In this document: one piece after another, positions 1 to 47,500 of the stretch
Layout: every line of letters begins with the position of its first letter
How positions within the stretch are numbered: the stretch's first letter is position 1
Virus record (IMG/VR): IMGVR_UViG_3300045996_002286
Span: 1 to 47,500 of that record
Length of the DNA: 47,500 nt
Strand: one strand, 5' to 3'
Source: a virus
Position numbers and translations under genes: made by a program
Notes under the pieces: generated by a model
Databases searched by the model: none
Seen by the model: the letters and a program-made list of their open reading frames with translations, nothing else
What the model was told of the DNA's origin: nothing

Positions 1-1
1 G

Positions 2-1402
2 GAAACCGTCTCCTTCTGGGTAGACAGCCTGTTCTACGCCTCTTTCGCCCTGGCCGATACGGGCGGGATGATCTTCGACCGGACCACCATCGGCGGGCAG
101 CGCACCGGCACCAGCACGGTCACCAACCAGCTTCCGAACGGCTCTCTGTCGGGGCGGGTGTGGTATCGCAACGCGGCTTCCACCGACGCTGAAGTGCAGG
201 CGTGGGGACTGGCAAACCGGGAGCGGTACGACCTGCCGGTATTCCAGAAGCATACGAAGATCGGCGCGACGGACAAGCACAACGCGTTTACCTCTGTCGA
301 GCGTTGGAACGGGAAGCTCTGGCTGACCTACCGGGAAGCGACGGACCACTTCAACCCGCCCGGCGTGGTGCGGCTCTGGGTGAGCGACGACGACGGCGAC
401 ACCTGGACCCTCGCCAGGACGACAGGGGATGCCATCACCCTGCCCACCCTGGACTATCGCGACCCGCACCTGGTATCCACGCCGGGACGGCTGTTCTGGT
501 ACTACCTGGAGGTAGACGCCGCGCAAAGCCCCACGCGGGGAACCTATGTCACCTACACCGATGACGGAGTGACGTGGAGTACGCCGGTTCTCGTGGGACT
601 GCGCGGGTGGTGGGGATGGTCGCCCACGTACACCGACGCAGACGAATTCCTGGCGATCTTCTACAACCTCGAAAGCCCACTGGATGTGCAGGACGCCAGC
701 AACACCACACCCATCGTGGTGACTACCACGTCCGCGCATGACCTGGAAACCGGTATGCAGGTGGCCGTGGCCGACGTGGTCGGGAACACGGCGGCGAACG
801 GGACCTGGACTGTCACGGTTCTGACGCCTACTACCCTGTCCCTGGATACCAGCGTAGGGAATGGGGCCTATGTCTCCGGGGGCACCGTGACCCCTTCCCG
901 ACAGGCTTTGTACTCGAGCGTGGACGGATTGGACTGGACGCTCCTGATCGGCGGGTTCAACGCCACCCAGGCTGCTACCGAAGCGAAGGTCATCAAGCTC
1001 GCTGACGATACCTATCTCTCCATGTCGCGCGTGGATAGCTCCACCACCTACATCCTGGGCACGGCCTCCGTAGCGGCAGGGCCGTGGTCTTTCTCGACCA
1101 AGAACTACCAGTTTCAGTGCCCGATGGTCCTCCGGCTCTCGGATGGGCGGGTGCTGTGCAGTGGGCGCATCATCGGCCAGCAGTGCCCGCTGGATATTCT
1201 CGACCCCGCGACGGGGCTGATTAACCGCTTCGCCCAGGTCGGCACTGTCACTGAGAGCGCCTATCCCGGCCTGTGCGAAGTGCCCGCGCCTGCCGGGGAA
1301 GACGGCATCTGGGTCGCGGTCAGTTGGTACACCCGCAACCTGGAAGGCGGCACGTACCGCGACATCCACTTCGCGCTAGTGAGGGTCCCTGATAATGCCT
1401 GA
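2..1402 (+). CDS. Sialidase-like tail protein, 5' end outside the window
   Basis: The reading frame is already open at the first codon, so the N-terminus is missing. Three Asp-box-like motifs of the BNR/sialidase type are visible: SDDDGDTW (383-406), TDDGVTW (557-577) and SSVDGLDW (914-937). This points to a six-bladed beta-propeller. Between the second and third motifs lies an inserted beta-rich segment (about 701-896, with the motif GNTAANGTW) of a kind that recurs in phage tail proteins. The likely role is receptor binding or glycan processing on the cell surface, since tail genes follow directly downstream. I did not identify a full set of sialidase active-site arginines, so enzymatic activity is unproven. 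It may be the same protein as the LamG gene at the right end if the genome is circular. Confidence 0.65.
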   Translation, partial: ETVSFWVDSLFYASFALADTGGMIFDRTTIGGQRTGTSTVTNQLPNGSLSGRVWYRNAASTDAEVQAWGLANRERYDLPVFQKHTKIGATDKHNAFTSVERWNGKLWLTYREATDHFNPPGVVRLWVSDDDGDTWTLARTTGDAITLPTLDYRDPHLVSTPGRLFWYYLEVDAAQSPTRGTYVTYTDDGVTWSTPVLVGLRGWWGWSPTYTDADEFLAIFYNLESPLDVQDASNTTPIVVTTTSAHDLETGMQVAVADVVGNTAANGTWTVTVLTPTTLSLDTSVGNGAYVSGGTVTPSRQALYSSVDGLDWTLLIGGFNATQAATEAKVIKLADDTYLSMSRVDSSTTYILGTASVAAGPWSFSTKNYQFQCPMVLRLSDGRVLCSGRIIGQQCPLDILDPATGLINRFAQVGTVTESAYPGLCEVPAPAGEDGIWVAVSWYTRNLEGGTYRDIHFALVRVPDNA

Positions 1403-1625
1403 TGCACCGTTCGCGCCCCGCCATCTCACCGCGCCAGAGGTGGCGGAAAGCACCGGCCCGCTCCTGAAGCGAGGAGAGGCGGGCATCCTCCAGGCGCAGA
1501 TCGACGTGCTGGCCGCCAAGGCGAACCTGGAAGCCGCCGAGGCGACCCTGAAGCAGCAGCTGGACTATCAGGCGACCCTGGAACGACATTTGGGGCACGC
1601 GCCCACCACGGAGCAACAGCCATGA
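1395..1625 (+). CDS. Small coiled-coil protein, unknown function
   Basis: A 76-residue protein whose middle (about residues 22-66) is alanine-, leucine- and glutamate/lysine-rich with heptad-like spacing, so a coiled coil is likely. Its ATG overlaps the end of the sialidase-like gene by 8 bases and its stop overlaps the next gene as ATGA, so it sits inside a translationally coupled tail operon. It could be a small fibre-associated or assembly protein. No family was recognised. Confidence 0.6.
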   Translation: MPDAPFAPRHLTAPEVAESTGPLLKRGEAGILQAQIDVLAAKANLEAAEATLKQQLDYQATLERHLGHAPTTEQQP

Positions 1626-2494
1626 GTGTAGGCGCATCAGTTGTGGGCGCGACCCAGTTCGGGGATCTGGATATTCTCGCCAGCGTCCCGTTCGCCACGG
1701 TTGAAGATGACGATCTGGTAGCGAACGGGCGGAAGCTCTCCCTGGTAGGGGCGCTGGGCCTGAGCGGCGCGCAGGGCATCAAGCACCTGTACGCGGAAGG
1801 CGCAGGCGATATCGCCACCTTCTGGGATGTGGACGCGCTGGAAGCGGAAACGCAGCGCTTCTCCAAGCGGAACTTCTTCTGGACGAACACCACCGGGGGT
1901 GCGCGGGAGGAGTGGTTCAACGGCACGAGCGCCAAGACCCTTGTGCACCGGCTGGAAGCCGCATTGGGCGGAACCTCCATTATCGCGGCAGGCGGCGGTA
2001 AGGTGAACTTCGGCTTCGACGGTTCCCTGCACGGCTCGGCCCGCGTGGGTTTCACCTTCGTGGATGGCGGCGTGTTGCTCCCGGTGATGACCGGCGCAGA
2101 GCGAGACGCGATCAATGCCGGAGCCTTCACGCCCGGCATCATGCTCTACAACTCGACCACCGGGCAGATGGACGTGCGCGGCGCGGCGAGCTGGCTCTCG
2201 GTGGTGGCGAACGCCATCGGGGGAGCGGCGGCAGGCTACAAGGTGGCGCGGGGCGAGACGGCGCTGGATGGCTCCAACCCGACCACCGTAGCGACCGGCC
2301 TGACTTCCATCGTGGCCGCCATCGTGGGCCTGAAGGGGTCCGTCGCGCCTGGCGTCGGCACCTCTCTCGTCACCTATACCACTTCCGGCGCAGACCTCTC
2401 CCTCTACGGGTGGAAGCCGACCGGCGCGGGCGACTGCACCCTCATTGCCAGCACCGGCACGGAAACGGTCGGCTGGGTCGCGATAGGAACCTAA
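1622..2494 (+). CDS. Tail fibre-like structural protein
   Basis: A 290-residue protein rich in Gly, Ala, Thr and Ser, as in beta-structured fibre proteins. Around residues 158-195 it has the arrangement seen at the tips of many phage fibres: a stretch reading roughly AERDAINAGAFTPGIM, then YNSTTGQMDVRG and a Trp-containing strand (ASWLSV). The C-terminal 90 residues are again Thr/Gly-rich beta sequence. The start ATG is coupled to the preceding stop through ATGA. The likely location is the distal tail. The function is inferred from composition, motif and position among tail genes. Confidence 0.6.
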   Translation: MSVGASVVGATQFGDLDILASVPFATVEDDDLVANGRKLSLVGALGLSGAQGIKHLYAEGAGDIATFWDVDALEAETQRFSKRNFFWTNTTGGAREEWFNGTSAKTLVHRLEAALGGTSIIAAGGGKVNFGFDGSLHGSARVGFTFVDGGVLLPVMTGAERDAINAGAFTPGIMLYNSTTGQMDVRGAASWLSVVANAIGGAAAGYKVARGETALDGSNPTTVATGLTSIVAAIVGLKGSVAPGVGTSLVTYTTSGADLSLYGWKPTGAGDCTLIASTGTETVGWVAIGT

Positions 2495-2497
2495 AGC

Positions 2498-2839
2498 ATG
2501 GCTATTACCTACGTTACCCGGATGACCTTCGCCAAGCTGGGCAGCAACAACGCCGGGCTGCAAGACAGCGTTGTTTACAAGATCGTGGATGAGAACGAAG
2601 CGATAGTCTCATTGCCCTCAAATACGAACGTGAAAGAGAGCCAGGTAGCAGGAAACTACCACGTTCGCGGAGGCGTGCAGGTGCCCTACAACTGGCGCGG
2701 GCGGGTGCTGTGGTCGGCGGATGGCGGCGCGACGTGGCTCGCAGAGGAGGCGGAAGACCTGGGCGTGTACGTGGAGATTTTCGCGGGCTTGCTGGCGGCA
2801 GCGGGCGCGGATGATGGCGTGTCGCCGGGAGCGATGTAG
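2498..2839 (+). CDS. Hypothetical tail-module protein
   Basis: A 113-residue protein starting 3 bases after the fibre-like gene and ending one base inside the adaptor gene. It holds one short Asp-box-like stretch (SADGGATW, about residues 73-80), suggesting a small beta-rich domain, and a Gly/Ala-rich C-terminus. It may be a fibre chaperone or a minor structural protein. No family was recognised. Confidence 0.6.
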   Translation: MAITYVTRMTFAKLGSNNAGLQDSVVYKIVDENEAIVSLPSNTNVKESQVAGNYHVRGGVQVPYNWRGRVLWSADGGATWLAEEAEDLGVYVEIFAGLLAAAGADDGVSPGAM

Positions 2840-3540
2840 TGATCCTCTCCGAGTTGCGTAAAGCGTGCCGCCTGGAATACCTGGGCCTCTTCGATGACGA
2901 GGAAGATGCCGTCTACACGAACGACGCGCTGAACCACCTCATCAACGCGGCACACCAGCGCCTGGCAGAGGTGTGTGACCTGTACCGCACCACCAAGACG
3001 TTTGATATTCCGGTCGGGGATCGGGGCACCTCCTACGTTGGCCTGCCGCCTGAAGTCTACATGGTGGTGCCGGATGCGGTGCGCACCTGGGACGGCACGA
3101 GCGAAACCACGCTCACCTACCGCGAGGAGGCGGGCCTGGTGCGGGGCGGGCCGCTCGCCAACGTTGAGAACGGCGCTCCCTCTTCCTACTACCTGCGGGC
3201 CGGTGCCGAGCGTGGGCGCTCCCTGATGATTATCATGCAGCCGGGCGCGACCGCTGCCGTTACGGACGGCCTGCGCGTGGGCTGCTGGATCTTCCCGGCG
3301 CTGCTGACGGACGAGCTAACGAAGAACTCTCCCGCCTTCTGGGATGCGGAACACCAGTGCATCGTGACGCAGGTAGTGGCGGGAATGGCGCGGATCGACC
3401 GGAACCGGGGGCGCACCGATGCCCCAGTAGAAGAAACGCGTCGCGACGCCAGGGAAGCCGAGGACCGCCTGCGGGACATCGCGCAGCGCTCGCGGCGGCC
3501 AGGCGGGGTGCGACGCGTGCAGTATGTGGAGGAGTGGTGA
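2839..3540 (+). CDS. Head-tail adaptor protein (phage adaptor family)
   Basis: A 233-residue protein with the hallmarks of podovirus head-tail adaptors. It has an N-terminal helical segment with the signature TNDALNHLINAAHQRLAE (about residues 27-44), a central beta-rich part, and a charged C-terminal helix (RRDAREAEDRLRDIAQRSRR). Such proteins form the ring below the portal and receive the tail nozzle. It starts at GTG, whose first base is the last base of the preceding TAG. It lies two genes upstream of the large nozzle-like protein, the usual podovirus order. The family assignment is by pattern and context, and the precise homologue is not established. Confidence 0.65.
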   Translation: MILSELRKACRLEYLGLFDDEEDAVYTNDALNHLINAAHQRLAEVCDLYRTTKTFDIPVGDRGTSYVGLPPEVYMVVPDAVRTWDGTSETTLTYREEAGLVRGGPLANVENGAPSSYYLRAGAERGRSLMIIMQPGATAAVTDGLRVGCWIFPALLTDELTKNSPAFWDAEHQCIVTQVVAGMARIDRNRGRTDAPVEETRRDAREAEDRLRDIAQRSRRPGGVRRVQYVEEW

Positions 3541-3902
3541 TGACGCTTGAGCAAGCGGTGGAAGTGCTGAACCGGGAGAGGCACAACAATTTCGAGCACT
3601 GGAGCGAAGGCATTCCACTAGCGGAAGGCTTTCCTGGAACTGTCTACGGCCTAGAAGACGGCGACGGTTTAAGCCAGACACGCCTCACCGAGTTTGAAGC
3701 CATCGCCATTGCCGAGAAGCTGGAACGTGACCACTCCCAGGATCTAGCGGAACTGAAGAAAGCGGTTTTGCTCCTCAATCAATCACTTGTCAGCGGTAAG
3801 AACCCGCTACTTCACAGCGACGGTTTTGGAAATTCCTGCCTTTGCGACGACTGTATGACCGTTGTGAGGGCGCTAGGGATTGCGAGAGGGGCGAAAGTCT
3901 AA
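3540..3902 (+). CDS. Small paralogous protein A (LN-H-W / EA-IAE family)
   Basis: A 120-residue protein coupled to the adaptor gene through a TGATG overlap. I chose the ATG at 3540 because the longer open frame upstream only shadows the adaptor gene. The N-terminal 60 residues contain AVEVLNRERH, then W at residue 20, then FEAIAIAEKLERD. The same layout occurs in the proteins at 39111-39374 and 41679-41864, so this phage carries three relatives. The C-terminal half is unique and has four cysteines in a CLCDDC-type cluster. Function unknown; the shared part is helical and could be a small binding module. Confidence 0.65.
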   Translation: MTLEQAVEVLNRERHNNFEHWSEGIPLAEGFPGTVYGLEDGDGLSQTRLTEFEAIAIAEKLERDHSQDLAELKKAVLLLNQSLVSGKNPLLHSDGFGNSCLCDDCMTVVRALGIARGAKV

Positions 3903-6251
3903 ATGCCACGCGGCCTCTACGGCGCAACCGACCTCACCATCAGCCAGTTTCGCGGCGTGGTGGAGGACACGGACCCCACGGAGCTAGACGCCGACCGCGC
4001 CGCCGCGTGCCTGAACGTTGATTTTCGCGGGGAAGTGCTACGGAAGCGCCTGGGCAAAGTCCCCTACGCCGCGACGAACACGGGGAACTTCCCGATCCTG
4101 GGCCTGCACGCCTACTATCCCAAGGACGGCAGCGACCGCATTCTCCTTCAGGCGGGCGTCAACGGTACCTTTGCCGACCAGGGCGCGGGCTTTGTCCACG
4201 ACCTGGGGATGAGTATAGCGGGCACGGATGGCGTCGACTTCACCCCGTTTCAGGACCGGGTATACATCGGGAACTACATCGGCGGGTTGTATCGCTGGGA
4301 TGGCGATCCCTCGCAGCCAGCGGAGCCGGTAGAAAGCCCGATCCCGCCCGTGCTGAACACGCCGACCACCACGGTTGTTGTGGGCCAGGATTGCGCGGAC
4401 GCGACCGATTGGACAGCTTCAGATCCCGACCTGACCGCTAACGACCTGACGATGGGCGGCACGCCGGTCCTGCATATCATCGCGACGACCAGCGTTTCCG
4501 AGGGGGAATATCTGGAGGCGCAGTGGTCTGCGGGGGCAACCCTGGACCTCTCGCAGGTGGATAAGATCGGCCTCTCCCTCTATGGCATTTCCGGCCCCGG
4601 CACGATGATCCAGATCGGGATCATGGACAATGCGGGGGTCATTCAGTGGATCGACCCGACGATTTCCGCTGAAGTCGGTTGGTCCTGGGAAAAGCACGAG
4701 GTAGACATCTCCTCGATTGATCCCGCCGACCGCGACGCTTCCACCGGGCTAGCGATTGCCTGGGTGTCGGGGCCAAGCGCGGGGATTACCTACCCCTACG
4801 GGATACTGATAGGCCCCATCTACCTCGTGGCGGGCTTTGAAGCGGACACGTACCGCTACTACATGACCCACTACAACGAGGACCGGCTGTACGAAAGCGC
4901 GCCTTCAAATGCGGGGGTAGTCACGCTGGCTCCGCAGCATCGAGTGTACTCCATCGACCTGCTGGTGTCGTATGGCGGCGCAGACGTATCCCATGTGCGG
5001 ATTTACCGCCACAGGGACGACGCGCCGTATGCGAAGCCGCTGCTGGTGGCGGAAATCCCCAACGATAGCGTGCTGGCGACGTACGAGGATCAACGCTCTG
5101 ACGCCGACTTGCTCCTGGAAGGCGCAGAGACGCTGACCACGCAGTACCAGATCGACCCGCCCCACGCGAAGACATACGCCATTGTGGGGAACCGGATGCT
5201 GGCCGGGGCGTGCATCATCGACGGGGAGTACCGCCCGTGGTCGTTGTATCTCTCCTACTATGGGCGGCCACACGCCTTTGCCTCGGCGCAGGACGCGGCT
5301 GACCCGCTGGCGGGTGGGTTCATCGACCTGGGAGAGAAGGACGCGATTGTCCGTATAATTGACATCGACGGGAACGCGGTAATCTTCTGCGAGCGGTCTA
5401 TCTGGACCCTAGAAGGGACGGGCTGGGATGATTTCATACTCCGTAAGCGGGCAAGTGTCGGTCTTGATGCTCGCTGGGGCGTGGGAACGTACGGGAGGCT
5501 GCTCCTATTCCTTGCGTCCGACGGTATCAGAGCTCTCGCGCTATCGTTTGGCGCGGATCAACAGTTCTCTACCTGGACAGTCTCCGAACCCGTCGCCACC
5601 CGCCTGCGCGCCATCCCCAAAGCCTACCGCCACCGAACCGCCTTCGGGATAGACGAGCGGGAACGACTGCACGTCAGCTATACCGCCCCTGGCTCGACGG
5701 TGAACAATGCCGCCGTGGTGCTGGACCTCCAGCAGCCAGGGGCGCTCACGAACAAGCAGGACCCGACGCGCCCCGGCTGGACCCGCTACGAGGACTGGGG
5801 CTTCTCGGTCTTCCACACGCTGAAGCGCGGCGGCGGGGATGACGGCGAACTCCTCGGCGGCGATGTGGCGGTGGGTCGCGTGTGGCGGCTCCATCGGAGC
5901 GCAGCGGGCGCGGACCTGGAGACGGACAACGGCGACCTGATTGCCTGGAGCTACACCGGGCCGTGTGTGGATATGGCGCGCGGGAAGACGGCTGACTTGG
6001 TGTATCTCGGCGCGGAGTTGGACCCGGCTCCCGGCGAGGAAGTAACGCTTTCCGTGGTGCTGGACCGGGGCGCATCGACGGAGGAGAAGACGGCTTCCCT
6101 CGGCGCACAGACGGCGGGGATCGTGACGCTACAGCCACGCCTGCCGGTGCGCCGCGCCCGTTACGTGCAGTGGGGCATCAGCGGGGAGCAGGACGTGGCG
6201 ATGAGGGTGCGGAGTGGTGGCGTGGGGTTTTATGCGCCGAAGGTGAGGTGA
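3903..6251 (+). CDS. Large beta-rich tail protein, nozzle or tail-tubular type
   Basis: A 782-residue protein that starts directly after the preceding stop. The N-terminus has the pattern of phage nozzle or stabilisation proteins: N-V-D-F-R-G-x-V-L-x-K-R-L-G near residues 38-52, followed by repeated beta strands such as FQDRVYIGNYIGGLYRWDG. The middle (about 155-310) looks like an inserted beta-sandwich resembling a carbohydrate-binding fold. Later there is a typical stretch with SIWTLEGTGWDDF and GRLLLFLASDGI. The expected role is the distal tail tube that binds the adaptor ring and carries fibres. Position after the adaptor gene supports this. The inserted domain may contribute to host-surface binding (inference). 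Confidence 0.65.
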   Translation: MPRGLYGATDLTISQFRGVVEDTDPTELDADRAAACLNVDFRGEVLRKRLGKVPYAATNTGNFPILGLHAYYPKDGSDRILLQAGVNGTFADQGAGFVHDLGMSIAGTDGVDFTPFQDRVYIGNYIGGLYRWDGDPSQPAEPVESPIPPVLNTPTTTVVVGQDCADATDWTASDPDLTANDLTMGGTPVLHIIATTSVSEGEYLEAQWSAGATLDLSQVDKIGLSLYGISGPGTMIQIGIMDNAGVIQWIDPTISAEVGWSWEKHEVDISSIDPADRDASTGLAIAWVSGPSAGITYPYGILIGPIYLVAGFEADTYRYYMTHYNEDRLYESAPSNAGVVTLAPQHRVYSIDLLVSYGGADVSHVRIYRHRDDAPYAKPLLVAEIPNDSVLATYEDQRSDADLLLEGAETLTTQYQIDPPHAKTYAIVGNRMLAGACIIDGEYRPWSLYLSYYGRPHAFASAQDAADPLAGGFIDLGEKDAIVRIIDIDGNAVIFCERSIWTLEGTGWDDFILRKRASVGLDARWGVGTYGRLLLFLASDGIRALALSFGADQQFSTWTVSEPVATRLRAIPKAYRHRTAFGIDERERLHVSYTAPGSTVNNAAVVLDLQQPGALTNKQDPTRPGWTRYEDWGFSVFHTLKRGGGDDGELLGGDVAVGRVWRLHRSAAGADLETDNGDLIAWSYTGPCVDMARGKTADLVYLGAELDPAPGEEVTLSVVLDRGASTEEKTASLGAQTAGIVTLQPRLPVRRARYVQWGISGEQDVAMRVRSGGVGFYAPKVR

Positions 6252-6255
6252 GATA

Positions 6256-6582
6256 ATGTGTGTCTGCAACCCTTCAATTAGAACTCCCTGGTGCGGCAAG
6301 CCAGGCTGCGAGATGCCGGAACAGAAGCCGAGGGTGACGCTCTGGCGGAAGAAGCCAGTCGTCGTAGAGGCTCACCAGTGGTTCAGCGGAGAAAGCGTGC
6401 CGGGTGTCTGCCGCTGCTTTACTCCCGAATTCGACAACGCACCTCACGTCCACACGATCCACCAGGACCAAGCTGTTCGCCTATGTGATGGTGATTACAT
6501 CATCCCGGAAGGCGACGGATTCCACTACTACCCGGTGAAGCCCGACATTTTCAAGGCGACCTACGAGCCGGTAGAGAGGTAA
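6256..6582 (+). CDS. Conserved small phage protein, Cys-rich N-terminus
   Basis: A 108-residue protein in two parts. Residues 1-20 are cysteine-rich (CVCNPSIRTPWCGKPGC), a motif that recurs in short phage proteins and could bind a metal. The rest has the pattern KKPVVVEAHQW near the start, then GDYIIPEGDGFHYYPVKPDIF, then TYEPV. This second pattern is familiar from many phage and prophage hypothetical proteins whose function is not known. It is set 4 bases after the nozzle-like gene and 4 bases before the next gene, so it is probably co-expressed with the tail genes. Confidence 0.65.
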   Translation: MCVCNPSIRTPWCGKPGCEMPEQKPRVTLWRKKPVVVEAHQWFSGESVPGVCRCFTPEFDNAPHVHTIHQDQAVRLCDGDYIIPEGDGFHYYPVKPDIFKATYEPVER

Positions 6583-6586
6583 TTCA

Positions 6587-7564
6587 ATGGCCCTTCAATT
6601 CTCGGGCGGCCTCGCCGCACAACTGCGGAAGCGTCGCCAGCCAGGCGGCCCGGTGGTGAGCGGTCCCTTCGGCAGCATCACGCCGCAAGTCCCGCGCCCG
6701 CAACCGCCCCTTGGTTCCGCGCTGGGTGGCGCTCTGCCCGCTACGTCGCCCCTGCCGGCACGCGGCGGCGCACTCCCCTTGCCGCCGCAGCAAGGGGCAG
6801 GGATCGGCTTTGGTGGCGGCCTGGCCTCGCAGCTCGCACAACGTCCGCAAATGGGCGCGAGCAACCTGCCGGTGCCGATCCAGCCGCAACCGTCGCAGAT
6901 GCAGCCGCAGGAGATGGCGCTCCAGGCTCCCACGCAACCCGACCCTACGGGGATGAGCTACGGGGGACGCACGCCGCCCCGGCTGAACCCGCGCCAGATC
7001 GGGAAACGCTCCGCTAATCAGGCGTTCCGTCGCCAGCAGCAGATGTGGGGGGAGTACCTGAAGCCCGCCCTGGAACGGCTACGGGAGCAGGCGAACACCG
7101 ACCGCTTCAGTGACACGGAGCGCGCCCACTACCTGGCACCGCAACTGGACGCCCTACGCCAGCAGCTACAGGGCGCAGAGGGCAGCCTGACGCGCCAGTT
7201 GCAGGAACGCGGCCTGGGAACCAGCAGCGGCATGGCTTCCGGCCTGGGCGCGTTGGCCGGCGCGGGGGCGCAAGCCCGTACCGGCGTGATCGGCGACCTG
7301 TTCAACCGTGAGGAAGACCGGCAGAGCCGCGCGCAGGAGATGCAGCTCCAGATCAGCCAGGCGCTGGCGACCGGGCAGCAAGGGCTGGCCGCGCAACTCG
7401 CGAACCAGCTTCGCCAACTGGACCTGCAAGAGCAAGCGTACCGAGACTCGCAGGAGGGCGGCGGGCTTGGCGACCTCTTCGGCGGCGTGCTGGGCGGCCT
7501 GGGTGGCTTGGCAGGTCTGGCAGGCTCGATGGGCTGGAACCCGTTCGGCAGTCGGCGCAGGTAG
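6587..7564 (+). CDS. Putative ejection (internal virion) protein with Gly-rich hydrophobic C-terminus
   Basis: A 325-residue protein. Residues 1-125 are Pro/Gln/Gly-rich and probably disordered. Residues 135-290 are Gln/Arg/Ala-rich helical sequence. The C-terminus has a glycine-zipper-like hydrophobic stretch (GGLGDLFGGVLGGLGG) followed by a basic tail. This layout, and its place as first of three consecutive large genes after the nozzle-like gene, matches podovirus proteins that leave the capsid with the DNA and form a channel across the cell envelope. No sequence family was recognised, so the role rests on layout and position. Confidence 0.55.
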   Translation: MALQFSGGLAAQLRKRRQPGGPVVSGPFGSITPQVPRPQPPLGSALGGALPATSPLPARGGALPLPPQQGAGIGFGGGLASQLAQRPQMGASNLPVPIQPQPSQMQPQEMALQAPTQPDPTGMSYGGRTPPRLNPRQIGKRSANQAFRRQQQMWGEYLKPALERLREQANTDRFSDTERAHYLAPQLDALRQQLQGAEGSLTRQLQERGLGTSSGMASGLGALAGAGAQARTGVIGDLFNREEDRQSRAQEMQLQISQALATGQQGLAAQLANQLRQLDLQEQAYRDSQEGGGLGDLFGGVLGGLGGLAGLAGSMGWNPFGSRRR

Positions 7565-7573
7565 GAGGCGAAC

Positions 7574-9133
7574 GTGTCTTTTGGATACCCACCCTGGCGC
7601 GGGAAGCGCGACCAGACCCTTGCCGCACTCCAGGGCCTCTTCGCGGGCTTGCAGCAGGCAGGCCAGGGGTTCGCCATCGGCGCAGACCGCAGGCGGCAAG
7701 ATGATCGCTACCAGCAGGCGCAGGACTTCCAGGCGCGGCAGCACGCGGACGCCCAGGCTGAGCGGCAGCAGGCCCTGCTGGCACGCCTGGCGCAGTCGCG
7801 GGCCGAGGTAGACCCAGAGAACGCGCTCGCACACCTGGACCAGGCGGGCGGTTACGCGCAGGGGAAGCTGCGACCGCGCCTTCAGGTGCCTGGTGGTGAA
7901 AGCGCGCTGGCGGCGTTCAGCAAGGGCGCGTTTCCCGATGAGGAGCTGCGTCTCTCGCCTGCCGCCGCACCGATCACGCCGGGAAGGACGCCTGCCGCGA
8001 TTGCGCTGGAGCGGATGCTGGCGAAAGCGAAGCTGGACCATGAGAACCGTCTCGCGCTGGAGAATGTGCAGCAGAGCGGGTTGGACCGGCGCGCGGAAGC
8101 AGATCGGGCGGAACAGGAGCGGCGCAACCTCATTTCCTCGGGCACCACACTTCTCGGGCACGGCTACGAACCGGCCCTCATTCCCGGCGCGCAGGCGCAA
8201 CTGGGCGGCGCGCCACAACCGCAGGGTATCCCGCCCGACGTGCAGGCGAAGCTCCAGCAGCTATTCGGCGGGCTGACCCGCATCGGTGGCGGCGGCGGTA
8301 TTCCCGCCGCAATGACGGCTGCCGCGCCGCAGTTGGGTCCGCCCATCCCGCGCCCGCCTTCGGCACTGGAACGACTGGGGCCAAACCCGCGCGTGCAGGC
8401 AGATCTGGAACAGTCCCGCGCCGCCATCGCTGCCAGTCAGGCGGCAGAAGCGGCCTCGCGGGCTAACACCGGCTACACGCAGGAACGCACCGAGACGGAA
8501 CGCCTGATGCGTGGGCCGAAGATGGACGCCCTGCGGGCTGAAATCGATGCCAAGCGGCTGACCGGGGCGCAGGTAAAGGCTCGCATCGACTACATGCGCA
8601 AGCAGGGCCAGAGCATCGACCGCCGCGATGAGTTAGCCGCGCTGGACTATACCCGCCGCGTACGGGCTGACGAGGGGCGCGAGAACTATCAGGCCGGGCA
8701 GTTGGGGCTGGGCCGGGACCGCATCAACGAGGACGCCCGCCAGTTCGACGCCGAGGCTCCCTACCGCGCCGCTAGGACCGCGTACACGCAGCAGCAACTC
8801 GCCAAGCTGAACCCGAAGACCGCCGCGACTGTGCGCGGGCTGGACCAGCGCATCGGGCGACTGGAAGGGCAGATCAACCGCCTACGGACGAACGGCGAGG
8901 ACGACGCCGCCGACGCGCTGGAAGACAATCTGCTAGACCTGGTGCGGATGAAGGATGAGGCACTAAACGCTCCCGGCGCGGTGCAGGGTGGCGCATCCAG
9001 CGCGCGGCCTACCGCCCGCCCCAGAGTATCTGGTGGTACGCAGGCGCGCTCTCGGTTCATCGCCGAGATGCGGCGGCAGGGCTACTCCCCCGCCGAGGCA
9101 GCACGGAAGGCCGATAACGTGGGGCTAAAGTAG
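7574..9133 (+). CDS. Putative ejection (internal virion) protein, long helical
   Basis: A 519-residue protein that starts at GTG 7574, preceded by an AGGAGG ribosome binding site. It is dominated by Gln, Arg, Ala and Glu with long predicted coiled-coil stretches (about residues 30-75, 130-180, 280-440). The N-terminus has a Gly/Ala/Gln-rich helix (GLFAGLQQAGQG). The last 25 residues form a short helical unit (EMRRQGYSPAEAARKA). The gene abuts the 2116-residue ejection protein gene with no gap. Function inferred from position and composition only. Confidence 0.5.
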   Translation: MSFGYPPWRGKRDQTLAALQGLFAGLQQAGQGFAIGADRRRQDDRYQQAQDFQARQHADAQAERQQALLARLAQSRAEVDPENALAHLDQAGGYAQGKLRPRLQVPGGESALAAFSKGAFPDEELRLSPAAAPITPGRTPAAIALERMLAKAKLDHENRLALENVQQSGLDRRAEADRAEQERRNLISSGTTLLGHGYEPALIPGAQAQLGGAPQPQGIPPDVQAKLQQLFGGLTRIGGGGGIPAAMTAAAPQLGPPIPRPPSALERLGPNPRVQADLEQSRAAIAASQAAEAASRANTGYTQERTETERLMRGPKMDALRAEIDAKRLTGAQVKARIDYMRKQGQSIDRRDELAALDYTRRVRADEGRENYQAGQLGLGRDRINEDARQFDAEAPYRAARTAYTQQQLAKLNPKTAATVRGLDQRIGRLEGQINRLRTNGEDDAADALEDNLLDLVRMKDEALNAPGAVQGGASSARPTARPRVSGGTQARSRFIAEMRRQGYSPAEAARKADNVGLK

Positions 9134-12100
9134 ATGCTGACCCCGGAAGAACTCGCCCGCCAGATCGCGGAGCAAGAGGGGCGACTGAAGCCCGCTGCCC
9201 CGAAGCCGGTCGATGCGGCGATGGCGCGGGCGCGTCAGGTGGGCCAGGCGCGGGCCGTGTCCCCCGTTGCTCCGGTGGTCGATGACGATGATTGGGATGC
9301 CGCGCTGAACCGGATCGCGGCCAAGCACGGTGTTACCCCCGGCTCCGGGGTCCGCACGCGGAAGCAGCAAGACGACCTGATCCGAGGCGGGCGCACGCTA
9401 GCGGAGAACTCTTACCACCTCTCCACGGATCGACCCCGGCGCGGGGCGCGAGACTTCGGCGGCAAGCCGGAGAATATGCTCGCATTCGCACGGGAGGTGG
9501 ATGAACTGTACGGCAAAGACCTCGCCGAACTGATCCACACCCCTTACCGCGCCCCGAAGAACCCCGTCACCCGCAAAGCGCATTACGACCACGTACACGT
9601 CGCCTGGGGTCGCCCGTACGCCAAGACGCCCGAAGAGTTGGCCCGCGAAATCGCGGAGACGGAAGGCCGGGCCGGGAAGCGCGCTGCCGCCCCTGCGGAG
9701 GAAATCTCCCCCGAAGACCTGGCGCGACAGATTGCGACCACGGAAGGCCGCGCCCGCCCGACCAGCACCCCCGCCACCGGCCTGACGCCTGCGATGGCGA
9801 ACCGGGGCGTGCCGATGCTCCCGCCGATCCCTGGCGCGGGCATGGCTCCGGGTGGCCCGCCAGCCAAGGGGCGGATGCAGACGCCGCGCGAAGAAGTGCG
9901 GATCATCCCGCCCGAGCAGGCTGGACCGCCACGCCCCACCATCCCCGACCCCGCAGGCCCGCGCGCCTACAACCCCGCCTTGCGCCAACCGACGCGCGCC
10001 CGTCAGGGCTGGGAACACCTGGGTCGAGGCTTGCAGCAGGCTCTCGCGCCGATTGCCACCGGTCGCAGCGACGAACAGCTTACCGGCTGGCGCAGAGACG
10101 TGGCTGCTGGGAAGGCTCCCGCCTTCAGCATCCTCTCTGCGCGTCCCGAAGTGGCTGCGCGCCAGGTGCAGGAACTCTCGCAGCTACAAAACACGCTGGC
10201 GCAGCAGGTTATCCAACCGCGTATCTCCCGCTCCGGTAAGCTGATCGAAACCAGCACCGGGGAGATGCGCCACGCGCCGGACTTCCGCGCGGCCTTCCAG
10301 GGGATGAATGCGGCGGCAGTGCGGAAAGAACTCGCCAAGCGCGGCGTGAAGCTGACCCCTTTTCAGCAGCAGAACCTGGCGGCGGCGCTGGAGTTTGAGG
10401 CACGCCGACCGTTCGCGGAACGGGACCGGGCCGGGAATATCGCTCTCGATGTGGCGGTAAACGTTGGCGCGGCAGCGGTCGGCGGTAAGGCCGCGCAGTC
10501 ACTCGCTGGCCCGCTCTCCCGCATCGGCAACCCGATCGTACAGGCCGCTGCTCGTCTCGGCACCGAAGGCGCAGTGAGCGGCGGTATCCAGCAGCCGTTG
10601 ACGCGCAAGCTGGTAGACCCGAACGCCACGCCGCAAGACCTGGCATGGGAGGGGTTTGTCGGCATTGGCGCAGGCGGCTTTGGCGGCGGCGCTCTGGGCG
10701 CTGGCGGCGAAGCCCTCTCGCGGTTCCTCGCTCGCCCACGTCTCGGCGCTCCGCAGATCCCGCCCCGTACCGCGCCCCTCCGTCCGGAGGCAACACGCAC
10801 CTCCGCGCCTCCGCGTCCGGAGGGAAGCCTGCCGGTGGACCGGGGCACCGCTGGCCGATTTGTCTCCCCCGGTAAGGGTAAGCCTGCTGCGCGAGTGCCG
10901 ACGCTCGAAACCGCTACCGGCTCCATGCGCCTCACCCCTGGCGTGGAAGTGGAAGCGCCGCGTCTCTCGGGCAAGGTCCGCTTCAAGGTGGAGCGCGTAG
11001 ACGAAAAGGGGATCGTGCATCTGACCGCGCCCAACGGGACCAAGGCGCAGGCGGTGAAGACAGAATTGCGTGCGCCGGAAACCTATGCGCCAGTTGGACC
11101 GTACCGCGCAACCGGCGAAAAGATCACGCCGAAGCCGAAGGCTGCTGATCCGGAACGGCTCGGTCTCATCAAAGACGAGTGGCGGCAGGTGCAGGCCGCG
11201 CTGGATGATCTGGACGCGAAAGCGCCAACCCTCACCCTGAAGGAATGGAAGGATCAGGCGTACTTCCGCTCTCCGTCTCGTGGCGTGATGAAGTGGGGTT
11301 CCGAATACGACCGCCCGCTGACACGCCAGGAAGCGCACATGCTGAACCAGCGGCGCTCTCGGATGCTTTCGGATGAGAACCTGCAGGAGATGCCGTTGGC
11401 GGTTGCTGGAGAGCCGCCAAAAACCCGGCTGCAGATGGAGTTCCTCGACCGGGATTGGGCAGAGGGGCGAGCCTCGCAGCATCGCGATCTGGTGGAACAG
11501 GCACTCGCGGACGGAAAAACCGTGCCGCCGCAGGTGCTGGCAGACTATCCCGACCTTGCCAGCAAAGCGCCGCCTGCTGCCCCACCACCGGCCCCGAAAG
11601 CGCGGGTGGCCAAGCCGAAAACAGTAGCAGAACCGCCGCCCGCAGCGACCCCTACGCCCAAACCGGTTCAGCCCCCAGCGCCGACGCCCCGCCCCGCTCT
11701 CCCGCCCAAGCCGAAGCCCGCCCCTACGCCCCGCGTAGAAGCCGCGCCGCCTGCCGCTACCGGCCCCGGCACCATCGACAAGCCGACGCTAGACCAGCTC
11801 ATCGGGCGCGTCTCGACCAGGGGCAAGCTGCCGCGCGCCGAGCTACGGAAGCAGCTGGGGCAACTGACGAAGAACGTCGAGGGGGATTATGACCTCACGC
11901 CGCAGCAGGTCGCCACGCTGGAGAGTATGCTCAAGACGGCGAAGTATGACCAGCCGACAGAAGACCTGATCCGTGCGGGCTGGAAGACGCCCGCACCCGG
12001 TTCCTCGACGGAAGCATTTGTGCGCTACCGGAAAGAGGAGCGGGCCAGGGCGGCGGCAGCGAAGGCGGAAGCCCTACCACAACCCGCCGCAGCCGTGGGG

Positions 12101-15100
12101 AGAGTGCCCAAAACAGCACCGGAACCCCCGAAAAGTGCACAGCCGAAGCCGCGCAAGGGTGAACTTGTCACCGCGCCCCGAACCTCTACGGAACTGCCAG
12201 AAGGCGACCTTTCCAGCGTGCCAGAGGCGCAGCTTCAGAACGCGACCGCACGGCTGCGGCGGGAAGGAGCGAGCTACGAAGCGCGGTTGGAGAAGCTGGA
12301 AGCGGAGCTGGATGCCGCCAAGACCGTTGAGCAGGAAACGGCAATCGCGGCCCGCATTGACGCCCTGGAAACGGAATGGGGCGCGCTTGACGCGCAGGTT
12401 GGACGCGCAGAAACGGAACTGCTACGCCGCCGCAAGCCAGACGCCCCCATCACTGAACTTTCCGAAGGTGGCCTGAACGCTCGCGGTTCGAAAGCCCCGC
12501 CCACGCGCCCGCGCATCGAACCGGCTCCGCTCCCTGGCGGCAGCACGAAACGCCTCGCGGAAATCGTCACGGACCTGGGCGCGGCGGTGAACAAGCGCAT
12601 CCAGATCGGCACGCCTTCGCGCGGAGCCAGGGGCACCTATTACCCCGGCAGCACGAAGACCGTTATCCGCAACTCCGGCAACCTCTCCACCACGGCGCAC
12701 GAAATCGGCCACGTTCTGGATGATCGTTTCGGCCTGGTGAAGCCGTGGAACCAGAAGCGGGTCCGTTCCCCCTTTGACGCGGAACTGCTCCCCCACTTCT
12801 CGCAGCACGGCTCTCCGATGTCCACGCTGGCCGGAAAGCGGCTGGAGGCGGTTGCGGAGTTCACCCGAGCGTACATCCTCAACCCTGCCGAAGCAAAAAA
12901 GCAAGCGCCCGCATTTTTCGCCCACTTCGAGCGGGAAGTGCCTGCTGATATCCGTCGCGCGCTCATCTCCTCCGGCGTCGAAATCCGCAAGCTGCAAGGG
13001 ATGCCCGCGACCGACCGCCTGCTGGCGAACGTGCGGATGGAGCCGACGAAGGTTCCCCTGAAGGAGCAGGCGCAGACCGCCGTACGCGGCACCGGCACCG
13101 GCTTTGAGACAACGAAGGTAGACCAACTGCGGGCGATGGTGCTGGATGACCTGGACCCGATCATGCGGGGCATTGCCCGCGCCGAGGAGTTGCAGGGGAA
13201 GCAGGCACCGCTGCCGAGCGACGACCCGGCGCTGCTGATCCGGCTGCACGCGGGTGTAAACGGGAAGATCCAGAACGTCTTTGAGCGGGGGATGGTCGAC
13301 ACTCAGGGCAAGCGCATCGCCAGCCTGGAAGGCGGCTTTGCGAAACTCCTGGAACCGCTGGACCGCTCGACGGAAGCGACGCTGCGGCGAGAACAGGCGG
13401 AAGTGGTCGCCTATATGATCGCCCAACGCACGAAGCACGTTGGACAGAAGGCGAAGGCGGCAGGCGGCTCCCTCTACGCGCCCACCGTGACCGGCGCAGG
13501 CGGTGGCCTGGAACCGGACGTGCTGCAAGCGGAGAAGGTGATCGGGGAACACCTGGCTCGACCCGCCGCGCACCGTGCCCGCATCGAGGCAGCGGCGAAG
13601 CTGTACCGGGAGTGGTCCGACAGCCTGCTGGATTACCTGGCGGAGAGTGGCCGCTACTCGAAGGAAGCCGTGCAGGCGATCCGCGACGAAAACCCGTACT
13701 ACGTGGACCTGCATCGAGTGCTAGGGGAAGATACCTCCGTACCGGGCCGACCGGCAGCCGGAAGCGGCAAGAAGCTGGGCAGCGCCTCACAGGTGATCCA
13801 GCAGTTTAAGGGTAGCGCGAAGACCATCGACAACCCGTATGCGAACCTGATGGAGCAGACGGCACGGGCGATCAAGGAAGCCGACCGGAACGTTGCCATG
13901 CGGAAGTTCCGCGACTTGCTGGTGAACCCGCGCGGCATCCACCAGGGCAAGCCGATTGACCTGTCCGCCATCGGCAACCGCGTGCCCGCCAGTTCCACCG
14001 AGCCGAACCTCATCACGATCTACGTGGACGGCAAGGCCGAGAAGTGGAAGTTTGACGACGGCATCTACCAGGCGCTTCAGAACTGGGGACGCATCCCCAC
14101 CGACTGGTTCCCTACCTACCTCGCCTCATTCACCCGGGCGGCGATCACGCACAGCCCCGCGTTTGCAATCCGCAACTTCATCCGGGACACCATCGAGCGG
14201 AAAGTATCCTCGCCGGTAGACAGCGGCCTGCGGGATCTGGCGGCAGGGGTAACGCAGGTGGGGCGCGATGACCTGCAACTGGCAGGCGGCTCCCAGGCGG
14301 GCCACTACCTGAAGGACAAGCTGAACTACCACCGGGAGCAGACGAAGATCATCCGGAAGCTGGCGCAGGACAAGAACATGCTTGTCGTTGGCCTGCAAGA
14401 CCTGGGGCGGGTGGCGGTGGAGTTGGGGGAGAAGTCGGAACAGGCGAACCGGCTCGCGGAATACAACGCCGCCCTGAAGTACGCGACCGACCGGCTGGGC
14501 TACGGTGAGCGGGACGCGCAACTGTACGCCGCCAACAAGGCGCGGGAACTGATCGACTTCGCGCAGGCCGGGGCGCTGGTGCGGGAAATCAACCGTTACG
14601 TGCCGTTCACGAACGCACAGGTGCAGGGTCTACGGCGCTCGGTGCGGCTGATGAAGGAACGTCCTGCCGTCTTCGTGGCGAAGTGGGCAGGCTACGTGGT
14701 CGCGCCGACGCTGGCCGTCTACGCCTACAACCAGGCGGCGGGCACGATGAAGGAGTACCAGCAGCTACCCACCTATCAGCGCGATTTGTTCTGGAACTTC
14801 AAGGCGGGCGACCGCTGGATCAGCATTCCCAAGCCGCACGAGTTGGGCGTGCTGGCGTCCGGCGTGGAGCGAACCCTGGACCGCGCCTTCGGGAACAAGC
14901 GGGCCTTTGAGGGCTACAGCGGCACCCTGTCGAAGCAGTTGATGCCGGTGGAAGATGTGCCGATCCTGGGCGGTGTTGGGCCCCTGGTGGAAGCAAAGGC
15001 TAACCGGGACCTGTTCCGAGACAGGCCGATCGTACCGCAGCACGAGGCAGGCCGCGCCCTGGAACTGCGGGAAGGCACCAAAAACGCCTCACGCATCGGG

Positions 15101-15484
15101 CAGGCGCTCCAGTCCGTCATCAAGCAGGACGCGCGGAGCATCGACTTCGTAATCCGCGGGATGACGGGCGGGTTGGGCGATCTGACGCTCCGCGCTTCGG
15201 ACATCGGGAAACCAGACAGCCTGCGCGGCACCGGGGAAGCGGCTCTCGGCCTGACGAAGCGTCCTCCGCTCTACAACGCCCGCGATGTGCAGTACGACCT
15301 GAAGCGCGCCGAGGAATTGAACCGTGGGAGCGATCCCCGTGTGAAGAACCTGATCCGGATGCTGCGCCGGGCGGCGGATGCTAAGGGCGCGGAGAAGGCG
15401 CGACGAGAGGAGCAGGCACGAGACTTCGCTACCCGGCTGCGCGGTTCCCTGGAGCGGATGAAGCCGAAGCAGCCTCGGCGCTAG
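9134..15484 (+). CDS. Giant polyvalent ejection protein: M15-type peptidase, HEIGH zinc peptidase motif, LPD38-like C-terminus
   Basis: A 2116-residue protein starting directly after the previous stop. (a) A 16-residue unit, PE[ED]LAR[QE]IA..EGR, occurs at residues 3-18, 165-180 and 192-207. (b) Between copies 1 and 2 lies a domain resembling peptidoglycan M15 peptidases, with candidate zinc ligands H95, D107 and H155 (SYH, GARDF, HVHVAW). (c) A Gly/Ala-rich hydrophobic region follows near residues 430-530. (d) A Pro-rich linker lies near 810-880. (e) A zincin motif HEIGH sits at 1189-1193 with candidate third ligand E1242. (f) The C-terminal part has RYVPFTNAQVQGLRR (about 1817) and a hydrophobic helix (about 1845-1870), typical of LPD38 polyvalent proteins. 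It is probably ejected with the DNA and may cut peptidoglycan or host proteins on entry (inference). Confidence 0.7.
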   Translation: MLTPEELARQIAEQEGRLKPAAPKPVDAAMARARQVGQARAVSPVAPVVDDDDWDAALNRIAAKHGVTPGSGVRTRKQQDDLIRGGRTLAENSYHLSTDRPRRGARDFGGKPENMLAFAREVDELYGKDLAELIHTPYRAPKNPVTRKAHYDHVHVAWGRPYAKTPEELAREIAETEGRAGKRAAAPAEEISPEDLARQIATTEGRARPTSTPATGLTPAMANRGVPMLPPIPGAGMAPGGPPAKGRMQTPREEVRIIPPEQAGPPRPTIPDPAGPRAYNPALRQPTRARQGWEHLGRGLQQALAPIATGRSDEQLTGWRRDVAAGKAPAFSILSARPEVAARQVQELSQLQNTLAQQVIQPRISRSGKLIETSTGEMRHAPDFRAAFQGMNAAAVRKELAKRGVKLTPFQQQNLAAALEFEARRPFAERDRAGNIALDVAVNVGAAAVGGKAAQSLAGPLSRIGNPIVQAAARLGTEGAVSGGIQQPLTRKLVDPNATPQDLAWEGFVGIGAGGFGGGALGAGGEALSRFLARPRLGAPQIPPRTAPLRPEATRTSAPPRPEGSLPVDRGTAGRFVSPGKGKPAARVPTLETATGSMRLTPGVEVEAPRLSGKVRFKVERVDEKGIVHLTAPNGTKAQAVKTELRAPETYAPVGPYRATGEKITPKPKAADPERLGLIKDEWRQVQAALDDLDAKAPTLTLKEWKDQAYFRSPSRGVMKWGSEYDRPLTRQEAHMLNQRRSRMLSDENLQEMPLAVAGEPPKTRLQMEFLDRDWAEGRASQHRDLVEQALADGKTVPPQVLADYPDLASKAPPAAPPPAPKARVAKPKTVAEPPPAATPTPKPVQPPAPTPRPALPPKPKPAPTPRVEAAPPAATGPGTIDKPTLDQLIGRVSTRGKLPRAELRKQLGQLTKNVEGDYDLTPQQVATLESMLKTAKYDQPTEDLIRAGWKTPAPGSSTEAFVRYRKEERARAAAAKAEALPQPAAAVGRVPKTAPEPPKSAQPKPRKGELVTAPRTSTELPEGDLSSVPEAQLQNATARLRREGASYEARLEKLEAELDAAKTVEQETAIAARIDALETEWGALDAQVGRAETELLRRRKPDAPITELSEGGLNARGSKAPPTRPRIEPAPLPGGSTKRLAEIVTDLGAAVNKRIQIGTPSRGARGTYYPGSTKTVIRNSGNLSTTAHEIGHVLDDRFGLVKPWNQKRVRSPFDAELLPHFSQHGSPMSTLAGKRLEAVAEFTRAYILNPAEAKKQAPAFFAHFEREVPADIRRALISSGVEIRKLQGMPATDRLLANVRMEPTKVPLKEQAQTAVRGTGTGFETTKVDQLRAMVLDDLDPIMRGIARAEELQGKQAPLPSDDPALLIRLHAGVNGKIQNVFERGMVDTQGKRIASLEGGFAKLLEPLDRSTEATLRREQAEVVAYMIAQRTKHVGQKAKAAGGSLYAPTVTGAGGGLEPDVLQAEKVIGEHLARPAAHRARIEAAAKLYREWSDSLLDYLAESGRYSKEAVQAIRDENPYYVDLHRVLGEDTSVPGRPAAGSGKKLGSASQVIQQFKGSAKTIDNPYANLMEQTARAIKEADRNVAMRKFRDLLVNPRGIHQGKPIDLSAIGNRVPASSTEPNLITIYVDGKAEKWKFDDGIYQALQNWGRIPTDWFPTYLASFTRAAITHSPAFAIRNFIRDTIERKVSSPVDSGLRDLAAGVTQVGRDDLQLAGGSQAGHYLKDKLNYHREQTKIIRKLAQDKNMLVVGLQDLGRVAVELGEKSEQANRLAEYNAALKYATDRLGYGERDAQLYAANKARELIDFAQAGALVREINRYVPFTNAQVQGLRRSVRLMKERPAVFVAKWAGYVVAPTLAVYAYNQAAGTMKEYQQLPTYQRDLFWNFKAGDRWISIPKPHELGVLASGVERTLDRAFGNKRAFEGYSGTLSKQLMPVEDVPILGGVGPLVEAKANRDLFRDRPIVPQHEAGRALELREGTKNASRIGQALQSVIKQDARSIDFVIRGMTGGLGDLTLRASDIGKPDSLRGTGEAALGLTKRPPLYNARDVQYDLKRAEELNRGSDPRVKNLIRMLRRAADAKGAEKARREEQARDFATRLRGSLERMKPKQPRR

Positions 15485-15669
15485 CGCCAGCTACCCTGCG
15501 GTTTTTCAGCCGTCGTCACCCACTTCTGCGCCCGCCCCGTGATCCGATCCACGCGGCGGAACGGTGCCCACTCGCCACTCTGGAAATAGATGTAGCGGGT
15601 CGGCCAGACGAAGCAGAGGAACAGCAACACCACCAGCCCGCCTACGACCCAGATCAGCCTATCTCGCAC
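15481..15669 (-). CDS. Small single-span membrane protein
   Basis: On the reverse strand a 62-residue protein starts at a GTG preceded by GGAGG six bases upstream. One strong transmembrane helix spans about residues 5-25 (LIWVVGGLVVLLFLCFVW), followed by a basic and aromatic cytoplasmic or periplasmic tail. Its stop codon overlaps the stop of the giant ejection gene in the palindrome CTAG, so the two genes converge. No family was recognised. Being reverse-oriented beside the acyltransferase gene, it may belong to the accessory module rather than to virion assembly. Confidence 0.55.
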   Translation of the reverse strand: MRDRLIWVVGGLVVLLFLCFVWPTRYIYFQSGEWAPFRRVDRITGRAQKWVTTAEKPQGSWR

Positions 15670-15747
15670 GTCACACCTCCCCCTTCCACTGAAACACAAC
15701 TTTATCTTGCAGGATACGGCCCAATTCCAGGCGAATAACAGCGCCGT

Positions 15748-16845
15748 ATGCTACCGAAGCCCCGCAACGAAACCCTGGATTACCTGCGGGGCCTGCTGGC
15801 CCTCTCGGTGATGGCGTACCACTACCTTTCCTGGGCCGGGGTAATGCTACCGTGGCCGCTGAACCAGACCTTGCAGCGCCTCGGCATCTACGGGGTTTCC
15901 GCGTTCTACGTCCTCTCGGGCGCGGCGCTGGGACTGGTATACGCCAACCGGGAAGTAAATCGCCCATTCCTGCGCGAATTTGCTGCTAAGCGGTTCTGGC
16001 GCATCGTGCCCCTCTTCTGGCTGGCGTCCTTCCTGGCGATCCTACCGCCCCTGTGGGTCGCCGCCCTGCGCCACAACCCGGCGCTCGCCCCTGATCCGCT
16101 ACGGGTGCTGCTGAACTTCTCCCTGCTGTTCGCCTGGGTGCAGCCACACGCAGCGCTGACCGTGGGCGGGTGGAGCATCGGAAACGAGCTGGTGTTCTAC
16201 AGCCTTTTTCCGTTCCTCCTGCTGGCGCTCCGTTCGCGCGGCCGGTGGCTGGTAGCGGTGGGCATGGCGGCGCTGACCGCGTTTTTCGCGTTCCGGGTCC
16301 TCTCGCCCGCCGTGCCGCTGCCGGAGCAGTGGGTCGCGTACGTGCATCCGCTGAACCAGATCCATTTCTTCGCGGGCGGCGTGGGGATCGGGCTGTTCAC
16401 GCGGGCGCACCCGAAACTCCCTGCCCTCCCGCTTCAGGCGCTGGCCCTGGCGACGGCGCTGCTGTTCGTCTCCTGGCCTGCGGCGACCCCTGCCGCGCTT
16501 GTCTCTGGTTGGGCGCGGCTGCTGTTCTCCCTGCTGGCGCTGGCGGCGTGCTTCGCGGCGGCAACCTGGGGCCGGCCACTTCCGGGTTGGCCTGCCAGGG
16601 CGCTCCGGTGGCTGGGCGGGGTCTCCTATTCCCTGTATCTGCTCCATCCGCTGGTGTGGTACTGGCTGACGGTCCCGCTGCGCAGGCTGCACTCGCCGCT
16701 GCTCATCCTGGCGCTGGCCGTACCGGTGTCCCTGGCGCTGGCGCATCTCTGCTACCAACGGCTGGAACTGCCCGCGCAGCGTTGGGGGCGGAGGCGGCTG
16801 GAGGAGAAACCGGACGCAGCGGCGCAAAGAGCGCCATGCTCGTAA
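15748..16845 (+). CDS. Acyltransferase 3 family membrane protein
   Basis: A 365-residue integral membrane protein with about ten hydrophobic segments. The N-terminus carries the family signature DYLRGLLALSVMAYHYLSW (R14 and the putative catalytic H25), followed by YGVSAFYVLSG. Further typical stretches are KRFWRIVPLFWLA and SYSLYLLHPLVWYWL. Members of this family transfer acyl groups, usually acetyl, to lipopolysaccharide, peptidoglycan or other surface sugars. Phage copies are known to change host antigens in lysogens and block superinfection. The gene lies between the tail module and the integrase, the usual place for such cargo. Its substrate cannot be read from the sequence. Confidence 0.85.
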   Translation: MLPKPRNETLDYLRGLLALSVMAYHYLSWAGVMLPWPLNQTLQRLGIYGVSAFYVLSGAALGLVYANREVNRPFLREFAAKRFWRIVPLFWLASFLAILPPLWVAALRHNPALAPDPLRVLLNFSLLFAWVQPHAALTVGGWSIGNELVFYSLFPFLLLALRSRGRWLVAVGMAALTAFFAFRVLSPAVPLPEQWVAYVHPLNQIHFFAGGVGIGLFTRAHPKLPALPLQALALATALLFVSWPAATPAALVSGWARLLFSLLALAACFAAATWGRPLPGWPARALRWLGGVSYSLYLLHPLVWYWLTVPLRRLHSPLLILALAVPVSLALAHLCYQRLELPAQRWGRRRLEEKPDAAAQRAPCS

Positions 16846-17036
16846 AACTCCCCTGGCGTTGCGAGGTGTGCGGCTCTCGCCTGAAGTGGCCGGAGGTGCG
16901 CCAGGGGCTGTTCCCGCGCACTGAACGCACCTATCCGTTCGAGACGATGAAAGGCGGGGAGAGGAAAGAACGCCCGGTGCGGTGGCTGTGCGTCCGCTGT
17001 GAGCGACGCGCCGTACGCCACCGCGAGAACGATTAG
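16836..17036 (+). CDS. Zinc-ribbon-like small protein
   Basis: A 66-residue basic protein whose ATG overlaps the end of the acyltransferase gene by 10 bases. Two CxxC pairs (CEVC at residues 9-12 and CVRC near residue 52) about 40 residues apart suggest one zinc-binding ribbon. It is the last gene before a strong terminator and its stop codon touches the terminator stem. No function is known. It is likely co-expressed with the acyltransferase. Confidence 0.6.
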   Translation: MLVKLPWRCEVCGSRLKWPEVRQGLFPRTERTYPFETMKGGERKERPVRWLCVRCERRAVRHREND

Positions 17037-17072
17037 CCCCCTGCTGGTACGCGCGTACCAGCAGGGGGCTTT
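17036..17072 (+). terminator. Rho-independent terminator, perfect 15-bp stem
   Basis: Left arm 17036-17050 (GCCCCCTGCTGGTAC) and right arm 17055-17069 are perfect reverse complements around the loop GCGC, followed by TTT. It closes the accessory plus-strand unit and also separates it from the convergent minus-strand genes. The run of T is short. Confidence 0.85.
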
Positions 17073-17084
17073 GCTGCGTACGGG

Positions 17085-17264
17085 CTAGTTGCCTAGGCGA
17101 CGCAGCTTCTCTCGCAGCTCTGACAGGACTGGATTATCTTCCGCCATACCCTGTGCTTCGGCCTTTCGCAGCACGTTCTGCATAAACTCCCGCTGTCGCT
17201 TGCGCCCCTCGGCGTCTGAAGCGATCCATGTGTCAGGGCTCTTCCCTGCTTGCGTCTCCCTCAT
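17085..17264 (-). CDS. Small charged helical protein
   Basis: A 59-residue protein. I chose the ATG at 17264 because a GGAGG lies eight bases upstream; a start seven codons further up has no clear binding site. It is rich in Arg, Lys, Glu and Gln and probably helical (REFMQNVLRKAEAQG, LSELREKLRRLG). It is the last gene of the minus-strand unit and ends 13 bases from the plus-strand terminator. Function unknown. Confidence 0.5.
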   Translation of the reverse strand: MRETQAGKSPDTWIASDAEGRKRQREFMQNVLRKAEAQGMAEDNPVLSELREKLRRLGN

Positions 17265-17411
17265 CCCCTCACCCTCCATTCCCACCCACAGAATTGTCTC
17301 TTCTGTCGCCCAAATCAGCGCGCCACCGCTCCCGCCTGCCCATCGCCTGGCTGTTCCTCGACCCGATCCGGGGCGGCAGATACGATTGTGGCGCAGGGAA
17401 GGGGCACAGAA

Positions 17412-17630
17412 CTAGGCGGCCACAGCAACCTCTTCCTGCGGCAGTTCTTCCCGCACCCTCGCGGCAATCCACAACTCCTCGTATGCGCAGCACTCCACGT
17501 CGTTATCGTGCCAGGCGTAGTTTCGCAAGTCGTTCAGTTCTACGCCTACCCCCGCCGCGCAATGCGGGCAGACCTCACGGGCGCGGCTTTCGAGCAGTTC
17601 CGCCAGTAATGCTTTCTGTCGCTCGTTCAT
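17412..17630 (-). CDS. Small protein with CxxC motif
   Basis: A 72-residue protein with CPHC near residues 20-23 and a second pair of adjacent cysteines (ECCAYEELW) about 25 residues later, so a small zinc-binding fold is possible. The ATG at 17630 is preceded by AGGA and a G-rich stretch. It overlaps the gene upstream by 56 bases in another frame, which lowers confidence that both are translated. About 147 bases without a clear gene follow before the next minus-strand gene. Confidence 0.5.
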   Translation of the reverse strand: MNERQKALLAELLESRAREVCPHCAAGVGVELNDLRNYAWHDNDVECCAYEELWIAARVREELPQEEVAVAA

Positions 17631-17778
17631 CCCCCACCATCCTTTCCTCATCCTCGCTCCAAGCCAGACACCACCCCACCTTCCACGCGTGCGCCTTCGC
17701 CCCGGTCCAGACGCACTCCCCAAGCGCCAACCCCATGCGATACGCCGCTGCGCCTGCGAGCTGGTAGCGGTTCATCAT
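17575..17778 (-). CDS. Small hypothetical protein
   Basis: A 67-residue protein starting at tandem ATGs (17778, 17775) preceded by GGGGGAT. It has a Gly/Ala-rich helical N-terminus (YQLAGAAAYRMGLALGE) and several Trp residues, then a charged tail. It begins 21 bases after the end of the 149-residue gene, as in an operon. Its end overlaps the CxxC protein gene by 56 bases. Function unknown. Confidence 0.4.
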   Translation of the reverse strand: MMNRYQLAGAAAYRMGLALGECVWTGAKAHAWKVGWCLAWSEDEERMVGDERATESITGGTARKPRP

Positions 17779-17799
17779 CAGCGATCCCCCAAGAACATT

Positions 17800-18249
17800 C
17801 TATTTTGTGCCAGCAGAGGTTACGGACTGATCAGCGCGTGCGGGATTGGGCCACTCCAGCGGGAACCACACGCAGCCGCCGCAATCATCCCCACTGTCTG
17901 TTTCGGGAAACACTGGGGCCTTATTTTCAGCCTGGTACTCCTCTTCCTCTGCCTCGTTTAGGCGGTAATCCGCATCAATGGCATCGCGGATTTCTTCTAG
18001 TTGCTCTTTCCAGTCCTCGCCATCTATGTCCCAACTGCTATCAATCCGCACGACGTAGAAGTTCGGATAGCGCGCTGTCAGGGAAATACCGACGAGTTGC
18101 TTCCCGTCACCCAGGATTCGGCTCACCACCGCGCCACGCTCTTCTGCGGGCATCCCCCGCATATTAATTGCTCTCGTCCTTTCGAAGTGTACGCGTAGCT
18201 CCTCAGTGGTCGCTAACGGTACTTCGACTCGCTCCAAGATCGCTTCCAT
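17800..18249 (-). CDS. Acidic hypothetical protein
   Basis: A 149-residue protein starting at 18249 with AAAGGACGG upstream. The middle is mixed alpha/beta (VGISLTARYPNFYVVRIDSSW), followed by a very acidic helix (LNEAEEEEYQ) and a tail with two cysteines (DDCGGCVW). It lies downstream of the integrase on the same strand with an inverted repeat between them. No family recognised. Confidence 0.55.
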   Translation of the reverse strand: MEAILERVEVPLATTEELRVHFERTRAINMRGMPAEERGAVVSRILGDGKQLVGISLTARYPNFYVVRIDSSWDIDGEDWKEQLEEIRDAIDADYRLNEAEEEEYQAENKAPVFPETDSGDDCGGCVWFPLEWPNPARADQSVTSAGTK

Positions 18250-18294
18250 CCCCTCACCGTCCTTTCTACAGAACTACCTCCCGCAGCCCCGGAA

Positions 18295-18329
18295 CCCACC
18301 AGAGAACACTTCACCCGACCTCTGGTGGG
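18295..18329 (-). terminator. Inverted repeat after integrase, possible terminator
   Basis: CCCACCAGAG (18295-18304) and CTCTGGTGGG (18320-18329) form a perfect 10-bp stem with a 15-base loop, just past the integrase stop. Only two T follow on the minus strand, so termination may be weak or Rho-aided. It might instead be a binding site. Confidence 0.45.
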
Positions 18330-18336
18330 CAAGAAA

Positions 18337-19422
18337 TCAGTTGCCGGTCCCCTTCCGCCTGCGAGGACTGCGTAGCGGTGGCCGTCGCTTCACCGGCTGC
18401 TGGTCATTCCGGGGCTTCTGCGGCCCCTTCCGCTGGCCGGACATCCGTTCGCCCAACTCCTCCATCGCCCGCTCCATGGCGCCATAGTCGGTGTGGACGT
18501 ACTTCCAGGTGGTCGCGATATTCGCGTGCCCGAGGATCTGCCGCACCGTCTCGGGATCAACCCCCATCCGCAGGAGATACGTCGCGCACCCGTGACGCAG
18601 AGCGTGCGGGCGGATGTGCTCAGCAGACAGGCCCGCCGCTTCCACCACCTGCCGGAGCGCAGAGTACAGCGCATAGTCGCCCATCCCGTGGCAGGCCCGG
18701 TCAATCATCAGTAGCGGAGTTTCGCGCTTGAAGCGCTTACAGCGGGCATCGCGGACCTTGATCCACGCCTCGAATTTCTCGCGCGCGAACGCCGGAACCG
18801 GAATGGTCCGCGTCTCGCCTCCCTTTGAGGAGCGAATGCGGAGGTGCGCTCCCTTGTCGGTGCGGATGTAATCCGCCTTCCGCACGCTGATGATATCCAC
18901 CCGGCGCAGGCCCAGCACCAGTCCCAAGGTGATGACCATCTCGGCCCGCCAGTGCAGGTATTCGCGATATTCCGGGTCGGCGGTTTCCCTGCCGACCTTT
19001 GCGGCAGCCTTCACCAGCTTTTCCGCCTGCTCACCGTTCACCCAGGAGACGCGTTCCTTGTCGAGACGCGGCTGGTTCACCTCTTTGATCGGCGGCAGGT
19101 CCCGGTAGCCGTGGGCGGCAGCGTACTGCCAGAACGAGTTGAGCGCCGCGAAATGGAGGCGAATGGTGCGCGGACGACACCCTTCCCCTTCCCTGCCGAC
19201 CCTCTCCAACTGGAGGTAGTCTTTGTAATCTTGCAGCAGGCGCAGGTTTAGCGGCTTTTCTCCGCGCCACTGAATAAAAGAATTGATACGTTGTCGGTAC
19301 GCGGCGATAGTCAGAGGAGAGCGGTCGAGGGAGTGTAAATGGCTCAGGTAATCCGGTAGCAGTTGCTTCATTCGGGCCTCCGTCATCTTTGAGGAAGGGT
19401 CGAGGTATTCTTGTTCTTCCAT
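18337..19422 (-). CDS. int: Tyrosine recombinase, phage integrase
   Basis: A 361-residue protein of the usual integrase length. Residues 18-105 form a SAM-like core-binding domain (PLTIAAYRQRINSFI), and 130-315 the catalytic domain. All six catalytic positions are present: R173 (GLRRVDI), K200 (SSKGGETR), H273 and R276 (PHALRH), H299 (LGHAN) and the nucleophile Y308 (WKYVHTD). The last 40 residues are very basic. It would integrate and excise the phage at attP/attB. No convincing Shine-Dalgarno precedes the ATG at 19422. The repressor lies upstream on the same strand, so both may share one lysogenic transcript. No excisionase was identified. Confidence 0.95.
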   Translation of the reverse strand: MEEQEYLDPSSKMTEARMKQLLPDYLSHLHSLDRSPLTIAAYRQRINSFIQWRGEKPLNLRLLQDYKDYLQLERVGREGEGCRPRTIRLHFAALNSFWQYAAAHGYRDLPPIKEVNQPRLDKERVSWVNGEQAEKLVKAAAKVGRETADPEYREYLHWRAEMVITLGLVLGLRRVDIISVRKADYIRTDKGAHLRIRSSKGGETRTIPVPAFAREKFEAWIKVRDARCKRFKRETPLLMIDRACHGMGDYALYSALRQVVEAAGLSAEHIRPHALRHGCATYLLRMGVDPETVRQILGHANIATTWKYVHTDYGAMERAMEELGERMSGQRKGPQKPRNDQQPVKRRPPLRSPRRRKGTGN

Positions 19423-19730
19423 AAGATACGGACGCTTTCAATCAGACAAAGAGAGGATCACTCCCTTTTCTTTTGGATTTTTACTAGCCAAGATACCGTG
19501 TTTTTGCCTAGCCAATTCAGGCCCTCTACCTCCGATAACGGCGCGTTCTTGAGCACGTACGCCACCAGATAATCAGGGGCCTCGGAGCGTTACTGAGGAA
19601 GAACCGTAGTTTTTCCTTGATCTTCCGCCCGTGCTATCCGTCTTTTGGTGGTTTCTGTGGGGAATGCCGTTCGTCGGAGGCCCCAACCTGGGCCTGCGCC
19701 AAACAATAGGCACCTTCGCGCGTACCGGCC
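19423..19730. other. Gene-free region between integrase and repressor; candidate attP or integrase arm sites
   Basis: This 308-base stretch holds no convincing gene. Near the integrase start two direct repeats of CTAGCCAA (19484-19491 and 19508-19515), each preceded by TTTTT, lie 24 bases apart in an AT-rich patch. Further on, AGGCCC/GGGCCT (19678-19695) forms a small hairpin. Location beside int makes it the best place for attP, but the core cannot be defined without a host junction. Confidence 0.4.
19478..19515. repeat. Two direct repeats TTTTT-N(1-2)-CTAGCCAA
   Basis: Copy 1 spans 19478-19491 and copy 2 spans 19501-19515. They lie 56-93 bases upstream of the integrase start in locally AT-rich DNA. 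Spacing of 24 bases, just over two helical turns, is compatible with cooperative binding by an integrase or an excisionase. Function inferred. Confidence 0.4.
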
Positions 19731-20030
19731 TCAAGCCTGCACGAAGGCGTAGGTCACACCCAGGCGGTACTCCGCTCGGGACTGAACCAGCGATAGCAGC
19801 CGGTCGGCTACTTCCTTGCGCTGTTCGTGGGTCCACTCCATCGCCTTGCCCAGCGCATCGGCAAATTCGATGATGTGATCGCTGCTAGGCGGAAACCCCT
19901 TCATCATCCGCCGTACGGTCATGTGGCTAAGACGCCGCTCCGACAGCGCCTCTATGCTGTTGGGTGACTGACGGCTATCCGCCAGCACCCTCCTTACCTC
20001 GTCCCCGAACTGCTCCGAGTAGCCAATCAT
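19731..20030 (-). CDS. Phage repressor, HTH protein
   Basis: A 99-residue protein with an XRE-like helix-turn-helix in about residues 24-60 (SIEALSERRLSHMTVRRMMKG, then HIIEFADALG). The ATG at 20030 has GGAGG seven bases upstream. It is transcribed away from the Cro-like gene, and its promoter spacer contains operator 1, so it probably controls its own synthesis. It lacks a RecA-cleavable peptidase domain, so induction must work some other way, for example through an antirepressor. The gene lies upstream of the integrase on the same strand, consistent with a lysogenic transcript. Confidence 0.75.
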   Translation of the reverse strand: MIGYSEQFGDEVRRVLADSRQSPNSIEALSERRLSHMTVRRMMKGFPPSSDHIIEFADALGKAMEWTHEQRKEVADRLLSLVQSRAEYRLGVTYAFVQA

Positions 20031-20049
20031 CGAAATACCTCCGAAGCCG

Positions 20050-20079
20050 AGTATAGCAACAAGTTGTTGCTAGTAGCAA
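20050..20079 (-). promoter_or_regulatory. Candidate repressor promoter
   Basis: On the minus strand TTGCTA (20079-20074) and TATACT (20055-20050) are separated by 18 bases, a good sigma-70-like pair. The spacer is almost wholly occupied by operator 1. Transcription would begin near 20043, about 13 bases before the repressor start. Confidence 0.6.
20054..20072. promoter_or_regulatory. Operator 1, 19-bp perfect palindrome
   Basis: TAGCAACAAGTTGTTGCTA is a perfect palindrome around a central G at 20063. It contains CAACA-AGT-TGTTG and lies inside the repressor promoter. Confidence 0.75.
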
Positions 20080-20114
20080 GGATTGGTGGAATTTTTCTTC
20101 CTTAAACCCTATCA

Positions 20115-20127
20115 CAACATTTTGTTG
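20115..20127. promoter_or_regulatory. Operator 2
   Basis: CAACA-TTT-TGTTG has the same half-sites and 3-base spacer as operator 1, centred at 20121. It overlaps the candidate -35 region of the rightward promoter. Confidence 0.7.
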
Positions 20128-20148
20128 ACCGTCCGAATGTGATATGGT
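20120..20148 (+). promoter_or_regulatory. Candidate early (rightward) promoter
   Basis: TATGGT (20143-20148) preceded by TG at 20140-20141 looks like an extended -10 element. TTTTGT (20120-20125) lies 17 bases upstream as a poor -35. An alternative -35, TTGACC (20125-20130), would need a weaker -10 at 20148. The region drives the early operon and is flanked by operators 2 and 3. Confidence 0.45.
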
Positions 20149-20165
20149 AAGCTACTCCTGTGCAA

Positions 20166-20178
20166 CAACAAGTTGTTA
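20166..20178. promoter_or_regulatory. Operator 3
   Basis: CAACA-AGT-TGTTA matches operator 1 except for the last base, centred at 20172. It lies just downstream of the expected early transcript start and ahead of the Cro-like gene's ribosome binding site (GAGGG, 20183-20187). Confidence 0.7.
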
Positions 20179-20192
20179 AGCCGAGGGAAAAG

Positions 20193-20435
20193 ATGAGCGA
20201 ACCCCTGGACCTGAACGCCCGAATGGACTTCCGCCTGGAGCTGATGAAGCACGGCCTCAAGCAGGCCGATGTTGCGCAGCTAATGACCGGGATGGATGAG
20301 CCGAAGATGAGCCGCATCCTCAACGGCAGGATGGCTCCCCCGGATGGGTTCGCCGCCGACTTTGCCGCAGCAGTAGCGCGGCTACGACCGAACCCCACCC
20401 CCGACGCCGCCGAGCTGGCCGGAGCCGTGGCATGA
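20193..20435 (+). CDS. Cro-like HTH protein
   Basis: An 80-residue protein starting at ATG 20193 with GAGGG five bases upstream; a GTG 33 bases earlier would place the coding start inside operator 3 and lacks a binding site. An XRE-type helix-turn-helix covers about residues 13-50 (MKHGLKQADVAQLM, then KMSRILNGR). As first gene of the rightward early operon, opposite the repressor, it is the natural counter-regulator that binds the same operators. Its C-terminus is Ala/Pro-rich. It ends in an ATGA overlap with the next gene. Confidence 0.7.
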   Translation: MSEPLDLNARMDFRLELMKHGLKQADVAQLMTGMDEPKMSRILNGRMAPPDGFAADFAAAVARLRPNPTPDAAELAGAVA

Positions 20436-20674
20436 GCGAGCAGCTAGACCCACTAACCGCCGAGGAGTTGACGGACTTGATCGGCAGGCACGCAAAAGCG
20501 ATGTTAGCTCGCTGCATGGAAGGGCCAGACCGAGCGGAAGAGATCGCCTTCCGTGCGCCGGACGGACGGAGGATGGTCCTCTCCGTCTGCGCTGGCTCCT
20601 ACGCGGAGGAAGACCACGACGCCATCATTTCCGACCCTGACGGCATTGACGACGACGAGCCGGTAGTCCCCTAA
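20432..20674 (+). CDS. Acidic small early protein
   Basis: An 80-residue acidic protein coupled to the Cro-like gene by ATGA. It has a short helical N-terminus (LTAEELTDLIGRHAKAMLARC), a beta-like middle and a very acidic tail (DPDGIDDDEP). Directly after it comes an inverted repeat (20681-20710). Function unknown. Confidence 0.6.
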   Translation: MSEQLDPLTAEELTDLIGRHAKAMLARCMEGPDRAEEIAFRAPDGRRMVLSVCAGSYAEEDHDAIISDPDGIDDDEPVVP

Positions 20675-20680
20675 CGCAAA

Positions 20681-20710
20681 GATGCCCCACCGGTGGCACG
20701 GCAGGGCATC
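20681..20710 (+). other. Inverted repeat in early leader
   Basis: GATGCCC (20681-20687) and GGGCATC (20704-20710) pair perfectly, with an inner 10-base palindrome CCACCGGTGG at 20687-20696. No T run follows, so it is not a typical terminator. It lies 32 bases ahead of the next gene start and may be an RNA processing or control element. Confidence 0.4.
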
Positions 20711-20741
20711 AGCGACGACCACGAGAGGATGTGTCTCCCGA

Positions 20742-21170
20742 ATGTCTACCGAGAGTTTACCACAAACCCTGTCAGGCCAGAAAGCCGACGAGGATTTCAC
20801 CGCCCCCTGCGGCTGCCAGGTGCGCCGCGAAGGCAGCGGTTACACCTATCGCAACCCGGAAAGCCTCTGCCGGGCAGGGGCACGGATCGCTGCCCGCGTG
20901 ATGCCGCCCTGCAACGACGGCGCAGACTTCGTTCAGCGACGGTTCAACCACCACATTCAGCGGCAGTATCCTAGTCCGCAAGAACTGCTGAGCGAGCTAC
21001 CGGAAGTCGCAAAGGAGTTCCTCAAGGGAGGTAAGCACGACGGGCCCTGCACGAACGCCCCAGGCGGCTCCTCTGAAGGCGGCCCGTGCTGGGACCATAT
21101 CGACACAAGAATTCAACGACAGGAACGATTGGAAGCGGCTATTCGCAAGGCAGAAGGAGGCTCCAAGTGA
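20742..21170 (+). CDS. Hypothetical early protein
   Basis: A 142-residue protein. I prefer ATG 20742 because the open frame upstream covers the inverted repeat; the ribosome binding site is weak either way. It contains CGCQVRREGSGYTYRNPESLC near residues 24-44, a Cys/His-containing stretch, and later HDGPCTNAPGG. The C-terminus is a charged helix. The stop is coupled to the next gene through GTGA. No family recognised. Confidence 0.5.
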   Translation: MSTESLPQTLSGQKADEDFTAPCGCQVRREGSGYTYRNPESLCRAGARIAARVMPPCNDGADFVQRRFNHHIQRQYPSPQELLSELPEVAKEFLKGGKHDGPCTNAPGGSSEGGPCWDHIDTRIQRQERLEAAIRKAEGGSK

Positions 21171-21637
21171 GCGCACTCCTGACCCCCGACGCCCCCAGCG
21201 TCACCCCTGAACTCACCCTGCCGATCCGCTTCCACTTCGGCCAGTCGTTCCTCACGCCGCAGGAGTGCGCGGAGCACACCTCGGCGGTGGAGTTAGCCCG
21301 CCACTTCCACCCCTGCCCCGACTGCGATGGCGGCAAGCACAAGCTGAACCGCTGCCGCAAGTGCGAGGGGCGCGGCTTTGCGATGCGCCCCGCCGTGGCC
21401 CGTAAGTGGGGACTGCCCGCCGTGCTGGCGCTTGATGAGCATGAGACGGACCCGAACGTGCAGGCGCACCGGGCACGCGCAGCCTACGAGGAAGACCCCC
21501 GCCCCCTCTGCCCCACCCTGGAGGAGCTATACACCGACTTTGGCGCGGACGTGCAGGAAGGCGGCAACCCGAGCGTGGCGGCGTTGGAGCAGGCCGTGGC
21601 GGCGCACCAAGCGGAGTGCGGGGAGTGTGGGCGATGA
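21167..21637 (+). CDS. Zinc-finger protein with DnaJ-like CxxCxGxG motif
   Basis: A 156-residue protein starting at GTG 21167 with AAGGAGG six bases upstream. Residues about 47-68 carry two close cysteine pairs (CPDCDGG, CRKCEGRG) like the DnaJ zinc finger. A third pair (CGEC) ends the protein. Such fingers bind DNA, RNA or protein. The exact role is unknown. It sits in the run of small early genes before the replication genes. Confidence 0.6.
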   Translation: MSALLTPDAPSVTPELTLPIRFHFGQSFLTPQECAEHTSAVELARHFHPCPDCDGGKHKLNRCRKCEGRGFAMRPAVARKWGLPAVLALDEHETDPNVQAHRARAAYEEDPRPLCPTLEELYTDFGADVQEGGNPSVAALEQAVAAHQAECGECGR

Positions 21638-22128
21638 GCAAGCACACACCTGAACCGTACCCGCATCAGATCGGGCGCGTCCGTGCGATGATCGCTGGAA
21701 CCGGTGAATACGACGGACTGACCAGTCAAGACCGCACCGCCATTCGCACCGTGTTTGGCGAGCGCGTGGCGTTCCTGGATGCCTGCACGGGTGACCCGTT
21801 CGCAACGCAGCTTGATTGGCTTCAGTCGCATCTGCACGACCTGCGGCGCGACAAGGAGCCGGATCGCTGGGGTGATCCTGAAGCCGGTTGGGCGTGCGTG
21901 CAAGCCTTGGAAAAGCTCCATGCGGACCTGTCGGCTCTGTGCGCCCAGGCTGGGGCCTTCGAGCCTGATACGCGCCTTGCTGACCTACTTGCAGCCGCCA
22001 AGGGCATCGCGCCCGGCGTGATGTGCATCAAGGAGCAGATTACGGGCACCGCCTGCGGGAAGCCTAACTGCCCGGCGTGCGACCTGCACAAGGCAATTGC
22101 CCGCGCCGAAAGCGAGGCCACCCCATGA
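21634..22128 (+). CDS. Hypothetical early protein
   Basis: A 164-residue protein starting at ATG 21634, coupled to the preceding stop by ATGA. Mostly helical, with two Cys-rich patches near the C-terminus (GVMCIKEQ, then CGKPNCPAC) that could bind a metal. Ends in ATGA with the next gene. No family recognised. Confidence 0.55.
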   Translation: MSKHTPEPYPHQIGRVRAMIAGTGEYDGLTSQDRTAIRTVFGERVAFLDACTGDPFATQLDWLQSHLHDLRRDKEPDRWGDPEAGWACVQALEKLHADLSALCAQAGAFEPDTRLADLLAAAKGIAPGVMCIKEQITGTACGKPNCPACDLHKAIARAESEATP

Positions 22129-22547
22129 GCGAGCTAGCCCTACTGGAGCAGGACGCCCGCGAGACGCAAGAGGCGATGCTGAACACGCCGGTGGGCATCA
22201 TCGACCGGGCGTTAGAGCGGCTGGCGAAGCCGAACCACTGGCGCAAGGACGAATACGCCACTCGCAGCGATGGGAGTCGTTGCTCGTCGGATGACCCGGA
22301 CGCCGTGAGCTACTGCCTACTAGGGGCGATAGGTTCCGATGCATGCGACACCCCCTGCGACCCCTACCTCGCCCTAAAATTCGTCCGTCACGCAATCGCG
22401 CAACACGAAGGACGCGCGCCTTTAGAGGTCGTCATCGACGAGTTCAACGACGACCCAGACACCAATTACGAAAAGGTTGTCGCTGTCCTGAACCGCGCTC
22501 GCGAGTTGGCCGTAGCGGCAGAGAGCGAGGCAAGCGATGGCCGCTAG
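22125..22547 (+). CDS. DUF6197-like protein
   Basis: A 140-residue protein starting at the coupled ATG 22125. The pattern DPDAVSYCLLGAIG in the middle and EFNDDPDTNYEKVVAVLNRA at the C-terminus resembles the DUF6197 group found in phages and GC-rich bacteria, whose function is unknown. Assignment is from memory of the pattern and needs a profile search. Confidence 0.55.
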   Translation: MSELALLEQDARETQEAMLNTPVGIIDRALERLAKPNHWRKDEYATRSDGSRCSSDDPDAVSYCLLGAIGSDACDTPCDPYLALKFVRHAIAQHEGRAPLEVVIDEFNDDPDTNYEKVVAVLNRARELAVAAESEASDGR

Positions 22548-22896
22548 CACCTACGCGAACGGCTGCCGCGTGCGCCGCACTGATGAGCCGGTGAAGCAGA
22601 ACCGTCGCTATCGCTACCCGGCAGAGCGACCCCTGGAACCTACGCCGGTACGCCCCGGACACTTGCGGCGGGATGCGCTGCTTCGGGCGGCCCAGGTGTT
22701 GCGCCACGAGGCCAGCACCGGCGCCGACTTGCGGCACACCAGCATCCTGCTGGAAGCGGCACAGGAGCCGCTTCTCGCCCGCGCTTTCGCCCGGCTGGCC
22801 TCGCTGGACGACCTGCTGCAAGAAGACGAGGCCCTGATCGACGCGGTAGCGCAGGCGGTGCAGGTGCGCCTGACCGCTGCGGAAGGGGGCATCTGA
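22537..22896 (+). CDS. Hypothetical helical protein
   Basis: A 119-residue protein overlapping the preceding gene by 11 bases. Basic N-terminus (about 40 residues), then leucine- and alanine-rich helices (LLRAAQVLRHEA, LLEAAQEPLLARAFARLASLDDLL). Function unknown. Confidence 0.5.
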   Translation: MAASTYANGCRVRRTDEPVKQNRRYRYPAERPLEPTPVRPGHLRRDALLRAAQVLRHEASTGADLRHTSILLEAAQEPLLARAFARLASLDDLLQEDEALIDAVAQAVQVRLTAAEGGI

Positions 22897-23261
22897 TGGA
22901 TACGTCACGACCCCCGAAGTTCTGGGACATCGAAAACGCTCCCGCCACCCCGGAAGGACTTGCTGCGCTGGTGGGGCCGGTCAGCCGCCTGAGCCAGGCC
23001 GCGCAGGAGCCGTGGGACCGGGCGCATGTCCTGCTGACGGCTGCCGAGATGGCCCTGAAGCAACTAGAGGGCCGCGAAGAGGATTGCCGCGCCCAGGAAG
23101 CCCGCCTTTCCGAGCGGGAAGCCGCGCACGATGCCCGCGTACTACGCGACCACTACCACCGACGCCGGGCCTGGAAGCGCATCCAGGCGAATGCCCGAGC
23201 GGTGGCGTGGGTGGCGGTAGTGCTGGTGGGCGCGTTCTTCGGCGCGTGGTTGGTGCGGTAG
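22896..23261 (+). CDS. Coiled-coil protein with C-terminal membrane anchor
   Basis: A 121-residue protein. Residues about 40-80 form a Glu/Arg-rich coiled coil, and the last 20 residues are a transmembrane helix (AWVAVVLVGAFFGAWLV) with one terminal Arg, a tail-anchored layout. It overlaps the previous stop by one base. It might tether an early complex to the membrane (inference). No family recognised. Confidence 0.55.
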   Translation: MDTSRPPKFWDIENAPATPEGLAALVGPVSRLSQAAQEPWDRAHVLLTAAEMALKQLEGREEDCRAQEARLSEREAAHDARVLRDHYHRRRAWKRIQANARAVAWVAVVLVGAFFGAWLVR

Positions 23262-23302
23262 CGAGCGAGAGTAGCCCCAGCGGGGCGGGAGGAGCGACGA
23301 GC

Positions 23303-23602
23303 ATGGAACGGCTGTTCAGTGACCTGATCGCCGGGCACGCCAGGGGCATTACCAACCTGCGGTTGACGCAGGTGATCCGGGAAGCCATCAAGGCGGCGCT
23401 CAAGCACAACAAGAAGTCCGAGGTGACCCTGAAGATCGGGTTTTCCCCGGAGAAGGGACGGCTGATCGTCTCCTTCGCGGAAGCATCGAAGCTTCCCGCT
23501 GAGGAGCCGGATCGGATGATGTATTTCGTGGACGACGACGGCAATCCGGTGGAGCAGAACCCCCACCAGACGGCCCTCGACCTGAAGGAATTGGGAGGCT
23601 GA
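23303..23602 (+). CDS. Hypothetical protein upstream of DUF2303
   Basis: A 99-residue protein starting at ATG 23303 with GGAGGA nine bases upstream. The longer open frame upstream shadows the preceding gene. Mixed alpha/beta: helical N-terminus (LRLTQVIREAIKAAL), then strands (EVTLKIGFSPEKGRLIVSF) and a conserved-looking C-terminus (MMYFVDDDGNPV). It is followed one base later by DUF2303, a common pairing of small genes before recombination functions. Function unknown. Confidence 0.6.
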   Translation: MERLFSDLIAGHARGITNLRLTQVIREAIKAALKHNKKSEVTLKIGFSPEKGRLIVSFAEASKLPAEEPDRMMYFVDDDGNPVEQNPHQTALDLKELGG

Positions 23603-23603
23603 C

Positions 23604-24404
23604 GTGGGAGACACAACGACGGATTTCGGAGCTGCTTATCAGGCGGGAATGGTAGCCGCTACCGGACAGGTGCATCAGCAGAACGAGTTCTCTGCGCCGT
23701 ACATGGTTGTGCCGCAAGGTCACGCCATCAAAGAGGTGCCGTTCGAGCGAGAAGCGCCGCTGCGGATTGAGGAAAGCCCGCGCTTCGCGGATGTGGCGTC
23801 CTTTGCTGCCTACGTGAACCGCTACAAGACGGATGCCACGCTACTGTTCGCAGATCGCGGCGCAGGCAGGATTGAAGCACAACTGGACTACCATCTGCCC
23901 GGCGCTCCCAGCCACAACACGCATTCCGCCAAGCTGCCGGTGCAGTTCAGCGAGGAGTTCACCCGCTGGAATGGCGCCTGCGGAGTGCGCCTCTCGCAAG
24001 AACAGCTAGCACTACTGCTCGATGAGCGGATTGATGACATCCGCGACCCAGCGGGAGCCGAGGTGCTGTCTACCATCCAGAACTTCGGCCTGCGTCGCAC
24101 GGCCACGCTGAAGAGCGCCATCAACCTCAACAACAACGCGGTGCAGCTCAACTACGAGGAAACGGATGCGGGCCGGGGTGGCGGTGCGGTACTGGTGCCT
24201 ACGTCGTTCGTGCTGGGGCTGCCGATCTACGAGGGCGGCAAAGCCTACAAGGTCGAGGTGCGGCTCCGCTACGCGGTGCGCGACGGCGCGGTGACGTTCA
24301 CCCTTACGATCCTGAAGCGCACCGCGCTGCTGAAGGACGCCTTTGAAGCGGAGTTGGCGAGCGCCGAGAAGGCGACCGGCCTGAAGGCGATGCTGGTTCT
24401 GTAA
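23604..24404 (+). CDS. DUF2303 (YfdQ-like) family protein
   Basis: A 266-residue protein starting at GTG 23604 with GGAGG upstream. It matches the DUF2303 layout: an N-terminal segment, then SFAAYVNRYKTDATLLFAD, the motif LDYHLPGA, then a helical middle with LLDERIDDI and a beta-rich C-terminus. The family is widespread in phages and prophages, usually near single-strand annealing genes. Its biochemical function is not known. Here it lies directly upstream of the tRNA-like element and the Rad52-like gene. Confidence 0.75.
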   Translation: MGDTTTDFGAAYQAGMVAATGQVHQQNEFSAPYMVVPQGHAIKEVPFEREAPLRIEESPRFADVASFAAYVNRYKTDATLLFADRGAGRIEAQLDYHLPGAPSHNTHSAKLPVQFSEEFTRWNGACGVRLSQEQLALLLDERIDDIRDPAGAEVLSTIQNFGLRRTATLKSAINLNNNAVQLNYEETDAGRGGGAVLVPTSFVLGLPIYEGGKAYKVEVRLRYAVRDGAVTFTLTILKRTALLKDAFEAELASAEKATGLKAMLVL

Positions 24405-24458
24405 GACCTGGATGGTTTGCCAGGAAGCCCTGCCGTGCGGCAACGCGGTGGGGCCTTG

Positions 24459-24535
24459 CGGAACGTGGCGCAACGGGAGCGCGGCGCGGATCTGGCAGTG
24501 CGCGCAGGTGTCCGGTTCAAGTCCGGCCGTTCCGT
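24459..24535 (+). tRNA. tRNA-like element, anticodon not assignable (possible pseudo-tRNA)
   Basis: A cloverleaf can be drawn. The acceptor arms CGGAACG (24459-24465) and CGTTCCG (24528-24534) pair perfectly. The D arm is GCGC/GCGC with loop AACGGGA (24468-24482), and TGGCGCAACGG fits the A-box. The T arm has loop TTCAAGT (24516-24522), and GGTTCAAGTCC fits the B-box, with 4 of 5 stem pairs. The anticodon stem GCGCG/CGCGC (24484-24488, 24501-24505) closes a 12-base loop instead of 7, so no standard anticodon can be read. No CCA is encoded. It lies 28 bases upstream of the Rad52-like gene. It may be decayed, or a tRNA mimic. Confidence 0.5.
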
Positions 24536-24562
24536 TTGGTTCAGAGAGACGAGGAGAAGCAG

Positions 24563-25705
24563 ATGTCAGCACAGATCAATCCTGACGAGTGGCGCGAGAT
24601 GCTGATTGCATTTGCGCAGCCATTCGACACGATGGACTTCTTGCCCAAGGCGGCGCGGGGAGATACCGCGCTGGCTCTGGCATTCATTGACGCGCGGGAC
24701 GTGCAGCGCCGCCTGAACGCAGTGTGCGGCAGTGAGTGGTCGTTCGACTTCGACGTTTTGACCCCAGACTGCAAGAAGGTGAAGGGTAAGTTGACGGTAC
24801 GCGGCGTAACCCGCTGCGATGCCGGGGAAGCCAGTCAGGAAGACGAGCCGCTAAAGAGTGCGGTCAGTGACGCGCTGAAGCGGGCGGCAGTTCACTTTGG
24901 CATTGGGCAGTACCTCTACTACCTGCCGCAGGTGTGGGCTGATTACGACAGCCAGAAGCGGAAGTGGAAGGGGACGCCCCGGATCGACCCGCGCGACATC
25001 TCCAAAGCCGTTGCTATCGTGGTGCAGCAACGGCTCGCAGAACGACCGCCTGCCAGTGAGCCTGTGCGCCCCCGCCAGGAACCCGCTCCGGAGAGCCACG
25101 GGGACCGGCAGGCAGTAGCGACCGCGCCGGAGCCTCGGCAGCCGGTGGCGGCGAGTGGTGAGCGCGGCAATGGTTTCCGCCCACCGGCTGCCTCTGGCCC
25201 GCAGGGGCAAGCGTTCCTCGGCAACGCGCGAACTTCAGCTCAAGGGGCCGGGGCGGGTGCGCCGAGCGGGGCTCCTGCCGAGACGAGCCTCGCCCGCTTC
25301 AACCGGATGTGGGAGGACGCCAAGCGAGAGAAGGAAGGGCGCGTCCCGTTCGCGCTCCGCGTGCTGGGACGAAAGCCTGCCAGCGAGGCCGATTGGAAAC
25401 TCGTCGCGGATGACCTGGCGGACTGGAAGGACGCGCTGAAGGCCGCCATCCAGGCGTTCAAGGAAACCGGCGTCCTCCCACATCCGGTTGAAGCGGGCGG
25501 CGTGATGCGCGTCGAGATGTCCCGCGTGCTGGGCGTGCCGGTGGAGAGCCGCAAGGAGTGCACTGCCGCCGAGCTACGCCGCTTCGCACAGGCGTGCAAG
25601 CAATCCACGCTGCCGCCCGAAGTGCACGAACCGGAGATCGTAGACGACAACCCGTTCACCGACGAGCCGGAGCACCCCCGCTCGGCATTGGCCCAAGGTC
25701 TGTAG
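24563..25705 (+). CDS. Rad52-like single-strand annealing protein
   Basis: A 380-residue protein starting at ATG 24563 with GAGGAG six bases upstream. Residues about 40-130 match the phage Rad52/22 fold: RRLNAVCGSEWSFDFDVL, GVTRCDAGE, and LKSAVSDALKRAAVHFGIGQYLYYL. These proteins anneal complementary single strands in recombination-dependent replication. Residues 165-245 are Pro/Gln/Gly-rich and disordered. The C-terminus ends with a short acidic tail (DDNPFTDEPEH), which may contact partners, as SSB tails do (inference). It is followed by the helicase gene. Confidence 0.8.
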   Translation: MSAQINPDEWREMLIAFAQPFDTMDFLPKAARGDTALALAFIDARDVQRRLNAVCGSEWSFDFDVLTPDCKKVKGKLTVRGVTRCDAGEASQEDEPLKSAVSDALKRAAVHFGIGQYLYYLPQVWADYDSQKRKWKGTPRIDPRDISKAVAIVVQQRLAERPPASEPVRPRQEPAPESHGDRQAVATAPEPRQPVAASGERGNGFRPPAASGPQGQAFLGNARTSAQGAGAGAPSGAPAETSLARFNRMWEDAKREKEGRVPFALRVLGRKPASEADWKLVADDLADWKDALKAAIQAFKETGVLPHPVEAGGVMRVEMSRVLGVPVESRKECTAAELRRFAQACKQSTLPPEVHEPEIVDDNPFTDEPEHPRSALAQGL

Positions 25706-25720
25706 CAGGGAGCCTCGCGA

Positions 25721-27625
25721 ATGTCGGTAGCGAACGGAAAACATAACCTGCGCGTGGAGCGGGGCGGCAAGGCGACCGAGCCACAACTGCCGCCTCAGCA
25801 TCTCGAATACGAGCAGGCGGTGCTCGGCGCGGCAATCATCAGCACGGACGTGGCGCGTCGGCTGGCGGTGCTGGTGTCGTCAGATGACTTCTACATGGCC
25901 GCACACCGGATCATCTACGCGGCGATCTGCGACCTTGCCGAGCAGGGCAAGCCGGTGGACGTGCTGACCGTGCCGCAGCACCTGCGCGACGCGGACATGT
26001 TGGACCGCGTGGGCGGGATGGCCTACATCTCCCAGCTCACCGACAGCCTCCCGACCGCCAAGCACGTCGAGTACTACGCGGATAAGGTCCGCGAGGCATC
26101 GGCATTACGGCAGCTTGAACACTTCTCCGACCGCTACCACATCCGGGCGAATGAAGGGGGTGCAGACCCACTAGAACTCGTCGCGCAAATGGATGAGGAG
26201 TTAGCGAAAATCCGCCGCATGGCGATGCGCGGCCAGGCGAAGCTAGCGCCGATGACCTACTCGGAGTTGATGGCGTCGAACTTCCCTGCGCCGGAGTACT
26301 TGATCGACAAGTTCATTCCCACCGGCTGCACGCTGGCGCATTCCGTTCCGAAGGAAGGGAAGACGCGCCTCTTCACCGAGCTTGCCATTGCCGCCACCAC
26401 GGGCGGCAAGTTCATGGGCGTGTTCGACGTGAGGGAAACCGGGGCGCTCTGCCTCTTCCTCGAAGACAGCCAGCCGGAAACGCAGCAGCGGTTCCTGGCG
26501 CTCACCGAGCAGGGACCGCTACCGAAGAACCTGCACGTTGCCTGGGACTGGGACACGATGGACCGGGGCGGGCTGGAGCGTCTGGATCAGTTCTTCGCCG
26601 AGCATCCCGAGGTGCGCTTGCTGATCGTGGACACGCTGGAGTACATTCGCCCACCGATCCAGAAGGACGGGCAGCTTTACTCGCAGGACGTGGCCGCGCT
26701 CCGCAAGCTGAAGGACCTGGCTGACAAATACGCGCCCTGCTATGTCATCATCCTGCACCACAGCAACAAGAGCAAGGAGCACTCGGATGATGTGATCCTC
26801 TCCGCTGGCGGCACCAATGGCATCGCTGGGAGCTGCGACACGATCATGCAGCTCCAGGGGAAACCGGATGGTACGAAGGTGCTGCGCGGCAAGGGTCGCC
26901 GCATCCCGCCGTTCGCCCACGTCACCAAGATGGATGAGCGGGCCGGTTACCAGTACCTCGGCGAGGCCGAGACGGTGAACCGCTCAGGCGAGGAGCGGGA
27001 TTTGCTGGAAGCTCTCTGCGCCTCGCAGTGGGCGATGACTGAAGTCCAGATCGCTCAAGAACTGGGCGTGAAGCGGGAGAGCGTGCGGAGCCGGTGCCGC
27101 CGAGCCGCCGAACGGAAGCTGGTGAAGCGCACTGGATCGGCGCAATGGGACATTACACCCGAAGGCCGCCAAGCTTTTGCCGAGATGAATGCGGCAGAGA
27201 TAACAGGTGACCGGCCTGACCGGGCTGACCGGCCCGTACTTCCCAACCAGGCGGAACCGCCTGACCGCGACCGGATTGACGAGGGGGAGGGGGTGCCCCT
27301 GCCAGACCCACCTGGTTACCCCGGCCAAGATGGTTATTCCGGTCAAGACGGCCTTTTCGGTCAATCCGGTCAGGTCGGTCACCCGTCATCAACACCACAA
27401 TCTGCTCCTGTCTTTCTCCCTGATCTGGTCTTTGCGATTGGCATGGAGCAGGAGGAGCGGAACATTCGGCAGACCACCTGGCGGCTAGCAATGGCGAAGG
27501 GGATGCCGCGCTTGCGGGAGCCGATCCAGACCACGGGCGGCGAGGGCTGGTATCGCACGCTCTGCACTGACGCGGCTCCGGCGGATGTGCGGGCCGTGCT
27601 GCGCGTGCTGGAGGGGATAGGCTAA
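25721..27625 (+). CDS. Replicative helicase-like fusion: DnaB N-domain plus RepA/AAA_25-type RecA core plus winged helix
   Basis: A 634-residue protein. Residues 28-125 match the DnaB N-terminal domain (EQAVLGAAIIS, SSDDFYMAAHRIIYAAI, DMLDRVGGMAYISQL). Residues 185-410 form a RecA-type ATPase of the RepA/AAA_25 type: a Walker A-like SVPKEGKT (208-215), Walker B LLIVDTLEY with D304, and ILHHSNK (344-350). A winged helix follows at about 425-485 (TEVQIAQELGVKRESVRSRCRR). A low-complexity linker (495-560) and a C-terminal 70-residue domain end the protein. It probably unwinds DNA at the phage fork. The usual DnaB C-domain is replaced, which is unusual. No separate loader or primase was recognised. 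Confidence 0.75.
   Translation: MSVANGKHNLRVERGGKATEPQLPPQHLEYEQAVLGAAIISTDVARRLAVLVSSDDFYMAAHRIIYAAICDLAEQGKPVDVLTVPQHLRDADMLDRVGGMAYISQLTDSLPTAKHVEYYADKVREASALRQLEHFSDRYHIRANEGGADPLELVAQMDEELAKIRRMAMRGQAKLAPMTYSELMASNFPAPEYLIDKFIPTGCTLAHSVPKEGKTRLFTELAIAATTGGKFMGVFDVRETGALCLFLEDSQPETQQRFLALTEQGPLPKNLHVAWDWDTMDRGGLERLDQFFAEHPEVRLLIVDTLEYIRPPIQKDGQLYSQDVAALRKLKDLADKYAPCYVIILHHSNKSKEHSDDVILSAGGTNGIAGSCDTIMQLQGKPDGTKVLRGKGRRIPPFAHVTKMDERAGYQYLGEAETVNRSGEERDLLEALCASQWAMTEVQIAQELGVKRESVRSRCRRAAERKLVKRTGSAQWDITPEGRQAFAEMNAAEITGDRPDRADRPVLPNQAEPPDRDRIDEGEGVPLPDPPGYPGQDGYSGQDGLFGQSGQVGHPSSTPQSAPVFLPDLVFAIGMEQEERNIRQTTWRLAMAKGMPRLREPIQTTGGEGWYRTLCTDAAPADVRAVLRVLEGIG
27208..27381. repeat. Inverted clusters of 9-bp-period repeats inside the helicase gene; candidate replication origin
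   Basis: Left cluster: TGACCGG at 27208, 27217 and 27226, exactly 9 bases apart, with a further TGACCG at 27262. Right cluster: CGGTCA at 27340, 27358, 27367 and 27376, in the opposite orientation, with degenerate units filling the 9-base register from 27313. In protein they encode Asp-Arg-X and Gly-X-X triplets. Lambda places its origin iterons inside its O gene, which is the precedent. Coding repeat only is the alternative. Confidence 0.5.
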
Positions 27626-28215
27626 TGGGCAAGACCTTGTTTGTACTGGACCTAGAAACGACCGGCTTACAGCCGACCGATGCCTGTATCTGGGAGATTG
27701 CCGCCGTAGCGGTGCGGGACGGGGAAATCCTGGGCGAGTTCCAGAGCCGCGTACAGCCGCGCCTCGAACATTTTACGGCCCGCCACCGGGAGATACCAAA
27801 GCGCATCAGCGGCCTGGATGATACGGCGCTCCTGTGGCTGCTCGATGCAGCGCCAGCGCGGGAGGTGAGCCAGGTTTTCCGGAAGTGGGTTGTAGACACT
27901 TCCCAGACCGAGATCATGGGCATCTCCGGCGACTGGAGCGTTACGTCTTACAAGGCCTCCTTCGAACAGTCGTTTTTGCGGGAGTATCCGTGGGGATTGG
28001 ACAGTCCGATTGCGTGGGCCGACTGCCTGAAGCTGCGCTCCTTCGAGGCGATGAAGGCCGCGAACGCCTGCCCGGTGGGTCAAAGAGATCCGCGCTGGCC
28101 GAAGCTCGGGGAAGCCTGCGCCTACTTCGGCGTGCCGTTCTCCGAGACGCATTCCGCCCTGAATGATGCCCGCGCTGCCGCTGGGCTGTATCTGGCGCTG
28201 GAGGCACGGCAGTGA
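27625..28215 (+). CDS. DnaQ-like 3'-5' exonuclease
   Basis: A 196-residue protein of the DEDD exonuclease family. Exo I is LDLETTG with D9 and E11. Exo III is HSALNDA with H176 and D181. The Exo II region reads SYKASFEQSFL (108-118) and has Glu instead of the usual Asp at position 114. Members proofread or trim DNA ends. Its start is coupled to the helicase stop by TAATG, so it likely works with the phage replication machinery. The Glu substitution might alter activity but preserves the charge. Confidence 0.85.
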   Translation: MGKTLFVLDLETTGLQPTDACIWEIAAVAVRDGEILGEFQSRVQPRLEHFTARHREIPKRISGLDDTALLWLLDAAPAREVSQVFRKWVVDTSQTEIMGISGDWSVTSYKASFEQSFLREYPWGLDSPIAWADCLKLRSFEAMKAANACPVGQRDPRWPKLGEACAYFGVPFSETHSALNDARAAAGLYLALEARQ

Positions 28216-28418
28216 ACCCCTACCGCCTGGGAGAGGCCATCTACATCGAGGGCCGGATGCCTGCCCATATCCTGGCCCTGGACCCGGAGAAGCGGATGGC
28301 GCTGGTGGGCTACGAGGGCGAGCGGTGCCGGTGTGGCTGCGGGCAGCGGCATGTGCGGCGGGTGCCGGTCCCGTACTGCCTGCTGGAGCGAGAACCGAGA
28401 AAGGCTGGAGTGAAGTGA
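28212..28418 (+). CDS. Small protein with CxCxC motif
   Basis: A 68-residue protein starting at a GTG coupled to the exonuclease stop. Mostly beta-like, with RCRCGCGQRHVRR (about residues 38-50), a compact cysteine-rich patch likely to bind zinc. Ends in GTGA with the next gene. Function unknown. Confidence 0.55.
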   Translation: MNPYRLGEAIYIEGRMPAHILALDPEKRMALVGYEGERCRCGCGQRHVRRVPVPYCLLEREPRKAGVK

Positions 28419-28606
28419 GGCACCAAGACCAGACGCCCGCCGAACGGTTCTGGCTGGCGATGCGCCACCGAGATGCGGCTCTACGCCTGCAAGGGCTGGG
28501 TCGCACGGATCGGGTCATCTATCACGAAGGCAGCCAGGAAGAGGCGCAGGCCCTGGAACACTGCGCTGAAGCTAATCACCTGCAAGGAAGACGGTGGACG
28601 GGATGA
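28415..28606 (+). CDS. Small hypothetical protein
   Basis: A 63-residue protein starting at the coupled GTG 28415. Charged and helical (PAERFWLAMRHRDAALRLQ, EEAQALEHCAEAN). It lies between the CxCxC protein and the RusA-like resolvase and shares short overlaps with both. Function unknown. Confidence 0.5.
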   Translation: MRHQDQTPAERFWLAMRHRDAALRLQGLGRTDRVIYHEGSQEEAQALEHCAEANHLQGRRWTG

Positions 28607-29076
28607 GCCTCACAGAGGATCTGCTGGAACTGGAAGACGGTTGGGATGATGATCCGCTGGAGATTACCGTGCAGTGGGACCCAATCAAGACCAGCGCCAA
28701 CAGCCATCGTGGCGCCAGCATCGGACGGGTGCGCGAGTGGGCGCGGTTCAACGCGGAAGCCCGCAAGGCAGCCCGGAAAGCTTGGGAGGAGGCGGGCAGC
28801 CCACGTCTGGACGGGCCGGTGCGTGTGGGCCTCGTGGTGCGCCGTGGCCGCTCGATGGACCTGGCGAACATCTGGGGCGGCGTGAAGCCGCTGATTGACG
28901 GCCTGTTCACCGATGCAGTGACCCCGGACGACAGCCTGAAGTGGGTTGCGGAGCTAGGCGGTGTGCGCCTGGAAGTGGCGCGCGACTTCAAAGGGGCCGA
29001 GGAAGTGACGTTCGTGATTGAACGCCTGCGGCGGCAGGAGCGGGCGGCGACCCCGCGTGGGAGGGTGGCGAGGTGA
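28603..29076 (+). CDS. RusA-like Holliday junction resolvase
   Basis: A 157-residue protein starting at the coupled ATG 28603. The core matches RusA: GPVRVGLVVRRGRSMDLAN (D86 after a basic strand), then KPLIDGLF and TPDDSLKWV with D109, D110 and K113. RusA enzymes cut four-way junctions made during recombination, which fits the Rad52-like protein upstream and prepares branched DNA for packaging. The N-terminal 60 residues are a helical extension with basic residues. The end overlaps the methyltransferase gene as GTGA. Confidence 0.7.
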   Translation: MSLTEDLLELEDGWDDDPLEITVQWDPIKTSANSHRGASIGRVREWARFNAEARKAARKAWEEAGSPRLDGPVRVGLVVRRGRSMDLANIWGGVKPLIDGLFTDAVTPDDSLKWVAELGGVRLEVARDFKGAEEVTFVIERLRRQERAATPRGRVAR

Positions 29077-29789
29077 AGAAGTACTTCCAGAACGAGTGGG
29101 TGACGTTGTACCACGGGGATTGCCTGGAAGTTCTGCCGCGCCTGCCTGCAAGTAGTATTGGCTGTGTCATCACTGATCCTCCGTATGGGGTGAACTACGA
29201 GAGCACCTGGCGGAAGGAGAGCTTTGGAGTGATTGCGGGCGACAAGTCGCAGGATGTGGCAGTCCTTGCCCTGCGTGAGTGTCAGCGGGTGCTGCAAAAC
29301 AAGGCGCACGTTTACACCTTCGGGCAGTACGATCTGACCGGGCTGAACTACACCGCGCCTGTCGAGCTGATCTGGGACAAGGGAACGCAGAGTGTCGGAA
29401 ACCTCAATTGCCCGTGGGGGCCTGCCCACGAATACATTCAGTTCCGCGTCTTCAACAACTCCAAGCAAAACATCGCGAACGGTGAAGGCAACCTCACGGC
29501 GAAGATGCGGAAAGGTTCCGTCCTGCATGTGCCTGCCATTCGGGGCGGTTCCGCCACCCGGCACCCGACCGAAAAGCCAGTTCAACTCCTTCGCGAACTG
29601 ATTGAGTCCTCTAGCCGCTTTGGCGACACGATCCTTGATTTCTTCGGAGGCGTGGGGTCAACCGCAGTGGCGGCGATGCTGGAAGGCCGCAAGTGCATCC
29701 TCATCGAGTTAGAGGAACGCTACCTGGAAATTGCCGCCCGCCGACTTTCGCAGAGCGTTCTCCCGCTGGAATTTGAGGTAGCCGCGTGA
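29073..29789 (+). CDS. DNA methyltransferase, DPPY type, orphan
   Basis: A 238-residue methyltransferase of the beta-type order: catalytic DPPYG at 35-39 comes first, then HPTEKP (164-169), then the SAM-binding motif DFFGGVGS (189-196). DPPY with this order is typical of N6-adenine enzymes, though N4-cytosine is possible. No restriction endonuclease gene is seen nearby, so it probably protects phage DNA from host restriction or marks it for regulation. Starts at GTG, coupled to the resolvase stop. Target sequence unknown. Confidence 0.85.
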   Translation: MKKYFQNEWVTLYHGDCLEVLPRLPASSIGCVITDPPYGVNYESTWRKESFGVIAGDKSQDVAVLALRECQRVLQNKAHVYTFGQYDLTGLNYTAPVELIWDKGTQSVGNLNCPWGPAHEYIQFRVFNNSKQNIANGEGNLTAKMRKGSVLHVPAIRGGSATRHPTEKPVQLLRELIESSSRFGDTILDFFGGVGSTAVAAMLEGRKCILIELEERYLEIAARRLSQSVLPLEFEVAA

Positions 29790-29920
29790 TGCCCCGCCAC
29801 TATCGCCCCGGCCAGCAGCGGGCAGTCAGGGCGACTTACACCCCTGACCCCGGCGAGCGACCCGCCCGGAAGCAGCGAGCGCGGCTGATGAAGACGGCGC
29901 AAAAGGAACTGGCGTTCTGA
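29789..29920 (+). CDS. Tiny basic protein
   Basis: A 43-residue open frame that starts on the last base of the methyltransferase stop (TGATG) and ends in the same kind of overlap with the DUF3850 gene. It is rich in Arg, Lys, Pro and Gln. Perfect coupling on both sides is the main evidence that it is real. Function unknown. Confidence 0.55.
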   Translation: MPRHYRPGQQRAVRATYTPDPGERPARKQRARLMKTAQKELAF

Positions 29921-30180
29921 TGTCCGAGCGAGGTGTGCGGACCCACCAACTGAAGACCTGGCCTGCGTACTTCGAGGCGGTGCGGAGGCGCGAGAAGACG
30001 TTTGAGGTGCGCCGCGACGACCGAGGCGGCTTCCAGGTTGGGGACCACCTGCTACTAGACGAGTGGGACCCGGAGACGGAGCAGTACACCGGGCGCAGTA
30101 AGACCGTGACGGTGAGTTACGTGCTGCCGGGCGGGCAATTCGGCGTTGAGGCTGGGTACTGCGTGCTGGGATTTCGTTAG
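29920..30180 (+). CDS. DUF3850 (ASCH/PUA-like) protein
   Basis: An 86-residue protein with the full DUF3850 pattern: HQLKTWPAYFEAV, KTFEVRRDDRGGFQVGD, LLDEWDPETEQYTGR, and a C-terminal beta hairpin (YCVLGF). The family belongs to the ASCH/PUA-like RNA-binding folds and is common in phages. Its target is unknown. It lies just upstream of the PolX-like gene. Confidence 0.85.
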   Translation: MSERGVRTHQLKTWPAYFEAVRRREKTFEVRRDDRGGFQVGDHLLLDEWDPETEQYTGRSKTVTVSYVLPGGQFGVEAGYCVLGFR

Positions 30181-30191
30181 GGGGATTTGAA

Positions 30192-30791
30192 ATGCTACTA
30201 CCCGAAGCCAAAGCCATCGCCGAAGCCCTGCTGGCCGAAATACAGCCGTTCTGTGAGCGGGTGGAGGTGGCGGGGAGCATCAGGAGATGTAAGCCCGAGG
30301 TGAAGGATGTCGAAATCGTCGCGGTGCCGCTCTGGACTGAGGAACCGGACCCTGCTGACCTCTTCGGTGAGCAGAAGGTGCGCGTGAACCGGTTGTTCGC
30401 GGAGTGGTCGCAATCGTGCGGTATCCGCTGGATCAAGACCGGCACCCCGGACATCGTTGACTGGCACGTCAAGCCAGACGGCAAGTACTGGCGCGGGCTG
30501 CTACCGAGCGGGCTGAAGCTAGACCTGTTCCTCACGGAGCCGGGGAATTTCGGGCTGCAATACGTGATCCGCACTGGTAGCGCAGATTTCTCTCGGGAAC
30601 TGGTGACGTGGGCGCGGGACCGGGCCGGAACGCCAGCGCGGGAAGGCTGGCTGCGAGACGCAGCGGGAGAACCGATCCCTACGCCTACCGAGCTTTCAGT
30701 CTTCCACGCGTTGGGGCTGGCCTGGGTGTGGCCTTCAGAGCGCGTAGACGGGCGTTCGTTGAAGTACGGGCGGGACGGCAACCCCCTCTGA
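30192..30791 (+). CDS. PolX-like nucleotidyltransferase
   Basis: A 199-residue protein matching the DNA polymerase beta nucleotidyltransferase core. The signature EVAGSIRRCKPEVKDVEIVA gives G28, S29 and the metal-binding pair D39 and E41. A third acidic residue comes at D111 (LKLDLFL). The fingers and thumb of PolX are only partly present, and it is shorter than full PolX enzymes. Phage relatives of this size exist near replication genes. It may fill gaps or add nucleotides to DNA or RNA (inference). Preceded by GGGGGA. Confidence 0.75.
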   Translation: MLLPEAKAIAEALLAEIQPFCERVEVAGSIRRCKPEVKDVEIVAVPLWTEEPDPADLFGEQKVRVNRLFAEWSQSCGIRWIKTGTPDIVDWHVKPDGKYWRGLLPSGLKLDLFLTEPGNFGLQYVIRTGSADFSRELVTWARDRAGTPAREGWLRDAAGEPIPTPTELSVFHALGLAWVWPSERVDGRSLKYGRDGNPL

Positions 30792-30894
30792 TTTAGCCAC
30801 GCACAGCACGGTTTAGCACGGAGGAGCGAGAGATGGCGCAGGCTTCGCCGAGGGATGACGCCTGAGCAGGCCCTATTCTTGAAGAGGTGGCGAA

Positions 30895-31014
30895 ATGGAA
30901 AAGCGAAACGAACTGAATGACCCGCAATCTTGCATTAACAAAGCAGAAGACAAAGAGTGGGTTTTCGTCCTCCTTGCACCGGAGCCGCTGGGTCCGGTGC
31001 TGGTGCGCGAGTGA
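30895..31014 (+). CDS. Small early protein, 39 residues
   Basis: ATG 30895 has GAGG seven bases upstream. The sequence contains NDPQSCINKA and WVFVLLAPEPLGPVLV, resembling a small recurring phage protein whose longer relatives continue past this point. Here it stops after VRE, so it may be a short form or a truncated copy. Function unknown. The 103 bases upstream hold only a possible 10-codon leader ORF (30833-30865). Confidence 0.5.
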   Translation: MEKRNELNDPQSCINKAEDKEWVFVLLAPEPLGPVLVRE

Positions 31015-31018
31015 GCCA

Positions 31019-31183
31019 GTGGTGCCTGCGCGGTTGGTGTATCAGATCGTGGGGATTTCAGAGTTTGAGCGAACAGCGGATGTCGCGCGAATGCGGGATG
31101 GCGTGTTGCGCGAAATCAAAGCGGCGATCCAGGCAACCACTCCCCCTGCGGGCGCGCCGAAGCCGGAAGGGGTGGTGAGCTGA
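31019..31183 (+). CDS. Small early protein, 54 residues
   Basis: Starts at GTG 31019, five bases after the preceding stop; GTG 31022 is equally possible. Helical middle (ISEFERTADVARMRDGVLREI) and a Pro/Gly-rich tail. The frame is open further upstream, but there it shadows the previous gene. It might instead be the displaced C-terminal part of that gene. Function unknown. Confidence 0.4.
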   Translation: MVPARLVYQIVGISEFERTADVARMRDGVLREIKAAIQATTPPAGAPKPEGVVS

Positions 31184-31184
31184 G

Positions 31185-31388
31185 ATGGCGAGAGTGGTGT
31201 CACCGTTGGATAAAGCAATTCGGGAGGCGGGGAAGAAACTCTCCTTCGCCTCACGTAAGCAACAGAACCAAATCTTGGAGTTCGCGGCTGATGATTTAGC
31301 GGATGCCTATCGTATCGGCGCAGAGGAAGCACAGCGCGAGATTGTGGCCCGGCTGCGCGAACTGGCGACAAAAGAAGCGGGGGCCTAA
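31185..31388 (+). CDS. Small helical early protein
   Basis: A 67-residue protein starting one base after the preceding stop. Charged and helical throughout (LDKAIREAGKKLSFASRKQQNQ, then EEAQREIVARLRELA in two segments). Coupled to the next gene by TAATG. Function unknown. Confidence 0.55.
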   Translation: MARVVSPLDKAIREAGKKLSFASRKQQNQILEFAADDLADAYRIGAEEAQREIVARLRELATKEAGA

Positions 31389-31894
31389 TGGGTGAGATTG
31401 AAACCACAGTAGAGATCTGCGATTACCGGAATGATCCAGACGCGAAGGAATTGGCCGGGGAAGACGCGGCACATCAGGTCTTGCTTGAGTTCCACATCCA
31501 CAACCACCACAACGACCAAAAAATGACCGGCTTGCTATGGCTGGGGGAGTTGAATGCGAGGCTCCAAGAGTTTGGGTTTGAGGTAGTGCCTATCGAAATC
31601 CCGCCCTACCCAGGAGACCCCCTGATGCCCACGCAGACCCCAGAGCAGGAGATGACGCTGGCCGAGGCGGTGGCGGTGCGCTGCCAGGACTGCAATCAAA
31701 TCCCCAATGGCTCCTACGAAATCCGCCCCGATGAATACGGGCGTGACGAGGAGTGGGCTTACTGCCCCGACTGCGACATCTGGACAGCCAGCCTCGCGCC
31801 TTGGAATGACGACAACTCGCCACTGCCCGCAGAAGGGTATCGCAGTCCACTAGCGCGGCATTTAAAGCGGCTACGCGCCAGGGAGAACGCCTAG
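31388..31894 (+). CDS. Zinc-ribbon-containing early protein
   Basis: A 168-residue protein coupled to the preceding stop. The N-terminal half is beta/alpha with a His-rich strand (FHIHNHHND). The C-terminal half holds two CxxC pairs (CQDC and CPDC) about 29 residues apart, a likely zinc ribbon. Function unknown. It precedes the last gene of the early operon. Confidence 0.55.
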   Translation: MGEIETTVEICDYRNDPDAKELAGEDAAHQVLLEFHIHNHHNDQKMTGLLWLGELNARLQEFGFEVVPIEIPPYPGDPLMPTQTPEQEMTLAEAVAVRCQDCNQIPNGSYEIRPDEYGRDEEWAYCPDCDIWTASLAPWNDDNSPLPAEGYRSPLARHLKRLRARENA

Positions 31895-32248
31895 ATGCTA
31901 CAGGCCACCGATCAACGCCTGCTCCGAGCAGCAGGGCGCTTCCAGTGGAGCCACGAGCGGCTACGGATCGCGGAAGAGGTGATCCTGAAGCAGAACAAGC
32001 TCAAGGACGTAGTTGCCTCGCTGGGGTTGAACTACGATGCCGCCAAGGACATGCTGAAGGAAGCTCGGAAGCAACTCCGCAAGCAGGCCCAGGACGAATG
32101 CGAGCCGGAAGCGTACGGGCCAGAGGCGCGGCTGGAAGAGGACCCAGACGGGCTGCGGCAGCACGCGATTGCCTTGCAGATCGCGATGGATGGGGAGCCG
32201 GACCTGGAGACGTGCGAGGAAGCGGTGTTGTGCGTGGGAGCGTTTTAG
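31895..32248 (+). CDS. Putative HTH regulator, last gene of the early operon
   Basis: A 117-residue protein. Residues about 25-62 look like a helix-turn-helix of sigma-4 or transposase-like type (EVILKQNKLKDVVASLGL, then DAAKDMLKEARKQ). The C-terminus is acidic. Its place just before two tandem terminators, at the early/late boundary, suggests a late-gene activator or antiterminator, as in many phages. This is inference from position; no family was recognised. Confidence 0.5.
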   Translation: MLQATDQRLLRAAGRFQWSHERLRIAEEVILKQNKLKDVVASLGLNYDAAKDMLKEARKQLRKQAQDECEPEAYGPEARLEEDPDGLRQHAIALQIAMDGEPDLETCEEAVLCVGAF

Positions 32249-32361
32249 GCAAGAAATCCGAACATTTCGCAAGAGTACTTGGCAATCCTAGCCAGAGCAT
32301 CTTACAATTGCAGCAGAGGGAGTGGCACAGAAGCACCCTCGAAGCTGAAACCCACACACAA

Positions 32362-32407
32362 GAAGAGCGGCTGCACCTCGTTTGAGGGTGGCCGCTCTTC
32401 GCATTTT
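32362..32407 (+). terminator. Rho-independent terminator, end of early operon
   Basis: GAAGAGCGGC (32362-32371) and GCCGCTCTTC (32391-32400) pair perfectly, with an inner CACC/GGTG extension, followed by GCATTTT. It is the first of two terminators within 110 bases. The sequence between the early gene stop (32248) and here shows no gene. Confidence 0.8.
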
Positions 32408-32430
32408 CTGGACCGTGACGAGGGGGATGG

Positions 32431-32468
32431 GCAGCCGGGAGGGCTAGAAACACTCCCGGCTGCTTTTT
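32431..32468 (+). terminator. Rho-independent terminator, second copy
   Basis: GCAGCCGGGAG (32431-32441) and CTCCCGGCTGC (32453-32463) form a perfect 11-bp stem, followed directly by TTTTT. It separates early from late genes. The stretch from here to 32545 shows no gene. Confidence 0.9.
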
Positions 32469-32545
32469 GCGTGACGACCTCGGCGAGGAGGCCGCCCAGC
32501 TATGTTGTTATTCGGCTGGAGGCCGAACGATCCGCAGAGGTGGTT

Positions 32546-32923
32546 GTGAACTATCTCCCTCTGCTCTCCCTCATCATTCAGGTTTGCATGTTCCTGGGGG
32601 TGTTGGCCGGGATTTACGGAGCCTTCATCCGGCTTCAGGAAGGCCAGAAGCACAACCGGGAGTTGTTCGAGCGCGAACTAAAAACGCTCCGCGAACACTT
32701 CGATGTCGCCATCGCCTCGATCCGGGAACGGGTGGATGACCATATCCACAACGACCGGGAAGACTTTGCGGAGTTGCGATTGGTGATGAAAGCGGACCAG
32801 GCGGCGTCTGCCAACATCCACGCGGCCCAGCAGGACACGAATTATCGCGTGAAGTCGCTGGAAGAGTTCCGGCAGCGAGTGGAGCGGCGGAACGGTTCCC
32901 AGCCGCCAGAGATACGCCAATGA
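32546..32923 (+). CDS. Membrane-anchored coiled-coil protein, lysis candidate
   Basis: A 125-residue protein. I chose GTG 32546, preceded by GAGG five bases upstream; the open frame extends through the terminators and cannot all be coding. One N-terminal transmembrane helix (about residues 3-27) is followed by a long charged coiled coil. This layout is shared by some holin-associated, spanin-like and XhlA-type proteins. It opens the late region and is coupled by ATGA to a 29-residue membrane peptide. The role in lysis is inferred. Confidence 0.5.
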   Translation: MNYLPLLSLIIQVCMFLGVLAGIYGAFIRLQEGQKHNRELFERELKTLREHFDVAIASIRERVDDHIHNDREDFAELRLVMKADQAASANIHAAQQDTNYRVKSLEEFRQRVERRNGSQPPEIRQ

Positions 32924-33009
32924 GCATCGACGTAAACAGCGGCCTGATCGGCCTCCTCGTCGTCATCGTTCTGATCCTGCTGATCGTGTACCTGGTGCGA
33001 CGGGCCTGA
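32920..33009 (+). CDS. 29-residue single-span membrane peptide
   Basis: A very short open frame starting at ATG 32920 in an ATGA overlap. Residues about 8-26 are a pure transmembrane helix (LIGLLVVIVLILLIVYLV) with a two-Arg C-terminal anchor. Coupling and a protein-like hydrophobic pattern support that it is translated. It may be a small holin, antiholin or membrane regulator. Confidence 0.6.
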   Translation: MSIDVNSGLIGLLVVIVLILLIVYLVRRA

Positions 33010-33013
33010 CACC

Positions 33014-33376
33014 ATGCTCCCCGCAATCCTCTTCCAGGCGTTCAAGCAGGGCAGCCTGCGCGATTGGCGCGTTTCGGTGGAGGGAGAGCGCAGTATCGCT
33101 GCCACGAAGGCGGCGTGTGGCTTCCGGCTCCCCGGAACATTTTGGATCGAAGCGGAGTGGCCGAGTTCAGACTTTACCCACTCCCTCCAAGCTTCCCGCC
33201 TCGCCACCGATGAGACGGCCACGATCCGGTTTGACGGAAGGGCGTTCACGGGGCGGATGACTATCCAACCAACCCTTTCCTTACGCGGGTTGGGGGTGAA
33301 GGTCATGGTGCAAGCCGAGGGGATGCCTGGGGTGAGGCTGGATGGCAGGTTGGGGTTGAAAGCCCCTGGCGGTTAG
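33014..33376 (+). CDS. Hypothetical protein
   Basis: A 120-residue protein beginning 4 bases after the membrane peptide. Mixed beta sequence with several strands (SVEGERSIAA, FWIEAEWPS, TIRFDGRAFTG). It converges on the reverse-strand cassette 16 bases away, with no clear terminator between. No family recognised. Confidence 0.5.
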   Translation: MLPAILFQAFKQGSLRDWRVSVEGERSIAATKAACGFRLPGTFWIEAEWPSSDFTHSLQASRLATDETATIRFDGRAFTGRMTIQPTLSLRGLGVKVMVQAEGMPGVRLDGRLGLKAPGG

Positions 33377-33392
33377 ACCAAGGGCGCGGGGG

Positions 33393-33719
33393 TTATTCGG
33401 TTTCTTCTTCAGCGGTGGGCGGGAGCGTATCCCCTCCCAGGTTTTCCCACATCGTCATTCCCGTGATCGCCCGATACCGCTTCCCGTCTTCGCTGGCATC
33501 GAAAGCGCGAACCGCTTCCTGAGTCGGGGCGATTGCTTCAATTTGCTCGTTAGCCCATTCGGTGTTCATTTCGGTTTCCTTCTTCAGTTCGTCGCGGATC
33601 AACTTCTCGGTGATGGCCTGCCGGATGTATTCGGAGCGGTCCCCGGCAGGGAGTTCGGCAAGGCGCTCACGCTGCCAGTCGGTGAGCGTGAGCGCGATCT
33701 GGTTAGGGCGGGCGGGCAT
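33393..33719 (-). CDS. Ribbon-helix-helix DNA-binding protein
   Basis: A 108-residue protein with an N-terminal ribbon-helix-helix fold (QIALTLTDWQRERLAEL, then RSEYIRQAITEKL), typical of antitoxins and plasmid or phage regulators. The C-terminal 55 residues are an acidic extension. It starts directly after the stop of the 84-residue gene upstream, so the two form an operon. The palindrome in that operon's promoter is a natural binding site for such a protein. No known toxin was recognised beside it. Confidence 0.65.
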   Translation of the reverse strand: MPARPNQIALTLTDWQRERLAELPAGDRSEYIRQAITEKLIRDELKKETEMNTEWANEQIEAIAPTQEAVRAFDASEDGKRYRAITGMTMWENLGGDTLPPTAEEETE

Positions 33720-33974
33720 TTAGAATTTTCCTGCGCAGGCAGCGATAGCGGCTTCCATGCTGTCGTGCTCCCCTTTCACCCAGCCGGTCTCATACCACCA
33801 GGGACCGCGCTGCTTGCCTGTGGATGCCTGAATGTCGCGCCTCCAGGCCAATACGCGGAACTTGCCATTCTCCAGCGTGTGGACGCGCAGTTCCAATTCG
33901 TGACCGGGGAAGATCGGTTGCCTGGGGACCAGAGTTCCGTCGTTGCGGTCAAAAGAGTTTGCGGGGCTGCTCAT
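33720..33974 (-). CDS. Small cassette protein, unknown function
   Basis: An 84-residue protein starting at ATG 33974 with AAGGAG eight bases upstream. It has a beta-rich middle (HELELRVHTLENGKFRVLAW) and Trp/Tyr-rich C-terminal strands (PWWYETGWV). It is first in a reverse-strand two-gene operon inside the late region, behind its own promoter, so it is a candidate lysogen-expressed gene. It could be a toxin, an exclusion protein or a harmless passenger. Confidence 0.6.
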   Translation of the reverse strand: MSSPANSFDRNDGTLVPRQPIFPGHELELRVHTLENGKFRVLAWRRDIQASTGKQRGPWWYETGWVKGEHDSMEAAIAACAGKF

Positions 33975-34010
33975 CTCGGTATCTCCTTGGTCGTTCTCTC
34001 TACTGACTGA

Positions 34011-34039
34011 AGTATACGCGATTGCATATGCAATGTCAA
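34011..34039 (-). promoter_or_regulatory. Near-consensus sigma-70 promoter with palindromic operator in the spacer
   Basis: On the minus strand TTGACA (34039-34034) and TATACT (34016-34011) are 17 bases apart. The first 12 bases of the spacer (34022-34033) are the perfect palindrome TTGCATATGCAA. It drives the 33974-33393 operon. A repressor bound to the palindrome would block RNA polymerase; the downstream RHH protein is the best candidate. Confidence 0.8.
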
Positions 34040-34062
34040 CTGTTTGGTGAGAAATATTTTCG

Positions 34063-34461
34063 ATGAGCGATCCGCCCCAAACACCCGCCTGGCACACCCA
34101 GAGCTTCTGGACCGGCATGGTGAAGCTTTGCCTGGAAGGTGCGGCCCTGGCGACCGGCATCTCCGCGATCCCCGCTGAAGTGCCGCCGAAGGTCTACAGC
34201 GCCTTGGTCATCGCTGCCATCCTGAAGTTCGCGGGCAGCCTGTTGGGACAGCTTGCCGCCTTCTTCGTGCGCGAGGGCGTAAGCAGCGTGGACAAGCGAG
34301 CCGATGTCGCGGCCACCGTCGCAGTGGAGCTTGCCGAACGGGTAGCGCAGAACGAGAGCGGCTTCACCGCCGACCTGATCCGCGAGGGAAACGCGCTGCC
34401 TTCAACCCCGCCCCCTGGCTCCCAGGCGGAGGATCGGACGGGTAGGGGAGAACGGGCGTGA
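34063..34461 (+). CDS. Holin candidate, two membrane spans
   Basis: A 132-residue protein with two hydrophobic helices (about residues 17-37 and 44-70) and a charged, partly coiled C-terminus. This resembles two-span holins, and the endolysin gene lies about 850 bases downstream. The start lies 23 bases from the reverse promoter. No family was recognised, so this is an inference from topology and position. Confidence 0.5.
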   Translation: MSDPPQTPAWHTQSFWTGMVKLCLEGAALATGISAIPAEVPPKVYSALVIAAILKFAGSLLGQLAAFFVREGVSSVDKRADVAATVAVELAERVAQNESGFTADLIREGNALPSTPPPGSQAEDRTGRGERA

Positions 34462-34808
34462 GCGAACCTCTCGCCTGGGGTATGGTCGCGCACTTCGTTG
34501 CCGACTGGCTCTTGCAGAACCACTGGATGGCGACCTATAAGACCAGCCTCAAGCACCCTGCCGCGTGGGTTCATTCTGGCATTCACCTGCTGGCGTTCCT
34601 CTGCATCTTCCAGCCGTTGGTCGCATTCCTGCTGTTCATCTCCCACTTACTGATTGACACGCGGAAGCCTCTCCAGTGGTGGGGCAGCCTGATCCGGCAG
34701 ACGAACGACCCCGCGAATCCAGTAACTCTCCACGTTGCATTCTGGCGTGACCAGGTGGCGCATATTGCCCTGATTGCCTTGGCCGTGGCTTTAGGTGGCG
34801 CGCGATGA
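34458..34808 (+). CDS. DUF3307-like membrane protein
   Basis: A 116-residue membrane protein starting at a coupled GTG. It fits DUF3307: AHFVADWLLQNHWMATYK at the N-terminus, a His near the second helix (WVHSGIHLLAFL), LISHLLIDTRKPL, and FWRDQVAHIALI at the C-terminus. About four spans. The function of this family is unknown. Located between the holin candidate and the endolysin, it may act in lysis or envelope modification. Confidence 0.65.
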   Translation: MSEPLAWGMVAHFVADWLLQNHWMATYKTSLKHPAAWVHSGIHLLAFLCIFQPLVAFLLFISHLLIDTRKPLQWWGSLIRQTNDPANPVTLHVAFWRDQVAHIALIALAVALGGAR

Positions 34809-35224
34809 GCGATTGCGTAGCACCCCTCACGGTCGGTGGCGGCGTCGCCCCGCTGACCGTGGGGCATTTTGGTAGTCACGAAGCAGACCCCGCTCCCTAC
34901 GTCCCCGGCCTGGATACCGACCCCTCGGCGCTAGCCCGTCTTTCGCGGGAAATCGAGGCGCTGAAGGCGGAGCGGGATGGGCTGCGGGAGGCGTTGGAAG
35001 AGGTGCGGAATTGCCTCTACGGAACGCCAGGTGTGAACGGGCAGAGCGCTATCGCTCGCGGGCACATGATTGATTACGAAATCCGCGCCTTTCTCAATTT
35101 CCCTAACGATCCAAATTTGGATTTGGAAGGGCGAACACGGAAAGCTTTGGAGCATCGCGAGGTGTCCCACAACCTACTCGTGAAGGCAGGAGCCGCTATC
35201 CGCGCAGTGCTTGGCCCGCGTTAG
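34805..35224 (+). CDS. Hypothetical coiled-coil protein
   Basis: A 139-residue protein coupled by ATGA. The N-terminus has a small internal repeat (VAPLTVGG, VAPLTVGH), then a coiled coil (about 45-70; LSREIEALKAERDGLREAL). The C-terminal part is mixed. Function unknown. It ends 34 bases ahead of a terminator. Confidence 0.5.
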   Translation: MSDCVAPLTVGGGVAPLTVGHFGSHEADPAPYVPGLDTDPSALARLSREIEALKAERDGLREALEEVRNCLYGTPGVNGQSAIARGHMIDYEIRAFLNFPNDPNLDLEGRTRKALEHREVSHNLLVKAGAAIRAVLGPR

Positions 35225-35258
35225 CTTCCTCGCCCACAACCACAGCCCGCCCCTCTCC

Positions 35259-35286
35259 AGCAGCCTCCACGCCGGGGCTGCTTTTT
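35259..35286 (+). terminator. Rho-independent terminator
   Basis: AGCAGCC (35259-35265) and GGCTGCT (35276-35282) pair, followed by TTTT. It lies between the coiled-coil gene and the endolysin, so the endolysin may have its own promoter or depend on antitermination. Confidence 0.75.
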
Positions 35287-35308
35287 CGTGAGTCGGAGTG
35301 AACCAACT

Positions 35309-36196
35309 GTGAGCGTAACTGACAACATGCGGTTCATCCCCAATCATCCCGGTTCCGTGCAGAAGAACCGCAGGGGGCTGCACGCTGTCCACTGGATAGT
35401 CATTCACACAATGGAGGGCGGGGAGACGGGCCGGACTGCCGAGGATACTGCCCTGTGGCTTGGCCGGGGTCGCCCTGGTCTCCCACCGGGACCGGCAGGT
35501 GTTCACTTCTGCGTGGATACGAATTCTGTTGTGCAGATGGCGCAGTTAGAGGATGTGACGGCGGGTGCGGCGGGTAGGTTGCCGAACGGGAAGTCAGCCA
35601 ACTCCCTTGGCGTCCACATCGAACTAGCAGGTCGCGCAGGGCAGACCGCCACACAGTGGGCTGACCAGGCATCTACCGCGATCCTGGCAAATGCTGCGAC
35701 CCTCTGCCGAGAGTACATCATCCCCAAAATCCACACGCCCATTCGGCGCCTGACCGTTCCGCAGATGCGAGCGTTAGAACGGGGCTTCGTTGGGCACATC
35801 GATGTCACCAGGGCGACTAATCGGCGCGGTGGTCACACCGACCCCGGCCCCGCCTTCCCCTGGCAACACTTCCTCTCGCTGATTGGCGGGGATGTCTCGG
35901 AAACGAGCATCCTCGTTTTTGTTGCGGGAGTAGAGGTGAAGGACGCGAAGGCGTGGCGAGATGATGAGGGCACCATTCACGCCGCACTCAGGCCGCTCGC
36001 TACCGCTCTGAATCGACGGGTGGGGGCAGTTGGCCCGAAACAGGCGGAAGTGCTCAAGGGCGACCTCGTAGAGGCCGTAGTGCCTATCGTGAACCGCGAC
36101 GGCACCGGCTATGTCCCAGTGCGAGAGTTGTGCAAGCGGTTGGGGCTGGAACCGCCTACTTGGGACCCCGTAGCGGGCGCAGTGAGGATCGGGTAG
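35309..36196 (+). CDS. Endolysin, N-acetylmuramoyl-L-alanine amidase (Amidase_2)
   Basis: A 295-residue protein from GTG 35309; an upstream GTG at 35288 touches the terminator and is less likely. The amidase fold has IVIHTMEGG with H33 as first zinc ligand, GVHFCVDTN, and GGHTDPGPAFPW with H176 and D178 near the end of the domain. It cuts the amide bond between MurNAc and L-Ala in peptidoglycan. The C-terminal 90 residues resemble a copper-amine-oxidase-like wall or matrix domain (YVPVRELCKRLGLEP). No signal peptide, so release needs a holin. Confidence 0.85.
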   Translation: MSVTDNMRFIPNHPGSVQKNRRGLHAVHWIVIHTMEGGETGRTAEDTALWLGRGRPGLPPGPAGVHFCVDTNSVVQMAQLEDVTAGAAGRLPNGKSANSLGVHIELAGRAGQTATQWADQASTAILANAATLCREYIIPKIHTPIRRLTVPQMRALERGFVGHIDVTRATNRRGGHTDPGPAFPWQHFLSLIGGDVSETSILVFVAGVEVKDAKAWRDDEGTIHAALRPLATALNRRVGAVGPKQAEVLKGDLVEAVVPIVNRDGTGYVPVRELCKRLGLEPPTWDPVAGAVRIG

Positions 36197-36202
36197 GCGG
36201 AG

Positions 36203-36400
36203 ATGATGCCGCAGACGCCGCAGGAGCGAGCGATCCTGCATGAAACAATGGTCGTCGTGCGCGGCTGTTCGGGGGAAGAGGACGAACGCGGGCTTTGTGA
36301 GTGCGCCCGCTTCATCTGGTTTCTCATCCGCGAGGGGCGGGAACGGGAACGTTTGCTGAAGGCTGCACTGGAGGGATCGGCTAGCGATGGCGCGCAGTGA
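36203..36400 (+). CDS. Small hypothetical protein
   Basis: A 65-residue protein with tandem ATGs (36203, 36206) behind GGCGGAG. Helical, with three cysteines (VVRGCSGEE, LCECARF) and a charged C-terminus. Overlaps the next gene by 14 bases. Function unknown. Confidence 0.5.
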   Translation: MMPQTPQERAILHETMVVVRGCSGEEDERGLCECARFIWFLIREGRERERLLKAALEGSASDGAQ

Positions 36401-36638
36401 GGATTTCCTGATGTCCAAAGAATGGCGTGAGGGGCTTTGGTGCCTGCTGGAAGTTGGGCTCACCGCGCTAGGCCTGGTCTGCCTGGGCACTGTGACCACC
36501 CAGGCGGCTTTCGAGTGCTTCCAGCGCGGCTACTTACATCTGGCAGTGCTCTTTACTATCCTCGCCGTTTACTTCTGGTTCGTGGGCATCTGGTTTCTCA
36601 ACAGCATCCGCAATGTTCTCTTCCCGAGGCGTGGCTAG
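36387..36638 (+). CDS. Small membrane protein with two spans
   Basis: An 83-residue protein with two hydrophobic helices (about 20-40 and 50-72) and basic ends (IRNVLFPRRG). Immediately upstream of the terminase small subunit gene. It may be a second holin or antiholin paired with the amidase (inference). Confidence 0.5.
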   Translation: MARSEDFLMSKEWREGLWCLLEVGLTALGLVCLGTVTTQAAFECFQRGYLHLAVLFTILAVYFWFVGIWFLNSIRNVLFPRRG

Positions 36639-36640
36639 CG

Positions 36641-37021
36641 ATGGCACGGGGTAAGGCGCACGATCCGGAGACGAAGGCCGCAGTGATGGCCGCGCTCTTA
36701 TCCGGCCAGGGCGTCAATGAGGTAGCGCAGGAGTACCAACTCTCCCCTTCAGTGGTCAGCGGCTGGAAGAGTTCCCTCTCGTCCGAACAGTTCGAACGGC
36801 TTCGAACTGAAAAAGCCGAGACGTTCGACGGTCTGTTATCCGACTATTTGACCGCTAATCTGCGGGCGCTACAGAAGCAAGCCGAGGTGGCGAGTGAGCC
36901 TGACTACATCCGGAAACAGTCAGCGGAAAAGCTTGCTGTCCTCCACGGAGTTATGGCAGACAAGGCAGTTCGACTTCTCGAAGCGTACAGCGGATCAGGC
37001 CCAGCGCCAGCGGAGGATTGA
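36641..37021 (+). CDS. terS: Terminase small subunit
   Basis: A 126-residue protein starting 2 bases after the preceding stop. Residues about 8-45 form a helix-turn-helix typical of TerS (ETKAAVMAALLSGQGVNEVA, then QLSPSVVSGWK). A helical oligomerisation region follows. It recognises the packaging site on phage DNA and loads the large subunit. The next gene, the large subunit, begins 128 bases before this one ends. Family by pattern and position. Confidence 0.7.
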   Translation: MARGKAHDPETKAAVMAALLSGQGVNEVAQEYQLSPSVVSGWKSSLSSEQFERLRTEKAETFDGLLSDYLTANLRALQKQAEVASEPDYIRKQSAEKLAVLHGVMADKAVRLLEAYSGSGPAPAED

Positions 37022-38621
37022 CACCAGCGGGCTGCGTCTGACGGATCTGATGATCCGAACCAAGGCGCGCGAGGTGATCCCGTTCCGGCCAAACCCGGTA
37101 CAGCGGAAGTACCTCGCGGAGATCGCGCCCAACTGGCAGACGGAACAGGTGCAGCTCCGCAGCGTGCGAGAAATCCTGCTGAAGGGCCGCCAGTTCGGGA
37201 TGAGCACGCTGATCCTGGCCTTGTTCTTCCTGGACACGATCCAGAACCCGCACACCCAGACCGTCGTTATTGCCCACGACGCGGACAGCACCGAGCGGCT
37301 ATTCCAGATGGTGCACCGCTTCCAGGCTTGTCTACCGGAAGCGGTGCGGCCACGCACGAAATACTCCAACCGCCGTGAAATACTCTGGCCCGACCTCGAC
37401 AGCTACTTCTTCGTTGGTACAGCGGGCAGTGGCTCCTTCGGGCGTGGCGGCACCATCAACAACGTTCACGCGTCCGAGGTGGCGCTCTGGCCCAATGCGG
37501 AAGAAATCACTTCCGGTCTGTTCAACACCGTTCCGGCGGATGGCAATCTCATCCTGGAGACGACCGCTAACGGAATGTCGAACTGGTTCTATGACGAGTA
37601 CCAGAACGCCAAGCGTGGCAACAGCGCCTTTACCCCTCGGTTCTATGGCTGGTGGGAGCATGATGACTACCGCCTACCGGTTCCTGCTGGCTTTGAGCCG
37701 GATAGTGAGGAGCTGGCGCTCGCGGCTCGCTACAACCTGGACGATGAGCAGTTGGCCTGGCGCAGGCAAAAGAAGCTGGAGCAGCGCCGCCTGTTCGTGC
37801 AAGAGTTTCCCGCCAACGCCCAGGAAGCGTTCATCAGTAGCGGCGGGCGCGTGCTGCATGAGTTCATCGCGGAGCCAGCCCCGTACGGGCACCTCTACCG
37901 CAACGACTGGATACCGCCGAAGGAGTGGCGACACTTCCTCGTCATCGACCCCGGCCTGAACACCTTTGCCGCCCTGTTCGCAGCAGTGGACCCGGAAGGT
38001 TGCATCTGGCTCTACGGCGAGTACTACGAGGGGCGCAAGCCGCGCGGGGCACAGGGCGAGGACTGGCTGCCCAGTGAGCATTTCGCGAACCTGGACGCCG
38101 CGTATCGCATCTACTCGCAGCAGGCAGGCGGGCCGATTGATTACCGGGTGCTGATGGATCCGAACGCGTTCAATCTCCAGCGCACGCAGACCAGCCCGAC
38201 GCCGCTCCCCTCGTGGGCGGATGAACTGAGAAAGGCAGCGAGAGAGAGCGGCGCGGAGTGGTTCAACCTGACGCCCGCTAGCAATAAAGATGGCTTGGCG
38301 CTGACCGTGAACCGTTACTTCGGGGCGAGCCGGTTGTGCGTGGGTGACGACCTGGAAAACCTCTGCTGGGAGGCGGAACGGTGGGTAACGAAGCGGGAGC
38401 GGAGCGGTCAGTATGCGGATGAGGTGCAAGCGCCAGAGGAACCGATTGACCGGAACAACCACCTCTGCGACTGCCTGCGCTACCTCTGCAACGCGCTGCC
38501 AGAAGCCCTGCCCGTAGCGCCGCCACCGCGACCGAACACGCCGGAAACCTTTGTTGCTGACCACCTGGAGCGGAAGCTAAAGACCGCTGCGATACGCCGA
38601 GGAATGGGAGCGAGACGATAA
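36894..38621 (+). CDS. terL: Terminase large subunit
   Basis: A 575-residue packaging motor. The start is GTG 36894, with GAGG six bases upstream, although this overlaps terS by 128 bases; ATG 37050 is the next candidate. The ATPase has GRQFGMST (98-105), the RQxGxST variant of Walker A, and a Walker B region INNVHASEVALW with E195. The nuclease has acidic residues D352 (VIDPGL), D422 (LMDPNAF) and D526 (NNHLCDCLRY). It pumps DNA into the head and cuts it at the end of packaging. Confidence 0.9.
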   Translation: MSLTTSGNSQRKSLLSSTELWQTRQFDFSKRTADQAQRQRRIDTSGLRLTDLMIRTKAREVIPFRPNPVQRKYLAEIAPNWQTEQVQLRSVREILLKGRQFGMSTLILALFFLDTIQNPHTQTVVIAHDADSTERLFQMVHRFQACLPEAVRPRTKYSNRREILWPDLDSYFFVGTAGSGSFGRGGTINNVHASEVALWPNAEEITSGLFNTVPADGNLILETTANGMSNWFYDEYQNAKRGNSAFTPRFYGWWEHDDYRLPVPAGFEPDSEELALAARYNLDDEQLAWRRQKKLEQRRLFVQEFPANAQEAFISSGGRVLHEFIAEPAPYGHLYRNDWIPPKEWRHFLVIDPGLNTFAALFAAVDPEGCIWLYGEYYEGRKPRGAQGEDWLPSEHFANLDAAYRIYSQQAGGPIDYRVLMDPNAFNLQRTQTSPTPLPSWADELRKAARESGAEWFNLTPASNKDGLALTVNRYFGASRLCVGDDLENLCWEAERWVTKRERSGQYADEVQAPEEPIDRNNHLCDCLRYLCNALPEALPVAPPPRPNTPETFVADHLERKLKTAAIRRGMGARR

Positions 38622-38830
38622 TGCCAGTCGATCAAAGCGAACATGTAAACGTCTATACGTTCAGTGAGAGCGGACCGGTGCTTGTCGGTCGCTTCAAGCT
38701 ACCCGCCTACACCCCGAAGCAGTTAGTGGCTTTCCAGAAAAAACAGGAGGAGATGCACCGCTACTACCACAGCCCGCGCGCCAAGCGTGCCCGAGAGCGC
38801 ATGAGCAAGGCGCTGGGGCTGGGAGCGTAA
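38621..38830 (+). CDS. Small hypothetical protein
   Basis: A 69-residue protein coupled to terL by TAATG. Short beta part (NVYTFSESGPVLVGRF) then a basic helix (PRAKRARERMSKAL). It could be a small head-packaging factor. Function unknown. Confidence 0.55.
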   Translation: MPVDQSEHVNVYTFSESGPVLVGRFKLPAYTPKQLVAFQKKQEEMHRYYHSPRAKRARERMSKALGLGA

Positions 38831-39114
38831 TGGACCCGGTATCCGCAGCGCTGGGCATCCTGATTGCCTGGGCGATCATTGCAACCGGCGAGTGGCGATA
38901 TGCGCGCCGACTGCTGCGAGAGGAACGCGCTGCCTGGGCTGTTCGCGAGGACAAGTACATCCATCAGCTAGCCGGCGTCCGCACCGATCCCACGCCACTG
39001 CCGCGCTATGACCGCCACTGGAACGACCGCAAGGAGGCTGCCGTGGCCCGTGAGCGCCAGGAGAGCGAGGTGGATGCCGTGAAGCGGGCGATCCGCGAAG
39101 GGAATGGGCGATGA
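38830..39114 (+). CDS. Small membrane-anchored protein
   Basis: A 94-residue protein. One N-terminal hydrophobic helix (about residues 4-20), then a basic, Arg-rich helical cytoplasmic part. Coupled on both sides by short overlaps. Function unknown. Confidence 0.55.
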   Translation: MDPVSAALGILIAWAIIATGEWRYARRLLREERAAWAVREDKYIHQLAGVRTDPTPLPRYDRHWNDRKEAAVARERQESEVDAVKRAIREGNGR

Positions 39115-39374
39115 CCACCAGGGAAGCGGTGAAGGTGCTGAACACGCACAGGCATCTGGGAGCCAAAAACTGGGAAGCACGCGCAGGCGGATATGTAGTC
39201 GCAGCCGTAGGAGGAACCGCCGTCTCCCGCGAGCCTTTCGAGGCTAAGGCTATCGCTGAGAAATACGAACGGGATGGCGCTGAACGCCAGCATCGGGACC
39301 TCTGCAACGCTTTCAGCAGCGCCCCCGATGAGCTTGTCGAATACGACCCCAACGCCGGTCCTGCTGGAGCCTAA
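39111..39374 (+). CDS. Small paralogous protein B (LN-H-W / EA-IAE family)
   Basis: An 87-residue protein. Its first 60 residues repeat the pattern of the genes at 3540 and 41679: AVKVLNTHRH, then W at residue 21, then FEAKAIAEKYERD. The tail is unique. It lies directly upstream of the portal gene and coupled to the gene before it. Function unknown; the family is discussed under findings. Confidence 0.65.
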   Translation: MTTREAVKVLNTHRHLGAKNWEARAGGYVVAAVGGTAVSREPFEAKAIAEKYERDGAERQHRDLCNAFSSAPDELVEYDPNAGPAGA

Positions 39375-39378
39375 CTAA

Positions 39379-41409
39379 GTGCCCGCTACACCGACCAAGC
39401 CCGTGAACCCGGAGCAGCAGCGCCAACGGGAAGCGGAAGCGGCACGCCGCGCCTACAAGCCCACGGAGCAAGAGAACCGCGACATCCGCATGGTGGATGA
39501 GAAGTTCGTCCTTGCCAAAGCGGCACGCCAGCACAAGCACGCGGACTGGGCGCTGAACCTGGCGTACTGGCGGGGCGGGAAGGGACATTGGTCGGCCTGG
39601 ACCGAGGAAACGCAATCCCTCTTCGATGAGGTATTGGGCGAAGACTACCCCGACTGGCGGGAGCGGATCACCGAGAACCAGATCCCGCAGATGTGCGTGC
39701 AGTGGGTGGCGAAGCAGAACAAGTTTCGGCATATCACTGTGGGTCTGCCGAATGACCCTCGCGACCCGGAAGACGTTGCCGCCGCAGATCGCAGCACGAA
39801 GACCCTGCGCCACCTGGACCGGATCACCGGCAGGAACCGGAAGCGCCGGAAGGCGGAACTACTCCGTGCGATCTACGGCACGGTCTTCCTGCATCACTAC
39901 TGGGACCCGAAGGCGAAAACGACCGTGGCCCTGGTGGACCCGCAGAGCGGCAAGGTGAGCGGCGAGGAAGCGTACGCGGGCGACGTGGACTGGCAGCCGG
40001 TGACGCCGTGGGAAGTCTTCCCGCAGCCGGTGCCGGAGATTGAGCAGCTTCAGTGGGCGATCAAAGCCACAGTGCGCACGCTGGACTGGATCAGGGAGAC
40101 GTTTCCGAAGCGCGGGCCGGTGGTGCTGGCGGATGGCAAGGTCGATGAGAACATGGTCGGCCTGGCGGATGCGCATTGGGCACCCGACGTGACGAACCGC
40201 GAACCGTCCGCGATTGTGATGGAGTACTACGAGAAGCCGTGCAAGAGCTACCCGAAAGGGCGCTTCCTGGTGGTGAGTAACGGCATCCTGCTCCACAGCG
40301 AGAACCGGCTCCCCCACCCGAAGGGCGCGTTCCCGCTGGTGCGCGTGTGCGGCCTGCCCGCCCTGGAAGAGTTGTGGGGCAAGTCCATCGTGGAGGATAT
40401 GCGCGGACAGCAGCAGATGCTAAACCGCGTGCGCTCCCGCGTGATGGAGAACTTCAACCTGATGGCGAACCCGAAAGGGTTAGCGCCACGGGAAGCACAC
40501 CTGGACGAACACGCCTTCGACAGCAGCCCCGGCGAAATCATCGAGTACGACGCCACGGCAAGCGGTGGAGCAAAGCCGGAATACCTGGAAGCGCCCAGCA
40601 TTCCGGTCTACGTCCGCGAGATGCCCGAAGACCTGAAGAACAGCATGGGGCAGATCGTCGGGATCAATGAGATCAGCCGCAACGGGGACGCGCCCGCCGA
40701 TGTCTCTTCTGGCGTGGCGATCAGCCTCTTGCAGGAGCAGGACGAGACGCGGTTTGCGCTGGCTGCGGACGAGATGGCCGACAGCCTGACAGAACTGGAC
40801 GGCGCGCTGTTGGGCTACGTGCAGGCGCTCTACACCTTCCCCCGCCAGATACGGACGATGGGCCAGGGGAAAGACCCCGCCGAAGTGTTCGCGCTGATGG
40901 GCACCGACCTGAAGGGCAACACCGAAGTCGCGCTGGACAGCACGCCCGGCATCAACGACAGCATCGCCACCAAGCGACAGCGATACATGGACTATGCGAG
41001 CGTCGGCCTGCTCCAGCTTGAGGGCGACTTCCAGACCACAGCCGCCGTCCTTCAGGCGATGAACGAGAACGAGCTGGCCGACATCGTCGCGGAGCAGGCG
41101 CAACGGATGGCCGAGATGCAACAGCAGCAGATGCAGCAAGAGCAGGCGATGCTGGAGCAGGAAACGGCAATGGGCCAGGACGCAGCCGCTCAAGAGCAGG
41201 AAGCGGCCCAGGCGCAAGCAGAAGCCCAACAGCTAGCCTCGGAACAGCAGTTGGCCCAGAAGGACGCCGCCCACCGTCAGAGCCTTCAGCAGCAGCAAGA
41301 GGCGCACGCGCTGAAGCTAACGCAACAGCAGCAGCAGATCATCCTGCAAGCCCAGGCCGCGAAAGCGAAGCAGGCGCAGGCGGCACGGTCGCAGGGAGCG
41401 AGGAAGTGA
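39379..41409 (+). CDS. Portal protein
   Basis: A 676-residue protein starting at GTG 39379. It follows terL and three small genes and precedes scaffold and capsid, the standard place of the portal. The middle contains portal-like stretches (QMCVQWVAKQNKFRHI, VEDMRGQQQMLNRVRSRV), and the last 150 residues are a Gln/Ala-rich coiled coil, as in podovirus-type portals. It forms the dodecameric ring for DNA entry and exit and the docking site for TerL and the adaptor. Family assigned by position, length and pattern. Confidence 0.8.
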   Translation: MPATPTKPVNPEQQRQREAEAARRAYKPTEQENRDIRMVDEKFVLAKAARQHKHADWALNLAYWRGGKGHWSAWTEETQSLFDEVLGEDYPDWRERITENQIPQMCVQWVAKQNKFRHITVGLPNDPRDPEDVAAADRSTKTLRHLDRITGRNRKRRKAELLRAIYGTVFLHHYWDPKAKTTVALVDPQSGKVSGEEAYAGDVDWQPVTPWEVFPQPVPEIEQLQWAIKATVRTLDWIRETFPKRGPVVLADGKVDENMVGLADAHWAPDVTNREPSAIVMEYYEKPCKSYPKGRFLVVSNGILLHSENRLPHPKGAFPLVRVCGLPALEELWGKSIVEDMRGQQQMLNRVRSRVMENFNLMANPKGLAPREAHLDEHAFDSSPGEIIEYDATASGGAKPEYLEAPSIPVYVREMPEDLKNSMGQIVGINEISRNGDAPADVSSGVAISLLQEQDETRFALAADEMADSLTELDGALLGYVQALYTFPRQIRTMGQGKDPAEVFALMGTDLKGNTEVALDSTPGINDSIATKRQRYMDYASVGLLQLEGDFQTTAAVLQAMNENELADIVAEQAQRMAEMQQQQMQQEQAMLEQETAMGQDAAAQEQEAAQAQAEAQQLASEQQLAQKDAAHRQSLQQQQEAHALKLTQQQQQIILQAQAAKAKQAQAARSQGARK

Positions 41410-41606
41410 TGCGACAGTTCAAGCGGATCGCGGGCGGAAAACTCCAGTTCACTGCCGAGCAGTTGCGATGCGAAATTCCGCGTGGCATCCGCATCACTGA
41501 TGAGAATTGTCGCCGTGGCCCTGATCCACGCCCTACGCTCGAAGAGTTGTGCGCCCGAGCGCGGGGGATGCTGTTCCCTTCGCTGCGAGAAGACGCCAAT
41601 GCCTAA
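41409..41606 (+). CDS. Small hypothetical protein
   Basis: A 65-residue basic protein starting at ATG 41409 on the last base of the portal stop. Mixed sequence with two cysteines (QLRCEIPRG, ELCARARG). Overlaps the following 27-residue gene by 8 bases. Function unknown. Confidence 0.5.
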   Translation: MRQFKRIAGGKLQFTAEQLRCEIPRGIRITDENCRRGPDPRPTLEELCARARGMLFPSLREDANA

Positions 41607-41682
41607 ACCCACCTACCAGAAGCTGCCCATCCGGTGGAAGCCGCCGTTACCGAAGAAGCCGAAAGGGAAGAGACGCAAATGA
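41599..41682 (+). CDS. Tiny Lys/Pro-rich protein
   Basis: A 27-residue frame, Lys/Pro/Arg-rich (RWKPPLPKKPKGKRRK), coupled to both neighbours by short overlaps. It could bind nucleic acid. The evidence that it is real is coupling alone. Confidence 0.45.
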   Translation: MPKPTYQKLPIRWKPPLPKKPKGKRRK

Positions 41683-41864
41683 ACCCGGACGAGATTGCAG
41701 ACACCCTGAACCGCCATCAGCATCTCGGGCAGACCGACTGGGGCATTGACATCGAGGCCAACGGCATCAAGATCACCAACGGCGAGGACTGGCTGGCCGA
41801 AGAGGACGCGCGGAAGATCGCCGAGGAGTTGGTGGCGAAAGAGAAGGGCAAGGGGAAGAAGTGA
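41679..41864 (+). CDS. Small paralogous protein C (LN-H-W / EA-IAE family)
   Basis: A 61-residue protein starting at the coupled ATG 41679. It shares the pattern of the genes at 3540 and 39111: IADTLNRHQHLGQTDW, then EEDARKIAEEL, ending in a Lys/Gly tail. It is the shortest member. It is followed by a gene-free structured region. Function unknown. Confidence 0.6.
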   Translation: MNPDEIADTLNRHQHLGQTDWGIDIEANGIKITNGEDWLAEEDARKIAEELVAKEKGKGKK

Positions 41865-42082
41865 CGAGTTGGGGCGGTTCGCGAGTGCCGGATGCTGGTC
41901 TCATCCGGGCCTACCGCTTGCATTGAAGACCGCCCCAGCAACATAGCGCGAGCGGTAGTCTCCACGTTCGACCCGTGGGCGCGCATTCACTCCGCTGGTA
42001 GTGGACCACCAGCAACAACCAGGGCACGCATTGGCAGGCTGCTTCCTTCGGGAGGTGGCCTGTGCTGCGTTTGAGGAGCGAT
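41865..42082 (+). ncRNA. Candidate structured RNA upstream of scaffold gene
   Basis: These 218 bases have no convincing gene in an otherwise tightly packed late operon. Helices visible: a closing stem 41868-41877/41930-41939; inside it a hairpin CCGGATG/CATCCGG (41888-41894/41902-41908) with a 7-base loop; GCGCG/CGCGC (41946-41950/41980-41984) around CCACG-TTCGACC-CGTGG (41962-41978), which looks like a tRNA T arm; GCTGGT/ACCAGC (41994-41999/42008-42013); and a long hairpin 42034-42063 capped by TTCG. The scaffold ribosome binding site follows 9 bases later. Confidence 0.5.
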
Positions 42083-43018
42083 ATGGCTGAAGAACAGGCG
42101 GGATATGCACCGGGCGCGCCTACCGGAGAAGCCACAGGGGCAGGGTTCGGAGAAGAAGTGGTGGCCGCATTCAGCGACCCCAGCTTCAACGAACCAGACG
42201 GGGAAGACACGGACGAAATCGAAGACGGCGATCCGGCAGAGAGTGACGACGCGGACCTCGGCGGCACAGAGGATGACGCTCGCAGCCGGTATATTCCACG
42301 CACCCGCTTTGACGAGGTGAACGGGAAGCTCAAGGAGACGCGCGAACAACTGGAGCGGCTGACCCCTTACCAGGGCCTGATCCAGTCGATGAGCGAGGAA
42401 TTGGGCGTCACGCCAGAGCGAGCGGTGGAGCTGGAGCAGCAGATCCGCAGCGGGCAGCTTACCCCCCAGGAAGCCGCAGCGCAGGTGGAGCAAGAGCAGC
42501 AAGCGCCGACCGATTTCAACCAGTGGGTGGAGCAAGAGCTAGGGACAGATGTCTACTCGCTCGACGCTGTTACCCTGCGACTGGCCGAGCGCCAGTTCAA
42601 CCAGGAACGCCAGCAGGCCGAGCAGCAAGCGCAGGCGCAGCATCAGCAGGTGCTGGGAGCTATCGAGCGCGACTTCCAGGCCCTGGCGAAGGACTTCCCT
42701 GAACTACAAACGCCCCGTTTCGCAAAGGCGTTCCTGAACGAATTTGGCGAGCAGCACGGCATCCGGCCCAACGCGGCCGCGATGCGGAAGCACGCGGAAG
42801 AGTTCACTGCCGACCTCAAGACCTTGGGCCGCAACCAGCTTTCCGAGCAAGCACTTGCCGAAGCGCGGGCGGCCAGCGAACGACCGAACACGGCAGGCGG
42901 CACCAGCCCCGGAGCGGCAGAAGACCACTCGTGGATCGAGGACACCTCCCCCGAAGGGGAGGAGCGGTTCTCCAGGGGCATCCGGGGCATCCTGCGCAAC
43001 GCGTTCGGAACCCGCTAA
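42083..43018 (+). CDS. Scaffolding protein
   Basis: A 311-residue protein. I chose ATG 42083 because GAGGAG precedes it at 42073-42078. The N-terminal 80 residues are very acidic (GEDTDEIEDGDPAESDDAD), followed by a helical core rich in Gln and Glu (about 85-250) and a short basic C-terminal helix (RFSRGIRGILRNAFGTR). This is the classical scaffold layout and it sits between portal and capsid genes. It would guide capsid assembly and leave the head before DNA enters. Confidence 0.75.
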   Translation: MAEEQAGYAPGAPTGEATGAGFGEEVVAAFSDPSFNEPDGEDTDEIEDGDPAESDDADLGGTEDDARSRYIPRTRFDEVNGKLKETREQLERLTPYQGLIQSMSEELGVTPERAVELEQQIRSGQLTPQEAAAQVEQEQQAPTDFNQWVEQELGTDVYSLDAVTLRLAERQFNQERQQAEQQAQAQHQQVLGAIERDFQALAKDFPELQTPRFAKAFLNEFGEQHGIRPNAAAMRKHAEEFTADLKTLGRNQLSEQALAEARAASERPNTAGGTSPGAAEDHSWIEDTSPEGEERFSRGIRGILRNAFGTR

Positions 43019-43024
43019 CCTCCC

Positions 43025-43048
43025 GCCCTCGGCCCATCGCCAGAGGGC
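43025..43048 (+). promoter_or_regulatory. Hairpin that could hide the capsid ribosome binding site
   Basis: GCCCTC (43025-43030) and GAGGGC (43043-43048) form a 6-bp stem; the right arm contains AGAGGG, the likely ribosome binding site for the ATG at 43055. When folded, the site would be blocked. It lies between scaffold and capsid, whose ratio matters. Confidence 0.5.
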
Positions 43049-43054
43049 AGAACA

Positions 43055-44272
43055 ATGGCCGTTACCAGCTACGTCTCTCGTAGCACGATGGATAAGCTGT
43101 TCAAACAGTTCTACTATCCACGCGTAGTCAAGCAGTACTACAACGCGACCCCGATCATGACGCGCATCAAGAAGATGAGCGAAGATCTGGAGTTCGCGGG
43201 CAAGCAAGTCGTCATCCCGGTGAAGAAGGGATGGAGCGAAGGCGTCGGGGCGCGAGCAGAAGGCGACGATCTGCCGAACCCCTACTATGCCCCGGTGGAC
43301 CAGATGCTGGTGGATGTCGCGTACATCTACGGCGTCTGGAAGATCACCCGCCCGTCCATCAAAGCCTCCCGCAGCCCCGGCGCGTGGGAACGGCTGATGA
43401 CCTTCACGATGGACGACGTGAAGGAGAACCTGATCTGGGACGGCGCGCGGCAGCGGGTGCATGGCACCGGCACCGGCAGCATCACCCAGATCAACGGCAC
43501 CGCCACCAGCGCCACCCAGACGGTAGACGATACCACCCTGCTCCGCGAGGGCATGGTGATTGATGTCTACACGGCGGAAAGCGGCGGTTCCCAGGATGTG
43601 AACAGCATCCGGATCACCGCGATCAACTCCGCGACCAGCATCACGCTGGCTTCCTCGCAGACCTGTAACGACAACAGTTACGTCTTCCGCGAGGACAGCC
43701 GGGGCAACGAGATGATGGGTCTCGCGGGCATCGTGGATGACGGCACCTATGTCGGCGTGTTCCAGGGCCTGAACCGGGCCACAGCGGGCAACTCCTGGCT
43801 GAAAAGCGGCGTGATGGGCAACAGCGGCACCGACCGCCCGCTCACCATCTCGCTCCTGAACCAGGCGGCAGCGCGGGCGGAACAGAGCGGCGCAGGTGGG
43901 TGGCCGACCGCCATCTACTCGAACTATGCCCTCGGACTGAAGTACGTGGACCTGCTGACCGCCGACCGGCGGTACGTGGGCACGAAGAAGTTCGATGGTG
44001 GCTTCGAAGGGATCGAACACACCACGCCGGGCGGAACCATTCCGTGGTTCTTCGACCGGATGATCCGCCCCAAGAAAATCTACCTCGTGCACGAGCCAGA
44101 CCTGCTTCAGGTGCAGCTCACGCCGCTAGAGGTGGTGGACGACATCGACGGGCGGGTGATGCGGCAGGTGACGAACAAGGACGAGTACACCGGCTACATG
44201 GCCGAGTACGGAACCCTGGCCGCCACGCGCTGCAACCGGCACACCCGGATTGATGACCTGATCGACACGTAG
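43055..44272 (+). CDS. Major capsid protein (HK97 fold likely)
   Basis: A 405-residue protein directly after the scaffold gene, the position and size of HK97-like capsid proteins in podoviruses. It has a short helical N-terminus, then VVIPVKKGWSEGVGARAEGD like an E-loop region, a Thr/Ser-rich inserted beta domain (about 140-220) and a C-terminal A-domain-like beta part (TPGGTIPWFFDRMI, KIYLVHEPDLLQVQL). It would form the icosahedral shell. The inserted domain may stabilise or decorate the surface (inference). Confidence 0.85.
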   Translation: MAVTSYVSRSTMDKLFKQFYYPRVVKQYYNATPIMTRIKKMSEDLEFAGKQVVIPVKKGWSEGVGARAEGDDLPNPYYAPVDQMLVDVAYIYGVWKITRPSIKASRSPGAWERLMTFTMDDVKENLIWDGARQRVHGTGTGSITQINGTATSATQTVDDTTLLREGMVIDVYTAESGGSQDVNSIRITAINSATSITLASSQTCNDNSYVFREDSRGNEMMGLAGIVDDGTYVGVFQGLNRATAGNSWLKSGVMGNSGTDRPLTISLLNQAAARAEQSGAGGWPTAIYSNYALGLKYVDLLTADRRYVGTKKFDGGFEGIEHTTPGGTIPWFFDRMIRPKKIYLVHEPDLLQVQLTPLEVVDDIDGRVMRQVTNKDEYTGYMAEYGTLAATRCNRHTRIDDLIDT

Positions 44273-44291
44273 GCTTGCCCTGCGTTGACCT

Positions 44292-44318
44292 GACCCCGGA
44301 AGCTTCCGGGGTCGCTTT
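44292..44318 (+). terminator. Rho-independent terminator after capsid gene
   Basis: A perfect 22-base palindrome (GACCCCGGAAG joined to its reverse complement, 44292-44313), followed by GCTTT. The T run is short, so it may be only partial and let some transcription continue to the downstream head genes. Confidence 0.7.
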
Positions 44319-44330
44319 CTCGGAAGACCT

Positions 44331-44801
44331 ATGAGCCTTTCCCCCCACCACAGCACCGCGCAGACCGGAGCCGCGTCCGTTAAGGACGTGTGCAAACGGA
44401 CGGATGCGCGGCTGCATAGCAGCGAGAGCCGCCTGTATACCGCCTTCAACGCGAAGACGCTCCGGTATGAAATCTGGCGCGACTGCCCGAGCGGCGAGCA
44501 AGCCTTGATCCACGTTCTGGAGGGCCAGGGCGGGGCGTTTGTCCACCCGGACAACTACCCGATCCAGGTTCGCCTGCACGCGATGGACCAGGCGCAGCCA
44601 GGACGCAGCCCGCAAAAGCTCATCCAGGGCATCCAGGCCACGAACGAGCGGGTGCAGCGGGGGGATTGGGATCGGGACAAAGACGAGATTGCCGCGATGG
44701 GCGAGTATGTGCGCCCCTGGATTGAGCAGGCGGAACGCGGACAGCCGCGCTACACCGCCGAAGACGTGATCGACGGCGTAAAAGCCGCGCACGGAGGCTA
44801 G
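44331..44801 (+). CDS. Hypothetical head-module protein
   Basis: A 156-residue protein after the capsid terminator. Helical C-terminus (AMGEYVRPWIEQAERG) and mixed N-terminus (RLYTAFNAKTLRYEIWRD). Position suggests a minor head or head-completion protein. No family recognised. Confidence 0.55.
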   Translation: MSLSPHHSTAQTGAASVKDVCKRTDARLHSSESRLYTAFNAKTLRYEIWRDCPSGEQALIHVLEGQGGAFVHPDNYPIQVRLHAMDQAQPGRSPQKLIQGIQATNERVQRGDWDRDKDEIAAMGEYVRPWIEQAERGQPRYTAEDVIDGVKAAHGG

Positions 44802-44805
44802 TTCC

Positions 44806-45306
44806 ATGCCAGCCAAAGACAAGCTGAAGAAGGTCGTACCGATATTCCATGGTACGGCGGGCTTCAACGGACAGGCGCACCGCCTGACCAACAACGACGA
44901 CCGGACCCTGGAAGCGAAGTGGGGGAACCTCGACATCGTTCTCCCGCCCAACTCTAACGCGATCTTCCCCGAGGAGATTGCCAACTTCGTTTACGCGAAG
45001 TTCCAGCAGGGCGATAAGCCGTTCAACCTGGAAAACGAGCCGGTGCAGGCGGTCTACGAGGAGCAGGTGCCGCAGGTGTTCCGGGATGACGAAACCGGCC
45101 TGGAAGCGGACAGCTACCAGGAACTGCTGAAGAAGATCAAGCAGCACCTGCGCGAGGAGCGGATTGCGGCGGACCTGGAAGACAAGGACCAATCGGCCAA
45201 GCGTGCCGAGCCGCGCCCGTCGATGGTCCCGCAGGAGCCAGCCGAGCCGGTGCAGCCGATTGCCACGCCGGGCCAGGAAGTGAACCGCCAGAAGGCGCAG
45301 AAGTAA
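44806..45306 (+). CDS. Hypothetical head-module protein
   Basis: A 166-residue protein. The N-terminal half is beta-rich (VPIFHGTAGFNGQAHRLTNN, NLDIVLPPNSNAIF), followed by a helix (YQELLKKIKQHLREERI) and a Pro/Glu/Gln-rich disordered tail. It may be a connector or a head protein. A strong terminator follows. Confidence 0.55.
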   Translation: MPAKDKLKKVVPIFHGTAGFNGQAHRLTNNDDRTLEAKWGNLDIVLPPNSNAIFPEEIANFVYAKFQQGDKPFNLENEPVQAVYEEQVPQVFRDDETGLEADSYQELLKKIKQHLREERIAADLEDKDQSAKRAEPRPSMVPQEPAEPVQPIATPGQEVNRQKAQK

Positions 45307-45337
45307 AGCGCCTGCACGAATACCCTGCTAGCAGCTA

Positions 45338-45363
45338 GCCCCTGGAGTGATCCAGGGGCTTTT
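45338..45363 (+). terminator. Rho-independent terminator
   Basis: GCCCCTGGA (45338-45346) and TCCAGGGGC (45351-45359) pair perfectly around GTGA, followed by TTTT. It separates the head module from the decoration-like genes. Confidence 0.9.
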
Positions 45364-45378
45364 CCGTGGAGAACGGCT

Positions 45379-45801
45379 GTGCCGATTGAAGCTGACAACA
45401 TGTCCGTCAATGCGCGCGGACACCAGGAACTAGTCCCGATTGCGGACCTTGCGGCAGGTGCGGACCTCGCCGCTGTCGCGATCTTCTGCGCCCCACGCGG
45501 CGGCGCGACGCTGCGCTACCTCGGCATTCTGCCCCAAGGGGACAGCGCCGGGATCGACAACGCCAATACCGCCGTGCTGGCGTTCACGGATGGCGCGGGC
45601 AACGCGGTGCTGACGAAGACTTACAACACCGCCAACCAGCCCCCGGCAGCGAGCGTCTACGCCGACCTCGGCAGCATCTCTGCCGTGCATGGGAAGCTGG
45701 CCGCGAACGAGACGCTGCGCGTAGCGATCACGCAAGGCGCAGCCGCCGACCTGCCCGCGCTGCTCCTGGTGGTGGAGTGGGAACCGGCCCATCCCGGCTA
45801 G
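45379..45801 (+). CDS. Putative head decoration or fibre protein
   Basis: A 140-residue protein starting at GTG 45379, 15 bases after a terminator. Rich in Ala, Gly, Asp and Thr with alternating hydrophobic residues (LAAVAIFCAPRGGATLRYLG, LLLVVEWEPAHPG), so a beta-sandwich is likely. Its neighbours (next gene similar in style, then LamG protein) suggest capsid decoration or fibres. Function inferred. Confidence 0.5.
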   Translation: MPIEADNMSVNARGHQELVPIADLAAGADLAAVAIFCAPRGGATLRYLGILPQGDSAGIDNANTAVLAFTDGAGNAVLTKTYNTANQPPAASVYADLGSISAVHGKLAANETLRVAITQGAAADLPALLLVVEWEPAHPG

Positions 45802-45810
45802 GAGGTCCCT

Positions 45811-46221
45811 GTGTCTACTGCTGATCCAAAAGGACCTCGCGCCGGGCAGATGGGCGCGGACAACCTTTGGCGAGACGAGGTAATCCTCGCCAACGGAGCA
45901 GGGGCGGCGATAGGCGGCAGCGCGGCCGCCCCGCTCTACACCCAGACCCGCGAACCTGGCGCTACCAACCTCGCGTCGTCCCAGGTCGCGCTCTCTACCA
46001 CAGCGGCGACCGTGGCCATTGCTCGCGCTACTCGCCGCCGTGTGACGGTGAAGAACCTCGATGCGGCTATTACCGTCTACCTCGGCCCGGCAACTGTCAC
46101 CAGTGGCAACGGGATGGAGTTAAAGGCCGGGGAGAGCATCGAGCTTACCTGGGTCGGCCTGTTGCAAGGGATCGCCGCCAGTGGCACGCCCTCGGTCGCT
46201 GTGCTGGATGAGTACGACTAA
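45811..46221 (+). CDS. Putative head fibre or decoration protein
   Basis: A 136-residue protein starting at GTG 45811 behind AGGAGG. The C-terminal 80 residues are beta-rich (RRRVTVKNLDAAITVYLG, GMELKAGESIELTW) and resemble small capsid-decoration or fibre-foot domains that recur in phages. The N-terminus has a Gly/Ala-rich linker. Function inferred. Confidence 0.5.
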   Translation: MSTADPKGPRAGQMGADNLWRDEVILANGAGAAIGGSAAAPLYTQTREPGATNLASSQVALSTTAATVAIARATRRRVTVKNLDAAITVYLGPATVTSGNGMELKAGESIELTWVGLLQGIAASGTPSVAVLDEYD

Positions 46222-46224
46222 GCC

Positions 46225-47500
46225 ATGCGCATCGCCAGCATCCCCTCTCTCCCTAGCTTTGGCGGCGGCGTGGCGAGTATCGCGAACCCGCTGGCCGCCA
46301 ACCGCTCCTTGCTGCTGCGCGCCGTCTCCTACAACGGCGCGGGCACGATCTATGACGAGAGCGGGAACGGGAACAATGCCCAGGTGGGCTCGACAACGGG
46401 CGCGGACGCCAACGATCCGACGTGGGTGTATCAATCCGATCACCTGCGCGGGCTGTACCATCCGGGGCTGATTAACAACTCGGCCAGTTCCCCCGCCAAT
46501 GCCGCCGTCAGGATCACCGGGGCGCTGGACCTGCGCTGGTATGGCTGGCTGTCGGATTGGACCCCTGGCGCTCGGATGGCGCTGCTGGCTCGCTACACCA
46601 CCACCGGCAATCAGCGTTGCTATGCAATGACCATCGCCACCAGTGGGCGGCCCGAACTGTTCTACAGCCTCGACGGCACGGTTGGGCTGTCTGCTGTGGC
46701 GCCCGAAATGCCGGTAATTGCCGACCGTGCCGCGATGGGCATCCGGGTGACGCGGGATCCCACTACCGGGGAAATCCAGTTCTACACCTCCTCTGATTTC
46801 GTGACGTGGACCGCGTTGGGCGCGGCGGGCGTGGGGACGACCGGGGAACTTTTCGACAGCGCAACCGCGCCGGTTGAGATCGGTATCCACACGCTCACCA
46901 CCCTGCCGCTCAACGGCGTGACGTACCGGGCGCAGATTTACAACGGCATCGGCGGCACGCTGGCCTATGATGCCGATTTCACCGACCCCGCCGTGTTCAC
47001 GTCCCCCTTCGCCAGCTTCGCGGAGAAATCGGTCAACGCGGCCACCGTCACCATCAACCGCGCGGCGAGCGGCAAGCGGGCCTCGGCGGTAGACCGCCCG
47101 CTCCTGATCTTCGGCTCGGACGACTACCTGGAAGTCGCGGACAACGCGAACCTCGACTTCGCGGCTGCGGACCCCTTCACCCTCTGCCTGCTGCTCCGGA
47201 TGCCTGGCATCCCCACCGGCACCCAGGTGATCGCAGCGAAGACGGCGGCTCTGGCCGCTGCTTCTGCGGGCTGGGCGGCCTATCTGGGCAGCGACGGGAA
47301 GCTCAATTTCCGCATCAAAGACGGCACGAACGTTACGACCATCACCACTGCCGCCGCGCTCACTCCCGGTGTTCTTCATCGCCTCGCCTGCGTGCGAGAC
47401 GTGGCCGGGGATCGGATTTACATCGTCCGCGATGGCGTGCGCGAAACCCCCGTCACCGACGCGACCACCGGCAGCCTGGCGAATGCGGAAGCGCTGCGCG
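46225..47500 (+). CDS. LamG-domain tail protein, 3' end outside the window
   Basis: At least 425 residues; the frame is open at the end of the window. Two concanavalin/LamG-like domains are visible: residues about 30-250 (starting with YDESGNGNNAQVG, the usual entry to such domains) and about 280-425 (LIFGSDDYLEVADNANLDF, QVIAAKTAALAA, GVLHRLACVRD). Such domains bind sugars and are common in phage receptor-binding proteins. It may continue in, or lie just upstream of, the sialidase-like gene at the left end if the genome is circular. Joining the two ends directly is out of frame, so at least some sequence is missing. Confidence 0.7.
   Translation, partial: MRIASIPSLPSFGGGVASIANPLAANRSLLLRAVSYNGAGTIYDESGNGNNAQVGSTTGADANDPTWVYQSDHLRGLYHPGLINNSASSPANAAVRITGALDLRWYGWLSDWTPGARMALLARYTTTGNQRCYAMTIATSGRPELFYSLDGTVGLSAVAPEMPVIADRAAMGIRVTRDPTTGEIQFYTSSDFVTWTALGAAGVGTTGELFDSATAPVEIGIHTLTTLPLNGVTYRAQIYNGIGGTLAYDADFTDPAVFTSPFASFAEKSVNAATVTINRAASGKRASAVDRPLLIFGSDDYLEVADNANLDFAAADPFTLCLLLRMPGIPTGTQVIAAKTAALAAASAGWAAYLGSDGKLNFRIKDGTNVTTITTAAALTPGVLHRLACVRDVAGDRIYIVRDGVRETPVTDATTGSLANAEALR

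Follow-up and report, generated by a model that had tools for sequence, protein, structure and literature searches.

In the OR region of phage lambda, three matched operators lie between the divergent repressor and Cro genes, one of them at the repressor promoter, and the site centres are about 23–24 bp apart. Three-site switch regions without this geometry are known from phi11, TP901-1 and phi13. The cI-cro region of the Staphylococcus phage phi11 contains three homologous 15-bp operators, possibly overlapping the promoters, and divided use of these sites by the two proteins has been reported (PMC3991615). The CI-MOR switch of TP901-1 and phi13 contains the palindromic sites OR, OL and OD for one repressor (PMC8516035).

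We analyzed a region of this general kind in a 47.5-kb viral record (the window, 47,500 nucleotides in all). It resembles phi11 in that its divergent repressor genes are separated by three homologous operators, whereas the operator sequence, the regulators and the host differ. With TP901-1 and phi13 it shares three palindromic sites in the switch region and an XRE repressor fold, here a predicted one; no sequence relation was seen, and the partner here is a candidate Cro-like protein of 80 aa. The region is very probably the immunity (lysis–lysogeny) region of an uncultured temperate phage, in which a 99-aa XRE-type repressor reads three operators.

Operators and putative promoters of the switch region

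The features of the region, in window coordinates, are listed below.

18337..19422, minus strand: tyrosine integrase, 361 aa (Pfam Phage_integrase, E = 3.5e-27), downstream of the repressor gene on the same strand
19731..20030, minus strand: lysogeny repressor candidate, 99 aa, XRE-type HTH, predicted fold
20050..20079, minus strand: putative repressor promoter, TTGCTA (20079–20074), 18 bp, TATACT (20055–20050), with a TG extension; 9/12 in the promoter scan
20057..20069, no strand: operator 1, CAACAAGTTGTTG, in the spacer of the leftward promoter
20115..20127, no strand: operator 2, CAACATTTTGTTG; its final 3 bases are the first 3 of the rightward −35 TTGACC
20125..20153, plus strand: rightward early promoter candidate, TTGACC (20125–20130), 17 bp, TAAGCT (20148–20153)
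20166..20178, no strand: operator 3, CAACAAGTTGTTA; one mismatch, perfect 11-bp core
20193..20435, plus strand: Cro-like regulator, 80 aa, predicted XRE-type HTH; ATG start, with GAGGG 5 bases upstream

The motif CAACA-N3-TGTTG occurs in only two exact copies in the whole 47.5-kb record, operators 1 and 2, and all matches with at most one mismatch are confined to one 122-bp stretch. The site centres (20063, 20121 and 20172, at intervals of 58 and 51 bp) are those of the original prediction, which had also placed the sites between the repressor and the Cro-like gene, as the two reading frames confirm. It had assigned the same form to all three sites, from which operator 3 (CAACA-AGT-TGTTA) departs by one base; this operator also has an overlapping one-mismatch register at 20163–20175 and lies within the leader of the rightward transcript, upstream of the ribosome-binding site. 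Operator 1 forms the centre of TAGCAACAAGTTGTTGCTA (20054–20072), a perfect 19-bp palindrome, and is more symmetric than operators 2 and 3.

The set of three sites is beyond chance. In a motif-blind test that accepted any 5-bp dyad with a gap of 0–8 and asked for two or more perfect copies within 162 bp, no case turned up among 4,000 dinucleotide shuffles or among about 1,170 other stretches of this phage. An Rfam search of 17000–25000 returned sub-threshold matches only, none of them in the switch.

On the leftward side, TTGCTA-18-TATACT encloses 20057–20069, so that site 1 fills the spacer of the putative repressor promoter, as had been predicted. The leftward leader, read from the sequence, would be very short, with GGAGG beginning at about the expected transcript start and the ATG at 20030. 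The rightward promoter candidate was read by eye and is absent from the output of the strict promoter scan; an alternative reading uses an extended −10, TGATATGGT, at 20140–20148. Whichever reading is taken, the −35 area is overlapped by site 2, and site 3 begins a few bases past the start point. The predicted placement of these two sites thus holds, whereas the promoter itself is weaker than had been implied. Judged by consensus, the leftward promoter is probably a good one and the rightward promoter a weak one.

Two small regulators of predicted XRE-type fold

The AlphaFold model of the 99-aa protein (mean pLDDT 83.6) has helices at residues 6–19, 23–29, 36–43, 50–64 and 68–82 and a low-confidence C-terminal end. 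It aligned with XRE folds at VIA-align Z scores of 9.2–7.2, including P22 c2 (8.3), the N-domain of TP901-1 CI (8.0) and 434 Cro (7.8). The protein matched a PHROG transcriptional repressor family (E = 0.0066) and had no significant match in Pfam or NCBIfam, so its fold assignment depends on a model built from two sequences. Foldseek gave high probabilities with E-values above 0.05, and the fold call therefore leans on the whole pattern of matches. For the 80-aa protein, matches to Pfam HTH_31 (E = 1.2e-4, under the curated cut-off) and to a PHROG HTH family (E = 6e-5) were found, and its model (mean pLDDT 78.6) aligned with XRE folds at Z scores of up to 9.2. Both regulators are accordingly predicted to have XRE-type HTH folds.

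No S24/LexA-type self-cleavage domain was found in the 99-aa protein with Pfam or NCBIfam, and neither regulator, at 99 and 80 aa, has room for a LexA-type domain, in agreement with the earlier view of small, apparently non-cleavable regulators. A six-frame search for HExxH gave no candidate for an ImmA-like protease among the small early genes, and no antirepressor was recognized among the genes scanned.

The record encodes, in addition to the integrase, a terminase, portal, capsid, helicase, annealing protein and endolysin, which together place the region in a temperate phage. As in a divergent XRE repressor/Cro switch, the two genes with predicted HTH_XRE folds are divergent, dyads lie at both putative promoters and an integrase gene is nearby.

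Elsewhere in the record, an acyltransferase-3 gene (15748–16845, E = 3.7e-27) between the tail genes and the integrase region is possibly surface-modifying cargo. A 2,116-aa reading frame among the structural genes (9134–15484) contains a HEIGH zinc-protease-like motif near 12698. Two small genes without known function lie at 31895–32245 and 34458–34808, the latter encoding a DUF3307 protein.

Conservation of the sites in a diverged relative

A search with the integrase recovered L003, the only relative obtained, which is part of a 64.8-kb viral contig. Single-protein searches of viral contigs with the repressor and the Cro-like protein, and of the phage collection with the repressor, yielded no relatives, and alignment-based searches returned the L003 record again and nothing further. 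A single Chloroflexi integrase match from a profile scan of genome contigs (24%) was too remote to be used. The relative is clearly diverged (identities of 88% for the integrase, 40% for the repressor and 32% for the Cro-like protein) and has the same gene order of integrase, repressor and Cro-like gene, followed by a cysteine-rich protein common to both phages.

No good CAACA-N3-TGTTG site is present in the relative. With the gap left free, CAACA-N4-TGTTG sites emerged at 4358–4371 (no mismatch), 4286–4299 (two mismatches) and 4238–4251 (one mismatch), at intervals of 72 and 48 bp. Because this form appeared only in that way, the significance test spanned all gaps from 0 to 8; neither the 5,000 shuffles nor the roughly 2,260 control stretches included a case that reached this site total. 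When the three TTGTTG half-sites were used as anchors, the left arms fitted CAACA at 12 of 15 positions with a gap of 4 and at no more than 7 of 15 with any other gap, and the chance of a 12/15 fit at three random anchors over gaps 0–10 is 0.004. The left arm of the second site, AAAAA, fits poorly. The sites are located in the repressor promoter area, at the rightward −35 TTGACG (TTGTTGACG) and in the leader, and a rightward promoter candidate, TTGACG-17-TACAAC, lies at the matching place (read by eye and unreported by the strict scan). In both phages, the site at the repressor promoter matches the motif best and is the most symmetric.

The original prediction had called for the sites to be sought in relatives that keep both regulators. 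In this one relative three sites are kept, slightly re-spaced, so that two clearly diverged phages with both regulators share them. The recognition segment SHxTVRxMM is partly kept between the two repressors, and the corresponding segment of the Cro-like proteins has diverged.

The spacer between integrase and repressor (19534–19702) contains two non-coding islands that are nearly identical in the relative, of 26 bp (CGATAACGGCGCGTTCTTGAGCACGT) and about 55 bp (GGTGGTTTCTGTGGGGAATGCCGTTCGTCGGAGGCCCCAACCTGGGCCTGCGCCA), and the rest of the spacer has diverged. A conserved small gene was ruled out here, as reading frames are not kept between the two phages. The islands, which had no match in plasmids, may represent the attachment core together with arm sites for the integrase. 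In integration-dependent immunity of the mycobacteriophage BPs type, attP lies within the repressor gene; the islands of the window phage fall between the integrase and the repressor and not inside the repressor gene.

The same motif beside XRE regulators in unrelated phages

A scan of viral sequences for paired N3 sites returned 44 stretches, most of them inside reading frames, and most look like chance occurrences or repeats rather than regulatory sites. In an unrelated prophage (L047, IMGVR_UViG_2854482947_000001), three perfect CAACA-N3-TGTTG copies are found between divergent XRE genes, a 176-aa repressor and a 63-aa Cro-like gene, with one site in the leader. An operator arm lies in TTGACA there, as TGTTGACA supplies the −35. 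Its sites differ from those of the window phage in being 18 and 36 bp apart, and its regulators are not close in sequence. Other unrelated phages have copies beside XRE repressors as well: four perfect ones each in L009 and L033, and three perfect plus two near copies in L044. The clustering of perfect copies by XRE repressors in unrelated phages marks this motif type as an XRE operator that recurs, as does the sharing of bases between operator and −35 in TGTTGAC. The arrays of three to five sites are at 6056–6411 in L009, 989–1333 in L033, 3518–3693 in L044 and 7732–7798 in L047.

Proposed mechanism and alternatives

We propose that the 99-aa XRE-type protein is the lysogeny repressor and would bind as a dimer to the three palindromes. 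At sites 2 and 3 it would cover the rightward −35 area and the initial transcribed region, keeping the Cro-like and lytic genes off. Occupancy of site 1, within the repressor's own promoter, would stop repressor synthesis; this site could be filled either by abundant repressor or, in lytic growth, by the Cro-like protein. Because the repressor has no S24/LexA-type domain, induction would take a route other than self-cleavage. That the repressor's recognition segment is partly kept in the relative and the Cro-like one is not, while the operator arms are kept, favors the repressor reading all three sites.

The lambda parallel drawn earlier stands for three operators between two regulators, and fails for the spacing, the activating site and the location of the best site. 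Intervals of 58/51 bp here and 72/48 bp in the relative, compared to about 23–24 bp in lambda, do not suit lambda-type contacts between neighboring dimers. None of the sites is positioned for activation of the repressor promoter, as the centre of site 2 is about 42 bp further upstream than the leftward −35 (20074–20079). The 99-aa repressor, in contrast to that of lambda, is without a cleavable domain. Site 1 being the best site in both phages is unlike the lambda-like order, in which the rightward promoter is filled first and the repressor's own promoter last. A best site at this position would agree with tight autoregulation, or with a Cro-like protein that takes this site first. The parallel therefore goes little beyond the number of sites.

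The two proteins may instead divide look-alike sites that are not interchangeable, with the repressor at sites 2 and 3 and the Cro-like protein at site 1. There is a precedent in phi11, where CI binds O1 and O2 and Cro binds only O3 (PMC3991615), and the position of the best, most symmetric site at the repressor promoter in both phages agrees with such a division. We nevertheless consider it rather unlikely, as the gap shifts from 3 to 4 at all three sites together, a change most simply explained by a single dimer that reads all of them. That the Cro-like protein is the main user of the sites, with the 99-aa protein an accessory regulator, for example of excision, and not the lysogeny repressor, is improbable: the protein has no confident family match and adjoins the integrase, but its predicted XRE fold matches P22 c2, TP901-1 CI and 434 Cro, and it is its recognition segment, along with the operator arms, that is partly kept in the relative, whereas the Cro-like segment has diverged. 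Chance repeats, low-complexity AT-rich sequence or leader RNA elements could be suspected from the composition of the intergenic region (43% GC compared to about 64% for the phage) and from site 3 being in the leader, but are highly improbable, as dinucleotide-preserving shuffles never yield the set and two of the three sites lie outside the leader.

Returning to a repressor that reads all three sites, operators and repressor may evolve together, with the three arms kept and the half-site gap changing from 3 to 4 in concert, in a switch wired towards repressor shut-off and not lambda-like activation; we advance this tentatively and regard it as possible but on balance doubtful.

Significance

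The control region is real and well supported. It is of a common kind, with a design that is already well known, and the phage group to which it belongs has been poorly sampled. It provides a testable operator set for an uncultured temperate phage group without a close record in the phage collection. Together, the window phage and its relative form a small natural experiment on the joint change of operator spacing and repressor. If true, a concerted change of the gap could give a different immunity with the same half-site.
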